From a virus: a stretch of DNA of 40,581 nucleotides. The position numbers were made by a program, and so were the translations under genes. Of this stretch, positions 1 through 40,581 are shown in pieces. The DNA is taken from IMG/VR virus record IMGVR_UViG_3300029268_002498, positions 1-40,581 of that record, one strand, 5' to 3'. Each line of letters starts with the position of its first letter. The stretch's first letter is position 1. The notes under the pieces are model-generated. The model did no database searches and was not told where the DNA came from. It saw only the letters and a list, made by a program, of their open reading frames with translations.

Positions 1-741
1 ATGCCTAAATATGAGCGTTGTTTGATAATCCCCGATCTACACGCCCCATATCATCACGAATCCGCTTTATCTGCCTGCCTGTCGTTCTCAAATTGGTTCA
101 AACCTGACAAGATATTTATACTTGGAGATTTAATAGACTTCTATGCTATATCTCACTTTTTAAAAGACCCAGAGAGAGCTTTAAAACTTCAAGAGGAAAT
201 TGACGAAGCAGTTAACATTTTAGAACAGATAAGAAAGTTTAACCCTAAATCAGAGATTGTTTTAATTAGAGGAAATCATTGTCATAGGCTACAAAAATAT
301 TTATGGAGTCAGGCTAAAGAATTGAATGGATTAAGAGATTTAACGGTTGAAAGTCTTTTACATCTAAGACATCTAAATATCAAATATGAAAAGACCGGAC
401 GGTTAGTCCATAGAGGAGTAATATTTAAACACGGAAATGTAGTTAGAGCTTTTGCCGGATATTCTGCTAAAGGAGAATTTGAGAAGTCAGGAATGTCAGG
501 AGTTTCAGGACACACTCACCGAGCCGCGGTTTATTATCATAATAATTCTTCCGGCAATTATGTATGGATGGAAACAGGTTGCTTATGCCAGTTAGACGCT
601 GAATATTTAGAGGGAGCTACCCCCAACTGGCAATTAGGGTTTGGAGTAGCTTATTTCAATCTAAAATCTCCCAGATATATGTTAGAGTTTATTCCATTTG
701 TCGGAGGGAAAGCATTTTATCAAGGACACGAATTTATATGA
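1..741 (+). CDS. Calcineurin-like metallophosphoesterase
   Basis: A cytoplasmic metal-dependent phosphoesterase. The family motifs are in order: PDLHAP (residues 11-16), GDLIDF (42-47), GNHCHR (91-96), KHGN (143-146) and GHTHR (170-174), which together bind two metal ions. The 246-residue length is normal for a compact phage enzyme. The ATG is the first base of the window, so a longer upstream start cannot be excluded. Its TGA stop overlaps the ATG of the next gene (ATGA), implying translational coupling. Phage relatives are suspected to act in nucleic-acid or nucleotide processing; the substrate cannot be read here. Confidence 0.85.
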   Translation: MPKYERCLIIPDLHAPYHHESALSACLSFSNWFKPDKIFILGDLIDFYAISHFLKDPERALKLQEEIDEAVNILEQIRKFNPKSEIVLIRGNHCHRLQKYLWSQAKELNGLRDLTVESLLHLRHLNIKYEKTGRLVHRGVIFKHGNVVRAFAGYSAKGEFEKSGMSGVSGHTHRAAVYYHNNSSGNYVWMETGCLCQLDAEYLEGATPNWQLGFGVAYFNLKSPRYMLEFIPFVGGKAFYQGHEFI

Positions 742-917
742 AATCAAATAATCAAGATAAACTAAATGATTTTACAGTTTATTGCCACGAACACCCAAAA
801 GAAAGATTTTGGCAGGCTTTAAGAAATTGGAGCGGCTACGGATTCATTTATGGCTGTAATACTATGATAAAAAAGTTTTCTGACTTAATTGGTCTTGAAG
901 ATACTTTTTATAAATAA
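738..917 (+). CDS. Small hypothetical phage protein (59 aa)
   Basis: A 59-residue protein, not recognised. It overlaps the stop of the phosphoesterase gene by 4 bases (ATGA) and ends 1 base before the next ATG, so it lies inside a tightly packed operon. The middle is rich in aromatic residues (FWQALRNWSGYGFIYG, about residues 24-39), which suggests a folded protein rather than a chance frame. There is no Shine-Dalgarno sequence, as in most genes here. The spacing supports it being real; the function is unknown. Confidence 0.6.
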   Translation: MKSNNQDKLNDFTVYCHEHPKERFWQALRNWSGYGFIYGCNTMIKKFSDLIGLEDTFYK

Positions 918-918
918 T

Positions 919-1725
919 ATGAAACACAGAATATTACACGAAATACAATCTGTTCAGTTTGCTAATCCTATTAACTTGTTTTCTTATTTGGCTGATACCA
1001 GTAAAGGTTCTGTTAGACAGGTTAATATAAAAATAGAGGAATACTTAAAATCAGGCTATATAAATCCAATTCCTTTTGACGGAAAACCAATTAACGAGAA
1101 CTATAAAAGTTGGGGTCAATTTTATTATCTGACAAAAACCGGTTCTCAAGTAATTGACCGAGTTAACGAATACCGACAAAAAGTTTCTAAGTCCTCTAAT
1201 AGTTTAGAACACGAATCAATGAAAATTGATGTTGCTTTGTCTTTTATCAGGAATTACCCTGAATATGAATTTAGCTTTAATTACAAAGCTGATTTTAAAG
1301 GGATAAGACCGGATATTTTAGTTAATGCTAAAAATATCTATAACAATAAGCATTATACTTTTTTTGTTGAAATAGAACGCAGTAAAAAGGAGATGACTTA
1401 TATATATAAAGAAAAGATTTTGAATTATAACAAGTTTATCAATAATGGATTGTTTGAAAATAAAGGTTTTTTTAAGCCTAAAGTTTTGTTTGTTTGCGCT
1501 TATAATCAATACCCCTTTTACCTTAGACCACAACAGTACAATGATAAAATATACCAATCTTATTTTATTGATGTTTACAGGTTGTTTGATACTTTCTTAA
1601 AATTACTTAAGAATAATAACACATCTGATAAATATTACCGATTTATACCCTTCCCTGAATTTACCAAAATAGCCGAGCCTATTTGGAGAATGCCGAGCGG
1701 GACTAAAGTCCGCATTATCGAATAA
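919..1725 (+). CDS. Replication-relaxation-like protein (winged helix plus PD-(D/E)XK-like nuclease)
   Basis: 268 residues. The frame is open from an earlier ATG at 889, but the start at 919 (aataatATG) begins right after the previous stop and fits local practice. The N-terminal 80 residues look like a winged helix (VRQVNIKIEEYLKSGYI). Then come LEHE (96-99), RPDILV (130-135) and FFVEIERSKK (148-157), with a later K and Y: the pattern of Replic_Relax-family proteins, which are initiator or relaxase-like proteins of Gram-positive plasmids with a nuclease-like fold. The gene at 7346 has the same architecture, so this phage carries two paralogues. A DNA-nicking or initiator role is inferred. Confidence 0.55.
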   Translation: MKHRILHEIQSVQFANPINLFSYLADTSKGSVRQVNIKIEEYLKSGYINPIPFDGKPINENYKSWGQFYYLTKTGSQVIDRVNEYRQKVSKSSNSLEHESMKIDVALSFIRNYPEYEFSFNYKADFKGIRPDILVNAKNIYNNKHYTFFVEIERSKKEMTYIYKEKILNYNKFINNGLFENKGFFKPKVLFVCAYNQYPFYLRPQQYNDKIYQSYFIDVYRLFDTFLKLLKNNNTSDKYYRFIPFPEFTKIAEPIWRMPSGTKVRIIE

Positions 1726-1757
1726 GTAACTAATCGTACCTTAATAATTTAGTGGTA

Positions 1758-1869
1758 TTTATTAGAGGGAATAGACAAGGTGTAAGACCAATTAGGTTAA
1801 GTGATATATCACCACCGAACGGCAGCTTGTCTTTCCTTTAAGATTTATCACTAACATAATAAAGGAGGT
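1758..1869 (+). promoter_or_regulatory. Structured leader upstream of the ArdC-like gene
   Basis: The 148 bases between the two genes hold a long imperfect inverted repeat: AGACAAG (1773-1779) pairs with CTTGTCT (1826-1832), and the flanks extend it with wobble pairs. Inside it lies the perfect 12-base palindrome GTGATATATCAC (1801-1812). A full Shine-Dalgarno (aaaggagg, about 1860-1867) follows. A weak extended -10 (TGGTATTTA, from about 1753) could drive it. It could be a cis-regulatory RNA or an operator; the palindrome alone would suit a dimeric repressor. Confidence 0.45.
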
Positions 1870-1873
1870 TCCC

Positions 1874-2668
1874 TTGAACGCAAAAGTCAAAACAGTATTA
1901 GACTCTATTCTTGAACAATTTAAGAACGGAGATAATATCCCGCAAATGGTCGCCCTTGCGACTTTTCCCACCGCCAATTTCCCAATGTATAAGTGGTCAT
2001 TACTAAACCAATTAGTATGCTACTTTTCGGGGATGACAGACTTCCGAGGCTATAAGCAATGGCTTGAAGCTAAGAGGTTTGTTAAAAAAGGCGAGACCGC
2101 AACGCACATCTTAGTCCCTTGGATGAAAAAAGATGAAAATCCGGAGGGTGTAGAAAAAACACATCTTGCGGGCTTTATAACCGCTTGTGTTTTCGCAGTA
2201 GAACAGACATCTGGTGAAGACCTTGAATATCAAAAACTTGTTTTACCGGATTTCCCATTACTTGATCGGGCTAAAGAACTTGGCATAAGTGTAACAGCTA
2301 TCCCAGGGAGTTATGACCATTACGGTTATTATTCTCAAAATAAAGGGGTCATAGCTTTAGCAAGCCCAGAGGAGTGCGTGTTTTGGCACGAAATATCTCA
2401 TTTAGCTCAACACAAAATATTGGGAGAGCTAAAGAAAGGTCAAGACCCGCTACAAGAAATATCCGCCGAGTTATCCGCTTTATCTATCGGATATATTTTA
2501 GGGAGGGACGGGAGCAAACATCTTGGCAATTCCTATAAGTATATCGAACATTACGCAAAGGAGCTTGATATAAGTCCCTATAAGGCTTGTATGAGTGTCA
2601 TATCAGAGGTTGAGAAGATATTACATTTTCTTTTATATCCGGAGGTAGTATGTATTCCCCAAGAATAG
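1874..2668 (+). CDS. ArdC-like antirestriction protein with zincin-type metallopeptidase domain
   Basis: 264 residues starting at TTG, chosen because a strong Shine-Dalgarno (aaaggagg) lies 6-7 bases upstream. Residues about 1-110 resemble the ArdC N-terminal ssDNA-binding domain, including the typical stretch around NQLVCYFSGMTDFRGYKQW. The C-terminal half is a metallopeptidase domain with HEISH (172-176) and a downstream glutamate in QEISAEL (194-200). ArdC proteins shield incoming single-stranded DNA from host restriction during plasmid transfer, so this gene may protect phage DNA at entry. The good ribosome site and TTG start differ from most neighbours and suggest separate acquisition or separate control. 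Confidence 0.75.
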   Translation: MNAKVKTVLDSILEQFKNGDNIPQMVALATFPTANFPMYKWSLLNQLVCYFSGMTDFRGYKQWLEAKRFVKKGETATHILVPWMKKDENPEGVEKTHLAGFITACVFAVEQTSGEDLEYQKLVLPDFPLLDRAKELGISVTAIPGSYDHYGYYSQNKGVIALASPEECVFWHEISHLAQHKILGELKKGQDPLQEISAELSALSIGYILGRDGSKHLGNSYKYIEHYAKELDISPYKACMSVISEVEKILHFLLYPEVVCIPQE

Positions 2669-2874
2669 ATGAAAAACATATCCCTGTATTATATAGGCGA
2701 GCTAAAAGAGAGAAAAAGCCAATGACTTCCGTTGTAAACGAAATCTTATCGGACTATCTCTATTTAACAGTTCATTGCCAATCTTGTAATGCTGAAATTG
2801 AAATAGAAGATGGAGCAGAAACCGCTTATTGCGAGTTTTGCGAATGTGAAGTCTTTATAAAAGAAGCAGTTTAA
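2650..2874 (+). CDS. RHH-like DNA-binding protein with C-terminal zinc ribbon
   Basis: 74 residues. It overlaps the end of the ArdC-like gene and has a clear ribosome site (ggaggt) 4 bases before ATG. Residues 1-37 resemble a ribbon-helix-helix fold (RAKREKKPMTSVVNEILSDYL). Residues 43-66 carry two CxxC pairs (CQSC, CEFC) of a zinc ribbon. It probably regulates its own operon. A rho-independent terminator follows directly, so ArdC and this protein form one two-gene unit. Confidence 0.6.
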   Translation: MYSPRIDEKHIPVLYRRAKREKKPMTSVVNEILSDYLYLTVHCQSCNAEIEIEDGAETAYCEFCECEVFIKEAV

Positions 2875-2880
2875 CAGCTT

Positions 2881-2918
2881 AAACCGATATTAAATAATAT
2901 TTTTTATCGGTTTTTTTT
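2881..2918 (+). terminator. Rho-independent terminator after the ArdC-like operon
   Basis: AAACCGATA pairs with TATCGGTTT around an AT-rich loop and is followed by an eight-T run (2911-2918). It starts 6 bases after the stop of the RHH/zinc gene. Confidence 0.85.
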
Positions 2919-3004
2919 ATTTCGATTTATTGACTTGTTAATAACTTTATAACTTTATCTAATTTTAGCTAAAATATAGTCTATTGATTAAGCTATTTAC
3001 CCTA

Positions 3005-3033
3005 TTGTAATATGTATATGCGTATGGTATTAT
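3005..3033 (+). promoter_or_regulatory. Sigma-70-type promoter of the early operon
   Basis: TTGTAA (3005-3010), 17 bases, then TATTAT (3028-3033) with the extended -10 element TG at 3025-3026. The predicted start near 3040 gives a leader of about 23 bases before the first ATG at 3063. The surrounding 140 bases are very AT-rich and free of genes. Confidence 0.6.
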
Positions 3034-3062
3034 GAATATATCAACATAATAACATTACTAAT

Positions 3063-3164
3063 ATGACAATCTATTCAAACAACTTTTGGAGAAAGCAAAA
3101 CAGAAATAACCTTAAAATGATTTTATTTATTACCGCCATTTGTCTTGCCTCTTTAATTATTTAA
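3063..3164 (+). CDS. Small membrane peptide (33 aa)
   Basis: A 33-residue peptide with a basic, Asn-rich N-terminus and a C-terminal membrane segment (about residues 19-33, MILFITAICLASLII). First gene after the promoter at 3005-3033, and 4 bases from the next gene. No Shine-Dalgarno. It was identified by position, start context (taatATG) and composition. Function unknown. Confidence 0.45.
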   Translation: MTIYSNNFWRKQNRNNLKMILFITAICLASLII

Positions 3165-3168
3165 CTAT

Positions 3169-3306
3169 ATGAAAACAAAAGAACAATTATTTTACGACTG
3201 GTTATTCGGAGATGAAGAATACAGAAAAGAACACAATCCGTTTACTGAAATGATTTCAAACGGAACACAAAAATGGCCTAAAGTTAATCTACCTAAATTT
3301 AATTAA
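3169..3306 (+). CDS. Small hypothetical protein (45 aa)
   Basis: A soluble, charged 45-residue protein with no recognisable domain. It begins in the tatATG context and ends 1 base before the next ATG (taatATG), a spacing repeated throughout this operon, which supports it being translated. Confidence 0.5.
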   Translation: MKTKEQLFYDWLFGDEEYRKEHNPFTEMISNGTQKWPKVNLPKFN

Positions 3307-3307
3307 T

Positions 3308-3589
3308 ATGGAAAAACTAACTAAAATTATTACTCAACTTTACGAGATATTAGGAACACCAGTCAGCATAACAATTTTAGAGCAATTAAACGAAAAACAA
3401 ATCTGGAAAATATCCGCTATGATAGAAAATATTATTAAGCCCAATGAGAACGCCTTTTATTTCCAGAACGCCGAAGACAGCAAAACCGAGATACTGAGCT
3501 TATTGGACTTTGGAAAAAATAAGATTAAGCCGAGAGAGTATAGCGACAAGACTAATTTTTACTTAAAAACTAAACTTAAAACAATATGA
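3308..3589 (+). CDS. Hypothetical early protein preceding the ERF gene (93 aa)
   Basis: A mostly helical, charged 93-residue protein with no motif I recognise. Its stop overlaps the ATG of the ERF gene by 4 bases (ATGA), so the two are probably translationally coupled. The location suggests an accessory role in recombination or replication, which is inference from context only. Confidence 0.6.
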   Translation: MEKLTKIITQLYEILGTPVSITILEQLNEKQIWKISAMIENIIKPNENAFYFQNAEDSKTEILSLLDFGKNKIKPREYSDKTNFYLKTKLKTI

Positions 3590-4173
3590 ACAAGTTATTA
3601 GAATTTCAAAAAAAAGTAGGAGCTATTTCAAAAGATAGCACAAACCCATTTTTCAAGAGTCGATACTTCGACATTAATAAACTAATTGAAGAAGTAAAGC
3701 CGATATTAAATGAGTTAGGATTAGTTCTTTTACAACCGTTAGATAGTATTAAGGGAAAACCGGCCATTAGAACTATTATTATTGATTGTAGAGATAGAGA
3801 AGTTGATAATAGCGGAAAGACAATAAATCTTAATTCCAGTACTGAGAAGATATTAGATTATATTACTATTCTTCCAGAAAACTCCGACCCTCAAAAAATG
3901 GGGAGCATTATAACCTATTATCGTAGATATGCTATTCAATCCCTTTTATTCTTACAAGCGGAAGATGATGACGGTAATATAGCATCAAACCGAAAACCAT
4001 TAGATAAACTAATGAATAAGCCAGTACCCCAAAAAGCTATTATAGCCAAGCTTATTAAAGAGCAAATGCCACAGACCGAAACAGCCGAAGACTATCGAGA
4101 GAATTGTATGACTTTAACTGGGTATGAATTGTTGCCTGCTAATTACGAGAACATAATTAATTCATTAAGATAA
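3586..4173 (+). CDS. erf: ERF-family single-strand DNA annealing protein
   Basis: 195 residues. The N-terminal two thirds match the ERF superfamily: an opening helix (LLEFQKKVGAISKD), NPFFKSRYFDINKLIEEVKPIL, a beta region, then the conserved segment MGSIITYYRRYAIQSLLFL and the acidic EDDDGN. ERF proteins anneal complementary single strands during phage recombination and genome circularisation. The gene is followed 5 bases later by an SSB-like gene, the usual partner. The C-terminal tail (about 145-195) is a small helical extension. Confidence 0.85.
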   Translation: MNKLLEFQKKVGAISKDSTNPFFKSRYFDINKLIEEVKPILNELGLVLLQPLDSIKGKPAIRTIIIDCRDREVDNSGKTINLNSSTEKILDYITILPENSDPQKMGSIITYYRRYAIQSLLFLQAEDDDGNIASNRKPLDKLMNKPVPQKAIIAKLIKEQMPQTETAEDYRENCMTLTGYELLPANYENIINSLR

Positions 4174-4178
4174 AAACT

Positions 4179-4472
4179 ATGGAAAACAAAAAAGAATTTG
4201 TTGACGGTTTATTCGTCAATCAACCAAGAGAGAACGCACCTAAATTTGTAAAAGGTAGCCTATCATTCGCAGTAGATAAGTTTATCACTTATTTACAGAC
4301 TAAAGCCAACGCCAAAGGTTATGTGAATATCGACCTGTTAGAAAGCCAAGAGGGTAAATTATACGCTAAGTTGAACGACTGGAAACCGTCAGGTGAACAG
4401 TCAAAGACTGAACCTGCCGAGCGGGAAATGGCGGAAGATGAAGAAATAAATGTAAGCAACATCCCGTTCTAG
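4179..4472 (+). CDS. SSB-like protein with acidic C-terminal tail
   Basis: 97 residues. Residues about 20-70 form a compact domain (KFVKGSLSFAVDKFITYL, then a GYVNIDLLES strand). The end is acidic and finishes in INVSNIPF, closely like the DDIPF-type tip by which bacterial SSB proteins recruit partners. It does not look like a standard OB-fold SSB, but the tail and the place right after ERF support a single-strand-binding or ERF-partner role. That role is inference. Confidence 0.5.
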   Translation: MENKKEFVDGLFVNQPRENAPKFVKGSLSFAVDKFITYLQTKANAKGYVNIDLLESQEGKLYAKLNDWKPSGEQSKTEPAEREMAEDEEINVSNIPF

Positions 4473-4484
4473 TTTCCTCTTAGG

Positions 4485-4515
4485 GTTCGGCTTCACGAAA
4501 TCCAAAGCCGAGCCT
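4485..4515 (+). terminator. Intercistronic hairpin, weak terminator
   Basis: GGTTCGGCTT (4485-4494) pairs with AAGCCGAGCC (4506-4515) with one wobble; the loop is 11 bases. Only a short TTATAG tail follows, so it may attenuate transcription or protect mRNA ends. Confidence 0.5.
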
Positions 4516-4534
4516 TATAGAAGAAATTAACTAT

Positions 4535-5131
4535 ATGCTATGTTCAATTCTATTTGCTAGTTGGATATGCTTCCAACCAGCGCCAATAATTTGCCAAAAA
4601 TATGAAAAAGCTATCTTTACCGCCTATACGCTCAGTCAAGACGAAACAGACGGAGACCCCAATATCGGAGCGGGTAACCATAACCTTAAAAGTATGTGTA
4701 GTGAAAAGCGATGTTGTGCGAGTCGTTTATACCCCCTACACACGAAAATTAACATCAAAGGAATCGGAACATGTGAAATACTCGATAGAACAAGTATTAA
4801 ATATGGAAAACGAATAGACATCCTTAATGGAGGTATAGTTAATCAAGACCAATTAAGCAATAAATGGAAAGGCGGTATTTCTTCCGTCAATGATAAAATT
4901 AGAAAGTCTGAAAAATATAATCAGTGGAGGTTATTTGTTTATAAAAAATATAATTGGACTTGCCAGTTATGTAAAATAAAGTGTCAGAGCGGTAATATAG
5001 TCGCTCATCATATTAAAGGGTTTTCTGAATTTCCGAGGTTAAGATTTAAAAAATATAATGGCATAGTTTACTGTAGGTCTTGCCACAGAAAATTACACGC
5101 CGAACTAAATAAATTTTTATGTCAGAAATAA
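4535..5131 (+). CDS. 3D-domain protein fused to an HNH endonuclease
   Basis: 198 residues in three parts. Residues 1-20 are hydrophobic and resemble a signal or membrane segment. Residues about 27-96 match the 3D domain, a small barrel found in cell-wall-active proteins, with its three aspartates visible (TDGDP 38-42, LDR 83-85, RIDI 93-96). Residues about 107-198 are an HNH homing-type nuclease: NKWKGG, CQLC (143-146), AHHIKGF, CRSCH (180-184). The join (LNGGIVNQDQ, 97-106) is identical to part of the portal protein, and the DNA match is 31 bp. An exported 3D enzyme joined to a cytoplasmic nuclease makes little functional sense, so the HNH gene probably invaded and cut off a 3D gene. Confidence 0.7.
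   Translation: MLCSILFASWICFQPAPIICQKYEKAIFTAYTLSQDETDGDPNIGAGNHNLKSMCSEKRCCASRLYPLHTKINIKGIGTCEILDRTSIKYGKRIDILNGGIVNQDQLSNKWKGGISSVNDKIRKSEKYNQWRLFVYKKYNWTCQLCKIKCQSGNIVAHHIKGFSEFPRLRFKKYNGIVYCRSCHRKLHAELNKFLCQK
4823..4853 (+). repeat. 31-bp copy of portal-gene sequence at the 3D/HNH junction
   Basis: Identical to 15988-16018 in the portal gene, in the same orientation and reading frame, encoding LNGGIVNQDQ in both places. Flanking bases differ on each side. It sits exactly between the 3D and HNH parts of the host gene. Confidence 0.9.
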
Positions 5132-5496
5132 ACGAATATAAATTAAGAATACAAGGCTCCCTTAACCTTCCTTTGAAATTAGAGATAGACAAATCCTATG
5201 ATTTTACCTGTACGGGGTTAGATATAATCGGTAGTTCTGATACTTCTAATCAAGACGGATCGGTTAATCGAACTTTTAAGGGAAAAATAAGTGAGATGTC
5301 TGAAATAAACCTCTTGTCTGGTAAAGATGTTATTCGAGCTACCCAAAAAAAGAGTGCCAGTCAACGTCTTAGAGGCCGGGCTTATGTATGGACAGCAGAG
5401 AATGACAGCACAGACCCAGAAATGTTTTACCAAACAATTGTAAATAAGATTATTAACAATTTTGACATTTTAGTAGAGTTTTTAAGGAATAAATAA
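5119..5496 (+). CDS. Hypothetical phage protein (125 aa)
   Basis: A mixed alpha/beta protein of 125 residues with no motif I recognise. It overlaps the 3' end of the HNH gene by 13 bases. The C-terminal part (about 95-125) is a likely helix ending in VEFLRNK. Its place among small early genes suggests an early function. Confidence 0.6.
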   Translation: MSEINEYKLRIQGSLNLPLKLEIDKSYDFTCTGLDIIGSSDTSNQDGSVNRTFKGKISEMSEINLLSGKDVIRATQKKSASQRLRGRAYVWTAENDSTDPEMFYQTIVNKIINNFDILVEFLRNK

Positions 5497-5498
5497 TT

Positions 5499-5687
5499 AT
5501 GACCAAGCAATCAAAAAAGAACAAGAAATATTTAGAAGCTCACGGAATTGAGCATATCCATATTTCCCTCCCTAGAGAAACTAAACGAGCTTTCAAGTCT
5601 AAGATTTCAGACGAGGGAAAGAATATGACAGATTTCTTACTTAAGCCAATATATAAATATGTCGGAAAAAATATCACAAATAAATAG
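5499..5687 (+). CDS. Small RHH-like DNA-binding protein
   Basis: 62 residues. HIHISLPRETKRAFKSKIS followed by DEGKNMTDFLLKPIYKYV fits a ribbon-helix-helix fold: one beta strand, then two helices. Proteins of this size are usually dimeric repressors. Its 3' end overlaps the next gene by 29 bases. The target operator is unknown. Confidence 0.55.
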   Translation: MTKQSKKNKKYLEAHGIEHIHISLPRETKRAFKSKISDEGKNMTDFLLKPIYKYVGKNITNK

Positions 5688-5949
5688 GTTGTATGATTTG
5701 CTCTTAGATGGAAACTCCCACAGTACTAATGAAATTCAAGAAAAGATTTATGGGAGAGAACATTTAGGCTATGCCAATATCCACGGAAGAATTACAGACA
5801 TCAGGAAGAAATACGGAGTTAAGATTATTAACTTTAAAGACGATAAGATTAAAAGTTTATCTTATTATCAGATATTACCGCCAGAGATTGCTTTAGAAGA
5901 TATGCCGGAGTATTCAGCTTATAATGGAGGGCAAGAGAAATTAATTTAA
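5659..5949 (+). CDS. Winged-helix-like small protein
   Basis: 96 residues. The arrangement INRLYDLLLDGNSHSTNEI, then GRITDIRKKYGVKI, then a beta wing resembles the helix-turn-helix and wing of phage winged-helix proteins that read DNA. The acidic end (EIALEDMPEY) lies outside the fold. It starts inside the 3' end of the RHH-like gene. Confidence 0.55.
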   Translation: MSEKISQINRLYDLLLDGNSHSTNEIQEKIYGREHLGYANIHGRITDIRKKYGVKIINFKDDKIKSLSYYQILPPEIALEDMPEYSAYNGGQEKLI

Positions 5950-5960
5950 TTATAAAATAT

Positions 5961-6113
5961 ATGGGAAACATTAATTATCGAGCGTGGTTAGAGGATGAAA
6001 AAAGATATATGTATTGTGATGTTAGTAAGGGAGATAGATTAGAGACATTTAATTTCGTAGTGAAACAATTAGAGAATTTGACAGGTAAAGAAATAAAAAT
6101 AGAGGAATACTAA
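5961..6113 (+). CDS. Small hypothetical protein (50 aa)
   Basis: A charged 50-residue protein starting in the tatATG context, 11 bases after the previous gene. No motif recognised. Confidence 0.45.
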   Translation: MGNINYRAWLEDEKRYMYCDVSKGDRLETFNFVVKQLENLTGKEIKIEEY

Positions 6114-6120
6114 ATAATGT

Positions 6121-6136
6121 AGCTCTCAAGAGAGCT
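6121..6136 (+). other. Short hairpin before the gene at 6146
   Basis: AGCTCTC and GAGAGCT form a perfect 7-bp stem with a 2-base loop, nine bases before the next ATG. It could hide or expose the start site. As DNA it is also a 16-base interrupted palindrome. Confidence 0.35.
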
Positions 6137-6145
6137 TTAAATATT

Positions 6146-6346
6146 ATGAATAATACAATATATAGAATTGAGATAGCTTTAAGAAAAGGAATTGGATTTG
6201 ATATTAGCTTCGACAATTCATTTGTTGGAAATTCTTGGTTTATATCAATTCCTTTATTTGTTTTCGTTTTAAGATTTCCAAGAGTAGATGAAAAAACGCA
6301 ATATCATTGGGAGTGGTTTAATTTTGTTAATTTATTTCGGAATTAA
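6146..6346 (+). CDS. Small hypothetical protein (66 aa)
   Basis: 66 residues, rich in aromatics and beta-branched residues, with a hydrophobic stretch around residues 30-42 (SWFISIPLFVFVLRF) that may be a membrane segment or a buried strand. No family recognised. It lies between two structured intergenic sites. Confidence 0.4.
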   Translation: MNNTIYRIEIALRKGIGFDISFDNSFVGNSWFISIPLFVFVLRFPRVDEKTQYHWEWFNFVNLFRN

Positions 6347-6376
6347 TCCTAATCAGCCCTCTAATTATAGCAACCA

Positions 6377-6462
6377 CCCTGACAAGTCAAGGTAAATTCC
6401 ACCTTGACTTAGTCAGGGAACCCGCTTGCTTTCTTTCAGGCATAGATGAGAATTAACTCATC
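6377..6462 (+). promoter_or_regulatory. Structured leader with a long hairpin before the zinc-ribbon gene
   Basis: Two hairpins. The first (6377-6418) pairs CCCTGACAAGTCAAGGT with ACCTTGACTT-A-GTCAGGG: 17 base pairs with one bulged A and a 7-base loop. The second (6445-6462) is GATGAG/CTCATC with a 6-base loop, 14 bases before ATG. There is no T run after the first, so it is not a simple terminator. A cis-regulatory RNA or an RNase III processing site is likely. Confidence 0.55.
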
Positions 6463-6476
6463 ATAAGATTAGAAAT

Positions 6477-6674
6477 ATGAGAAACGATTTTATTAAGAAA
6501 TGCGAGTGCGGTTCAAAAGAGTTTTACCTAAGAGAAGATTACGCTTATAAAGCACAGGTTGACGAAGACGGAAACCTTGATTGCGGAAAAGCGGACGGAG
6601 GAATCTCGGAGATATGTTGCGCCGAGTGCGGTAAGCAATTTACCGATGAAGATTTTAATGAAATTGTTTTTTAA
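6477..6674 (+). CDS. Zinc-ribbon protein (65 aa)
   Basis: 65 residues with two cysteine pairs, CECG near residues 9-12 and CCAEC near 47-51, around a beta-rich middle. This is the spacing of a single zinc ribbon. Such small phage proteins often touch host RNA polymerase or DNA, but nothing here identifies the target. Confidence 0.5.
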   Translation: MRNDFIKKCECGSKEFYLREDYAYKAQVDEDGNLDCGKADGGISEICCAECGKQFTDEDFNEIVF

Positions 6675-6678
6675 TTAT

Positions 6679-6969
6679 ATGGATAATTTATTAACGCCGA
6701 GAGAAGCGGCGATAGATTTAATAAGGGCTTATGTTGAGAGAGGAGATGGACTTGATAGTCTAGCTAGTAGTTTTTTGGGAGTTGCCGGAGGAGATTATAA
6801 CGCCCAAATTGGAGGATACGTAGGAGAGTTACCCGATCTTGTTAAGGTCAAGTCGGATAAGATTGCGGTGAGTAAGATTAACGGACAGATTATTAGTCCT
6901 CAGATATTTTCCTTAAGGGAATTATTTGATGAGATAAAGTCAGGAGTCAGGCAGACGGCTTTATTTTAA
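6679..6969 (+). CDS. Hypothetical phage protein (96 aa)
   Basis: 96 residues. The start at 6679 (tatATG, 4 bases after the previous stop) is preferred over an open-frame ATG at 6559, which would overlap the zinc-ribbon gene almost entirely. It opens with LLTPREAAIDLIRAYVERGDG, a helical stretch, and ends with a helix before QTALF. No family recognised. Confidence 0.55.
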   Translation: MDNLLTPREAAIDLIRAYVERGDGLDSLASSFLGVAGGDYNAQIGGYVGELPDLVKVKSDKIAVSKINGQIISPQIFSLRELFDEIKSGVRQTALF

Positions 6970-6973
6970 TTAT

Positions 6974-7132
6974 ATGAAGAGATTTTTTGCTCAAAAGGAG
7001 GAACGATGTTCAAATTGTGAGTGTGATTTACCTAAAGGTAGTAATGTTTATATTAGCGAATATGACGATGTTTTATGTGAAGATTGCTTTGATGAAAGCG
7101 AGAGGGATTATAGAGGTGAGATTTATGGATAG
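6974..7132 (+). CDS. Small zinc-finger protein (52 aa)
   Basis: 52 residues with CSNCEC (12-17) and CEDC (35-38), a four-cysteine zinc-binding knuckle pair about 20 residues apart. Starts 4 bases after the previous stop in the tatATG context. Last gene before the structured region at 7135. Confidence 0.5.
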   Translation: MKRFFAQKEERCSNCECDLPKGSNVYISEYDDVLCEDCFDESERDYRGEIYG

Positions 7133-7134
7133 TA

Positions 7135-7246
7135 AGTCCTAATGGGATTTGGCAGAGAACGGGCGAAAGCCTGTTTTTTGCTATTAACCCGATGCCAAAC
7201 CCTAGACTAAAATGCTCTCGTAGCGGTGATCGGCACAAGTGCCTCC
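7135..7246 (+). ncRNA. Structured RNA region, including a terminator-like hairpin
   Basis: An outer stem pairs TGGGATTTGGCA (about 7143-7154) with TGCCAAACCCTA (about 7191-7202), 11 of 12 positions, and AGTC/GACT extends it. Inside is AACGGGC-GAAA-GCCTGTT (7158-7175) with a GNRA loop and six T's, a terminator by itself. A third arm downstream is GGTG-atc-GGCA-caag-TGCC-tc-CACC. It could be a leader RNA, an attenuator or part of a replication origin. No coding frame fits. Confidence 0.55.
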
Positions 7247-7285
7247 ACCTTCTCAAACCTTTAATTCTTACGCCTTAATATATGA

Positions 7286-7392
7286 ACCTGTAAATGAGGA
7301 GTTAACTCTATTATAAACAGATACTTAGCATTTTTAAGATGTAAATTGTTGTTTTACAGTTATTTCCTATATTTACAGGTATATTTACAGGT
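7286..7392 (+). repeat. Iteron-like ATTTACAGGT repeats
   Basis: Two exact tandem 12-mers, ATATTTACAGGT, lie at 7369-7380 and 7381-7392. The inverted core ACCTGTAAAT is at 7286-7295. Partial copies are TTTACAGT (7353-7360) and an inverted ATGTAAAT (about 7339-7346). They surround the start of a Replic_Relax-like gene, as iterons surround initiator genes in plasmids. The same stretch has mini-ORFs (ATG AAC CTG TAA, ATG AGG AGT TAA, ATG TAA). Confidence 0.55.
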
Positions 7393-8110
7393 TTTTTTGA
7401 AGAATAGAGTTGAACATTTAGAGTTAAAAGAGAAGTTAAGAGAGATAATACCTCTTAACGCCGGAGGAAGCTTTCAGCTTCTTTGGGAAATGCTATACAA
7501 TATCCGGCTCTTGAAATATGTTCACCAATCACAGCTAAGGCAGATAAATCCCCGATATTCAAAGATTTGTGCGACTGATAAACTCGAATATCTTGTTAAA
7601 TTAGGCTTATTGGAAAGCCCCAGAAAAGATGTTTACTTCGCTACCGAGAAAAGTACCCAGCCATTATGGGAAGAAAAATATCCCGTTAAAACCTTGCCAA
7701 AAATATCTTCCGGTCAGGGAGATATTAACCAGTTAAACAACACTGAAGTTTTTATCCAAGCTCTTAAACTACCCTTATTTAAGACTTTGCTCTATCCATA
7801 TTTTGATTATATTCTTCCAGACGCTTTACTTGTTTTAATGGATAAAGAGAAGTATAAATTAGAGTTTTTGGAAATTGAAGCCGGAAAGTCTAACTGGTCA
7901 GATTACATAGAAAATAAGAGAATTAATTACTTACAACTTGCCAATGATGAGCGAGTTTTTTCTTACTGGAAATCACAATGTGCTTATCTTAATATTAAAC
8001 CGCCTGATATTAAGGATTTTAAGTTTTCCGTTACTTTTGTCGGAAACATAACTAAAGAATTTGGGGCGGGATTTAAATTTATGGAGCAATTAGATGTCGA
8101 TTATTTCTGA
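7346..8110 (+). CDS. Replication-relaxation-like protein, second copy
   Basis: Up to 254 residues. The frame has no ATG before the folded domain. TTG at 7346 or 7349 is the nearest start; an ATT at 7310 with GAGGAG upstream is another possibility. Residues about 40-100 form a winged helix (LKYVHQSQLRQINPRYSK, then DKLEYLVKLGLLES). The C-terminal half has LPDALLV (157-163) and FLEIEAGKSNW (174-184), then K and Y, the PD-(D/E)XK-like signature shared with the protein at 919. It heads a block of four overlapping genes that ends in a VirD4/HerA-like ATPase. Role as initiator or nicking protein is inferred. Confidence 0.6.
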   Translation: MLFYSYFLYLQVYLQVFLKNRVEHLELKEKLREIIPLNAGGSFQLLWEMLYNIRLLKYVHQSQLRQINPRYSKICATDKLEYLVKLGLLESPRKDVYFATEKSTQPLWEEKYPVKTLPKISSGQGDINQLNNTEVFIQALKLPLFKTLLYPYFDYILPDALLVLMDKEKYKLEFLEIEAGKSNWSDYIENKRINYLQLANDERVFSYWKSQCAYLNIKPPDIKDFKFSVTFVGNITKEFGAGFKFMEQLDVDYF

Positions 8111-8684
8111 TTATTTGGACAAGAATAGAGATAGTTTAACCTGGGGGGAGATATTTCTTCCGGGTATTGGTTTAGGTTTATTAAGTCTTTGCATAGTTAA
8201 TCCCTTTTTTCATTTTAGTCTTTTTGAAAATTTTATCTTATATATCGGGTCTTATCTACTCGTATCTCTCTGTTTAGTATCTGCTAAACTTTATTTAAGG
8301 AAGATAGATAAAATCTCTAAATACAATATTGAGATTAAAAACGTTGGACTTAGATATGTTTATAATATAAACAAACGACTTCCTATTTTTATTTGTGAAC
8401 ATTGTTTAAAGACTAATATCGTTAAAAACTATAATCTTGTTTGTCCTTTTTGCGATTCTTCATTTGAAGTAGTTGATAATGATAGCGAAAAAATGATCGG
8501 GGACACTTATGTTAGAGGGTTGAGAAATTTTGCGAATGAATCTACAATTGAAAAAGTTTTGTTTGATAAATGCCCTGTTTGCGGAGGCAAAACTCAATAT
8601 GTTGGTTGTCAGCATTGCGGCGCAGACATAGATATGTTTAAGGAATATAACCACACAGCATTAGAAAATAAAAGATATGAATAA
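8094..8684 (+). CDS. Membrane protein with two zinc ribbons
   Basis: 196 residues. Two membrane segments at about 18-40 and 44-66 are joined by a short turn. The remainder is cytoplasmic or surface-exposed and carries CEHC...CPFC and CPVC...CQHC, two zinc ribbons. It starts 17 bases inside the previous gene and ends 8 bases inside the next, so it is co-translated with the relaxase-like and ATPase genes. It may anchor that machinery at the membrane; I know no family with this architecture. Confidence 0.6.
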   Translation: MSIISDYLDKNRDSLTWGEIFLPGIGLGLLSLCIVNPFFHFSLFENFILYIGSYLLVSLCLVSAKLYLRKIDKISKYNIEIKNVGLRYVYNINKRLPIFICEHCLKTNIVKNYNLVCPFCDSSFEVVDNDSEKMIGDTYVRGLRNFANESTIEKVLFDKCPVCGGKTQYVGCQHCGADIDMFKEYNHTALENKRYE

Positions 8685-9537
8685 ATTTAAAGCAAAATCT
8701 GAATTGAATTTACAGAAGTCAAGTTATCCGGTTGTTCAGAGTGGTAAAAATAATCTTGAGATAAAAGCGATACCCAAAGATGATTCGGAAGTTTGGGATT
8801 TTACTAAAATTACTATTCAAAAATTGGGTAAAGAACTTGAGAGTACTATAAATTCTAAAACCCCAATGTTTCTTTGGTCTAAAGAACGGCAGAATAACAA
8901 GATTAGGCTCGATAATGAGAAACAACTTTTTATATATGAAAAAATAAAAAACCTAAGGGCTATCGCTAGTGAGTTTAGTCAACTACAAGCAGACGCTATT
9001 TTTAGTGAACAATTTATTAAAAATCTCGTAGCTGAAAAGATATTATTAGCAGAGCAATATTTTGAAAGAATTAAAGAAGTTCATTTAACGGCTATATTGG
9101 CTGAACAAGCCAAGAGAAAACACATCGGGCACGAATTAACCGAGAGAGAAATAGCTCAACGAAAAGAGGAGGCTATTATAAGGAAATTAAATGGTGAAGC
9201 TGACCAAGCGGAAGCGAAAGCCGCAGAAATGAGAGCTATCGCAAAACAAGCAGAAGTTAGAGCTGATTTAATGAAAATAGCAACAGGAGAAGTTAAGTTT
9301 AGCGAACTACCGAAATCTTCTCAAACTTTTATTTTGATAAATATTTTAGATGCTGATCCAAATCATCTTAGTGATTTTGATATAAAAGAACAAATGAAAG
9401 ATATAATAATTCAACAAGGCAAGGCAGAAGCTGATATAAAAACAGCCGAAGCTGATAGTGCTAAAACAAAAAACGCCACAGAGGAATGGAAATTTGATAG
9501 AGATAAAAAATCGGTAGAGAAGAATGACCCCCGTTGA
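8677..9537 (+). CDS. Coiled-coil protein (286 aa)
   Basis: 286 residues. Residues about 80-210 are an Ala/Glu/Lys-rich predicted coiled coil (LTAILAEQAKRKHIGHEL, then GEADQAEAKAAEMRAIAKQA). The end (about 245-286) is a second helical, charged repeat. No signal peptide or membrane segment. It sits between the membrane protein and the ATPase with overlaps on both sides, which suggests a structural link between them. Confidence 0.6.
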   Translation: MNKFKAKSELNLQKSSYPVVQSGKNNLEIKAIPKDDSEVWDFTKITIQKLGKELESTINSKTPMFLWSKERQNNKIRLDNEKQLFIYEKIKNLRAIASEFSQLQADAIFSEQFIKNLVAEKILLAEQYFERIKEVHLTAILAEQAKRKHIGHELTEREIAQRKEEAIIRKLNGEADQAEAKAAEMRAIAKQAEVRADLMKIATGEVKFSELPKSSQTFILINILDADPNHLSDFDIKEQMKDIIIQQGKAEADIKTAEADSAKTKNATEEWKFDRDKKSVEKNDPR

Positions 9538-10735
9538 TTTTAATAGTTATTTATTAGAACTTGGGGAAAGACGTGCGTTCGAATCCGAGTTGCCCTATAT
9601 AACCGAATTAAAAACCAGATTTAACCACACCTACATTATAGGACGTTCCGGTATGGGTAAGTCCGTTTTAATGGAGTGTATGGCTGACTATGATATGAAT
9701 TTTGGTTTATCGATTTTATTCATAGACCCTAAAGGCGACAGCGTTAATAAACTAACAAAGAATAATAATTATCAGTACATTTCTTTTCAACACCCAGTGA
9801 AAATTAATCCTCTAAGGCGTAAAGGTTATAGCGTTGATACTCTTATCCGAGAGTTTACTGATGTTATGGATATTATGATTACTGCCACCTCGATTAATCC
9901 GGAGGCGACAGTCAGAATGAAAGAGATATTATCTAAAGCTATTAAGGGTTTCAGGGAAGAAGACCGCAGCTTAAAGTTTCTCAATGAGTTCCTTAGTTTC
10001 AAAGATGTCCGTAAGGCTTATAGTTTTCAAGACCCGATGATCCGCAAGTGGTTTAATGAAATAGAAGACACTTCTAAAAGCGGAATGAAAAAGACAAGCG
10101 ACTATATAAACACAATGTCCAGTATTGCCAGCCGATTATCTCAATTCTTAGATAATGACGAAATGAGCCAATTCATTACCGAAGAAGAAAACGTATTTGA
10201 TATTGAATCAGTTATAGAAAATGGTCAATCTCTTTTAATTAACACGAACACTAGCGATTCAGACAACCAGAAATTTTTATCCGCCCTTATCCTTTATGCG
10301 GTATTTTCTTATATAAAATCGAATACGGTCAAGAAGCCATTAATGATTTATATTGACGAATTTCAATCAAGTGTTAATTCAAGTTTCCCCTCATTACTTC
10401 AATACGCTCGAAGCTGTCAGGTAGGATTTACAATTAGCCACCACGATTTTTTAGAGATAGACAAAAAAGTCTTGAGTTCAATATTTGGTATTGTCAGTTC
10501 ATTTGTTGTTTTCAATTGCGGAGATACCGAAGCCGAAAGATTAGCCGGAATAGTGAGAGTAAAGAACGCTGATATTATGGACTTACCTGAATACCAAGCA
10601 TATTTACGGTTAGGCACAAAAAACAGTCTGATAAAAACATTTCCGCCCCTTCAAGAATCTCATACACCCCCTCCCCGTATCCAAGCAAAAGAACCTTTCT
10701 TTAGCTTTCTTTCAAATGACTGGATTGTGATATAA
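9524..10735 (+). CDS. VirD4/HerA-like DNA-pumping ATPase
   Basis: 403 residues. Walker A is GRSGMGKS (40-47), followed by FIDPKGD (67-73), typical of TraG/VirD4 coupling proteins, and Walker B is LMIYIDEF (273-280). A later SHHD (305-308) fits the sensor region. There is no N-terminal membrane segment, unlike classic VirD4; the membrane protein at 8094 could supply that part. Known relatives pump DNA in conjugation or in DNA end processing. The packaging motor is separately encoded (terminase, 13278), so this is a second DNA-translocating ATPase. Its stop lies within the promoter of the next transcript. Confidence 0.8.
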   Translation: MTPVDFNSYLLELGERRAFESELPYITELKTRFNHTYIIGRSGMGKSVLMECMADYDMNFGLSILFIDPKGDSVNKLTKNNNYQYISFQHPVKINPLRRKGYSVDTLIREFTDVMDIMITATSINPEATVRMKEILSKAIKGFREEDRSLKFLNEFLSFKDVRKAYSFQDPMIRKWFNEIEDTSKSGMKKTSDYINTMSSIASRLSQFLDNDEMSQFITEEENVFDIESVIENGQSLLINTNTSDSDNQKFLSALILYAVFSYIKSNTVKKPLMIYIDEFQSSVNSSFPSLLQYARSCQVGFTISHHDFLEIDKKVLSSIFGIVSSFVVFNCGDTEAERLAGIVRVKNADIMDLPEYQAYLRLGTKNSLIKTFPPLQESHTPPPRIQAKEPFFSFLSNDWIVI

Positions 10736-10736
10736 T
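10728..10736 (+). promoter_or_regulatory. Extended -10 promoter overlapping the ATPase stop
   Basis: TGATATAAT is a consensus extended -10 (TGnTATAAT). No clear -35 is seen 17 bases upstream. The predicted start is near 10743 and would transcribe the gene-free region that follows. Confidence 0.6.
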
Positions 10737-10742
10737 AAACAG

Positions 10743-10919
10743 GTCAAAACCTTCAAGGGAAGACCTTGTTTGAACCGGACTTGCCACAAAGCGCCAATAA
10801 TCCATTAAACATATCGCAAGATTAACGGACTGATAAAGTCTTAGTTTAAGTGGGAATGTCCACCGGTCTGGTTATGATGTGCCACGAAGTTGAGGACAAC
10901 GCTTTTAGCATATTATTTT
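10743..10919 (+). ncRNA. Candidate non-coding RNA after the ATPase gene
   Basis: About 175 bases with no convincing reading frame and their own promoter. Possible stems include AGGTC/GACCT near the 5' end, CTTC-aagg-GAAG within it, GACT/AGTC, GTGG/CCAC and GTTG-agga-CAAC near the 3' end, followed after a gap by T-rich sequence (10914-10921). No known RNA family is recognised. It may instead be a long leader for the HNH protein. Confidence 0.4.
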
Positions 10920-10950
10920 TTGACAACATTCGATAGAAGGCTAAGGAAAC

Positions 10951-10981
10951 TTGGCCTTTTATTTTATATCTATGCTATAAT
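10951..10981 (+). promoter_or_regulatory. Promoter of the HNH/primase-like unit
   Basis: TTGGCC (10951-10956), 19 bases, then TATAAT (10976-10981) with TG at 10973-10974. It has the best -10 in this area. It lies about 40 bases before the ATG that has a ribosome site. Confidence 0.6.
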
Positions 10982-11018
10982 GATGATAGAGTCCTTTTCA
11001 TCAACAATGAGGTGTACA

Positions 11019-11261
11019 ATGTGTAAAACACCAAAAATCTGTCCTACCTGTGGTAATAAAAAACCACTCACCCGACATCACATTTATCCTTGCCAATGGT
11101 ACCACGGAGCAGGTCCGACTTATAAACTATGTCGTGACTGCCACTCCGAGCTTGAGAGATATATCCCTCATAAATGGGTATTAACGACAAGAGAATGTAT
11201 GGATATTTTTCAATCATTTATTAACCTTAAAAAGGCGGTGTTAAAATGTCAGAATTTCTGA
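11019..11261 (+). CDS. Small HNH-like nuclease
   Basis: 80 residues. The start at 11019 is chosen because GAGGTG lies 4 bases upstream and the promoter's transcript begins about 30 bases before it. It contains CPTCG (8-12), RHHIYP and CRDCH, the core of a compact HNH fold with a structural zinc. Small HNH proteins occur near terminase genes in many phages, where they support packaging, or act as free homing nucleases. The stop overlaps the primase-like gene by 16 bases. Confidence 0.65.
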   Translation: MCKTPKICPTCGNKKPLTRHHIYPCQWYHGAGPTYKLCRDCHSELERYIPHKWVLTTRECMDIFQSFINLKKAVLKCQNF

Positions 11262-11974
11262 ATTTCAGCGAGATAAGCCAGAAGATACCTTTTAAAGAAG
11301 TATTAGACTGGTTAAACATACCCTATTCTGTTTATCAGAATGGAGAAATACGAGGCGAGGGATTTATCGTCAATCCCACCAAGAATCTTTATCTAAACCC
11401 TAAAGGAGATGACAAAGGAAGCGTCATAAACTTTCTAGCCAATCGTAAAGGGATAGATATAAGAAGCGCGGCGAAAGAGCTTAAGGACAAATTCTTGACC
11501 GAAGCCAAACCACCACAAAGAGAATTGCCTAATCTTGAATTACATTATTGTAAATTCTTAGAGGACAAAGGAATCCCGCAGGAATTTGCGAAAGAGTTTG
11601 AGATCGGGTTAGTTAAGCAACATTCTATTATTTCCGGCAGAATAGCTTTTAAAATTTATGATGAGCTTTCTATTCACACCGGCTATGTTGCCTACAATTT
11701 CCAAAAAGACGAATGGTTCTTTCCTAAAGGTTTCAAAAGAGAGCTTTACAATATCCACCGCATTACTCTTAATGAAGTTAATTTAACAGTTTCTATTTGG
11801 GAAACGATTGAACTTCTATTAAAAGGTATTGAAAGCGTTTCTTTAATCGGCAGAACAATGACTGATAAACAAGCCGAGCAATTAGCAAGGTTTAAAACAA
11901 TCATTGTTCATCATAGCGAGCCAGATAATATAATTGTCAGGTTAGCTAAAAATTCATTCGTAAAAGTATTTTAA
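11246..11974 (+). CDS. DnaG-type primase-like protein, degenerate
   Basis: 242 residues. Residues about 35-80 resemble the N-terminal domain of DnaG (PKGDDKGSVINFLANRKG) but lack the zinc cysteines. Residues about 120-230 resemble a primase core with a Toprim-like half (SIWETIELLLKG, then TIIVHHSEPDN), yet the acidic residues are not in the usual places. It may be an accessory or inactive primase relative that binds single-stranded DNA. A terminator follows at 11979. Confidence 0.55.
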   Translation: MSEFLNFSEISQKIPFKEVLDWLNIPYSVYQNGEIRGEGFIVNPTKNLYLNPKGDDKGSVINFLANRKGIDIRSAAKELKDKFLTEAKPPQRELPNLELHYCKFLEDKGIPQEFAKEFEIGLVKQHSIISGRIAFKIYDELSIHTGYVAYNFQKDEWFFPKGFKRELYNIHRITLNEVNLTVSIWETIELLLKGIESVSLIGRTMTDKQAEQLARFKTIIVHHSEPDNIIVRLAKNSFVKVF

Positions 11975-11978
11975 CAAT

Positions 11979-12000
11979 AGCCCCACTTAGGGGCTTTTTT
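11979..12000 (+). terminator. Rho-independent terminator
   Basis: AGCCCC-actta-GGGGCT followed by a T run that ends at 12001. Four bases after the primase-like gene. Confidence 0.9.
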
Positions 12001-12009
12001 ATTAAACAC

Positions 12010-12039
12010 TAGACACCCCACACGGGTGTATGGTATAGT
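12010..12039 (+). promoter_or_regulatory. Promoter with an internal inverted repeat; near-leaderless transcript
   Basis: TAGACA (12010-12015), 18 bases, then TATAGT (12034-12039) with TG at 12031-12032. Between them lies ACACCC-cacac-GGGTGT (12013-12029), a good operator position. The ATG of the next gene (12046) falls where transcription should start. Confidence 0.55.
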
Positions 12040-12045
12040 GAAATT

Positions 12046-12258
12046 ATGAACGAAGAATATCTAGCTTACCTAGATGATTTGAATAATGAAGAAAGAAGCG
12101 TTTTCTTATACCGCTTAGTTTTAAAACTCCCTACTGAAGATACAGCCAAACGATTACGTATTTCTTTTAAGAAAACACGATATATTTCTAAGATACTCAA
12201 AGAGCAGAAAGAACTTATGCTAATTAAGAACTATATCTATCAATCTTTTATTGGGTAA
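12046..12258 (+). CDS. Small HTH protein resembling sigma region 4
   Basis: 70 residues. LDDLNNEERSVFLYRLVLKL followed by PTEDTAKRLRISFKKTRYIS has the look of a sigma-70 region 4 or related helix-turn-helix. At this size it is more likely a regulator than a full sigma factor. It stands alone between two promoters, just before the late genes, so control of late transcription is possible but inferred. Confidence 0.5.
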   Translation: MNEEYLAYLDDLNNEERSVFLYRLVLKLPTEDTAKRLRISFKKTRYISKILKEQKELMLIKNYIYQSFIG

Positions 12259-12267
12259 AGGGCAATG

Positions 12268-12276
12268 TGATATAAT
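12268..12276 (+). promoter_or_regulatory. Extended -10 promoter before the late region
   Basis: TGATATAAT, identical to the one at 10728. No strong -35 is present. It would start the late transcript about 95 bases before the ATG at 12377. Confidence 0.6.
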
Positions 12277-12336
12277 ATAAATATAACCGGAAATCAATTC
12301 ACCTTATGGCGAACATTTCATTAAGTAATTTTTAAG

Positions 12337-12369
12337 GCATACAGGAGGCCAACTACCCCCTGTTTATGC
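12337..12369 (+). promoter_or_regulatory. Leader hairpin before the first late gene
   Basis: GCATACAGG pairs with CCTGTTTATGC (two bulged T's) around an 11-13 base loop that contains ggaggcc. It ends 7 bases before the ATG at 12377, so it could control translation of that gene. Confidence 0.45.
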
Positions 12370-12376
12370 TTGAATT

Positions 12377-12763
12377 ATGTATAAAGTATTTAAGAATATA
12401 CCTGACGGAATTTATGGAGGTTGCTTTACTCTCTTTATCGGAGATCACGCTAAAATGGAAAATAATTTAGCTATTTCATATAAAGGTGTATCCGTTCCAG
12501 ATGAAGGAAATTTAGGAGAGTTCTTTACTTTAGAAAATCCAGATAAGAGAATCGTTAATGTTATTTGGCTTGAGAAATATAAAAACTCTTTATTCGACCA
12601 AGGCGTTCTAGTCCACGAATTACAGCATTACACAATAAGAGAATTAAAACGGAGAGGATTTACTCTTAATACCGGAAGTGAGGAAGCCTATACTTATTTC
12701 TTAGAGAGCGTTTATAAAAATGCTTTATCTAAACTTACTAAAGGACTAAAAAATAAAAAGTAA
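12377..12763 (+). CDS. Putative zinc metallopeptidase
   Basis: 128 residues. It has HELQHY (near 80-85) preceded by hydrophobic GVLV, the HExxH zinc site, and a downstream SEEAYTYFLESVY whose glutamates could be the third ligand. Similar small phage metallopeptidase-like proteins lie next to terminase genes. The target is unknown. First gene of the late region, preceded by a promoter and hairpin. Confidence 0.55.
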   Translation: MYKVFKNIPDGIYGGCFTLFIGDHAKMENNLAISYKGVSVPDEGNLGEFFTLENPDKRIVNVIWLEKYKNSLFDQGVLVHELQHYTIRELKRRGFTLNTGSEEAYTYFLESVYKNALSKLTKGLKNKK

Positions 12764-12764
12764 T

Positions 12765-12926
12765 ATGGGAATGAGCAGTCCAGAATTAAACTTTGACCCT
12801 CTTTGCGCTTATAAGAAAGGCGGGAATAGTAAAGCCTATCAAGAGGGATATGAAAGAATATTTGGGAATCATAAACATAACAAACACTATGAAGAAAATG
12901 AAAAAGAAAAAGGGTTGTTAAAATAA
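12765..12926 (+). CDS. Small hypothetical protein (53 aa)
   Basis: 53 residues, starting 1 base after the previous stop and ending 1 base before the small-terminase ATG (taatATG at both junctions). Charged, with a Lys/Glu-rich end. No motif recognised. Confidence 0.5.
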   Translation: MGMSSPELNFDPLCAYKKGGNSKAYQEGYERIFGNHKHNKHYEENEKEKGLLK

Positions 12927-12927
12927 T

Positions 12928-13326
12928 ATGCCAGCAGGCAGACCGGAAAAATACACAGAAGAATTTGTTAAAGAGGAAGTAAATAAAATCCTCTCTTTTG
13001 TGTTAGAGGATAAGAATATGGTGTATATCGGAGAGGTCTTTGAGAATATACCTTACCCTAGAGAAAATTGGAGCAGATGGGCAAAAGACTATTCAGACGT
13101 TGAAGAAATTTCTCACACTATAAAAAGAGTTAATGAAATATTAGAGAATAGAATTAACATTGGAGGATTAAAAGGAAAGCTAAATCCCACAATGACAATA
13201 TTTAATTTGAAGAATAATTACGGTTGGAAAGATAAATCAGAAATAGAAAATAGCGGAGAAACTTCAATGACAATAAAATGGCAGGAAGAACAATCACAAT
13301 CGAATATTCTCCCCGACAATGGATAA
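12928..13326 (+). CDS. terS: Terminase small subunit
   Basis: 132 residues. It opens with PAGRPEKYTEEFV and has the conserved segment PTMTIFNLKNNYGWKDKSE typical of phage small terminases that recognise packaging sites. The N-terminal half is helical, as expected for the DNA-binding part. Its 3' end overlaps the large subunit gene by 49 bases, an unusually long overlap. Confidence 0.8.
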   Translation: MPAGRPEKYTEEFVKEEVNKILSFVLEDKNMVYIGEVFENIPYPRENWSRWAKDYSDVEEISHTIKRVNEILENRINIGGLKGKLNPTMTIFNLKNNYGWKDKSEIENSGETSMTIKWQEEQSQSNILPDNG

Positions 13327-14555
13327 AGCCCCTTCACGATTCAGATAAACGCTGGAAAGTATTAGTAATACACCGCCGAGCCGGAAAGACTGTCGGTTGT
13401 ATTAATCATTTAATCAGAGATGCTTTACTCACTCCTAATTCACGTTGGGCTTATATTTCTCCTACCTACAAGCAGTCTAAAACAATCGCTTGGGATTATC
13501 TAAAGTTTTACTCTCGACCAATACCGGGGATTAAGATTAATGAAAGTGAATTGAGAATTGACTATCCAAACGGATCAAGGATAACTTTATTCGGCGCAGA
13601 CAATCCGGACTCTTTAAGAGGTATGGCTTTATGGGGAGTAATCTTTGATGAATATTCTCAACAGCCTTCAAACATTTTTACTGAAATTATTAGACCGGCA
13701 TTAACCGACCATCAAGGCTATGCTATTTGGATTGGCACACCTAAAGGAAAGAATGAGTTTTATAGACTTTATGATTTAGCCAAGAATGACCCCGACTGGT
13801 TAGCTATGCTTTTAACAGTTGATGACACTAATATACTTCCTAAATCTGAAATTGATGACGCGCGAAAAGTAATGACCGAAGATGAAATACAACAGGAGTT
13901 TTATTGCTCTTTTGAGGCTGCTATACAAGGTTCTTATTACAGTAAAGAGTTGTCAATTGCCAGAGATGAAAAGAGAATATGTTTTGTACCCTATGAGCCT
14001 ATCGTTCCGGTTCATACTTTTTGGGATTTAGGAATATCAGATTATACTTCAATCGGGTTCTTCCAGATAGTTGGAAAAGAGAAAAGAATGATTGATTATT
14101 ACCAGGCTAATGGCTTTGGGTTAGACCATTATGTTAAGATATTAAGAGAGAAACCTTATGTCTATGGTTCTCACAATTTCCCTCACGATGTAGAGGTTAG
14201 AGAATTAGGAAGCGGCAAAAGTAGAAAAGAAACTTTAGAGAGCTTAGATATTGAAGTCACCGTTGTTCATAATATTTCTATAATGGACGGAATAAATGCC
14301 TCACGAATGATATTAGGGCAATGCTGGTTCGATTCAGTTAAATGCGAGCCGTTCTTAGACGCTTTAAGTCAGTACCGGCAGGAATGGGACGATAGAAAGG
14401 GAATGTTTAAAGATAATCCTTTACACGATTGGACTTCTCACGCCGCTGATATGTTTAGATATTTCTCAGTTGGATTTAATAAAATTACAAACAACAATTT
14501 TACAAAGGTAATGGACAATAATGAGGGTTCTTATGTAGAGAATCCTTACGAATAA
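13278..14555 (+). CDS. terL: Terminase large subunit
   Basis: 425 residues: packaging ATPase and nuclease that threads DNA into the procapsid. ATPase motifs: Walker A HRRAGKT (32-38), Walker B VIFDE (121-125), coupling motif IGTPKG (152-157). Nuclease aspartates: FWDLG (248-252), PHD (302-304) and SHAAD (387-391). Length is typical. The portal gene begins 1 base after its stop. Confidence 0.95.
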   Translation: MAGRTITIEYSPRQWIKPLHDSDKRWKVLVIHRRAGKTVGCINHLIRDALLTPNSRWAYISPTYKQSKTIAWDYLKFYSRPIPGIKINESELRIDYPNGSRITLFGADNPDSLRGMALWGVIFDEYSQQPSNIFTEIIRPALTDHQGYAIWIGTPKGKNEFYRLYDLAKNDPDWLAMLLTVDDTNILPKSEIDDARKVMTEDEIQQEFYCSFEAAIQGSYYSKELSIARDEKRICFVPYEPIVPVHTFWDLGISDYTSIGFFQIVGKEKRMIDYYQANGFGLDHYVKILREKPYVYGSHNFPHDVEVRELGSGKSRKETLESLDIEVTVVHNISIMDGINASRMILGQCWFDSVKCEPFLDALSQYRQEWDDRKGMFKDNPLHDWTSHAADMFRYFSVGFNKITNNNFTKVMDNNEGSYVENPYE

Positions 14556-14556
14556 T

Positions 14557-16395
14557 ATGAAAACAGTCGACCAATTATTTGTCGATAAGATAATTAAAGA
14601 GCTTAACGATTACCAATCTGGAGATGTTTATATCACTGATAAGGTTAAGTTTAATCAATTTGATACAGTCAGGAAAATTATAACTCACCAGAATAACGGC
14701 TTTGAGAAAGCCAGCGATAAAAAGAGGTTCTTCTTTAATATCGGCAATTCAAGAGTCGATACAGTTTTAAAGAAGGTCGATATTGATACTAAAGATATTC
14801 AACTATACGCCGAAGGTGATAAGGTTGCTGAAAACATTTTGCTTAGAAGTGAATTAAGACAGTTTTTAAAAGAACATAAGTTTGGCAGGTTGATAAACGA
14901 ATTAGAGGAAATATATTGTGATTTTGGGAATGTAGTTACCAAGAAGAATGATAATGAATACTACACAAAGGTTAATCTTCAAAACTTAAAGGTAATCGAC
15001 CCGACCGCTGAAACTTTAGAGGACACGACTGTTATTGAAGAACACAAATATAACGCCACCGAGTTTAGACGAGAAGGATTAGCCAGAGGTTGGGACAATG
15101 TTGATAATACGATAACCGGTTTTAGTGATAACGAAACTACCCCTTATTTCTATGTCTATGAAAGATATGGAGAAATGAATTTAGCGGAATATAAAACTGC
15201 TAAAGGAGAACAGTTGACAGACGGTGACAATGATAAGTATATTGAAACAATCGCTATCGTAGCTATTAACCGCCCTAAACTAAGAAACCTTGTTTATAAT
15301 CAGTTAGACCAAATAGGGTTTAGTTATGGATATGTTTTATTCTTAGAGGAAAACAAGGGAGAGGTTTCAAGTGATGATAAACTTAAATTCAAACCATATA
15401 AAGAAGCGCATTTTGACGCTTATCAAGGACGCTGGTTTAGACGAGGTATTAGAGAAAAGTTATTTGATATTCAAGACCGCGCTAACATCTTAGGCAATCA
15501 GATTTACGAAGCAATGAAATGGTCAACCCTTCATTTGTTATGGAGTTCTGATAATAAGATTGCCGGACGGAATATCTTTAAGAGTTTAGAGCAAGGGCAG
15601 ATTATACAGGCTGATAACCTTAGTATATTGCCGATTGAAGAACGCAACTTAACCGCTTATGTGAATGAGTGGAATAAATTAATGGATTTGGCTGATCGTG
15701 AATGTCAGAGCTTTGAAGTAGCCACCGGAGAGGGATTACCATCAGGCACAACTCTAGGCACAGTTCAAATTCAGACCGCCACAGTTGGAGAACACTTTAA
15801 TTACAAGCGTGAGAAGTTTGGGCTATTCCTATCAGAGTTATTCAATGACTGGATACTTCCTGATTTAATTAGCGAGATAAACGAAGAACATATTTTAGAG
15901 ATAGAAGGCGACCCAGAGTATTTTGATCAATTCTTAGAAGTAGCCGCTAAAGGGATTATTGCTGAAAATCATTTGAAGATTGCCGCTCTTAATGGAGGTA
16001 TAGTTAATCAAGACCAATACGAACAGTTGAAAGAAGTAGTCAAACAAGGGCTTGCTAAAAACCCTAAACAGATTGTGAGTGTTATTAAGAATTACTACAA
16101 GAATATTCTCCCAAGAGTTGATGTCAATATTACTGGAGAGAGCGTTAACCAACAGAGCCGGATTACTAACGGAATGTCTTTACTTCCATATCTTACTAAC
16201 CCAATGGTAATGGCAGACCCAACCTCTAAAGGAATCGTTTTAGACATTGCTAATACTTTAGGCTTTAATGTTTCTAAGTCCGGCGCACAGCCAGCACAAC
16301 AGCCAATGGTTCAGAATGGACAACAGCAACAGCCACAAAATCAACAAACTAATCCGCAACAAGCCCCAAAGGCTAATGCGACACCCACAGTATGA
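14557..16395 (+). CDS. Portal protein
   Basis: 612 residues. Its position directly after the large terminase, its length, and the central helical region (EKLFDIQDRANILGNQIYEA) fit a podovirus-type portal: the dodecameric ring through which DNA enters and leaves. The last about 50 residues are Gln/Pro/Asn-rich and likely disordered. Residues 478-487 (LNGGIVNQDQ) are duplicated at the 3D/HNH junction. The stop overlaps the next ATG. Confidence 0.85.
   Translation: MKTVDQLFVDKIIKELNDYQSGDVYITDKVKFNQFDTVRKIITHQNNGFEKASDKKRFFFNIGNSRVDTVLKKVDIDTKDIQLYAEGDKVAENILLRSELRQFLKEHKFGRLINELEEIYCDFGNVVTKKNDNEYYTKVNLQNLKVIDPTAETLEDTTVIEEHKYNATEFRREGLARGWDNVDNTITGFSDNETTPYFYVYERYGEMNLAEYKTAKGEQLTDGDNDKYIETIAIVAINRPKLRNLVYNQLDQIGFSYGYVLFLEENKGEVSSDDKLKFKPYKEAHFDAYQGRWFRRGIREKLFDIQDRANILGNQIYEAMKWSTLHLLWSSDNKIAGRNIFKSLEQGQIIQADNLSILPIEERNLTAYVNEWNKLMDLADRECQSFEVATGEGLPSGTTLGTVQIQTATVGEHFNYKREKFGLFLSELFNDWILPDLISEINEEHILEIEGDPEYFDQFLEVAAKGIIAENHLKIAALNGGIVNQDQYEQLKEVVKQGLAKNPKQIVSVIKNYYKNILPRVDVNITGESVNQQSRITNGMSLLPYLTNPMVMADPTSKGIVLDIANTLGFNVSKSGAQPAQQPMVQNGQQQQPQNQQTNPQQAPKANATPTV
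15988..16018 (+). repeat. 31-bp portal-gene segment copied at 4823-4853
   Basis: Exact match in frame and orientation to 4823-4853. It lies inside an intact portal gene, so this is the likely source or target copy. Confidence 0.9.
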
Positions 16396-16595
16396 TAAAC
16401 TTAAATAATAAAGAAGAAGTTAAAAGGATAAAACAGATTAAAGAATATCCGGGTTGGGTAGATTATGTTGAGTTCGTTGAAACTTATATTAAAGAGTTAA
16501 GCGATATTGAGAAGATACAGGGTGAAATTCAGTTAGAGGCGAATAAAAATGCGATTAAAGTTATCAAGGAGATACTTTATATCATTAATAATTAA
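16392..16595 (+). CDS. Small helical protein between portal and scaffold
   Basis: 67 residues, almost entirely charged helix (EEVKRIKQIKEYPGW, then IEKIQGEIQLEANK). It overlaps the portal stop by 4 bases (ATGA-type). The position suggests a head-assembly helper; nothing more can be said. Confidence 0.55.
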   Translation: MINLNNKEEVKRIKQIKEYPGWVDYVEFVETYIKELSDIEKIQGEIQLEANKNAIKVIKEILYIINN

Positions 16596-16599
16596 TTTT

Positions 16600-16619
16600 G
16601 CTGGTCAGCATATACCAGC
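16600..16619 (+). other. Hairpin before the scaffold gene
   Basis: GCTGGT pairs with ACCAGC around an 8-base loop, 10 bases before ATG, without a T run. It could modulate translation or RNA processing. Confidence 0.4.
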
Positions 16620-16629
16620 CTAAACAACT

Positions 16630-17199
16630 ATGTCAAAAGAAAAAGAGGAACTTGACACTCAAGAAAGTCAAGACGAGGAAACTCAGTCCGATGAGGACAC
16701 AGGTAAATCTGATGAAGGCGAATCAGACGAGCCAGATTATAAAGCTCTTTACGAGGAACTAAAGCCAAAGTATGAGAAAGCCAAACACGATAAGAACGGC
16801 TTACTCAAAAAGGTTTCGTTAAAGAGTCAGCCTAAAGAAGTCAGTTCTTCCATTAGTGAGGAAAGACTGGACAAACTTGAATTGCGTATGTTAGACCCTG
16901 ATTTAACAAACGAGCAGGTTCAAGAGATATTATTAATTAAAAAAGCTAAAGGGCTTAGTGACGCGAAATCCGCTTATGAAAATCCTTTGATTCAGTCTTG
17001 GCTAACAACTGCCAAGTCAGATTCAGAGAAGAAAGCGAAGATTAACCGAGCTATCCCTCGCGCCCAAGGTAAGACCTCAGTAGACAACTCAACTAAAAAA
17101 ACTTTACAGCACAATGACAATTGGCTTAAAAGTATGCCGCACGAAAGTACGGATGAAGTGGCTAAAATACTTGAGGAACACTTCTTTGGTAACAAATAA
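16630..17199 (+). CDS. Capsid scaffolding protein (putative)
   Basis: 189 residues. The N-terminal 40 are extremely acidic and Ser/Gln-rich; the middle is helical and charged (YEELKPKYEKAKHDKNG); the C-terminus ends in a short helix (EVAKILEEHFFGNK). This composition, between portal and major capsid genes, is typical of scaffolding proteins that template the procapsid and leave before packaging. No protease motif is seen. Confidence 0.7.
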   Translation: MSKEKEELDTQESQDEETQSDEDTGKSDEGESDEPDYKALYEELKPKYEKAKHDKNGLLKKVSLKSQPKEVSSSISEERLDKLELRMLDPDLTNEQVQEILLIKKAKGLSDAKSAYENPLIQSWLTTAKSDSEKKAKINRAIPRAQGKTSVDNSTKKTLQHNDNWLKSMPHESTDEVAKILEEHFFGNK

Positions 17200-17204
17200 A
17201 CAAA

Positions 17205-18110
17205 ATGCCCGACGTATTATTTAAGACATACGAGGCTACCGGTCAAAGAGAAGATTTAATTGATTTGATTACTGATATTTCTCCGACTGAAACCCCGATG
17301 TTATCACGCTTTGCTAAAAACAAAGCAACCGCAAAATATCACGAATGGCAAACTGATGCCCTAGCAGCCGCAGGTGCTAATGCGATTGTTGAAGGTGCTG
17401 ACGCTTCCATTACTGCTTTAACCGCTACTTCCCGAACTGGTAATTATACCCAAATATCTCGTAAAACTTGGGCTACCTCCGACACCTTAGAGGCAGTTAA
17501 TAAAGCAGGCAGAACAAGCGAGTTTTCCTATCAAATGGCTAAGAAAATGAAAGAGTTAGCTCGTGATATGGAATATGCTTTAGTAAATGGTACTGGTAAC
17601 TCCGGTGCTTCCGGTACTGCCCGTGAATTAAAGGGTGTAGTTAGCTGGATTGCTACTAATACCGGTTCTGGTACTAGTGCTACTGCTACCGCCGCCGCTT
17701 TAACTGAAAGTCAGTATAATGATTTATTACAAAAAATCTTTATTTCCGGTGGTAATCCTGATGTCACCTATGCTAATGGCTATCAGAAGCGTAAGATTTC
17801 AGCTTTCAGTACTCCTTCCACTCGTCAATTGGACGTTGCCGACAAGCACTTAATTACTTCTGTTGACGTTTACGAATCAGACTTTGGTATTCAGAAGATT
17901 TTACTTGATCGCTATTGTCCGACTGATACTATCTTAGCGTTAGAGGAAGATAAGTGGAGAGTAGCTATGTTGCGCCCGGTTAAGTACAAGGAACTTCCTG
18001 ATTTAGGTGGTGGTCCTAAAGGACAAATCGAATCAGAATATACCCTTGAATCTCTTAACGAGAAAGCAAGCGGTAAACTTGTCACTTTATACACTGGTAC
18101 TGTTTCCTAG
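17205..18110 (+). CDS. Major capsid protein, SU10 type
   Basis: 301 residues. It matches the SU10-type major head protein family (HK97-like fold): LIDLITDISPTETPMLSRF near the start, the SRTGNYTQIS stretch, the helix MAKKMKELARDMEYALVNG, and near the end RPVKYKELPDLGGGPKGQIE. Codon choice shifts to C-ending codons (acc, ggt, tcc) more than in neighbours, as expected of the most expressed gene. A hairpin follows the stop. Confidence 0.9.
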   Translation: MPDVLFKTYEATGQREDLIDLITDISPTETPMLSRFAKNKATAKYHEWQTDALAAAGANAIVEGADASITALTATSRTGNYTQISRKTWATSDTLEAVNKAGRTSEFSYQMAKKMKELARDMEYALVNGTGNSGASGTARELKGVVSWIATNTGSGTSATATAAALTESQYNDLLQKIFISGGNPDVTYANGYQKRKISAFSTPSTRQLDVADKHLITSVDVYESDFGIQKILLDRYCPTDTILALEEDKWRVAMLRPVKYKELPDLGGGPKGQIESEYTLESLNEKASGKLVTLYTGTVS

Positions 18111-18124
18111 GTTGAATTATATCG

Positions 18125-18150
18125 GAAGGCTGTCTATACGGACGGCCTTC
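18125..18150 (+). terminator. Hairpin after the capsid gene
   Basis: GAAGGCTGTC pairs with GACGGCCTTC (one wobble), loop of 6. No T run follows, so it may be a partial terminator or a 3' mRNA stabiliser that raises capsid output over downstream genes. Confidence 0.55.
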
Positions 18151-18167
18151 TTGATAACTTAATCTAT

Positions 18168-18656
18168 ATGGAACATAGAAACGATTTAGGAAAATACTAT
18201 CAAGAACACTATAAGAAAGGCGTAGGTGTTGAGGTAGGCGTTCAATACGGATATTTCTCACAAGCAATCTTAAGAGATTGGAAAGGCGAATTAAAATGCG
18301 TTGATGTTTGGTCAGACCCAAGCGTTTACGCTCAAGCAGTTGCCAATCTAGGAGAAAAAAGACTAATCAGAAAATCGTCAGTTGAAGCGGCTAATGATTT
18401 TAAAGCCGGTTCTTTAGATTTTGTATTTATAGACGCTAATCATACTTACGAATCAGTCAAACAAGATATTGAGGCTTGGTTTCCTAAAGTTCGTAAAGGA
18501 GGAGTAATTTCAGGACACGATTATTGCGTTTATCAAGACTTTGGAGTAATACAGGCAGTTGATGAGTTCGCCGCTAAACACGGTTATAAAGTAGAATTAA
18601 CCGATCACGATATGTGGGAGGGAATAAACTTTAAGAGTTGGTATTTCATTAAATAA
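18168..18656 (+). CDS. Class I SAM-dependent methyltransferase
   Basis: 162 residues. GVEVGVQYGYFS is motif I binding the SAM, CVDVW fits motif II, and FIDANHTYESVKQDIEAW then GGVISGHDY fits the Methyltransf_24-type fold often found in sugar or surface glycan clusters. Its three neighbours are glycosyltransferases, so a sugar O-methyltransferase capping a glycan is the likely role. Confidence 0.75.
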   Translation: MEHRNDLGKYYQEHYKKGVGVEVGVQYGYFSQAILRDWKGELKCVDVWSDPSVYAQAVANLGEKRLIRKSSVEAANDFKAGSLDFVFIDANHTYESVKQDIEAWFPKVRKGGVISGHDYCVYQDFGVIQAVDEFAAKHGYKVELTDHDMWEGINFKSWYFIK

Positions 18657-18658
18657 AT

Positions 18659-19243
18659 ATGCTACCCAAGATTATTTACACGACTTGGGTTAGTCCTAAT
18701 CCTTATCCGGACAAATTTCAGCCATTTCTAGACGGCTGGAAAAAGATTATGCCGGATTATGAAGTAAGCGTTATAAGCCTCTCTAATGTAATTAAAAGCG
18801 ATTTTGTACAAAAGGCTATCTCTATTGGAAAATACGCTCTAGCAGGCCATTATGGGCGTTGTGAGCGTTTATACAAGACAGGTGGTCTTTATTTTGATAT
18901 TGATGTAGAGGCAGTTAAGAGTTTTGACGATTTATTAGACAACACCATATTTCTAGGCAGAGAAGATGACAAAGTAATCAATAATGCTGTTATCGGTTGC
19001 GAAGCCGGACACCCATTTATGAAAGCCTGTCTGGACTATATGGATAAGATAGACCTAAACACTCCTAACATAGAATTAGAAACCGGCCCGTGGATGTTTA
19101 CCAGGCTATTGAATGAAGGAAACTATAATGTTAAAATATATCCAGAAGAATATTTTTACCCTTATCACTACTCTCAAAGTTTTTACCCTGAATGTATAAA
19201 GGAGAATACTCACGCCGTCCACCATTGGGCGCATACTTGGTAA
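18659..19243 (+). CDS. DXD glycosyltransferase, GT32-like
   Basis: 194 residues. It has PKIIYTTW at the start, then YGRCERLYKTGGLYFDID, which contains the DXD metal and sugar-nucleotide site (FDID) of GT32/Gly_transf_sug enzymes. Late EETGP-type and HHWAHTW segments also fit. Cytoplasmic enzyme that adds one sugar from a nucleotide donor. Starts 2 bases after the methyltransferase. Confidence 0.8.
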   Translation: MLPKIIYTTWVSPNPYPDKFQPFLDGWKKIMPDYEVSVISLSNVIKSDFVQKAISIGKYALAGHYGRCERLYKTGGLYFDIDVEAVKSFDDLLDNTIFLGREDDKVINNAVIGCEAGHPFMKACLDYMDKIDLNTPNIELETGPWMFTRLLNEGNYNVKIYPEEYFYPYHYSQSFYPECIKENTHAVHHWAHTW

Positions 19244-19244
19244 T

Positions 19245-19889
19245 ATGGATAAAGTTAGCATAGTTATTCCCTGCTATAAGCAAGCGCATTGGTTAGCTGA
19301 GGCTATCGAAAGCGCAATTAATCAAACCTATAAAGATTTTGAGATTATTGTTGTTAATGATGGATCGCCGGACAATACAAGCGAAGTTGCCAAAATGTAC
19401 CCGGTCACTTTAATCGAACAAAAAAACAAAGGACTTAGTGCCGCGCGAAACGCCGGAATTGAAGCCTCTACTGGTAAATGGATATTACCTTTAGACGCTG
19501 ATAATAAAATCGCACCTCAATTCTTAGAAAAGACCGTAGGAGTAAATGACATAGTTGGAACTTGGCAACAGCATTTTGGAGATAGCTATACTTTGTTTAA
19601 ACCGATAACTCCAACTTTACAAGACTTATTAATTTATAATCGTTTAGACGCAGGTTCATTATTCAAGAAAGAAATTTGGGGAAAATTAGGCGGATATGAC
19701 GAAGAAATGAAAGAAGGTTGGGAGGATTGGGATTTTTGGATTAGAGCCGTCACAATGGGTTATAATATTTCAATCGTTCAAGAGGCAATATTTTTTTATC
19801 GTAAGCACGGTGAGTCTATGGCTGATGACGCTAATAGTAAATCAAAAAAGATATATGAATATATGATAAATAAATATTTGAATCTATGA
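19245..19889 (+). CDS. Family 2 glycosyltransferase
   Basis: 214 residues, GT-A fold. SIVIPCYKQAHWLAEAIES, then VVNDGSPDNT, NKGLSAARNAGI and LDADN (the DXD equivalent) mark GT2; EGWEDWDFWIRA is the acceptor-side ED motif. No membrane segment. Overlaps the following gene by 4 bases (ATGA). Confidence 0.9.
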   Translation: MDKVSIVIPCYKQAHWLAEAIESAINQTYKDFEIIVVNDGSPDNTSEVAKMYPVTLIEQKNKGLSAARNAGIEASTGKWILPLDADNKIAPQFLEKTVGVNDIVGTWQQHFGDSYTLFKPITPTLQDLLIYNRLDAGSLFKKEIWGKLGGYDEEMKEGWEDWDFWIRAVTMGYNISIVQEAIFFYRKHGESMADDANSKSKKIYEYMINKYLNL

Positions 19890-20185
19890 GTACAATCGAT
19901 GAGTTATTAAAACAAGACCCTAAGCAATTAGCGGCGTTTATTGCCAAAATGAAGAAGTGGAAGAAGAACCGAGAGGAGTATTACAAAAATAAAGACCAAG
20001 TAATCGCTGATAATGTTGACTTCATTAAAAAGATTAAAACCGGTAATAACCTTGTTTCTAAAGCCTCTAATATGCGTTGTGTTTTCCGTATTCCTTTAGA
20101 TGTTTATATGAGTAATTCTATTTATTGGGACGAAATAATAAAGACTAAAAATTTTAATAAACATCCGGAATGGATGACGAAGTAA
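19886..20185 (+). CDS. Small hypothetical protein within the glycosyltransferase cassette
   Basis: 99 residues, strongly basic in the first half (KMKKWKKNREEYYKNK) with a neutral C-terminal half. No domain recognised. It sits between two glycosyltransferase genes with a 4-base overlap on one side and a 1-base gap on the other, so it is probably part of the same pathway. Confidence 0.55.
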   Translation: MSTIDELLKQDPKQLAAFIAKMKKWKKNREEYYKNKDQVIADNVDFIKKIKTGNNLVSKASNMRCVFRIPLDVYMSNSIYWDEIIKTKNFNKHPEWMTK

Positions 20186-20186
20186 T

Positions 20187-21296
20187 ATGAATATTTTATC
20201 TTTATTAGTTGGCAGGGACGGTTGTAGCGGTTATAGAGTTAAAAATCCCCTTAATCAAATATCAAGAGCTAAGAAAACTGATCAAGTGTTTTTTGTAGAT
20301 AAGAATGACGGTGAAAGTGTTTTTGATTTAATAATGGGAGCGAATGTTATTGTAATGCGACAGCAACACGATGAGTTTATGCGCTTTATTAAAACTCACC
20401 CCGAACTTAAAGGCGATAAGAAGTTGCTTGTAGTCGATATGGATGATGACATTTTTAATATTTCTCCTTTTAACACCTCCTATAAATGGGCGGGACTTGA
20501 AGAAGTTAAATATCACGGAGAGTGGTTATGGAAGAACGGCAAGAACGATTTTGATACTAAGCGAAATAAAGAGATAGCACAGAATTACATTGATATGCTA
20601 CATAACGCCGATTTAATTACTGTTTCAACTCCTTATCTCAAAGACAGAATAAAGAAGATAGCGGAAAATGATAATGTCGAAGTATTACCGAACGCTATTA
20701 ATTTTATTGACTGGAAACCCTGGCCATTCATAAAGACTGATGAAATACGGATAGGCTGGACAGGCGGAATTTCTCACTATGAAGATTGGTATTCTATCAA
20801 AGATAGTTTACTTAAAATATTTAAAAAGTACCCTAATCTTAAACTTGTTATTCAGGGCGCAGCTTTTGCCGGACTTATTAAAGAAATACCTCACGAAATA
20901 TACGACTGGATTGATTGGGAAGGTCACCCCTATAAAGCCGCTTCTCTTAATATTGATATAGCTATTATTCCCTTAACTGATACTCTTTTCAATCACTCAA
21001 AATCGTCTATCAAATGGTATGAATTCTCCGCTTTAGGTATTCCTTCCGTAGTTTCTAATGTTTTGCCTTATAAGGAAGATGTCAAGCATAACGATACCGC
21101 AATATGTTATAATAATAGTGATGAATTTGAAAAAGGTTTAATCAGACTTATCGAAGATGTCAAACTAAGAAAGACAATAGGAGATAACGCGCGTAAATGG
21201 GTTGAAGAAAATAGAGATATTAAAAATATCGCCGAAGATTATTTAAAGGTATATCATAAATATTTAGATAAAAAAATATGCTTAAACAAACAATAG
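20187..21296 (+). CDS. Family 4-like glycosyltransferase
   Basis: 369 residues, GT-B fold. LLVVDMDDDIFNI at residues about 78-90, ITVSTPYLKDRI, then VLPNAINF, RIGWTGG, and the C-terminal KWYEFSALGIPSVVSN with the acidic donor-binding helix are the GT4 hallmarks. Fourth enzyme of the cassette. Its 3' end overlaps the next small gene by 19 bases. Confidence 0.85.
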   Translation: MNILSLLVGRDGCSGYRVKNPLNQISRAKKTDQVFFVDKNDGESVFDLIMGANVIVMRQQHDEFMRFIKTHPELKGDKKLLVVDMDDDIFNISPFNTSYKWAGLEEVKYHGEWLWKNGKNDFDTKRNKEIAQNYIDMLHNADLITVSTPYLKDRIKKIAENDNVEVLPNAINFIDWKPWPFIKTDEIRIGWTGGISHYEDWYSIKDSLLKIFKKYPNLKLVIQGAAFAGLIKEIPHEIYDWIDWEGHPYKAASLNIDIAIIPLTDTLFNHSKSSIKWYEFSALGIPSVVSNVLPYKEDVKHNDTAICYNNSDEFEKGLIRLIEDVKLRKTIGDNARKWVEENRDIKNIAEDYLKVYHKYLDKKICLNKQ

Positions 21297-21424
21297 ATTT
21301 CACAATCAATAATTGGGCGACAATCGCTACAATTTTATTTGGTATTTCCGAGTTGTTATCCCTAAATCCGAAAGTAAAATCAAACGGATTATTCCAGTTA
21401 GTTTATAACACCTTAAAGAAATAA
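21278..21424 (+). CDS. Holin-like small membrane protein (48 aa)
   Basis: 48 residues. A single membrane segment (about 12-28, NWATIATILFGISELL) is followed by a basic end (KVKSNGLFQLVYNTLKK). This format is common near phage lysis genes. One of four consecutive small membrane genes, so a holin or helper role is plausible; which of the four forms the hole is unknown. Confidence 0.5.
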   Translation: MLKQTIDFTINNWATIATILFGISELLSLNPKVKSNGLFQLVYNTLKK

Positions 21425-21425
21425 T

Positions 21426-21569
21426 ATGACCTTATTGCTTTTCTTAGTAGTCGTATTATTTATCTGGTTTTTGACTTCTGAACCTGATGAGTTTATGGAA
21501 TTTATTGATTTTGTCGTGGTACAGTTTAATAAACTTAAAGATTACATCTTAAACAGATGGATAAAATAA
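21426..21569 (+). CDS. Small membrane protein (47 aa)
   Basis: 47 residues. Very hydrophobic N-terminal segment (TLLLFLVVVLFIWFL, 2-16), then a soluble acidic and helical part. Starts 1 base after the previous stop; ends over the start of the next gene. Possible lysis-cassette member. Confidence 0.5.
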   Translation: MTLLLFLVVVLFIWFLTSEPDEFMEFIDFVVVQFNKLKDYILNRWIK

Positions 21570-21646
21570 TTAATTTCATAATATACTTTCTAGCGTGTAC
21601 GGGAGCTTTTTTTATCGCTCTAATCGCCTACAATTCTCTCAATTAA
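21557..21646 (+). CDS. Tiny membrane peptide (29 aa)
   Basis: 29 residues, almost all one membrane segment (IINFIIYFLACTGAFFIALI). It overlaps the previous gene by 13 bases and ends 1 base before the next ATG. Short enough to be doubtful, but position and composition support it. Confidence 0.4.
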   Translation: MDKIINFIIYFLACTGAFFIALIAYNSLN

Positions 21647-21647
21647 T

Positions 21648-21896
21648 ATGGCTGACCAAGAAATAAAGATTAATACCTTAGAAGTAACATTTAAAACTAT
21701 GTCCGAGCAAAACGCTAAAGAACATAGCGAAATTAAAGATTCGTTATCGTTGATGACAGAAAAGATAGAACAGTTAATTGATAAAATGGATAAACGATAC
21801 GCCCCAATGTATGTAAGGGACTTGGTAGTTTGGGGAGGTGGGATAGCTGGTTCGTTATTAATAGTTTACGCCTTAGAAAGATTATTAATAAAATAA
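21648..21896 (+). CDS. XhlA-like holin accessory protein
   Basis: 82 residues. Residues about 5-48 form a coiled coil (LEVTFKTMSEQNAKEHSEIK, then SLMTEKIEQLIDKM). A C-terminal membrane segment spans about 58-77 (DLVVWGGGIAGSLLIVYAL). This is the layout of XhlA-type (hemolysin XhlA) proteins that work with a holin. Confidence 0.6.
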   Translation: MADQEIKINTLEVTFKTMSEQNAKEHSEIKDSLSLMTEKIEQLIDKMDKRYAPMYVRDLVVWGGGIAGSLLIVYALERLLIK

Positions 21897-21898
21897 AT

Positions 21899-22055
21899 AT
21901 GGAGAATAATTTACAAAATAAGCACACGAGTTTTCCCCGACAGGAATGTCAGGTGATGACTCGTGTGTGCTGATTGCGGTTGGTTAGTTCCTAAGCACGC
22001 CGGTAATCCGGGAAAACAAGCTGAATACTTAGATCGTAAAGAATATAAAGTTTAA
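21899..22055 (+). other. Two tiny overlapping ORFs around a large hairpin
   Basis: Frame one begins ATG at 21899 and stops at TGA 21971-21973 (24 aa). A second frame, shifted by +1, is open from GTG 21963 to TAA 22053-22055 (30 aa) and begins with a CADCGW cysteine pair. Both cover the hairpin AGCACACGAGT (21921-21931) with ACTCGTGTGTGCT (21959-21971). A +1 shift at TGC TGA would join them into about 52 residues. It may be a frameshifted small gene, a programmed shift or a non-coding hairpin. Confidence 0.35.
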
Positions 22056-22059
22056 AAAT

Positions 22060-22260
22060 ATGATTGCTAAAAAAATAACTCAAGACACAAACGAATATCA
22101 GTTTTATACCACCGAAATTGTTAAAGATGTAAATGACAATGATGTTGAGATTTTGAAACAAGACGGAATTTATAATAGAGAACAGCTTATCGGAATTATC
22201 AGCAATCTTGACAGTCAAAAAGCTAAGTTTCAAACATATTTAGACGCTATACCTGAATAA
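22060..22260 (+). CDS. Small hypothetical protein (66 aa)
   Basis: 66 residues, with a beta-like first half and a helix (IISNLDSQKAKFQTYLDAI) at the end. No family recognised. Separated by 1 base from the peptidase gene, suggesting coupling. Confidence 0.55.
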   Translation: MIAKKITQDTNEYQFYTTEIVKDVNDNDVEILKQDGIYNREQLIGIISNLDSQKAKFQTYLDAIPE

Positions 22261-22261
22261 A

Positions 22262-23278
22262 ATGGAGATAATGCCCCAGGGCGCGCTACAACCAATAATA
22301 AAGCCGACTGACTTTGAATATCAGTCAATGACTGGAATAACAAACAGTCTTATTCTATTTTTAGACGGTTGTTTAGATTATAGACCGGTATTCGAGCAAC
22401 AAATAGGAGTATATTTTGATACTTATGGTTGTGTTTCTTACTCAATGGCTAATGGTTTTGAGATTTTGTTTAATCGACTGATAGAATTAGGCAAACTTAG
22501 TGAATCAAGGCTGAATTGGCTTAAAATAAACGGTTATTTGATAGACGGAAAAGTAAGATTAAGCAATCGTTGGCTTGTAGTACGAACAGGAACAGTCCCG
22601 AATGTAGGAAATAGCGGAGGAAAAGTTATTGATTTTGTCAGACATAACGGATTAGCTCCTTTAACCTTATGTGATTGGGATTTAACTAATCGTGACCCGA
22701 AAGTGAATAACTTAGAGGCTTATTATGACGCTTCGACTATTAATAAAAAGGCTGATGAAGTTGCTAAAGAGTTTTCTAAGATATTTGATATTCAATATGA
22801 ATGGGTAAACTCCAATGATTTTAAAGAAGCCTCAAAATATGGAGTTATTCAAGTCTATGTAAAAGCTTGGTATAAAGGCACAGACGGAAAATATTACAAC
22901 CCCACTCCGGGAAATACAAACCACGCTATTGATTTCGGTCAATCTTCCACTTTATCCGTTATCGACCAATACAATCCCCAGATTAAGCAGATTGAAAGCC
23001 TAAAAGACTTTTATTATATCGGGCTTAAGATTAATATAAATGAAAAAACTATGCCTAAACCTATTTTAAAAAACAACACTTTAGTCCAGTTAGTAAGCGG
23101 TGACGGAGGTTTCGGACTTTTCTTAAACGGACAAATTATCGTAGATGACACCGCCAAAATACTTGCTTCTTACATTATGAGGAATAACGGGAAGTTAGAA
23201 GGTACTATTGCGCCACTTTTACAGACCCAATGGGATATGTTTGAGAAAGTAAACTTGAAGTTAGAGCCTTTCGCTTAG
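22262..23278 (+). CDS. Papain-like cysteine peptidase, possible endolysin
   Basis: 338 residues. A catalytic triad is visible: Cys57 in TYGCVSYS, His221 in TNHAIDFG, and Asp235/Asn238 in DQYNP. This is a papain-like layout seen in phage peptidases. It follows the holin-like genes, so cell-wall lysis is likely, but a structural peptidase is also possible. The last about 85 residues form a separate C-terminal domain (VSGDGGFGLFLNGQ) that could bind wall or tail. A second ATG at 22271 is an alternative start. Confidence 0.6.
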   Translation: MEIMPQGALQPIIKPTDFEYQSMTGITNSLILFLDGCLDYRPVFEQQIGVYFDTYGCVSYSMANGFEILFNRLIELGKLSESRLNWLKINGYLIDGKVRLSNRWLVVRTGTVPNVGNSGGKVIDFVRHNGLAPLTLCDWDLTNRDPKVNNLEAYYDASTINKKADEVAKEFSKIFDIQYEWVNSNDFKEASKYGVIQVYVKAWYKGTDGKYYNPTPGNTNHAIDFGQSSTLSVIDQYNPQIKQIESLKDFYYIGLKININEKTMPKPILKNNTLVQLVSGDGGFGLFLNGQIIVDDTAKILASYIMRNNGKLEGTIAPLLQTQWDMFEKVNLKLEPFA

Positions 23279-23328
23279 CCAGACAGTCAAAACCGCCTCA
23301 AATTCGTTCGATAACTTAAAAAACCTAT

Positions 23329-23997
23329 ATGTCATTCAATTTAGTAAATTTACGCTCTGACGCTCGATATTTAGTATTCGGAGATAGCACAAACACCGTT
23401 TACGGAGATACCGACTTAGACCGCAATATTAACCGCTGGTATAACACAGTTATAGCTTGGATTTTAACCGCTAACGGAGATTGGCAGGTTAATGGTGAAA
23501 TTGCCACTACCAATTTAGTTTCAGGACAAAGAGAATACTTATTACCGACTGATATTTTGAAATTAAATGAAGTCTATATTAAACCTGTTTCAACAGGTAA
23601 TTATCTGAAATCGAAACAAAAAGACTTAGCCAATATCGCTACTGATAACGACACTTATGTCCCGTCTTATCCTCAATTCGATTTACTTGATAACTCTATT
23701 TTCATTTATACTCAAGACGGAGTTATTAATACGGTCACAGCCGGATTAAAAGTTATCTATCAGAAAGACTTAACCGAACTTACAGGCACAAGCGCACCAA
23801 ATTTAGCCGAACCTTTTAAAAGGCTCTTATCAATTGGCGCAGCTTTTGATTATTGTATAGCCAATGAGATGTATAGCAAGGCTAAAGGGTTAAAGGTAAT
23901 AATGGACGAAACTAAAACAGAACTTTTAGGATTTTACGCTGATCGCTCGACTGCCAGAGATATTAAGTTAGAACCGAAAGAGGAAAATTTGTATTAA
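23329..23997 (+). CDS. Head-tail adaptor or tail tube protein
   Basis: 222 residues. Opens with a helix-rich region (DTDLDRNINRWYNTVIAWIL) and has GQREYLLPTDILKLNEVYI, a pattern common in podovirus adaptors or gp11-like tail proteins that join portal to tail. Position after lysis genes and before fibres fits. The exact ring it forms cannot be told from sequence. Confidence 0.6.
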   Translation: MSFNLVNLRSDARYLVFGDSTNTVYGDTDLDRNINRWYNTVIAWILTANGDWQVNGEIATTNLVSGQREYLLPTDILKLNEVYIKPVSTGNYLKSKQKDLANIATDNDTYVPSYPQFDLLDNSIFIYTQDGVINTVTAGLKVIYQKDLTELTGTSAPNLAEPFKRLLSIGAAFDYCIANEMYSKAKGLKVIMDETKTELLGFYADRSTARDIKLEPKEENLY

Positions 23998-24000
23998 TAT

Positions 24001-24047
24001 TTGTGCCTCGTCACAACCGCTAGCAGGCGGCTTTGAGGGGGCAGAAG
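24001..24047 (+). other. Structured leader before the first fibre gene
   Basis: TTGTG-cctcgt-CACAA (24001-24016), then CCGC-tagcag-GCGG (24017-24030); TGCCTC can pair with GAGGGGGCA (24004-24043) as an alternative. Two competing folds suggest a regulatory switch for fibre expression; untested. Confidence 0.4.
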
Positions 24048-24059
24048 TCTAATGAAATT

Positions 24060-25307
24060 ATGCCTAGTCTAACTACAAAATTCAAATTTAAGAATGATAC
24101 AGAAGGTTGGGTATATTCTGCTCCAAGTCGTGACCCTTTGATTAAAGGATTACAAAGATATGTTTCCCCACGAAACGGCCCTGCTTGGTCAGAAAGAGGT
24201 TATGATTTCACTTTAAACGGAAGTTTAGTTTCGTCAGTTGGAAGTAGTTTTGAAGTTGGTTGTTATGAATCTTATAATTTTTGGTCTTTAACTTTTTGTT
24301 GGGACGAGTTGTTTCCAGAATTACCGGTTGGAGCTAAAATTAATTCCGTTAATGTATTCTATACTTCAAGATTTTTTGCTGGTGATAAAAGAATAGGTAA
24401 TAAATATTGGTTTCCTGGAAGTAGAAAAATAAGTGCAGTTGAGTTTGGAGACGGCGGAGCATCTTGTAACGGAGTTGAACTTTATAATGGAGATAACAGC
24501 GTAAAAATAGGTGACATCTCAACTAATATCTTAGAAGCACCAGAAAGAAGTATTGCCGGTTCAACAATGTGGAGTAAAGCTCCTTATACTGGGACATCTG
24601 AAAATCCTATCCCCGAAATACCTGATTGCTGGAATACTGATACTGGAACACCTCTTATAGTTCCGGCTGGATATAATTCTACTACCGATACAATTACTTT
24701 AAGATTAAATGACCACCTTCCGACAACACTTCCTCACGGAACACTTGGACTAGATGATTGGTACTTTTTCTCTATTCATTACAATAACATCTGGATTACG
24801 ATAGAATATGAAGAACCAGAACTTTGGACTGATAGAACCAAACCGACTACAAATTTCAGCAATCGAAGTAAACTAAGTACAAGTTATTCTAATCGAAGCA
24901 AACCCACCACCGCATTTACTAATCGGATTAAAACATATTCAGATTATGATAATCGTTTCGGATATTTATTACAGGAAATAGGCGATTATGTTTTACAGGA
25001 AAACGGATTTAAAATTATTATAAAGGGCATAGCTGATACAGTTGCCAATTTTACAAACAGAATATTACCCGCCACATCATTTAATAATCGGAGTAAACCG
25101 GCTAACAGTTATTCTAATCGGTCAAAACCGGCGACTAATTGGCTTAATGATGATTTATGTTTATTACAGGAAAATGGAGATTATTTACAATCAGAGGATA
25201 GTTTTTTTCTAGTAATATCTAAGTTAATCACTTCTTGGCTAGACAGGTCAGCCCCCGCAACTAATTATTCAAATCGCGATAAACCTAATACTACTTGGAA
25301 TGTCTGA
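24060..25307 (+). CDS. Tail fibre protein with NRSKP repeats
   Basis: 415 residues from ATG 24060; the frame is open from 24033, but that start would lie in the hairpin and the 24060 start (attATG) fits local use. Residues about 1-235 are a beta-rich globular domain. The rest carries a 10-residue repeat, consensus SNRSKPaTsY, about 8-10 times, in two blocks separated by two DYLLQENG-like segments. The repeats should form a stiff shaft. The 3' end overlaps the next gene by 8 bases. Confidence 0.7.
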   Translation: MPSLTTKFKFKNDTEGWVYSAPSRDPLIKGLQRYVSPRNGPAWSERGYDFTLNGSLVSSVGSSFEVGCYESYNFWSLTFCWDELFPELPVGAKINSVNVFYTSRFFAGDKRIGNKYWFPGSRKISAVEFGDGGASCNGVELYNGDNSVKIGDISTNILEAPERSIAGSTMWSKAPYTGTSENPIPEIPDCWNTDTGTPLIVPAGYNSTTDTITLRLNDHLPTTLPHGTLGLDDWYFFSIHYNNIWITIEYEEPELWTDRTKPTTNFSNRSKLSTSYSNRSKPTTAFTNRIKTYSDYDNRFGYLLQEIGDYVLQENGFKIIIKGIADTVANFTNRILPATSFNNRSKPANSYSNRSKPATNWLNDDLCLLQENGDYLQSEDSFFLVISKLITSWLDRSAPATNYSNRDKPNTTWNV

Positions 25308-27174
25308 TAAAAAGATTTCACAACTTAATGAGAAAAATAGTTTAGAATTGGGAGATTATACTATTATTGTTGACCATAATGACAATACGACTAAGAAAGT
25401 TCAGGCTTTAGTATTTAAAGGTGCGCAAGGCGATACAGGAGCGCAAGGCTTGCCCGGTGTAGGCTGGCAACGAGATAGTGTTAACGGATTTACTTATCCG
25501 TCTTTTTTAACTGATAAAATCGGAATAGGAACAGTTAATCCTACAGCTAAATTAGGAGTAGTGGGTGATAGTGTAAGTTATACTTCACCAGACCCAACTG
25601 GAGTAATAACTTTTAATGCTTCTTCATTTCAATATGAAGGAGATACTAGCTACCCTAATGATGGATATACTCACGCATATAGAGTTTATACTTACTACGA
25701 CAGTCCTTTGGGGAGGGTTTATAGTTCTTCCTATATTCAGTCGGATTATATATCGGATAATGCTGGAGCTGATACTACTTATTATATTTATATCACTTGG
25801 ACTGAGGCAAGCGGAATTTTTGACGGATATAGAGTTTTAAAATATGACGATTATGGTGGTTATAATTGGGATGCAGGTTGGGACGTAACCGCTAATGATT
25901 TGTATGACTATAATGACCAGTCAACTAGTGGAGATACAACTCCAACATCACTATCTTCTTATGGAGCAGGTCTTAATATTTTAGGTACTTCAATTTTGAC
26001 TGGAAACCTAACTCAATCTGGAGTTGTTAGTATGGGTTATAATGGAGATTTTAATATTAATGATCAAGGAAGTTTCGGAATGGGAATTGGCACAGCCACT
26101 CCAGGTGCGTATGTAGAAATAGGAAAATGTGCGGGAGGCTGGGGAGCGCATTTAAGATTTACAAGAGTAGGCTATAATACAGTTGATGTTAGAATGGCAG
26201 GTGCACCAGACGGCTTTATTTTTAGAAACTTCGATACTACACCTAATAACCAGATGTTTTCTTTCAGAGATTCTAACGATACTCACATTTGGGATTTATT
26301 TCAAGGAGGATTTAATTGTTTTAAAGGAGCGAGTAACGATAATGTTTATTCGGTACAAATAGGAGGCGCGAGTTCTTTAAGGACGGTAGGCAAAGCTTAT
26401 TTCGCCACAACTGTTGGCATTGGTGAAGGTTCGCCAACAGGAATTTTACATATTAAAAACGCAACCTTAGCCGAAGCAAAAACCTATTTGAATATTTACG
26501 GCGGAGCAATAAATATCGGGAAATTAGACACCGACAGTAGCGGAAATTTAAGAATGAACTTATATAATTCGGCAGGAAATGCTAAAGTTCATTTAGATAC
26601 TGCCGGAGTTAGTTATTTAACGGGAGGAAATTTTGGAGTAGGTATTTCACCATCCTATGGGATTGATTGTAATACGGATATTTGGGCAAGACGATATTTA
26701 GCTGTTGGAACTTATAATGCTAGTTATTACCCCGGATATTCAAGTTGGCTGACACAATTTTCACAAGCTGATCAAGTTATCTTAATGAACGCCGCTTTAG
26801 CTACATCTGATTCTAATGGAAGATGTTTTGCCATATTTGCCGGAGCGGAAACATTATCAAGAGTTTTATTTCATTCTAATGGAACAATCGCTTTTGGTTC
26901 AGGCTCTGCTAGTAGAGATACTTATTTAAGCCGTTCCGCCGCCAATACTTTTAAGATAGCCGGTTCATTTGATGGGAGTACAACCGCAGGCAATTTAGTA
27001 GTAACTGGTAATGTTTCTTTAGGGACGGTTTCGCAAAGTGCCAGATTAACGCTTCCAGCCGGAACAGCCACCGCCTCGACCGCACCTATAAAATTAACCT
27101 CTGGTGTTAATCTTACTATCCCCGAAGCGGGAACAATAGAATTTGACGGAACTGATTTTTATCTCACTATCTAA
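25300..27174 (+). CDS. Large tail fibre with collagen-like and GIGT repeats
   Basis: 624 residues. Residues 1-40 are a short N-terminal module (KKISQLN) likely attaching to the virion. A collagen-like GxY run follows (about 41-53). The rest contains repeats of the form GIGTxxPxAxLxV (about 75-88, near 265, 370 and 445), typical of trimeric fibres. The last 17 residues (GTIEFDGTDFYLTI) recur in the next gene. It probably carries receptor-contact regions. Confidence 0.75.
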   Translation: MSDKKISQLNEKNSLELGDYTIIVDHNDNTTKKVQALVFKGAQGDTGAQGLPGVGWQRDSVNGFTYPSFLTDKIGIGTVNPTAKLGVVGDSVSYTSPDPTGVITFNASSFQYEGDTSYPNDGYTHAYRVYTYYDSPLGRVYSSSYIQSDYISDNAGADTTYYIYITWTEASGIFDGYRVLKYDDYGGYNWDAGWDVTANDLYDYNDQSTSGDTTPTSLSSYGAGLNILGTSILTGNLTQSGVVSMGYNGDFNINDQGSFGMGIGTATPGAYVEIGKCAGGWGAHLRFTRVGYNTVDVRMAGAPDGFIFRNFDTTPNNQMFSFRDSNDTHIWDLFQGGFNCFKGASNDNVYSVQIGGASSLRTVGKAYFATTVGIGEGSPTGILHIKNATLAEAKTYLNIYGGAINIGKLDTDSSGNLRMNLYNSAGNAKVHLDTAGVSYLTGGNFGVGISPSYGIDCNTDIWARRYLAVGTYNASYYPGYSSWLTQFSQADQVILMNAALATSDSNGRCFAIFAGAETLSRVLFHSNGTIAFGSGSASRDTYLSRSAANTFKIAGSFDGSTTAGNLVVTGNVSLGTVSQSARLTLPAGTATASTAPIKLTSGVNLTIPEAGTIEFDGTDFYLTI

Positions 27175-27175
27175 T

Positions 27176-27349
27176 ATGGCAAATAAGAAAATAAGCGAAC
27201 TAAATACTTATACGACCCCGATAGATACAGACCTATTGCCTATTGTTGATATTACAAATAACGAAACTAAGAAAATTACTTTATTAGATATTAAAAGTAA
27301 TTTAGGCAAAATAGAGTTTGATGGTTCAAATCTTTATATAACAATTTAA
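27176..27349 (+). CDS. Mini-fibre: N- and C-terminal modules only
   Basis: 57 residues. Start at 27176, 1 base after the large fibre's stop. Its N-terminus (NKKISELN, then VDITNNETKKIT) matches that of the 624-residue fibre and its C-terminus (KIEFDGSNLYITI) matches that fibre's end, with nothing between. It may be a remnant from loss of the middle, or a real short fibre sharing anchor and tip. Confidence 0.65.
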   Translation: MANKKISELNTYTTPIDTDLLPIVDITNNETKKITLLDIKSNLGKIEFDGSNLYITI

Positions 27350-27353
27350 AAAT

Positions 27354-27860
27354 ATGGCAACAAGATATAAAATAGCCACCCAAGACAGAGCAGAAACATT
27401 TACTAACAAAACCTTAACCTCTCCGGTAATTAATACCCCGACAGGGATAGCTAAATCTGATGTTGGTTTAGGAAATGTTGATAATACTTCTAACGCAACC
27501 GAAAGAGCGGCGACTGCTACTTTAACTAATAAACGTAACACCCCAAGAGTTTATAACACGACCTCGACAGCAACCTTAACCCCTGAAATATCGACTTATG
27601 ATATATTTGAATTGACAGCCCAAGCAGGCGCTTTAACAATCGCCAATCACTCGACTTCAACCCCAACAGCAGGCGAAAAGATGATTATCAGGATTAAGGA
27701 TAATGGAACAGCAAGAGCTATTTCATTTGGAACTTATTACAGGGCTATGGGAAATGCTTTACCGACTACTACTGTTATAAGCAAGACTATGTATTTAGGG
27801 TTTATTTGGAACGCCGCAGATAATAAATTTGATTTAATAGCATTAGTTAACGAAGCATAA
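27354..27860 (+). CDS. Tail fibre protein with VGLGNVDN motif
   Basis: 168 residues. Opens with RAETFTNKTLTSP, then KSDVGLGNVDNTSNATERAA, a motif found in many phage tail fibres. The C-terminal part is beta-rich and may be a small receptor-binding head. Starts 4 bases after the mini-fibre. Confidence 0.75.
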   Translation: MATRYKIATQDRAETFTNKTLTSPVINTPTGIAKSDVGLGNVDNTSNATERAATATLTNKRNTPRVYNTTSTATLTPEISTYDIFELTAQAGALTIANHSTSTPTAGEKMIIRIKDNGTARAISFGTYYRAMGNALPTTTVISKTMYLGFIWNAADNKFDLIALVNEA

Positions 27861-27861
27861 T

Positions 27862-28497
27862 ATGCCTACCCTAACATTTTATTCAACTGATGCTGGGAAC
27901 GGAGAATGTTATAGAAACGGAACTTCTTGGTCTAATTCAAGAAGTGGAGCCGGGACTGGTCACGGACACGGAGCTGGGGCTTCTGACACCATCGGTGGAA
28001 GTTATAATAACGGTTCTAATTCTAAATATACTTATCGTGGTTTCTTTCCTTTTAACATAACAGGAATACCAGCAGGAGCAACTATAACTTCGGCAGTATT
28101 TAGTGTTTATATCGATACAATTGTTGGTTCACCATCTTTAGGATTAATATTAACAACTCAAGCAGATGTAGCTATTTTAGCCAATACTGATTATTCCGCT
28201 TTGACTCTCGACACTCCCCCCGAGGGAGCAACTAGAGTTTCTGCTTCTTTAAATCAGTATAATGACTTTACCCTAAACGCTACTGGGTTACTTTGGTTGC
28301 CTACTCCGGGAACAGATGCTTATGTAAAATTAGGAACTCGCGAGGCTAGAGATATAGATAATGGATTAGATGATACAAATACTTATGCTAATGGAAGATT
28401 TAATGATTATGCTGGAACAAATTATGACCCAAAACTCGTTATAACTTATACTCCATTTGTTGCCTCATCTAGTAAATTCTTTTCTTTTTTCAATTAA
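27862..28497 (+). CDS. Beta-sandwich fibre/attachment protein (DNRLRE-like)
   Basis: 211 residues. The N-terminal region is Gly/Ser-rich. Then come FFPFNITGIPAGATITSAVFS and a closing NYDPKLVITY, which together resemble DNRLRE-type beta-sandwich domains of surface-attached proteins. It could bind the cell surface or other fibres. No signal peptide. Confidence 0.6.
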   Translation: MPTLTFYSTDAGNGECYRNGTSWSNSRSGAGTGHGHGAGASDTIGGSYNNGSNSKYTYRGFFPFNITGIPAGATITSAVFSVYIDTIVGSPSLGLILTTQADVAILANTDYSALTLDTPPEGATRVSASLNQYNDFTLNATGLLWLPTPGTDAYVKLGTREARDIDNGLDDTNTYANGRFNDYAGTNYDPKLVITYTPFVASSSKFFSFFN

Positions 28498-28503
28498 ACA
28501 TAT

Positions 28504-29886
28504 ATGAATATAATAACAATCAATGCTAATTCATTTCTTAAAGGATTTTCTTTATCCGACTATTACAATAACGGCGGATTTTCCCCTAAGTCTTTAGGGT
28601 TTGAAATAGACAGAGGAGATTATTTAGGAAGTCTTTTACCGGGAAGAAGTCTTTTAGATAAGTCAACAAATTTAAGCGGAAATGTAGTTGCCTCTGTAAA
28701 ATACTATAAAGCCGGTTCGGGTTTTGTTTACTACTTAATCACAGACAGCGGAAAGGTATTTTTAACAAATAATACCGACCCCATTAATCCAACTCACACT
28801 TTACTTGACACGATTACAGGCAAGACATTTTCTACCCGATCAAGCATTTATTCCTATAAGAACGGTATATATATATCTTCTGATAATGATATTTATTATG
28901 ACGATTCAACTTTCTCGATAAAGGACAAAACTTGGTGGACGACAACTAAAGGAAAATCTGCTCTTGTCACAGGTGTACCTCATAAGATTTTTGAGTTTGA
29001 CGGAAAGATGTATGTCACTAATGGGAATAAACTTGTTTCTTGGGACGGAACAACCGCTAATGAATCAGCCTTTACTTTGCCTACCGGCTGGATTATCACT
29101 GATGTAATTTGTGACAGCGAGAATATTTACATTTCTGCTACTTATCAAACTAACAGCCAAGATTATAACTCGATTACAAAAATTTATGTTTGGAATAGTT
29201 TTACTACTATAACTTGGCAAAAGGAAATAAATATCTTCACTCCGCCGATAACGGCAATGGTAAAAGCTAACGATTCTATCTATTTCTTTTCCGGAGGGAA
29301 TATGTACCTGCTTAACGGTTTTTATGATTCAGTTGTATGGCTTAGGAAATGTAGCTCTCCCACTTTTAATCAAGTTATTTACTATAACGGGATAATTTAC
29401 TTTTTAGAAGCCTATGGATTAGGAGCTTATAATACTCGTTTTAAGACATTCTCTCACCCAATCCTTACGAGTAATAACCTCTATTCAATCAATGTTGCGC
29501 TAAGTGATTATTTCGATTTGTTTTCTGATAGCGCCAAGATGTACCGTTGTATTTATAGCACCGCCACGACACCGACATTTTATTCAAATTGGGAAGATTT
29601 ACAGAATGGTAAAGTACGGAAGATTATAATTTGTTTTAATGGAGCATTACCAACTAATTCTCAATATACCTTAGACCTATTTGATGAAACTAATACGAGT
29701 GTTTATCATCGGGTTATTTCTCGAACAACTGACGGAGCAGTCAACACAGTAACCCTACAAAACATTTCTCACCCTTCGCCGATTAATCTGGCTCAACTTG
29801 CCCTGACTTTTAACAGCGCAACTAATTTAGGAATTAGATTTATTAAGATATTCTACGAACCATCAGAAATATATGCTTCAAAGTAA
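28504..29886 (+). CDS. Beta-propeller-like virion protein
   Basis: 460 residues with many repeated strand pairs such as GIYISSDNDIYY, KMYVTNGNKLVSWDG and SIYFFSGGNMYLLNG. These look like blades of a propeller of about six or seven units, seen in phage tail hubs and receptor-binding proteins. The C-terminal 80 residues form a separate beta domain. Overlaps the next gene by 14 bases. Confidence 0.6.
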   Translation: MNIITINANSFLKGFSLSDYYNNGGFSPKSLGFEIDRGDYLGSLLPGRSLLDKSTNLSGNVVASVKYYKAGSGFVYYLITDSGKVFLTNNTDPINPTHTLLDTITGKTFSTRSSIYSYKNGIYISSDNDIYYDDSTFSIKDKTWWTTTKGKSALVTGVPHKIFEFDGKMYVTNGNKLVSWDGTTANESAFTLPTGWIITDVICDSENIYISATYQTNSQDYNSITKIYVWNSFTTITWQKEINIFTPPITAMVKANDSIYFFSGGNMYLLNGFYDSVVWLRKCSSPTFNQVIYYNGIIYFLEAYGLGAYNTRFKTFSHPILTSNNLYSINVALSDYFDLFSDSAKMYRCIYSTATTPTFYSNWEDLQNGKVRKIIICFNGALPTNSQYTLDLFDETNTSVYHRVISRTTDGAVNTVTLQNISHPSPINLAQLALTFNSATNLGIRFIKIFYEPSEIYASK

Positions 29887-30505
29887 TGAAGTCGATGACA
29901 TATTAAATAATACAGACCCTCAAAGAATACCAACTAACCTTTCTGACATTAAAGGTTTTCTTGAAGTATTAACTTCCGTCCCGACTTTAATTCCTAAAAA
30001 ATTCTCTGATAGTATAAAGATTTTTAATGATACGATTTATTTTTTTAATCCTTTAACTAACACTTGGATTAATTCGACACCAGCACCAACGACTATCGCA
30101 GGTAAAATCTATTTATCAGGGACACAAACGATAAGCAATAATACCATTACTGCCATTACTCTTGATACAAGCGAAATAGACGAGGGCGTAAACATTGACT
30201 TAGCTAACAATAAAATAATAGTTGAAACAGCTGGTTATTATGCTATATCCGGACAAATATGTTGGTCACAGTCTACTGACGCTAAAAATTACAAATCTTA
30301 CATAGTTAAAAATTCAACTGAAATAATAACAGGCTTTTCTCACGCAAGCGTAACGGGAAGTTACTATATAACATCACCACTTAATACTATTATTTATTTA
30401 GCCGCAGGAGATTATGTAAAATTATATTGTAATCAAGTTTCCGGAGGATCTCAAACTGTCGCAGGCGGTTCTAATTATTCTTACTTATCAATTCACAAAA
30501 TTTAG
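29873..30505 (+). CDS. C1q/TNF-like receptor-binding protein
   Basis: 210 residues. After an 80-residue linker the C-terminal about 125 residues match a C1q-like trimeric jelly-roll: GVNIDLANNKIIVETAGYYAIS, YKSYIVKNSTEII, IIYLAAGDYVKLYC and NYSYLSIHKI at the very end. Such heads cap fibres and touch the host receptor. Confidence 0.7.
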   Translation: MLQSNEVDDILNNTDPQRIPTNLSDIKGFLEVLTSVPTLIPKKFSDSIKIFNDTIYFFNPLTNTWINSTPAPTTIAGKIYLSGTQTISNNTITAITLDTSEIDEGVNIDLANNKIIVETAGYYAISGQICWSQSTDAKNYKSYIVKNSTEIITGFSHASVTGSYYITSPLNTIIYLAAGDYVKLYCNQVSGGSQTVAGGSNYSYLSIHKI

Positions 30506-30513
30506 GTTAGTTA

Positions 30514-30522
30514 TGCTATAAT
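30514..30522 (+). promoter_or_regulatory. Extended -10 promoter before the internal virion genes
   Basis: TGCTATAAT lies 9 bases before the ATG at 30531, so the transcript is leaderless or nearly so. A weak TTCACA sits 19 bases upstream of the -10 hexamer. It splits the late region into at least two transcription units. Confidence 0.55.
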
Positions 30523-30530
30523 ATTAATAT

Positions 30531-32870
30531 ATGTCAAATTTTTACAAATCAGCGGGAAGTTATTATACCTCTGATACAAACACAAAGATTCTTAATTTAA
30601 ATGACTTACAAGGGTTAGCAAAAGCCGGAGGAAAAGAAATATCCGCTCCGACTGCTCCGACTGGTTCACAAGCAATTTCAAACCCTGGTCAAATCCCTAA
30701 TTATAATGTCACCGCTAATATCGGCGGGACTTTGTATGGAACGCTTAAAGCTCCCTCTAATACGATTAATTCAAATACCCTGAACGCAGGAATTAATAGC
30801 GGTAATGTTTCTAGTCAACTTCCAAACTCGAATGATTTAGCCGCTAATCTTTACGCTGATAGAAGTTTATTAGATGCTACTAAACAGCAAACTGATTTAC
30901 AAAAAACTCTTGACCAAGAAAAAGCCCAGAGAATTAAAGATACTCAAACTCAACTTGACACCGCCCAAGCGAATAAGGATACCCAGATTGCGAACTATGA
31001 CACTCAAATGAACCCTTTAAAGGATAAAGCAGTCGGTATTTACGATTCAATGCTCAATTCCATTAAGGACACGAATTACAGCGACCTTGTTAAGACTAAA
31101 CTTGAGTTAACAAATGATATTGTCAATTACTCGAAAATGATGAAAGAGGAGTTAGACGCTTCCGCCGGACAATCCGGTTTACAGTCACTTGCCACAGGGA
31201 GGCAGAATGTAATCAAAGAAAACTATACTTCTAAAATAGCAATCGCCCAAGCTTCTCAATCCGCCATTGACGGTAATTTTAACCTTGCGTTCGATATTAT
31301 GGATAAAGGGGCAAACGCTATTAATAATTTAACCACCGACCGAATTAACTTTATCAATACCGTTAAAGGGTTATTCGATAATAAAATTAACACCTTAACC
31401 GCTACTGAAAAACAATTATTAGACCAAGCGCAAACAGACGCACAGACCAAGCTTGATAATCTTCAAAAGAATAAAGACACTATTATGGGGATTATGACTA
31501 CCAACCCTATCATAGCGAATAAAGCCGGATTATCTTTAACCGATACCCCAGAAGTATTAACTAAAAAGCTTAATGACTTTTATGTAAAGAATCCTCAATA
31601 CACTCCCGACAACCAAGCCTTTATTAAAAAGGCAATGGAGAAGTATTATGACGCAGGAATTACGATGAATGATCCAATAGCTACTATTCAATCTAAGATA
31701 CAAAACAGTCAAACTTATCAGAGAGAAAATGGCGGTAAATTTACTATGACTACCGACCCATTGACCGGACAACCGATTGTATTTAATACTTCCACCGGAG
31801 CTATTAGTAACGGTTCAGTCCAAATTCCACAATCTAGCCGTTTAGCTTCTGTTAATAATAATCCGGGTAATTTAAGATTCGCCGGACAAGCAGGAGCGAC
31901 CCAGGGAGAAGGCGGATTTGCTAAATTTGAAACACCCGAAGCAGGCTATCAGGCTTTAATAGCTCAAATACAATTAGACGCTTCCAGAGGATTAACATTA
32001 AGCCAGTTTATAAATAAGTACGCTCCACCAAGTGAAAACAATACTGGTTTGTATATTAGTCAGATTTCAAAAGCAACCGGAGCAAATAATAATACCCCTA
32101 TAAGCCAAATTGATGTAAATATTTTAGCGCAGGCAATGGCTATGAAAGAAAGCGGAACAGTTATAAATACTAAAGCTAATACTGGTAATCCATCAGTTAC
32201 GGATAATGTTAAAAATTGGGCAATCCAAGTAACTAACGGACAAAGAAAGTTTACCGACATTCCTAAAGAATTACAGACAGAGGTTAACAATTATATGGCT
32301 CAAAATGGGTCAATAACCAAAACAGACGCGGAGGCGAACGCTAAACTCCAAGATAAGATTACTCAGATTGATGATTTAATTAAACAGACAAGCAACAGCG
32401 GAGCAGTTGGCCCGAATCCATTTGCGCGAACTTCTCTAACATCTTGGTTTACCGGCACAAGACAAGCCTTTGTTGGTTCTATTAAACAGTTACTCTCTAA
32501 AGAAACAATAGACACTTTATTAAACCTCAAAAAAGGAGGAGGAACTTTAGGCGCATTATCCGATCAAGAGAGAATAATGTTACAGACAGCCGCCACTAAA
32601 ATAGGCGGTTGGGAGATGAAAGATAAAAATGGGAATGGTACTGGATTTTATAATGTTCGTGAAAAAGACTTTATCAAAGAATTGGAAAACATTAAATCGT
32701 TAGCTAAGAGAGCCGTAGATAATGCCGGAGGTCAGACTGGTATTATTAATACCCTAGAGCAAAACTTAGCGGCTAATCCTGCTAGAGTTGATGAGTACAA
32801 TAAACTAGTAGCCGACAATCCAAATTTAACCGAAGATGATATTAATCAATTAATGGGCTTTACTCAATAA
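30531..32870 (+). CDS. Large internal virion protein with lysozyme-like domain
   Basis: 779 residues. Residues about 100-440 are mostly long helices (DKEKAQRIKDTQTQLDTAQ-like, Gln/Lys/Asp-rich). Residues about 442-550 carry NNNPGNLRFAGQ, then GGFAKFETPEAGYQAL, the mark of lysozyme-like transglycosylase domains in virion proteins that open the wall at infection. It is probably ejected with the DNA and may also measure tail or core length. Leaderless promoter at 30514. Confidence 0.75.
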   Translation: MSNFYKSAGSYYTSDTNTKILNLNDLQGLAKAGGKEISAPTAPTGSQAISNPGQIPNYNVTANIGGTLYGTLKAPSNTINSNTLNAGINSGNVSSQLPNSNDLAANLYADRSLLDATKQQTDLQKTLDQEKAQRIKDTQTQLDTAQANKDTQIANYDTQMNPLKDKAVGIYDSMLNSIKDTNYSDLVKTKLELTNDIVNYSKMMKEELDASAGQSGLQSLATGRQNVIKENYTSKIAIAQASQSAIDGNFNLAFDIMDKGANAINNLTTDRINFINTVKGLFDNKINTLTATEKQLLDQAQTDAQTKLDNLQKNKDTIMGIMTTNPIIANKAGLSLTDTPEVLTKKLNDFYVKNPQYTPDNQAFIKKAMEKYYDAGITMNDPIATIQSKIQNSQTYQRENGGKFTMTTDPLTGQPIVFNTSTGAISNGSVQIPQSSRLASVNNNPGNLRFAGQAGATQGEGGFAKFETPEAGYQALIAQIQLDASRGLTLSQFINKYAPPSENNTGLYISQISKATGANNNTPISQIDVNILAQAMAMKESGTVINTKANTGNPSVTDNVKNWAIQVTNGQRKFTDIPKELQTEVNNYMAQNGSITKTDAEANAKLQDKITQIDDLIKQTSNSGAVGPNPFARTSLTSWFTGTRQAFVGSIKQLLSKETIDTLLNLKKGGGTLGALSDQERIMLQTAATKIGGWEMKDKNGNGTGFYNVREKDFIKELENIKSLAKRAVDNAGGQTGIINTLEQNLAANPARVDEYNKLVADNPNLTEDDINQLMGFTQ

Positions 32871-32871
32871 T

Positions 32872-34170
32872 ATGCTTACACCAGAACAGATTAATCAAAT
32901 AAGAGCTAAGAGCGGTTTAGCTCCGCTTACTCAAACAAATAACGCAAAATCTAGTCTTGTTGGAAAATATGATTACTTGAAACAGCCTACTCAAGAGAAA
33001 GGTTTTGTCGATAATGTTAAAGAGTCAGCTTCAAAAAGATTAGGAGATGCTAAGCAAGCTTTAAGCGGTGATGTTAATCCATTATCCGCTGGACTTCAAT
33101 TTTGGGGAGCAGGCGCGGGAATGATTAATGAGGTAATTGGAGCAGGAATTAATAAAGTTGCGCCTATTATTCCAGAAACAATTGGCAAAGTTGCCAGTAA
33201 GGTAATTAATACCGAACCTGCTCAAAAATTTATTTCTTCTTATCAAGATTTTAAAGCTAAACACCCCGAGGCTGCCAAAGACTTAGAATCGGCTACAAAT
33301 ATACTTTCTTTACTACCAACCGGTAAAGCCGTTGAAGTTGGAACTAATGCCGTTAAAACCGGTGCTGAAATTACGGGAAATGTTGTTAAAAGTACACTAT
33401 CAAATAGCGGTAAGGTTTTAGAGAAAGCCGGAGAAAAGATATTTACTCCGGCAATACCTTTAAGCAAATCAGAAGCCGGGTTAGTCCAAACTTATAGAGC
33501 GAAAAACCCTTTGTTACAAAGATTATTTCAGCCTATTGCGGAAAAACCAAGAACAGCAGCTATTACAGCCCTTGATAAAGGTTTTGTTGGGTCAGAGCAA
33601 ATGATCGGCGTTCAAGCCAATAAAGAAGCTGTCAATTTATGGAAAAACACTATCGCTCCGGCTGTTAGAAGTATTACTCAAAAATATGATATTCAGGGAG
33701 CTATTAAATCTATTGAATCTAAAGTAGCCACTATTTCAGAACAATCAAGAAAAAAGTCATTATTAGAGGCAGTACAATCTCTTAAAGAAGATTATAAGGG
33801 AGTGTCTAGTATCTCATTTGAAAAAGCGCAAGAAATTAAATCTCAATTAGCTAAGTTTATCCCTGAAAAAGCCTATCAAGGAAAACCTATTGGTAGCTCT
33901 TTTAAAGAGGTTCAAAATTTATTAGCTGATGATATACGCCAAAAAACTTATAATGTTTTAAGTGATGTAAATATAAAATCAGACTACCTTGATTATGGTA
34001 ATCTTTTGAAATTACAAGAGTTCGGACAAAAGGCAATGACAGGAGCTAAGTCAAAGGCTGGTTTTGGTTCATTTATTACAAACCTTTACGATACCGCAAC
34101 CGTTCCGATCAGAACTGTAATCGGACAAGGGTTAAATAAGGGAGGAAAAATTCTACAAAAGATTAAATAG
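32872..34170 (+). CDS. Internal virion/ejection-type protein
   Basis: 432 residues, starting 1 base after the previous gene. Its first third has Gly/Ala-rich, mildly hydrophobic stretches (AGLQFWGAGAGMINEVIGAGI). The rest is helical, with a Gly-rich hydrophobic end. It pairs with the lysozyme-domain protein, as ejection proteins do in podoviruses. No enzyme motif seen. Last gene of the late region. Confidence 0.55.
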   Translation: MLTPEQINQIRAKSGLAPLTQTNNAKSSLVGKYDYLKQPTQEKGFVDNVKESASKRLGDAKQALSGDVNPLSAGLQFWGAGAGMINEVIGAGINKVAPIIPETIGKVASKVINTEPAQKFISSYQDFKAKHPEAAKDLESATNILSLLPTGKAVEVGTNAVKTGAEITGNVVKSTLSNSGKVLEKAGEKIFTPAIPLSKSEAGLVQTYRAKNPLLQRLFQPIAEKPRTAAITALDKGFVGSEQMIGVQANKEAVNLWKNTIAPAVRSITQKYDIQGAIKSIESKVATISEQSRKKSLLEAVQSLKEDYKGVSSISFEKAQEIKSQLAKFIPEKAYQGKPIGSSFKEVQNLLADDIRQKTYNVLSDVNIKSDYLDYGNLLKLQEFGQKAMTGAKSKAGFGSFITNLYDTATVPIRTVIGQGLNKGGKILQKIK

Positions 34171-34238
34171 AATCGATAACAAATCGTACTACAAAAAGGA
34201 TAAATAAAGCTATTAAAATTGTTTCAATCATATATTAT

Positions 34239-34262
34239 TAGAGGGCGTTAAGCCCTCTTTTA
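34239..34262. terminator. Bidirectional terminator between late and leftward genes
   Basis: AGAGGGC-gttaa-GCCCTCT with T's on the plus side (TTTTAT) and A's before it. It can end both the late rightward transcript and the leftward operon. Confidence 0.75.
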
Positions 34263-34322
34263 TGTTAATTATAGAGCCACACAAGCCCCGTATAGAGGTT
34301 TTAGACTAAAAGCAGTACATTA

Positions 34323-34484
34323 TCACATTCTCTCAAAATAAGCCTCATTTTCTTTAATCTTTTTTGTGTAAAAACTAATCTGACGAGCAATAGTATCTTT
34401 ATCTGATTGAGTTTTAACTTTTGCCAATTTTTTAGACAGCTTCATTAGCTCGATTGAGCTACTGTCTAGGGCTATTAAGCGCAT
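34323..34484 (-). CDS. Small helical protein, last of the leftward operon
   Basis: 53 residues, highly charged helix (MKLSKKLAKVKTQSDKD, then RQISFYTKKIKENEAY). Its ATG overlaps the stop of the zinc-ribbon gene by 10 bases. No motif recognised. Confidence 0.45.
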   Translation of the reverse strand: MRLIALDSSSIELMKLSKKLAKVKTQSDKDTIARQISFYTKKIKENEAYFERM

Positions 34485-34792
34485 ATCTTAAAATCTTTAT
34501 TTATTATCTTAAACTTATCCGACATAAACATCGCTTCGCATTTATCACATTTGTAGTAAGCATTATAATAGTAAGGCTTGTTTAATTTCTTTTTATTAAA
34601 GGGACTTTCTTTAAGATGAATTATACCAGTACATTTAGGACAATCCATTCCGTCTATGTATTCAGTTTTTCTTTTTGTTGGCTCAAATTGAATTTCATTA
34701 CCGCACATAATACAAGTGGCGATAATTAGATTGTCATTTTTTTCAAACTTCCAATTATTTTCCAGACACTTTCCGCACGGACGCATTGCCAT
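34475..34792 (-). CDS. Double zinc-ribbon protein (105 aa)
   Basis: 105 residues with three cysteine pairs or more: CGKC (6-9), CIMC, CPKC and CDKC. Basic overall. It overlaps the RHH gene's end by 38 bases. A nucleic-acid or polymerase contact is possible; no family recognised. Confidence 0.55.
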   Translation of the reverse strand: MAMRPCGKCLENNWKFEKNDNLIIATCIMCGNEIQFEPTKRKTEYIDGMDCPKCTGIIHLKESPFNKKKLNKPYYYNAYYKCDKCEAMFMSDKFKIINKDFKICA

Positions 34793-34949
34793 ATTTTTTA
34801 TAATAATTTATTATTTCTTTTAACATCCCTGATTTACTTTTTTTCTCTTTGATTCCGTCAATATATAATAAATCTTCTGGGCAAATTCCAATAGTGCTAG
34901 TGTAAATACTTAGTTTAAAATCTCTTGTCTTATGTTTGTTTTGTTTCAT
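34755..34949 (-). CDS. RHH-type regulator, first gene of the leftward operon
   Basis: 64 residues. IYTSTIGICPEDLLYIDGIK, then KSKSGMLKEIINYYKKY, follows the strand-helix-helix pattern of CopG/Arc-like repressors. Directly upstream is a triple half-site repeat (34951-34972), which suggests self-repression. Confidence 0.55.
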   Translation of the reverse strand: MKQNKHKTRDFKLSIYTSTIGICPEDLLYIDGIKEKKSKSGMLKEIINYYKKYGNASVRKVSGK

Positions 34950-34950
34950 A

Positions 34951-34972
34951 CTACTTTAACTACTTGAAGTAG
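34951..34972. promoter_or_regulatory. Operator-like triple half-site before the RHH gene
   Basis: CTACTT-taa-CTACTT-g-AAGTAG: one direct and one inverted copy of a 6-base half-site, starting 2 bases upstream of the leftward RHH gene's ATG. RHH proteins usually bind such short repeats. Confidence 0.5.
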
Positions 34973-35152
34973 CCCCACACCTACATCCGTTTCCTTCTAT
35001 GAGCTATTAGTATGATTAGGTAACGTGTTATGGTAGGGGTTTATCAAAACTTGTTTTATTCTCTTAAAAGGTTTTAGTGTAAATGTGTTAATGAACAATC
35101 TTTTAGCTCGGCGTTAGGTATCCGTGTGTATAGGGGAAGGGTCTAATTATTT

Positions 35153-35186
35153 AAAGTCGTTCTCCCTTTATGTGGCACGACTTTTT
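35153..35186 (+). terminator. Terminator-like hairpin in the control region
   Basis: AAAGTCG and CGACTTT enclose an 18-base loop; five T's follow on the plus strand. No rightward gene precedes it, so it may end an unseen RNA or stop antisense transcription. Confidence 0.55.
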
Positions 35187-35240
35187 GTTCTTAAATGGGA
35201 GTTGAACCCATAAAATATTTTGTCACCGGACTTAAGTTAT

Positions 35241-35356
35241 AAAAAATAGAGTTCTGGATTAATCAATCCGCCTATCGGAGGGGTCTAGCTTCCAAACAGG
35301 CAGATATGGAGATTAGTCCATAACTCTACTTTCAAGACCCCTCTTTATTTTTACTT
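35241..35356 (-). ncRNA. Structured candidate RNA with its own promoter and terminator
   Basis: Read leftward from the promoter at 35390-35363, about 115 bases. Near the start, GAGGGGTCT (35343-35335) pairs perfectly with AGACCCCTC (35286-35278). TAGAGTT (35328-35322) pairs with AACTCTA (35253-35247), followed by six U's (35246-35241). The two stems cross, so they form a pseudoknot or switch. Inner hairpins are UAUGGA/UCCAUA and GGAUU/AAUCC, with GCCU/AGGC. It could be a sRNA, an antisense regulator or a riboswitch-like attenuator of the leftward operon. Confidence 0.6.
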
Positions 35357-35362
35357 ATTAAC

Positions 35363-35390
35363 AGTATAGCACATTAAAAAAACCTGTCAA
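35363..35390 (-). promoter_or_regulatory. Near-consensus leftward promoter
   Basis: On the minus strand: TTGACA, 16 bases, TATACT, with TG one base before the -10. It is the best match to sigma-70 consensus in the window. Transcription would begin near 35356, into the structured RNA. Confidence 0.8.
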
Positions 35391-35429
35391 TACCCTTTAT
35401 TTATTGATTTTTTTGACTATTTTTGAAGT

Positions 35430-36362
35430 ATGACTATTACTTTAAAAGCTGAAAAACTAAGTTTTCCACCGGAAGGAAAGATATACGAAGTCAATCCGGA
35501 GGAAAAAATCCCCCAACTCCACTATGAAAAGGAGGCAGGTAAACTATACCTTGGAGATAGTGTTATTTGGTTAAATACGCTTGAAAATGAGAGTATTGAC
35601 CTTATTTTTGCCGATCCACCATATAATATTAAAAAAGCTGACTGGGATAACTTTAAATCTCAAGAAGAATACATAAAATGGTCAATGAGTTGGATTGAAG
35701 TTTCCTATAAAAAGCTTAAAAAAAATGGCACTTTATACATTTGTGGTTTTTCGGAGATTTTAGCAGATTTAAAGCACCCAGCTTCAAAACTTTTTAAAAG
35801 TTGTAAATGGTTAGTTTGGCACTATAAAAATAAAGCCAATATGAGTAGTGATTGGGGAAGATCGCACGAAAGCCTTTTACATCTAAGGAAGTCTAAAGAA
35901 TTTACTTTTAATGTTGATGATATTCGTATTCCTTATAGTAAACATACTCTTAAATATCCCTCGCACCCACAGGCAGAAACCAGTCAATTTGGAAATGGTA
36001 AACAACATATTTGGACTCCGCATCCTAACGGTTCAAAACCAAAAGATGTTATAGAACTTCCAACGACTTGTAACGGATCAGGAGAATCGTCAGTTCACCC
36101 CACACAAAAACCAGAGGAATTAGTTAGGAAATTTGTTTTTGTTTCCTCTAATGAAGGTGATTTAGTAGTTGACCCTTTTTCCGGTTCAGGAACAACCGCA
36201 GTTGTAGCCGAACAGTTAGGTAGAAAATGGTTAGTTTGCGACAGAGATTTCGAATACAATAAATTGGCAATTCACAGATTAGAGCAAACTTTTTATCGAC
36301 CAAAAGAATATTGGATTGATTTAGATAGAAAAACTCAACAACGAAGGGAATCTATTAGGTGA
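35430..36362 (+). CDS. Type II DNA methyltransferase, beta class
   Basis: 310 residues. The catalytic DPPYNI (62-67) comes before the SAM site FSGSGTT (250-256), the order of beta-class amino methyltransferases (N6-adenine or N4-cytosine; DPPY is commoner for adenine). HPTQKPEELV just before motif I also fits. It protects phage and lysogen DNA at the site cut by the next gene's product. Its stop overlaps the endonuclease GTG start by 4 bases (GTGA). Confidence 0.9.
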   Translation: MTITLKAEKLSFPPEGKIYEVNPEEKIPQLHYEKEAGKLYLGDSVIWLNTLENESIDLIFADPPYNIKKADWDNFKSQEEYIKWSMSWIEVSYKKLKKNGTLYICGFSEILADLKHPASKLFKSCKWLVWHYKNKANMSSDWGRSHESLLHLRKSKEFTFNVDDIRIPYSKHTLKYPSHPQAETSQFGNGKQHIWTPHPNGSKPKDVIELPTTCNGSGESSVHPTQKPEELVRKFVFVSSNEGDLVVDPFSGSGTTAVVAEQLGRKWLVCDRDFEYNKLAIHRLEQTFYRPKEYWIDLDRKTQQRRESIR

Positions 36363-37261
36363 GATTAAATGAACTTGTTTCAACTGCTATTGTCAAAGAC
36401 AATTTTTTAACCATTCAAAAATATATTGACTTCACGCTTAATTATTTAGAGTTTATAGCAGACACTAATAATATTCAAGCAACTATCATTTCTCAAAATG
36501 AAAATCATTATCAATTTATTCAATATAAAAAAGACGGTTCGTTTAATGTTACTAGACCTCTTAACTCTAAACTTATGTTGGAACTTGAAGATTTTGATAA
36601 TTCAACTAAAAGTTTCCTGGAACTAATAGCTAATATTAAAAAGTCAAAACATAATACTCCCGAATTAAGAAAACTGCTTAATAATTTTGTTTACACTATT
36701 CAGCAATCTATTGGTTCTGTTTTAGACGCTCTACCGGCTAACCGTTCTAATACCGCTCGAAAGATTAATGGAGATTTGTTTGAAAGACTTATTAGAATTC
36801 TTTTGAATGAAATAGGGATTTGTTGTACATCGGGAGTAATTTATATCCCAGTCAAAATAGGTGATGAAGTAGCTTTTAGAATGAGCTATCAACACGACCT
36901 TATTATTAAGGACGGAGAAGTTTTAAAGGCTATCGGTTCAGTTAAAACTTCTAGTAAAGACCGGATAGATAAAATTTTTATTGATAAATTTTTATATAGC
37001 AAATTGACCGATACTACAATTCCTCACTTTGCGGTTTTCTTAAATGACGTTCAGAGAAAGAATACTAAAACAGAGGGCAAATATGGAATTAACTCAACAT
37101 TTCTACCCGGGCACTTTAAAGGATATACTATTAAGCTTAATCCTTTAGACGGTGTTTATTATTGTGATATACGACCCAATATGATTACAGAGGCTATATT
37201 AAAAGATCATATAAAGACTTTTGATAATCTCTTATTCAAAGATATTTGGGATTTTATTTAA
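36359..37261 (+). CDS. Putative type II restriction endonuclease
   Basis: 300 residues, GTG start. A PD-(D/E)XK-like core is suggested by GDLFERLI (138-145), QHDLIIKDG (178-186) and GSVKTSSKDR (193-202), where D180 and K196 would be catalytic. The SVKTS-KDR pattern recurs in several type II enzymes. Tight overlap with the methyltransferase supports a restriction-modification pair. The recognition site cannot be read from sequence. Confidence 0.75.
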   Translation: MRLNELVSTAIVKDNFLTIQKYIDFTLNYLEFIADTNNIQATIISQNENHYQFIQYKKDGSFNVTRPLNSKLMLELEDFDNSTKSFLELIANIKKSKHNTPELRKLLNNFVYTIQQSIGSVLDALPANRSNTARKINGDLFERLIRILLNEIGICCTSGVIYIPVKIGDEVAFRMSYQHDLIIKDGEVLKAIGSVKTSSKDRIDKIFIDKFLYSKLTDTTIPHFAVFLNDVQRKNTKTEGKYGINSTFLPGHFKGYTIKLNPLDGVYYCDIRPNMITEAILKDHIKTFDNLLFKDIWDFI

Positions 37262-37279
37262 TATATATTTTGGAGTTTT

Positions 37280-37624
37280 ATGAATTATCAAGAATTAACT
37301 AAGAAGTCTACTGAAAAATCTCAGGAGATTATATTCAAATTGAATTTTGATGAGCTTAAACAGGATTCATTGTTAAATCTATTCCATTATAATTTTTTGG
37401 AATATATTAACGAAAAAGTTTGTCAGGTTATTTTAAATCTTTCCTTACAAGATGTTAAGAATAGACCACATTATGATATTCTTTACGGTTATTCTATTAA
37501 AGGTCAAAATGATGCTTTCCTCCAATACGCAAGTAAAATTTGTGATGTAGATAATATTTTTAATTTAGTTGCTACTAGTATGGAAACCAGAATGAAACAA
37601 ATTTATGATTCTGTTCCTAAATAA
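37280..37624 (+). CDS. Hypothetical protein after the restriction enzyme
   Basis: 114 residues, helical, acidic, no recognisable motif. It has GGAG 5 bases before the ATG and lies 18 bases after the endonuclease, so it may belong to the same operon, perhaps as a control or accessory protein. No helix-turn-helix is evident. Confidence 0.55.
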   Translation: MNYQELTKKSTEKSQEIIFKLNFDELKQDSLLNLFHYNFLEYINEKVCQVILNLSLQDVKNRPHYDILYGYSIKGQNDAFLQYASKICDVDNIFNLVATSMETRMKQIYDSVPK

Positions 37625-37648
37625 ATAAAGACATTTACTTTCCTAAAG

Positions 37649-37678
37649 AGCGTGGTATAATAATATATATCACGCTTT
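37649..37678 (+). promoter_or_regulatory. Overlapping terminator and promoter
   Basis: AGCGTG (37649-37654) pairs with CACGCT (37671-37676), followed by seven T's: a terminator for the preceding unit. Its loop includes TATAAT (37656-37661) with TG at 37653-37654, an extended -10 for the next gene. Confidence 0.6.
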
Positions 37679-37682
37679 TTTT

Positions 37683-38045
37683 ATGGCTAAATCTAAAGCC
37701 TACTATCGAAGGATAGCAGACAGACTATATCAAGAAATAGGAAGAAAGAATTATGATAAGTGCTTAGTTTGCGGTAATCCTGTTTCTTGCCTACATCATT
37801 ACTTCCCAAAATCCTCAGCCGGAAACCTCCGGTATAACTTTTCTAACGGAATACCAGTTTGTCAGGGTTGCCATTTTAGACATCATAACGGCTATCCTGA
37901 AATACATAATGCCATTAACTTTATAATGGGTTCTGATTGGTTAAATAAGCTTAGAGAAGAAAAAAAGACTTTCATTAAATGCGATACAATTGGTTATTAC
38001 CAAGACAAGATTGATGAACTTAAAGAAATATTAGGTAATCCTTAG
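37683..38045 (+). CDS. NinG/Rap-like HNH protein
   Basis: 120 residues. CLVCGNPV and CLHHYFPKS, then GIPVCQGCHFRHHNG, form a zinc-stabilised HNH-type core resembling lambda NinG (Rap), a recombination-stage nuclease. A helix tail follows (about 85-120). It could instead be a homing-type nuclease. Driven by the -10 inside the terminator hairpin. Confidence 0.6.
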   Translation: MAKSKAYYRRIADRLYQEIGRKNYDKCLVCGNPVSCLHHYFPKSSAGNLRYNFSNGIPVCQGCHFRHHNGYPEIHNAINFIMGSDWLNKLREEKKTFIKCDTIGYYQDKIDELKEILGNP

Positions 38046-38140
38046 ACAATCTTCCAATCATTTCTAATCGTTTCCAAAGTACCTTAAAATCCCTATAAAT
38101 ATTTTGTATCCGTAATCATTAATAATATACGAGGTATAAA

Positions 38141-38332
38141 ATGGCTAAGACATTATTAGGCGAAATCGCTATCCAGATATTTGGACTTAAAAGGAAAAAA
38201 TATCAACCACGCCGAAACCCAAGAGATAAAGCTTACGAACAATTTCAATATAAGATGAAAGAAGCAGCGTTCGAGGCTAAAAAAGAGTTCGAGATAGCAA
38301 AACTTAAAGCCAAAAGTAAAGGCTGGACTTAA
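38141..38332 (+). CDS. Small basic protein (63 aa)
   Basis: 63 residues, rich in Lys and Arg, with a central helix (YEQFQYKMKEAAFEAKKEF). A ribosome site (gagg) precedes the ATG. It lies between NinG-like and excisionase genes. DNA binding is possible from charge only. Confidence 0.5.
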   Translation: MAKTLLGEIAIQIFGLKRKKYQPRRNPRDKAYEQFQYKMKEAAFEAKKEFEIAKLKAKSKGWT

Positions 38333-38358
38333 GCGGCGCAACTAAAATGTGCCAGCAA

Positions 38359-38391
38359 TAAAAAGCCCCTTACCATTAAGAATAAGGGGCT
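38359..38391 (-). terminator. Leftward terminator after the excisionase gene
   Basis: On the minus strand AGCCCCTTA pairs with TAAGGGGCT, followed by five T's. A 9-bp perfect stem with a 10-base loop. Confidence 0.8.
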
Positions 38392-38403
38392 GAAAACGAA
38401 TAG

Positions 38404-38429
38404 GCCATTAACCATTACGAATTAATGGC
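38404..38429. repeat. Second hairpin overlapping the excisionase stop
   Basis: GCCATTAA pairs with TTAATGGC. Its loop, CCATTACGAA, is almost the same as the loop of the neighbouring terminator (CCATTAAGAA), suggesting duplication of the hairpin. Confidence 0.55.
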
Positions 38430-38613
38430 TTATTCTTTTAATAGGTCTTGTAGCTTTGGCTTTGAGTGTAGCCAGTAAGACATCTTTATCAAAGAAGATA
38501 CTATTAGCAAGTTTGAAGTAGCCGGGGATACTATCTTTCGATAAATAAACCCATTTACTACTCTTACCGAGTAATTGAGCAACTTCTTTGACGGTTAGAT
38601 AGGGAGTGGTCAT
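38422..38613 (-). CDS. xis: Excisionase-like HTH protein
   Basis: 63 residues. YLTVKEVAQLLGKSSKWVY, then IPGYFKLANSIFFDKDVLLATL, is the winged HTH_17 fold of phage excisionases and related DNA-bending proteins. It is divergent from the integrase with a 120-base shared control region, as in many temperate phages. It would steer integrase toward excision. A role as a simple regulator is also possible. Confidence 0.75.
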   Translation of the reverse strand: MTTPYLTVKEVAQLLGKSSKWVYLSKDSIPGYFKLANSIFFDKDVLLATLKAKATRPIKRISH

Positions 38614-38675
38614 ATAAACCTCTATGCTCCCGAACCACCTTTATTTTGTTTTACAAAGACGCACACCACCAAACC

Positions 38676-38681
38676 ATTATA
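38676..38681 (-). promoter_or_regulatory. Leftward -10 box for the excisionase gene
   Basis: TATAAT on the minus strand, 63 bases upstream of the excisionase ATG. A weak TTGGTA sits 15 bases upstream. The 120 bases between excisionase and integrase also carry the integrase ribosome site (aaaggag, 38718-38724). Confidence 0.5.
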
Positions 38682-38733
38682 CTACCTATTAAATTTTACC
38701 AATAGCAATTTAACAACAAAAGGAGTATTAACA

Positions 38734-39687
38734 ATGCCCGTTTATAATAGAAAACTCAGCAAGGGAATTAAATTTTACTATTCATTCACTTTTAATAGTA
38801 GAGTTTACTTCTCGAAATGTATTTATCTCTCTAAAAGAGAAGCCCAACAAGCAGAACGTGAAAGATTCACTCAGCTTGACGAAGAAAGAAGATTTGGCAA
38901 GCAGGACAAACCTCTTTACCTAATCGAAGTGATAGAAGATCGGCTTAAATTCTTATCTGTGAAATACAGCAAGAGTCATAAAGACGACAGCAAGTATTAT
39001 CTTGACCTTTTTTCTGACTTTATAGGGAATAAAGAAATCAGGGATATTACTAGAAAAGAAGTCGAAGAATTTTTGCTTGATTATTCTAATACCTTGCTTA
39101 AAAACGGAGTTGATAATTATCAGGTAAACGCTGCGCTAAAATCTATCAAGTCAATGTTCAATTATGTCATTGAGAGTTATGATCTTGTGATTAAAAATCC
39201 TTGTAAGAATATCAAACCTTTTTCAGTCAGAAAGAAACTTAAATATATCCCGACTGATGAGGAAATTGAGAAACTTAAAGGTCTGATAAACGACCGCCAA
39301 AAGCTCTTGATTAATTTCGTGATGGAAACTGGTTGCCGGATTAATGAAGCTCTCAATTTGGACTTCAAGGACATTAACGACACCTACCTTGTTTTCTATA
39401 CAAGGAAGTCAAAGAACAGCGATAGAGTACCAAGAAAGGTTCCTATTCCGGATAGCATCAAAGGACTAAAGGGAAAAGGTAAAGTATTCCCAGAATGGAC
39501 TGAAACGCCTAAGTTTTTAGATAAGGCTTTAAGGGGAGAGAAGTTAAGAGTTTGGGGTTGGCACGCATTGAGACACCGTTACGCTTCATTACTTTCCAAG
39601 CAAGGAAAACCTATTTTTGAGATTATGAGCCTATTGGGTCATAGCCAATTAAAGACTACTCAAATCTATCTTCAATTGCTTTCCTGA
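38734..39687 (+). CDS. int: Tyrosine-family integrase
   Basis: 317 residues: arm-binding N-terminus (1-60), core-binding domain (about 65-160), catalytic domain (170-317). Catalytic residues: R202 (GCRINEAL), K225 (TRKSKN), H277 and R280 (HALRH), H303 (LGHS) and the nucleophile Y312 (TTQIYLQ). Ribosome site aaaggag 9 bases upstream. It lies 88 bases from the 3' end of tRNA-Asp, the usual place of an integrase that uses a tRNA gene. Confidence 0.95.
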   Translation: MPVYNRKLSKGIKFYYSFTFNSRVYFSKCIYLSKREAQQAERERFTQLDEERRFGKQDKPLYLIEVIEDRLKFLSVKYSKSHKDDSKYYLDLFSDFIGNKEIRDITRKEVEEFLLDYSNTLLKNGVDNYQVNAALKSIKSMFNYVIESYDLVIKNPCKNIKPFSVRKKLKYIPTDEEIEKLKGLINDRQKLLINFVMETGCRINEALNLDFKDINDTYLVFYTRKSKNSDRVPRKVPIPDSIKGLKGKGKVFPEWTETPKFLDKALRGEKLRVWGWHALRHRYASLLSKQGKPIFEIMSLLGHSQLKTTQIYLQLLS

Positions 39688-39734
39688 TAAATCTTAGCCA
39701 TTTCTTAGCGGTGATAAAACCACTTTAAAAATCA

Positions 39735-39768
39735 AAAAGCCTGTAACTTATTTAGCTACAGGCTTTTA
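39735..39768. terminator. Bidirectional terminator between integrase and tRNA
   Basis: AAAAGCCTGTA pairs with TACAGGCTTTT around an 11-base loop. It can end the integrase transcript from the left and the tRNA transcript from the right. Confidence 0.85.
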
Positions 39769-39775
39769 TCTTAAG

Positions 39776-39850
39776 CGGGGCCGACGAGACTCGAACTCGC
39801 GACCTCCTGCGTGACAGGCAGGCGTTCTAACCAAACTGAACTACGACCCC
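39776..39850 (-). tRNA. tRNA-Asp (anticodon GTC); probable attachment site
   Basis: 75 bases. Acceptor GGGGTCG/CGGCCCC, anticodon arm CCTGC-CTGTCAC-GCAGG with anticodon GTC, T arm with GTTCGAG, discriminator G. The CCA end is not encoded. The 3' end points toward the integrase, so the phage attachment core probably overlaps the tRNA 3' half. The other attachment site is outside the window. Confidence 0.95.
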
Positions 39851-40026
39851 GTATGCTAAATCTTTCAAAATTTAACTTTCAAAGATAATATTTATTTTCT
39901 CTTTAGGCAAATTTATTTTTATATCTTTTTAACTTTCTTATTAATATTCTTTTAACTATTTTTATTGTATGTGTTCCATTAATTACTGTTTCAAAATCCT
40001 GAATTAACTTTCTAAAACGACTATAC

Positions 40027-40581
40027 ATGTCAGATACTGAAAATTCGACTTTAAAGTATTTCGAAGAATTTACCGCCAAAGGCCCTCTGAATCCGGAAAC
40101 ATCTTTTTCTGTTTCACTTTGCAGTAATTCTGCCTTGCTTAAAGATCTGAAAACCGAAATTCAGGAATTGAAATTTGACAGTAAATTCATGTTTGTTTTG
40201 AAAGAATCTAAGAATACTTTATTTCAAACTGACGAAGACTTGCTTCGATCTTGTCTGAGTTCCCTGTTAAATTGGGTCTCTTTTTTCGTTTCCGGAAATG
40301 ATAAAATTGAGGTTTCTACCTCAAATACAGATAAAAAGATACTTTTCCGTATAAATATGCCTGAAAAGTTGGTAGGTGATTTAAGGAACTTACTTGATGA
40401 TCCGAAAAAACTACCTGGCGGTTCTCCGGATAACTTAGTTTACCTTAAAGCATTTTCGAGCTCACTGACTCTTTTAGAGAAGTACTTTGAAATGACTGAC
40501 AATTTCAATGAGGTAAATAACCATCTCCTTTTGTCTTTACCTCTCAAATTCAGGGAGGGTGATAATAATCACAATAATTAG
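40027..40581 (+). CDS. Probable host protein, degenerate histidine-kinase-like ATPase domain
   Basis: 184 residues. DEDLLRSCLSSLLNWVSFFV, then KIEVSTSN, and a closing HLLLSLPLKFR resemble the fold of a histidine-kinase ATPase domain, but the N, G1 and G2 box residues are missing, so it may be inactive or only distantly related. It lies beyond the tRNA, away from phage genes, so it is likely host. The intergenic 39851-40026 is AT-rich with no clear promoter. Confidence 0.45.
   Translation: MSDTENSTLKYFEEFTAKGPLNPETSFSVSLCSNSALLKDLKTEIQELKFDSKFMFVLKESKNTLFQTDEDLLRSCLSSLLNWVSFFVSGNDKIEVSTSNTDKKILFRINMPEKLVGDLRNLLDDPKKLPGGSPDNLVYLKAFSSSLTLLEKYFEMTDNFNEVNNHLLLSLPLKFREGDNNHNN

Follow-up and report, generated by a model that had tools for sequence, protein, structure and literature searches.

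The window, by which we mean the whole stretch of DNA analysed (an IMG/VR virus record of 40,581 bp with 35% GC), encodes a small structured RNA of ~115 nt on its minus strand, beside the integrase module. Both the RNA and its fold are very probably real and are well supported by the homologues described below. Taken as a whole, the observations are best explained by a free-standing, pseudoknotted RNA which would bind a protein in trans, a reading held with moderate confidence. The RNA apparently represents a new, undescribed family of a known general kind, namely the small structured RNAs of mobile elements.

Gene layout and fold of the RNA

A near-consensus TTGACA/TATACT promoter, noticed before in a sequence-only reading of the same DNA, was confirmed on the minus strand with the -35 box TTGACA at 35390-35385, a 16-nt spacer and TATACT at 35368-35363. 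It ranks first of the 22 promoter-like sites in 34100-38800 (shuffled sequences yield 20.4 in all). The 5' end of the RNA was placed according to the promoter position and the 3' end is the predicted U-run. By sequence, the gene has the features of an intrinsically terminated sRNA, i.e., its own promoter, no ORF, a terminator hairpin and a U-run. The features are as follows, in the order of transcription:

35363..35390, minus strand: promoter, TTGACA, 16 nt, extended -10 TGC-TATACT; 11/12 sigma-70 matches
35241..35357, minus strand: whole predicted ncRNA gene, start at ~35357, end in the U-run; z = -4.4 and homologues found with covariance models (CM) R1 and R2
35345-35241, minus strand: modelled core of the RNA
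35335..35343, minus strand: pseudoknot 5' strand GAGGGGUCU; 9/9 pairs with 35286-35278, 11 and 12 bp in homologues
35322..35333, minus strand: P1 5' strand GAAAGUAGAGUU; partner 35253-35242, 5/12 pairs changed on both sides, every cell paired
35311..35320, minus strand: 5' side of the middle rod, with UGGA (X; partner 35258-35255) and the invariant UAAUC (partner 35264-35260)
35306..35310, minus strand: 5-nt bulge (Y, UCCAU); alternative partner AUGGA at 35321-35317 as a local hairpin
35297..35305, minus strand: P3 5' strand (9 bp); partner 35274-35266, 6/9 pairs changed on both sides
35292..35296, minus strand: UUUGG, unpaired linker from P3 to the pseudoknot; present in all copies
35278..35286, minus strand: pseudoknot 3' strand AGACCCCUC, in the P3 apical loop
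35266..35274, minus strand: P3 3' strand, paired with the P3 5' strand
35255..35264, minus strand: 3' side of the middle rod, with the invariant GAUUA and with UCCA (Z); paired with the 5' side of the rod
35242..35253, minus strand: P1 3' strand, with the U-run forming the terminator; U-run in every copy

The pseudoknot 5' strand is separated by a 1-nt linker from P1, which is followed by a mismatch, the X-Z pairing, a further mismatch, UAAUC/GAUUA, the 5-nt bulge and P3. After the P3 5' strand come the UUUGG linker, the pseudoknot 3' strand, 2-4 nt and the P3 3' strand. The two stems of the ~115 bases which had been described as impossible to nest were found again: GAGGGGTCT (35343-35335) with AGACCCCTC (35286-35278) crosses TAGAGTT (35328-35322) with AACTCTA (35253-35247). 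The second of them is indeed a terminator stem, AACTCTA being followed directly by TTTTTT at 35246-35241.

The 117-nt window RNA folds at z = -4.4, a value equalled by 0/200 shuffles. No other crossing pair of Watson-Crick helices of this kind occurs in the window, and shuffles give 0.2 such pairs per 40 kb; at this chance rate a single sequence only suggests a pseudoknot, and its reality was settled by the conserved homologues. With the pseudoknot stacks, the energy is about -54 to -56 kcal/mol (before loop penalty, with nearest-neighbour stacking values from general knowledge added to the computed fold) versus -35.5 to -38.5 kcal/mol without them. X and Y can pair as a local hairpin in 18/20 cells over four copies, which is no better than in shuffled controls and, hence, weak support; this hairpin is a possible folding intermediate or part of a two-state switch.

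Homologues and compensatory changes

The covariance model R1 was made from the window sequence alone with the nested rod, and the pseudoknot was left out. A search with R1 over 294 genomes of the class Ignavibacteria gave two full-length matches, with E-values of 1.8e-7 and 2.8e-6 (genomes G048 and G294), and both keep the pseudoknot with changed letters though it is outside the model. With the window integrase as query, relatives were found in 18/391 genomes, and a third homologue (locus L150 of genome G345) was found beside an integrase of 71% identity. An improved model, R2, found a fourth homologue in G424, a genome with the same element as G048. Including the window, the RNA is known from five loci with three clearly distinct sequences; the loci are labelled L123, L179 and L178 for G048 and G424, L124 and L180 for G294, and L150 for G345. 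The pseudoknot strands read GAGGGGUCU/AGACCCCUC in the window, GACGGGGGAAC/GUUCCCCCGUC in G048 and GACGGGACUAGC/GCUAGUCCCGUC in G294.

All three integrases with 71-74% identity have the RNA at a distance of 1.1-2.0 kb; in the window, it lies 3.4 kb from the integrase with the RM genes in between. About 20 integrase loci with ≤ 56% identity had no RNA in the flanks examined, some of which end at contig ends. R2 gave no further convincing member over 391 genomes of the class and 335 of the phylum, and BLAST among phages and plasmids gave nothing or one 25-nt chance match. In IMG/VR, the exact pseudoknot pattern occurred in 11 contigs, all judged to be chance, and conserved-core patterns were found in 0 and 3 stretches with no family member among them. 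One R2 match in genome G470 (L186 1501-1572, minus strand; 34.6 bits, 72 nt) was rejected as a chromosomal terminator without P3 or pseudoknot, probably matched by chance; it carries UGGA-CGAAUC-UCCA and GUUUGUGG.

Compensatory changes over homologues, which the sequence-only reading had named as the check to be made, are present in the nested and in the crossing part of the fold. For the nested structure, 97.5% of the cells of four aligned copies form standard pairs and 13/30 pairs are changed on both sides, compared to 4.3 in shuffles (0/500 as high), and slid-alignment controls are 42-50% paired. These counts lean towards the related R1 structure, to which the four copies were aligned. The pseudoknot is absent from both R1 and R2; taken alone in the three distinct sequences, 27/27 cells are paired and 4/9 pairs are changed on both sides, which shuffles match 2-4 times in 500. 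By comparison of these sequences, the pseudoknot, P1 and P3 are shown to be supported by compensatory changes.

Sixteen of the paired cells are G.U, where the opposite strand would have A.C, and R2 scores 98-108 bits on the RNA strand versus 31-34 bits on the opposite strand. Both observations indicate that selection acts on the leftward RNA. They also bear on an extremely improbable alternative, according to which the sequence acts as DNA, either as a folded single-stranded site for recombination and cargo exchange or as a cruciform at the edge of a defence slot. The position, always between the integrase module and variable cargo, would suit such a site, and so would the quasi-palindromic sequence, due to which the reverse strand scores at all. 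However, the G.U cells favour one strand as RNA, and promoter and U-run flank the structure in the correct order in every copy.

Each copy of the RNA (L123, L178, L150, L124 and the window) has its own promoter and a run of U. The homologue promoters occupy the same position and read TTGACA-17-TAAAAT in L123 and L178, similarly in L150, and TTGTCA-16-TATACT in L124. An insulating terminator and nothing else, placed between divergent or convergent modules, is a very improbable reading: the form of an intrinsic terminator and the location at module borders agree with it, but P3 and a compensating pseudoknot of 9-12 bp on the 5' side would be needless for insulation, as would a promoter 19-26 nt upstream of the pseudoknot 5' strand.

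Genomic surroundings of the RNA

The window contains terminase, major head and tail genes, and its tyrosine integrase gene (38734-39687) adjoins a tRNA-Asp. The exact tRNA-Asp was found in 20 stretches of GTDB genomes, mostly Ignavibacteria, and in one of them the flanking host gene of the window lies beside the same tRNA (31% identity over 182 aa). These matches indicate that the record is most likely a phage integrated in an Ignavibacteria host. No relatives of the window MCP were found in genome contigs or in the 391 genomes of the class.

A small-gene operon (34949-34323) lies 290 nt downstream of the RNA on the same strand. Its 64-aa ORF, earlier termed RHH, is without a meaningful match in Pfam or NCBIfam, and its 105-aa ORF has only a weak zinc-ribbon similarity; a search for relatives of the 105-aa and 432-aa neighbour proteins found none. 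The sequence-only reading had proposed that the RNA may control this operon and that the first stem could block the terminator. Such a cis-acting leader, i.e., a conditional terminator (riboswitch or attenuator) with the pseudoknot blocking termination, is rather improbable. It gains from the window, where no other promoter for the operon was scored on that strand, from L124, where a same-strand ORF begins after 370 nt, and from the related phage locus L149, where the promoter GGGTATTGACA...GTGCTATACTG feeds a small-gene leader without the RNA. In G048 and G424, however, the RNA and its terminator are retained with the next same-strand gene 1.8 kb off (L123 and L178), and in G345 (L150) there is none, the RNA running convergently into a Gabija operon. 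Thus, two of the three other distinct loci are without a close same-strand gene, so that the function shared by the copies is not that of a cis-acting switch and the RNA stands alone. The downstream genes also vary between loci.

Control of the operon as a common role is therefore not supported, and neither is the proposed block of the terminator: pseudoknot and P1 use different strands, are conserved together in every copy and are geometrically compatible, rather than being mutually exclusive as terminator and antiterminator. No conserved antiterminator consumes a P1 strand, and the alternative hairpin X-Y leaves P1 uninvolved. From the earlier comparison with riboswitches and pseudoknotted sRNAs, the pseudoknotted RNA with its own promoter and terminator stands on the compensatory changes, while the riboswitch finds no support at the loci without a same-strand gene nearby. 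Judged from these gene arrangements, the RNA is a free-standing small RNA and not a riboswitch or leader. Read-through from the RNA into the small genes is a possibility confined to the window.

At all loci, the RNA gene borders on variable cargo and points away from the integrase module. The contents of the slot are:

window 35430-37261: type II RM pair; REase model E 7.7e-106
L123 11633-15099 (G048/G424): IetA/IetS
L150 1896-13251 (G345): type III RM, Septu PtuAB and Gabija GajAB
L124 12776-13741 (G294): CARF protein
L149 5196-8855: restriction-type helicase and MTase; RNA absent

These contents make the slot a defence hotspot, and the RNA marks its integrase-side edge. The phage L149 (integrase 68%) is the nearest phage relative and has the same backbone without the RNA; the equivalent promoter GGGTATTGACA...GTGCTATACTG is found at the matching place (5088-5050, minus strand) and leads into a different, small-gene leader. 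A tie of the RNA to the RM system was considered and rejected. Eight MTase relatives (61-65% identity, five with the same REase) have no detectable RNA upstream, and the RNA copies elsewhere adjoin other cargo.

The elements in G048/G424 and G294 share the early module (889-12763) and the integrase module of the window. Relatives of terminase, portal, capsid or tail genes were absent from the stretches examined, and in G048 host-type genes restart ~23.5 kb from the tRNA-Asp. With this organisation, they are satellite-like or defective relatives of the window phage.

Two further observations were made near the RNA. Upstream of it, G048, G424 and G345 have a second promoter (TTGACA...TATAAT) leading into two tandem GUCC...GGAC hairpins, after which the promoter of the RNA follows (L123 9575-9660, L178 2098-2184, L150 ~14005-13925); this arrangement is absent from the window and L124. 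A small ORF beside the RNA in L150 (14111-14431) has similarity to the superinfection exclusion protein SieB at E 2.9e-5, a match that narrowly misses the Pfam cut-off.

Possible function and relation to known RNAs

From its strong predicted promoter, the RNA would be produced constitutively in the lysogen. P3 and the pseudoknot, stacked over 18-21 bp, may pack alongside the lower rod of 23 positions, with the 5-nt bulge connecting the two at one end and the 1-nt linker at the other; a turn at the bulge would allow pseudoknot and terminator to coexist. Such packing would hide the 5' end and, together with the 3' terminator, give a stable, compact RNA resistant to degradation. The RNA might then bind a protein in trans, as scaffold or decoy, on behalf of the element, e.g., for maintaining the integrated state or for gene control. 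Protein binding in trans is tentatively favoured over base-pairing to a target, because UUUGG, UAAUC/GAUUA and GAAAG stay constant whereas the letters of the pseudoknot change freely; with three clearly distinct sequences to compare, the constancy of UUUGG and UAAUC/GAUUA argues only weakly for a binding site.

The CI RNA of P4 pairs with its own leader transcript. An antisense or immunity RNA of this type, stopping expression by pairing with a transcript of the element or of a superinfecting phage, is an unlikely reading here. Like P4 CI RNA and the sRNAs controlling lysogeny, the RNA is small and located near the control genes of an integrated phage or satellite; it is terminated, has its own promoter and adjoins the lysogeny (integrase/excisionase) module. 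There are also short stretches of complementarity, e.g., AGACCCUUC in the downstream leader of the window itself. However, these stretches are scattered in a chance-like manner at non-equivalent places in each element, and no complementary target common to the three elements compared was found, in contrast to P4 CI RNA with its pairing target. The pseudoknot strands differ among elements, so that an antisense seed at this site is disfavoured, though other parts of the RNA might still act as antisense. The pairing of GAGGGGUCU with AGACCCUUC at ~35140 was rejected as a candidate, since it is confined to the window and no equivalent was established in a homologue. The region past the terminator (35132-35215, minus strand) contains a T-arm-like hairpin, an AAGUCGU/ACGACUU hairpin and AGACCCUUC; no tRNA was called at the T-arm-like hairpin (~35195-35211).

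At gathering score, Rfam 15 detected only the tRNA in the window. A relaxed search returned chance-level matches (e.g., BTH_s39 with 15.2 bits versus a cut-off of 77), the homologues of the RNA gave no match up to E 0.5, and a literature search on non-coding RNA of Ignavibacteria prophages found no paper. ToxI of type III toxin-antitoxin systems is a small H-type pseudoknot RNA on mobile elements and linked to defence. The RNA described here resembles it in these respects but is a single unit without tandem repeats and has different neighbours; a ToxN-like gene downstream of the RNA was not recognised at any locus. In HDV-like ribozymes, P1 has 7 bp, and the partner of the 5' strand is in a loop region closed by a second helix. 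The topology is similar, whereas the pseudoknot of the present family is variable with 9-12 bp, P3 surrounds the 3' strand and no Rfam ribozyme matches, so that the predicted structure argues against membership. GOLLD and ROOL are structured RNAs of phages and prophages with unknown function, and ROOL is predicted to have pseudoknots and has no known protein partner (PMC12286853). They share with the window RNA the structured, non-coding nature and the location on phages or prophages, ROOL also the pseudoknots, but they are several hundred nt long and often near tRNA islands, compared to ~115 nt and no model match here.

Beyond the model phages, little is known about the small RNAs of mobile elements, and nothing similar is present in Rfam. 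The present RNA occurs in a phage and in virion-less elements of the same backbone, where whole defence systems are swapped. It is doubtful, and offered as speculation, that this new family is integral to a chassis of phages and satellites with interchangeable defence systems, where the RNA, together with a protein, would silence the element, control the slot or govern the relation between the phage and its virion-less relatives. With its exact, mutable pairs, the RNA is a defined starting point for studying self-control and cargo control in such elements.

In the ORF 4535-5131 elsewhere in the window, a secreted-protein-like N-terminus is fused to an HNH-type C-terminus. The two parts meet across 31 bp (4823-4853) that exactly repeat a stretch (15988-16018) of the gene at 14557-16395. 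The repeat suggests an HNH insertion or a recombination event.
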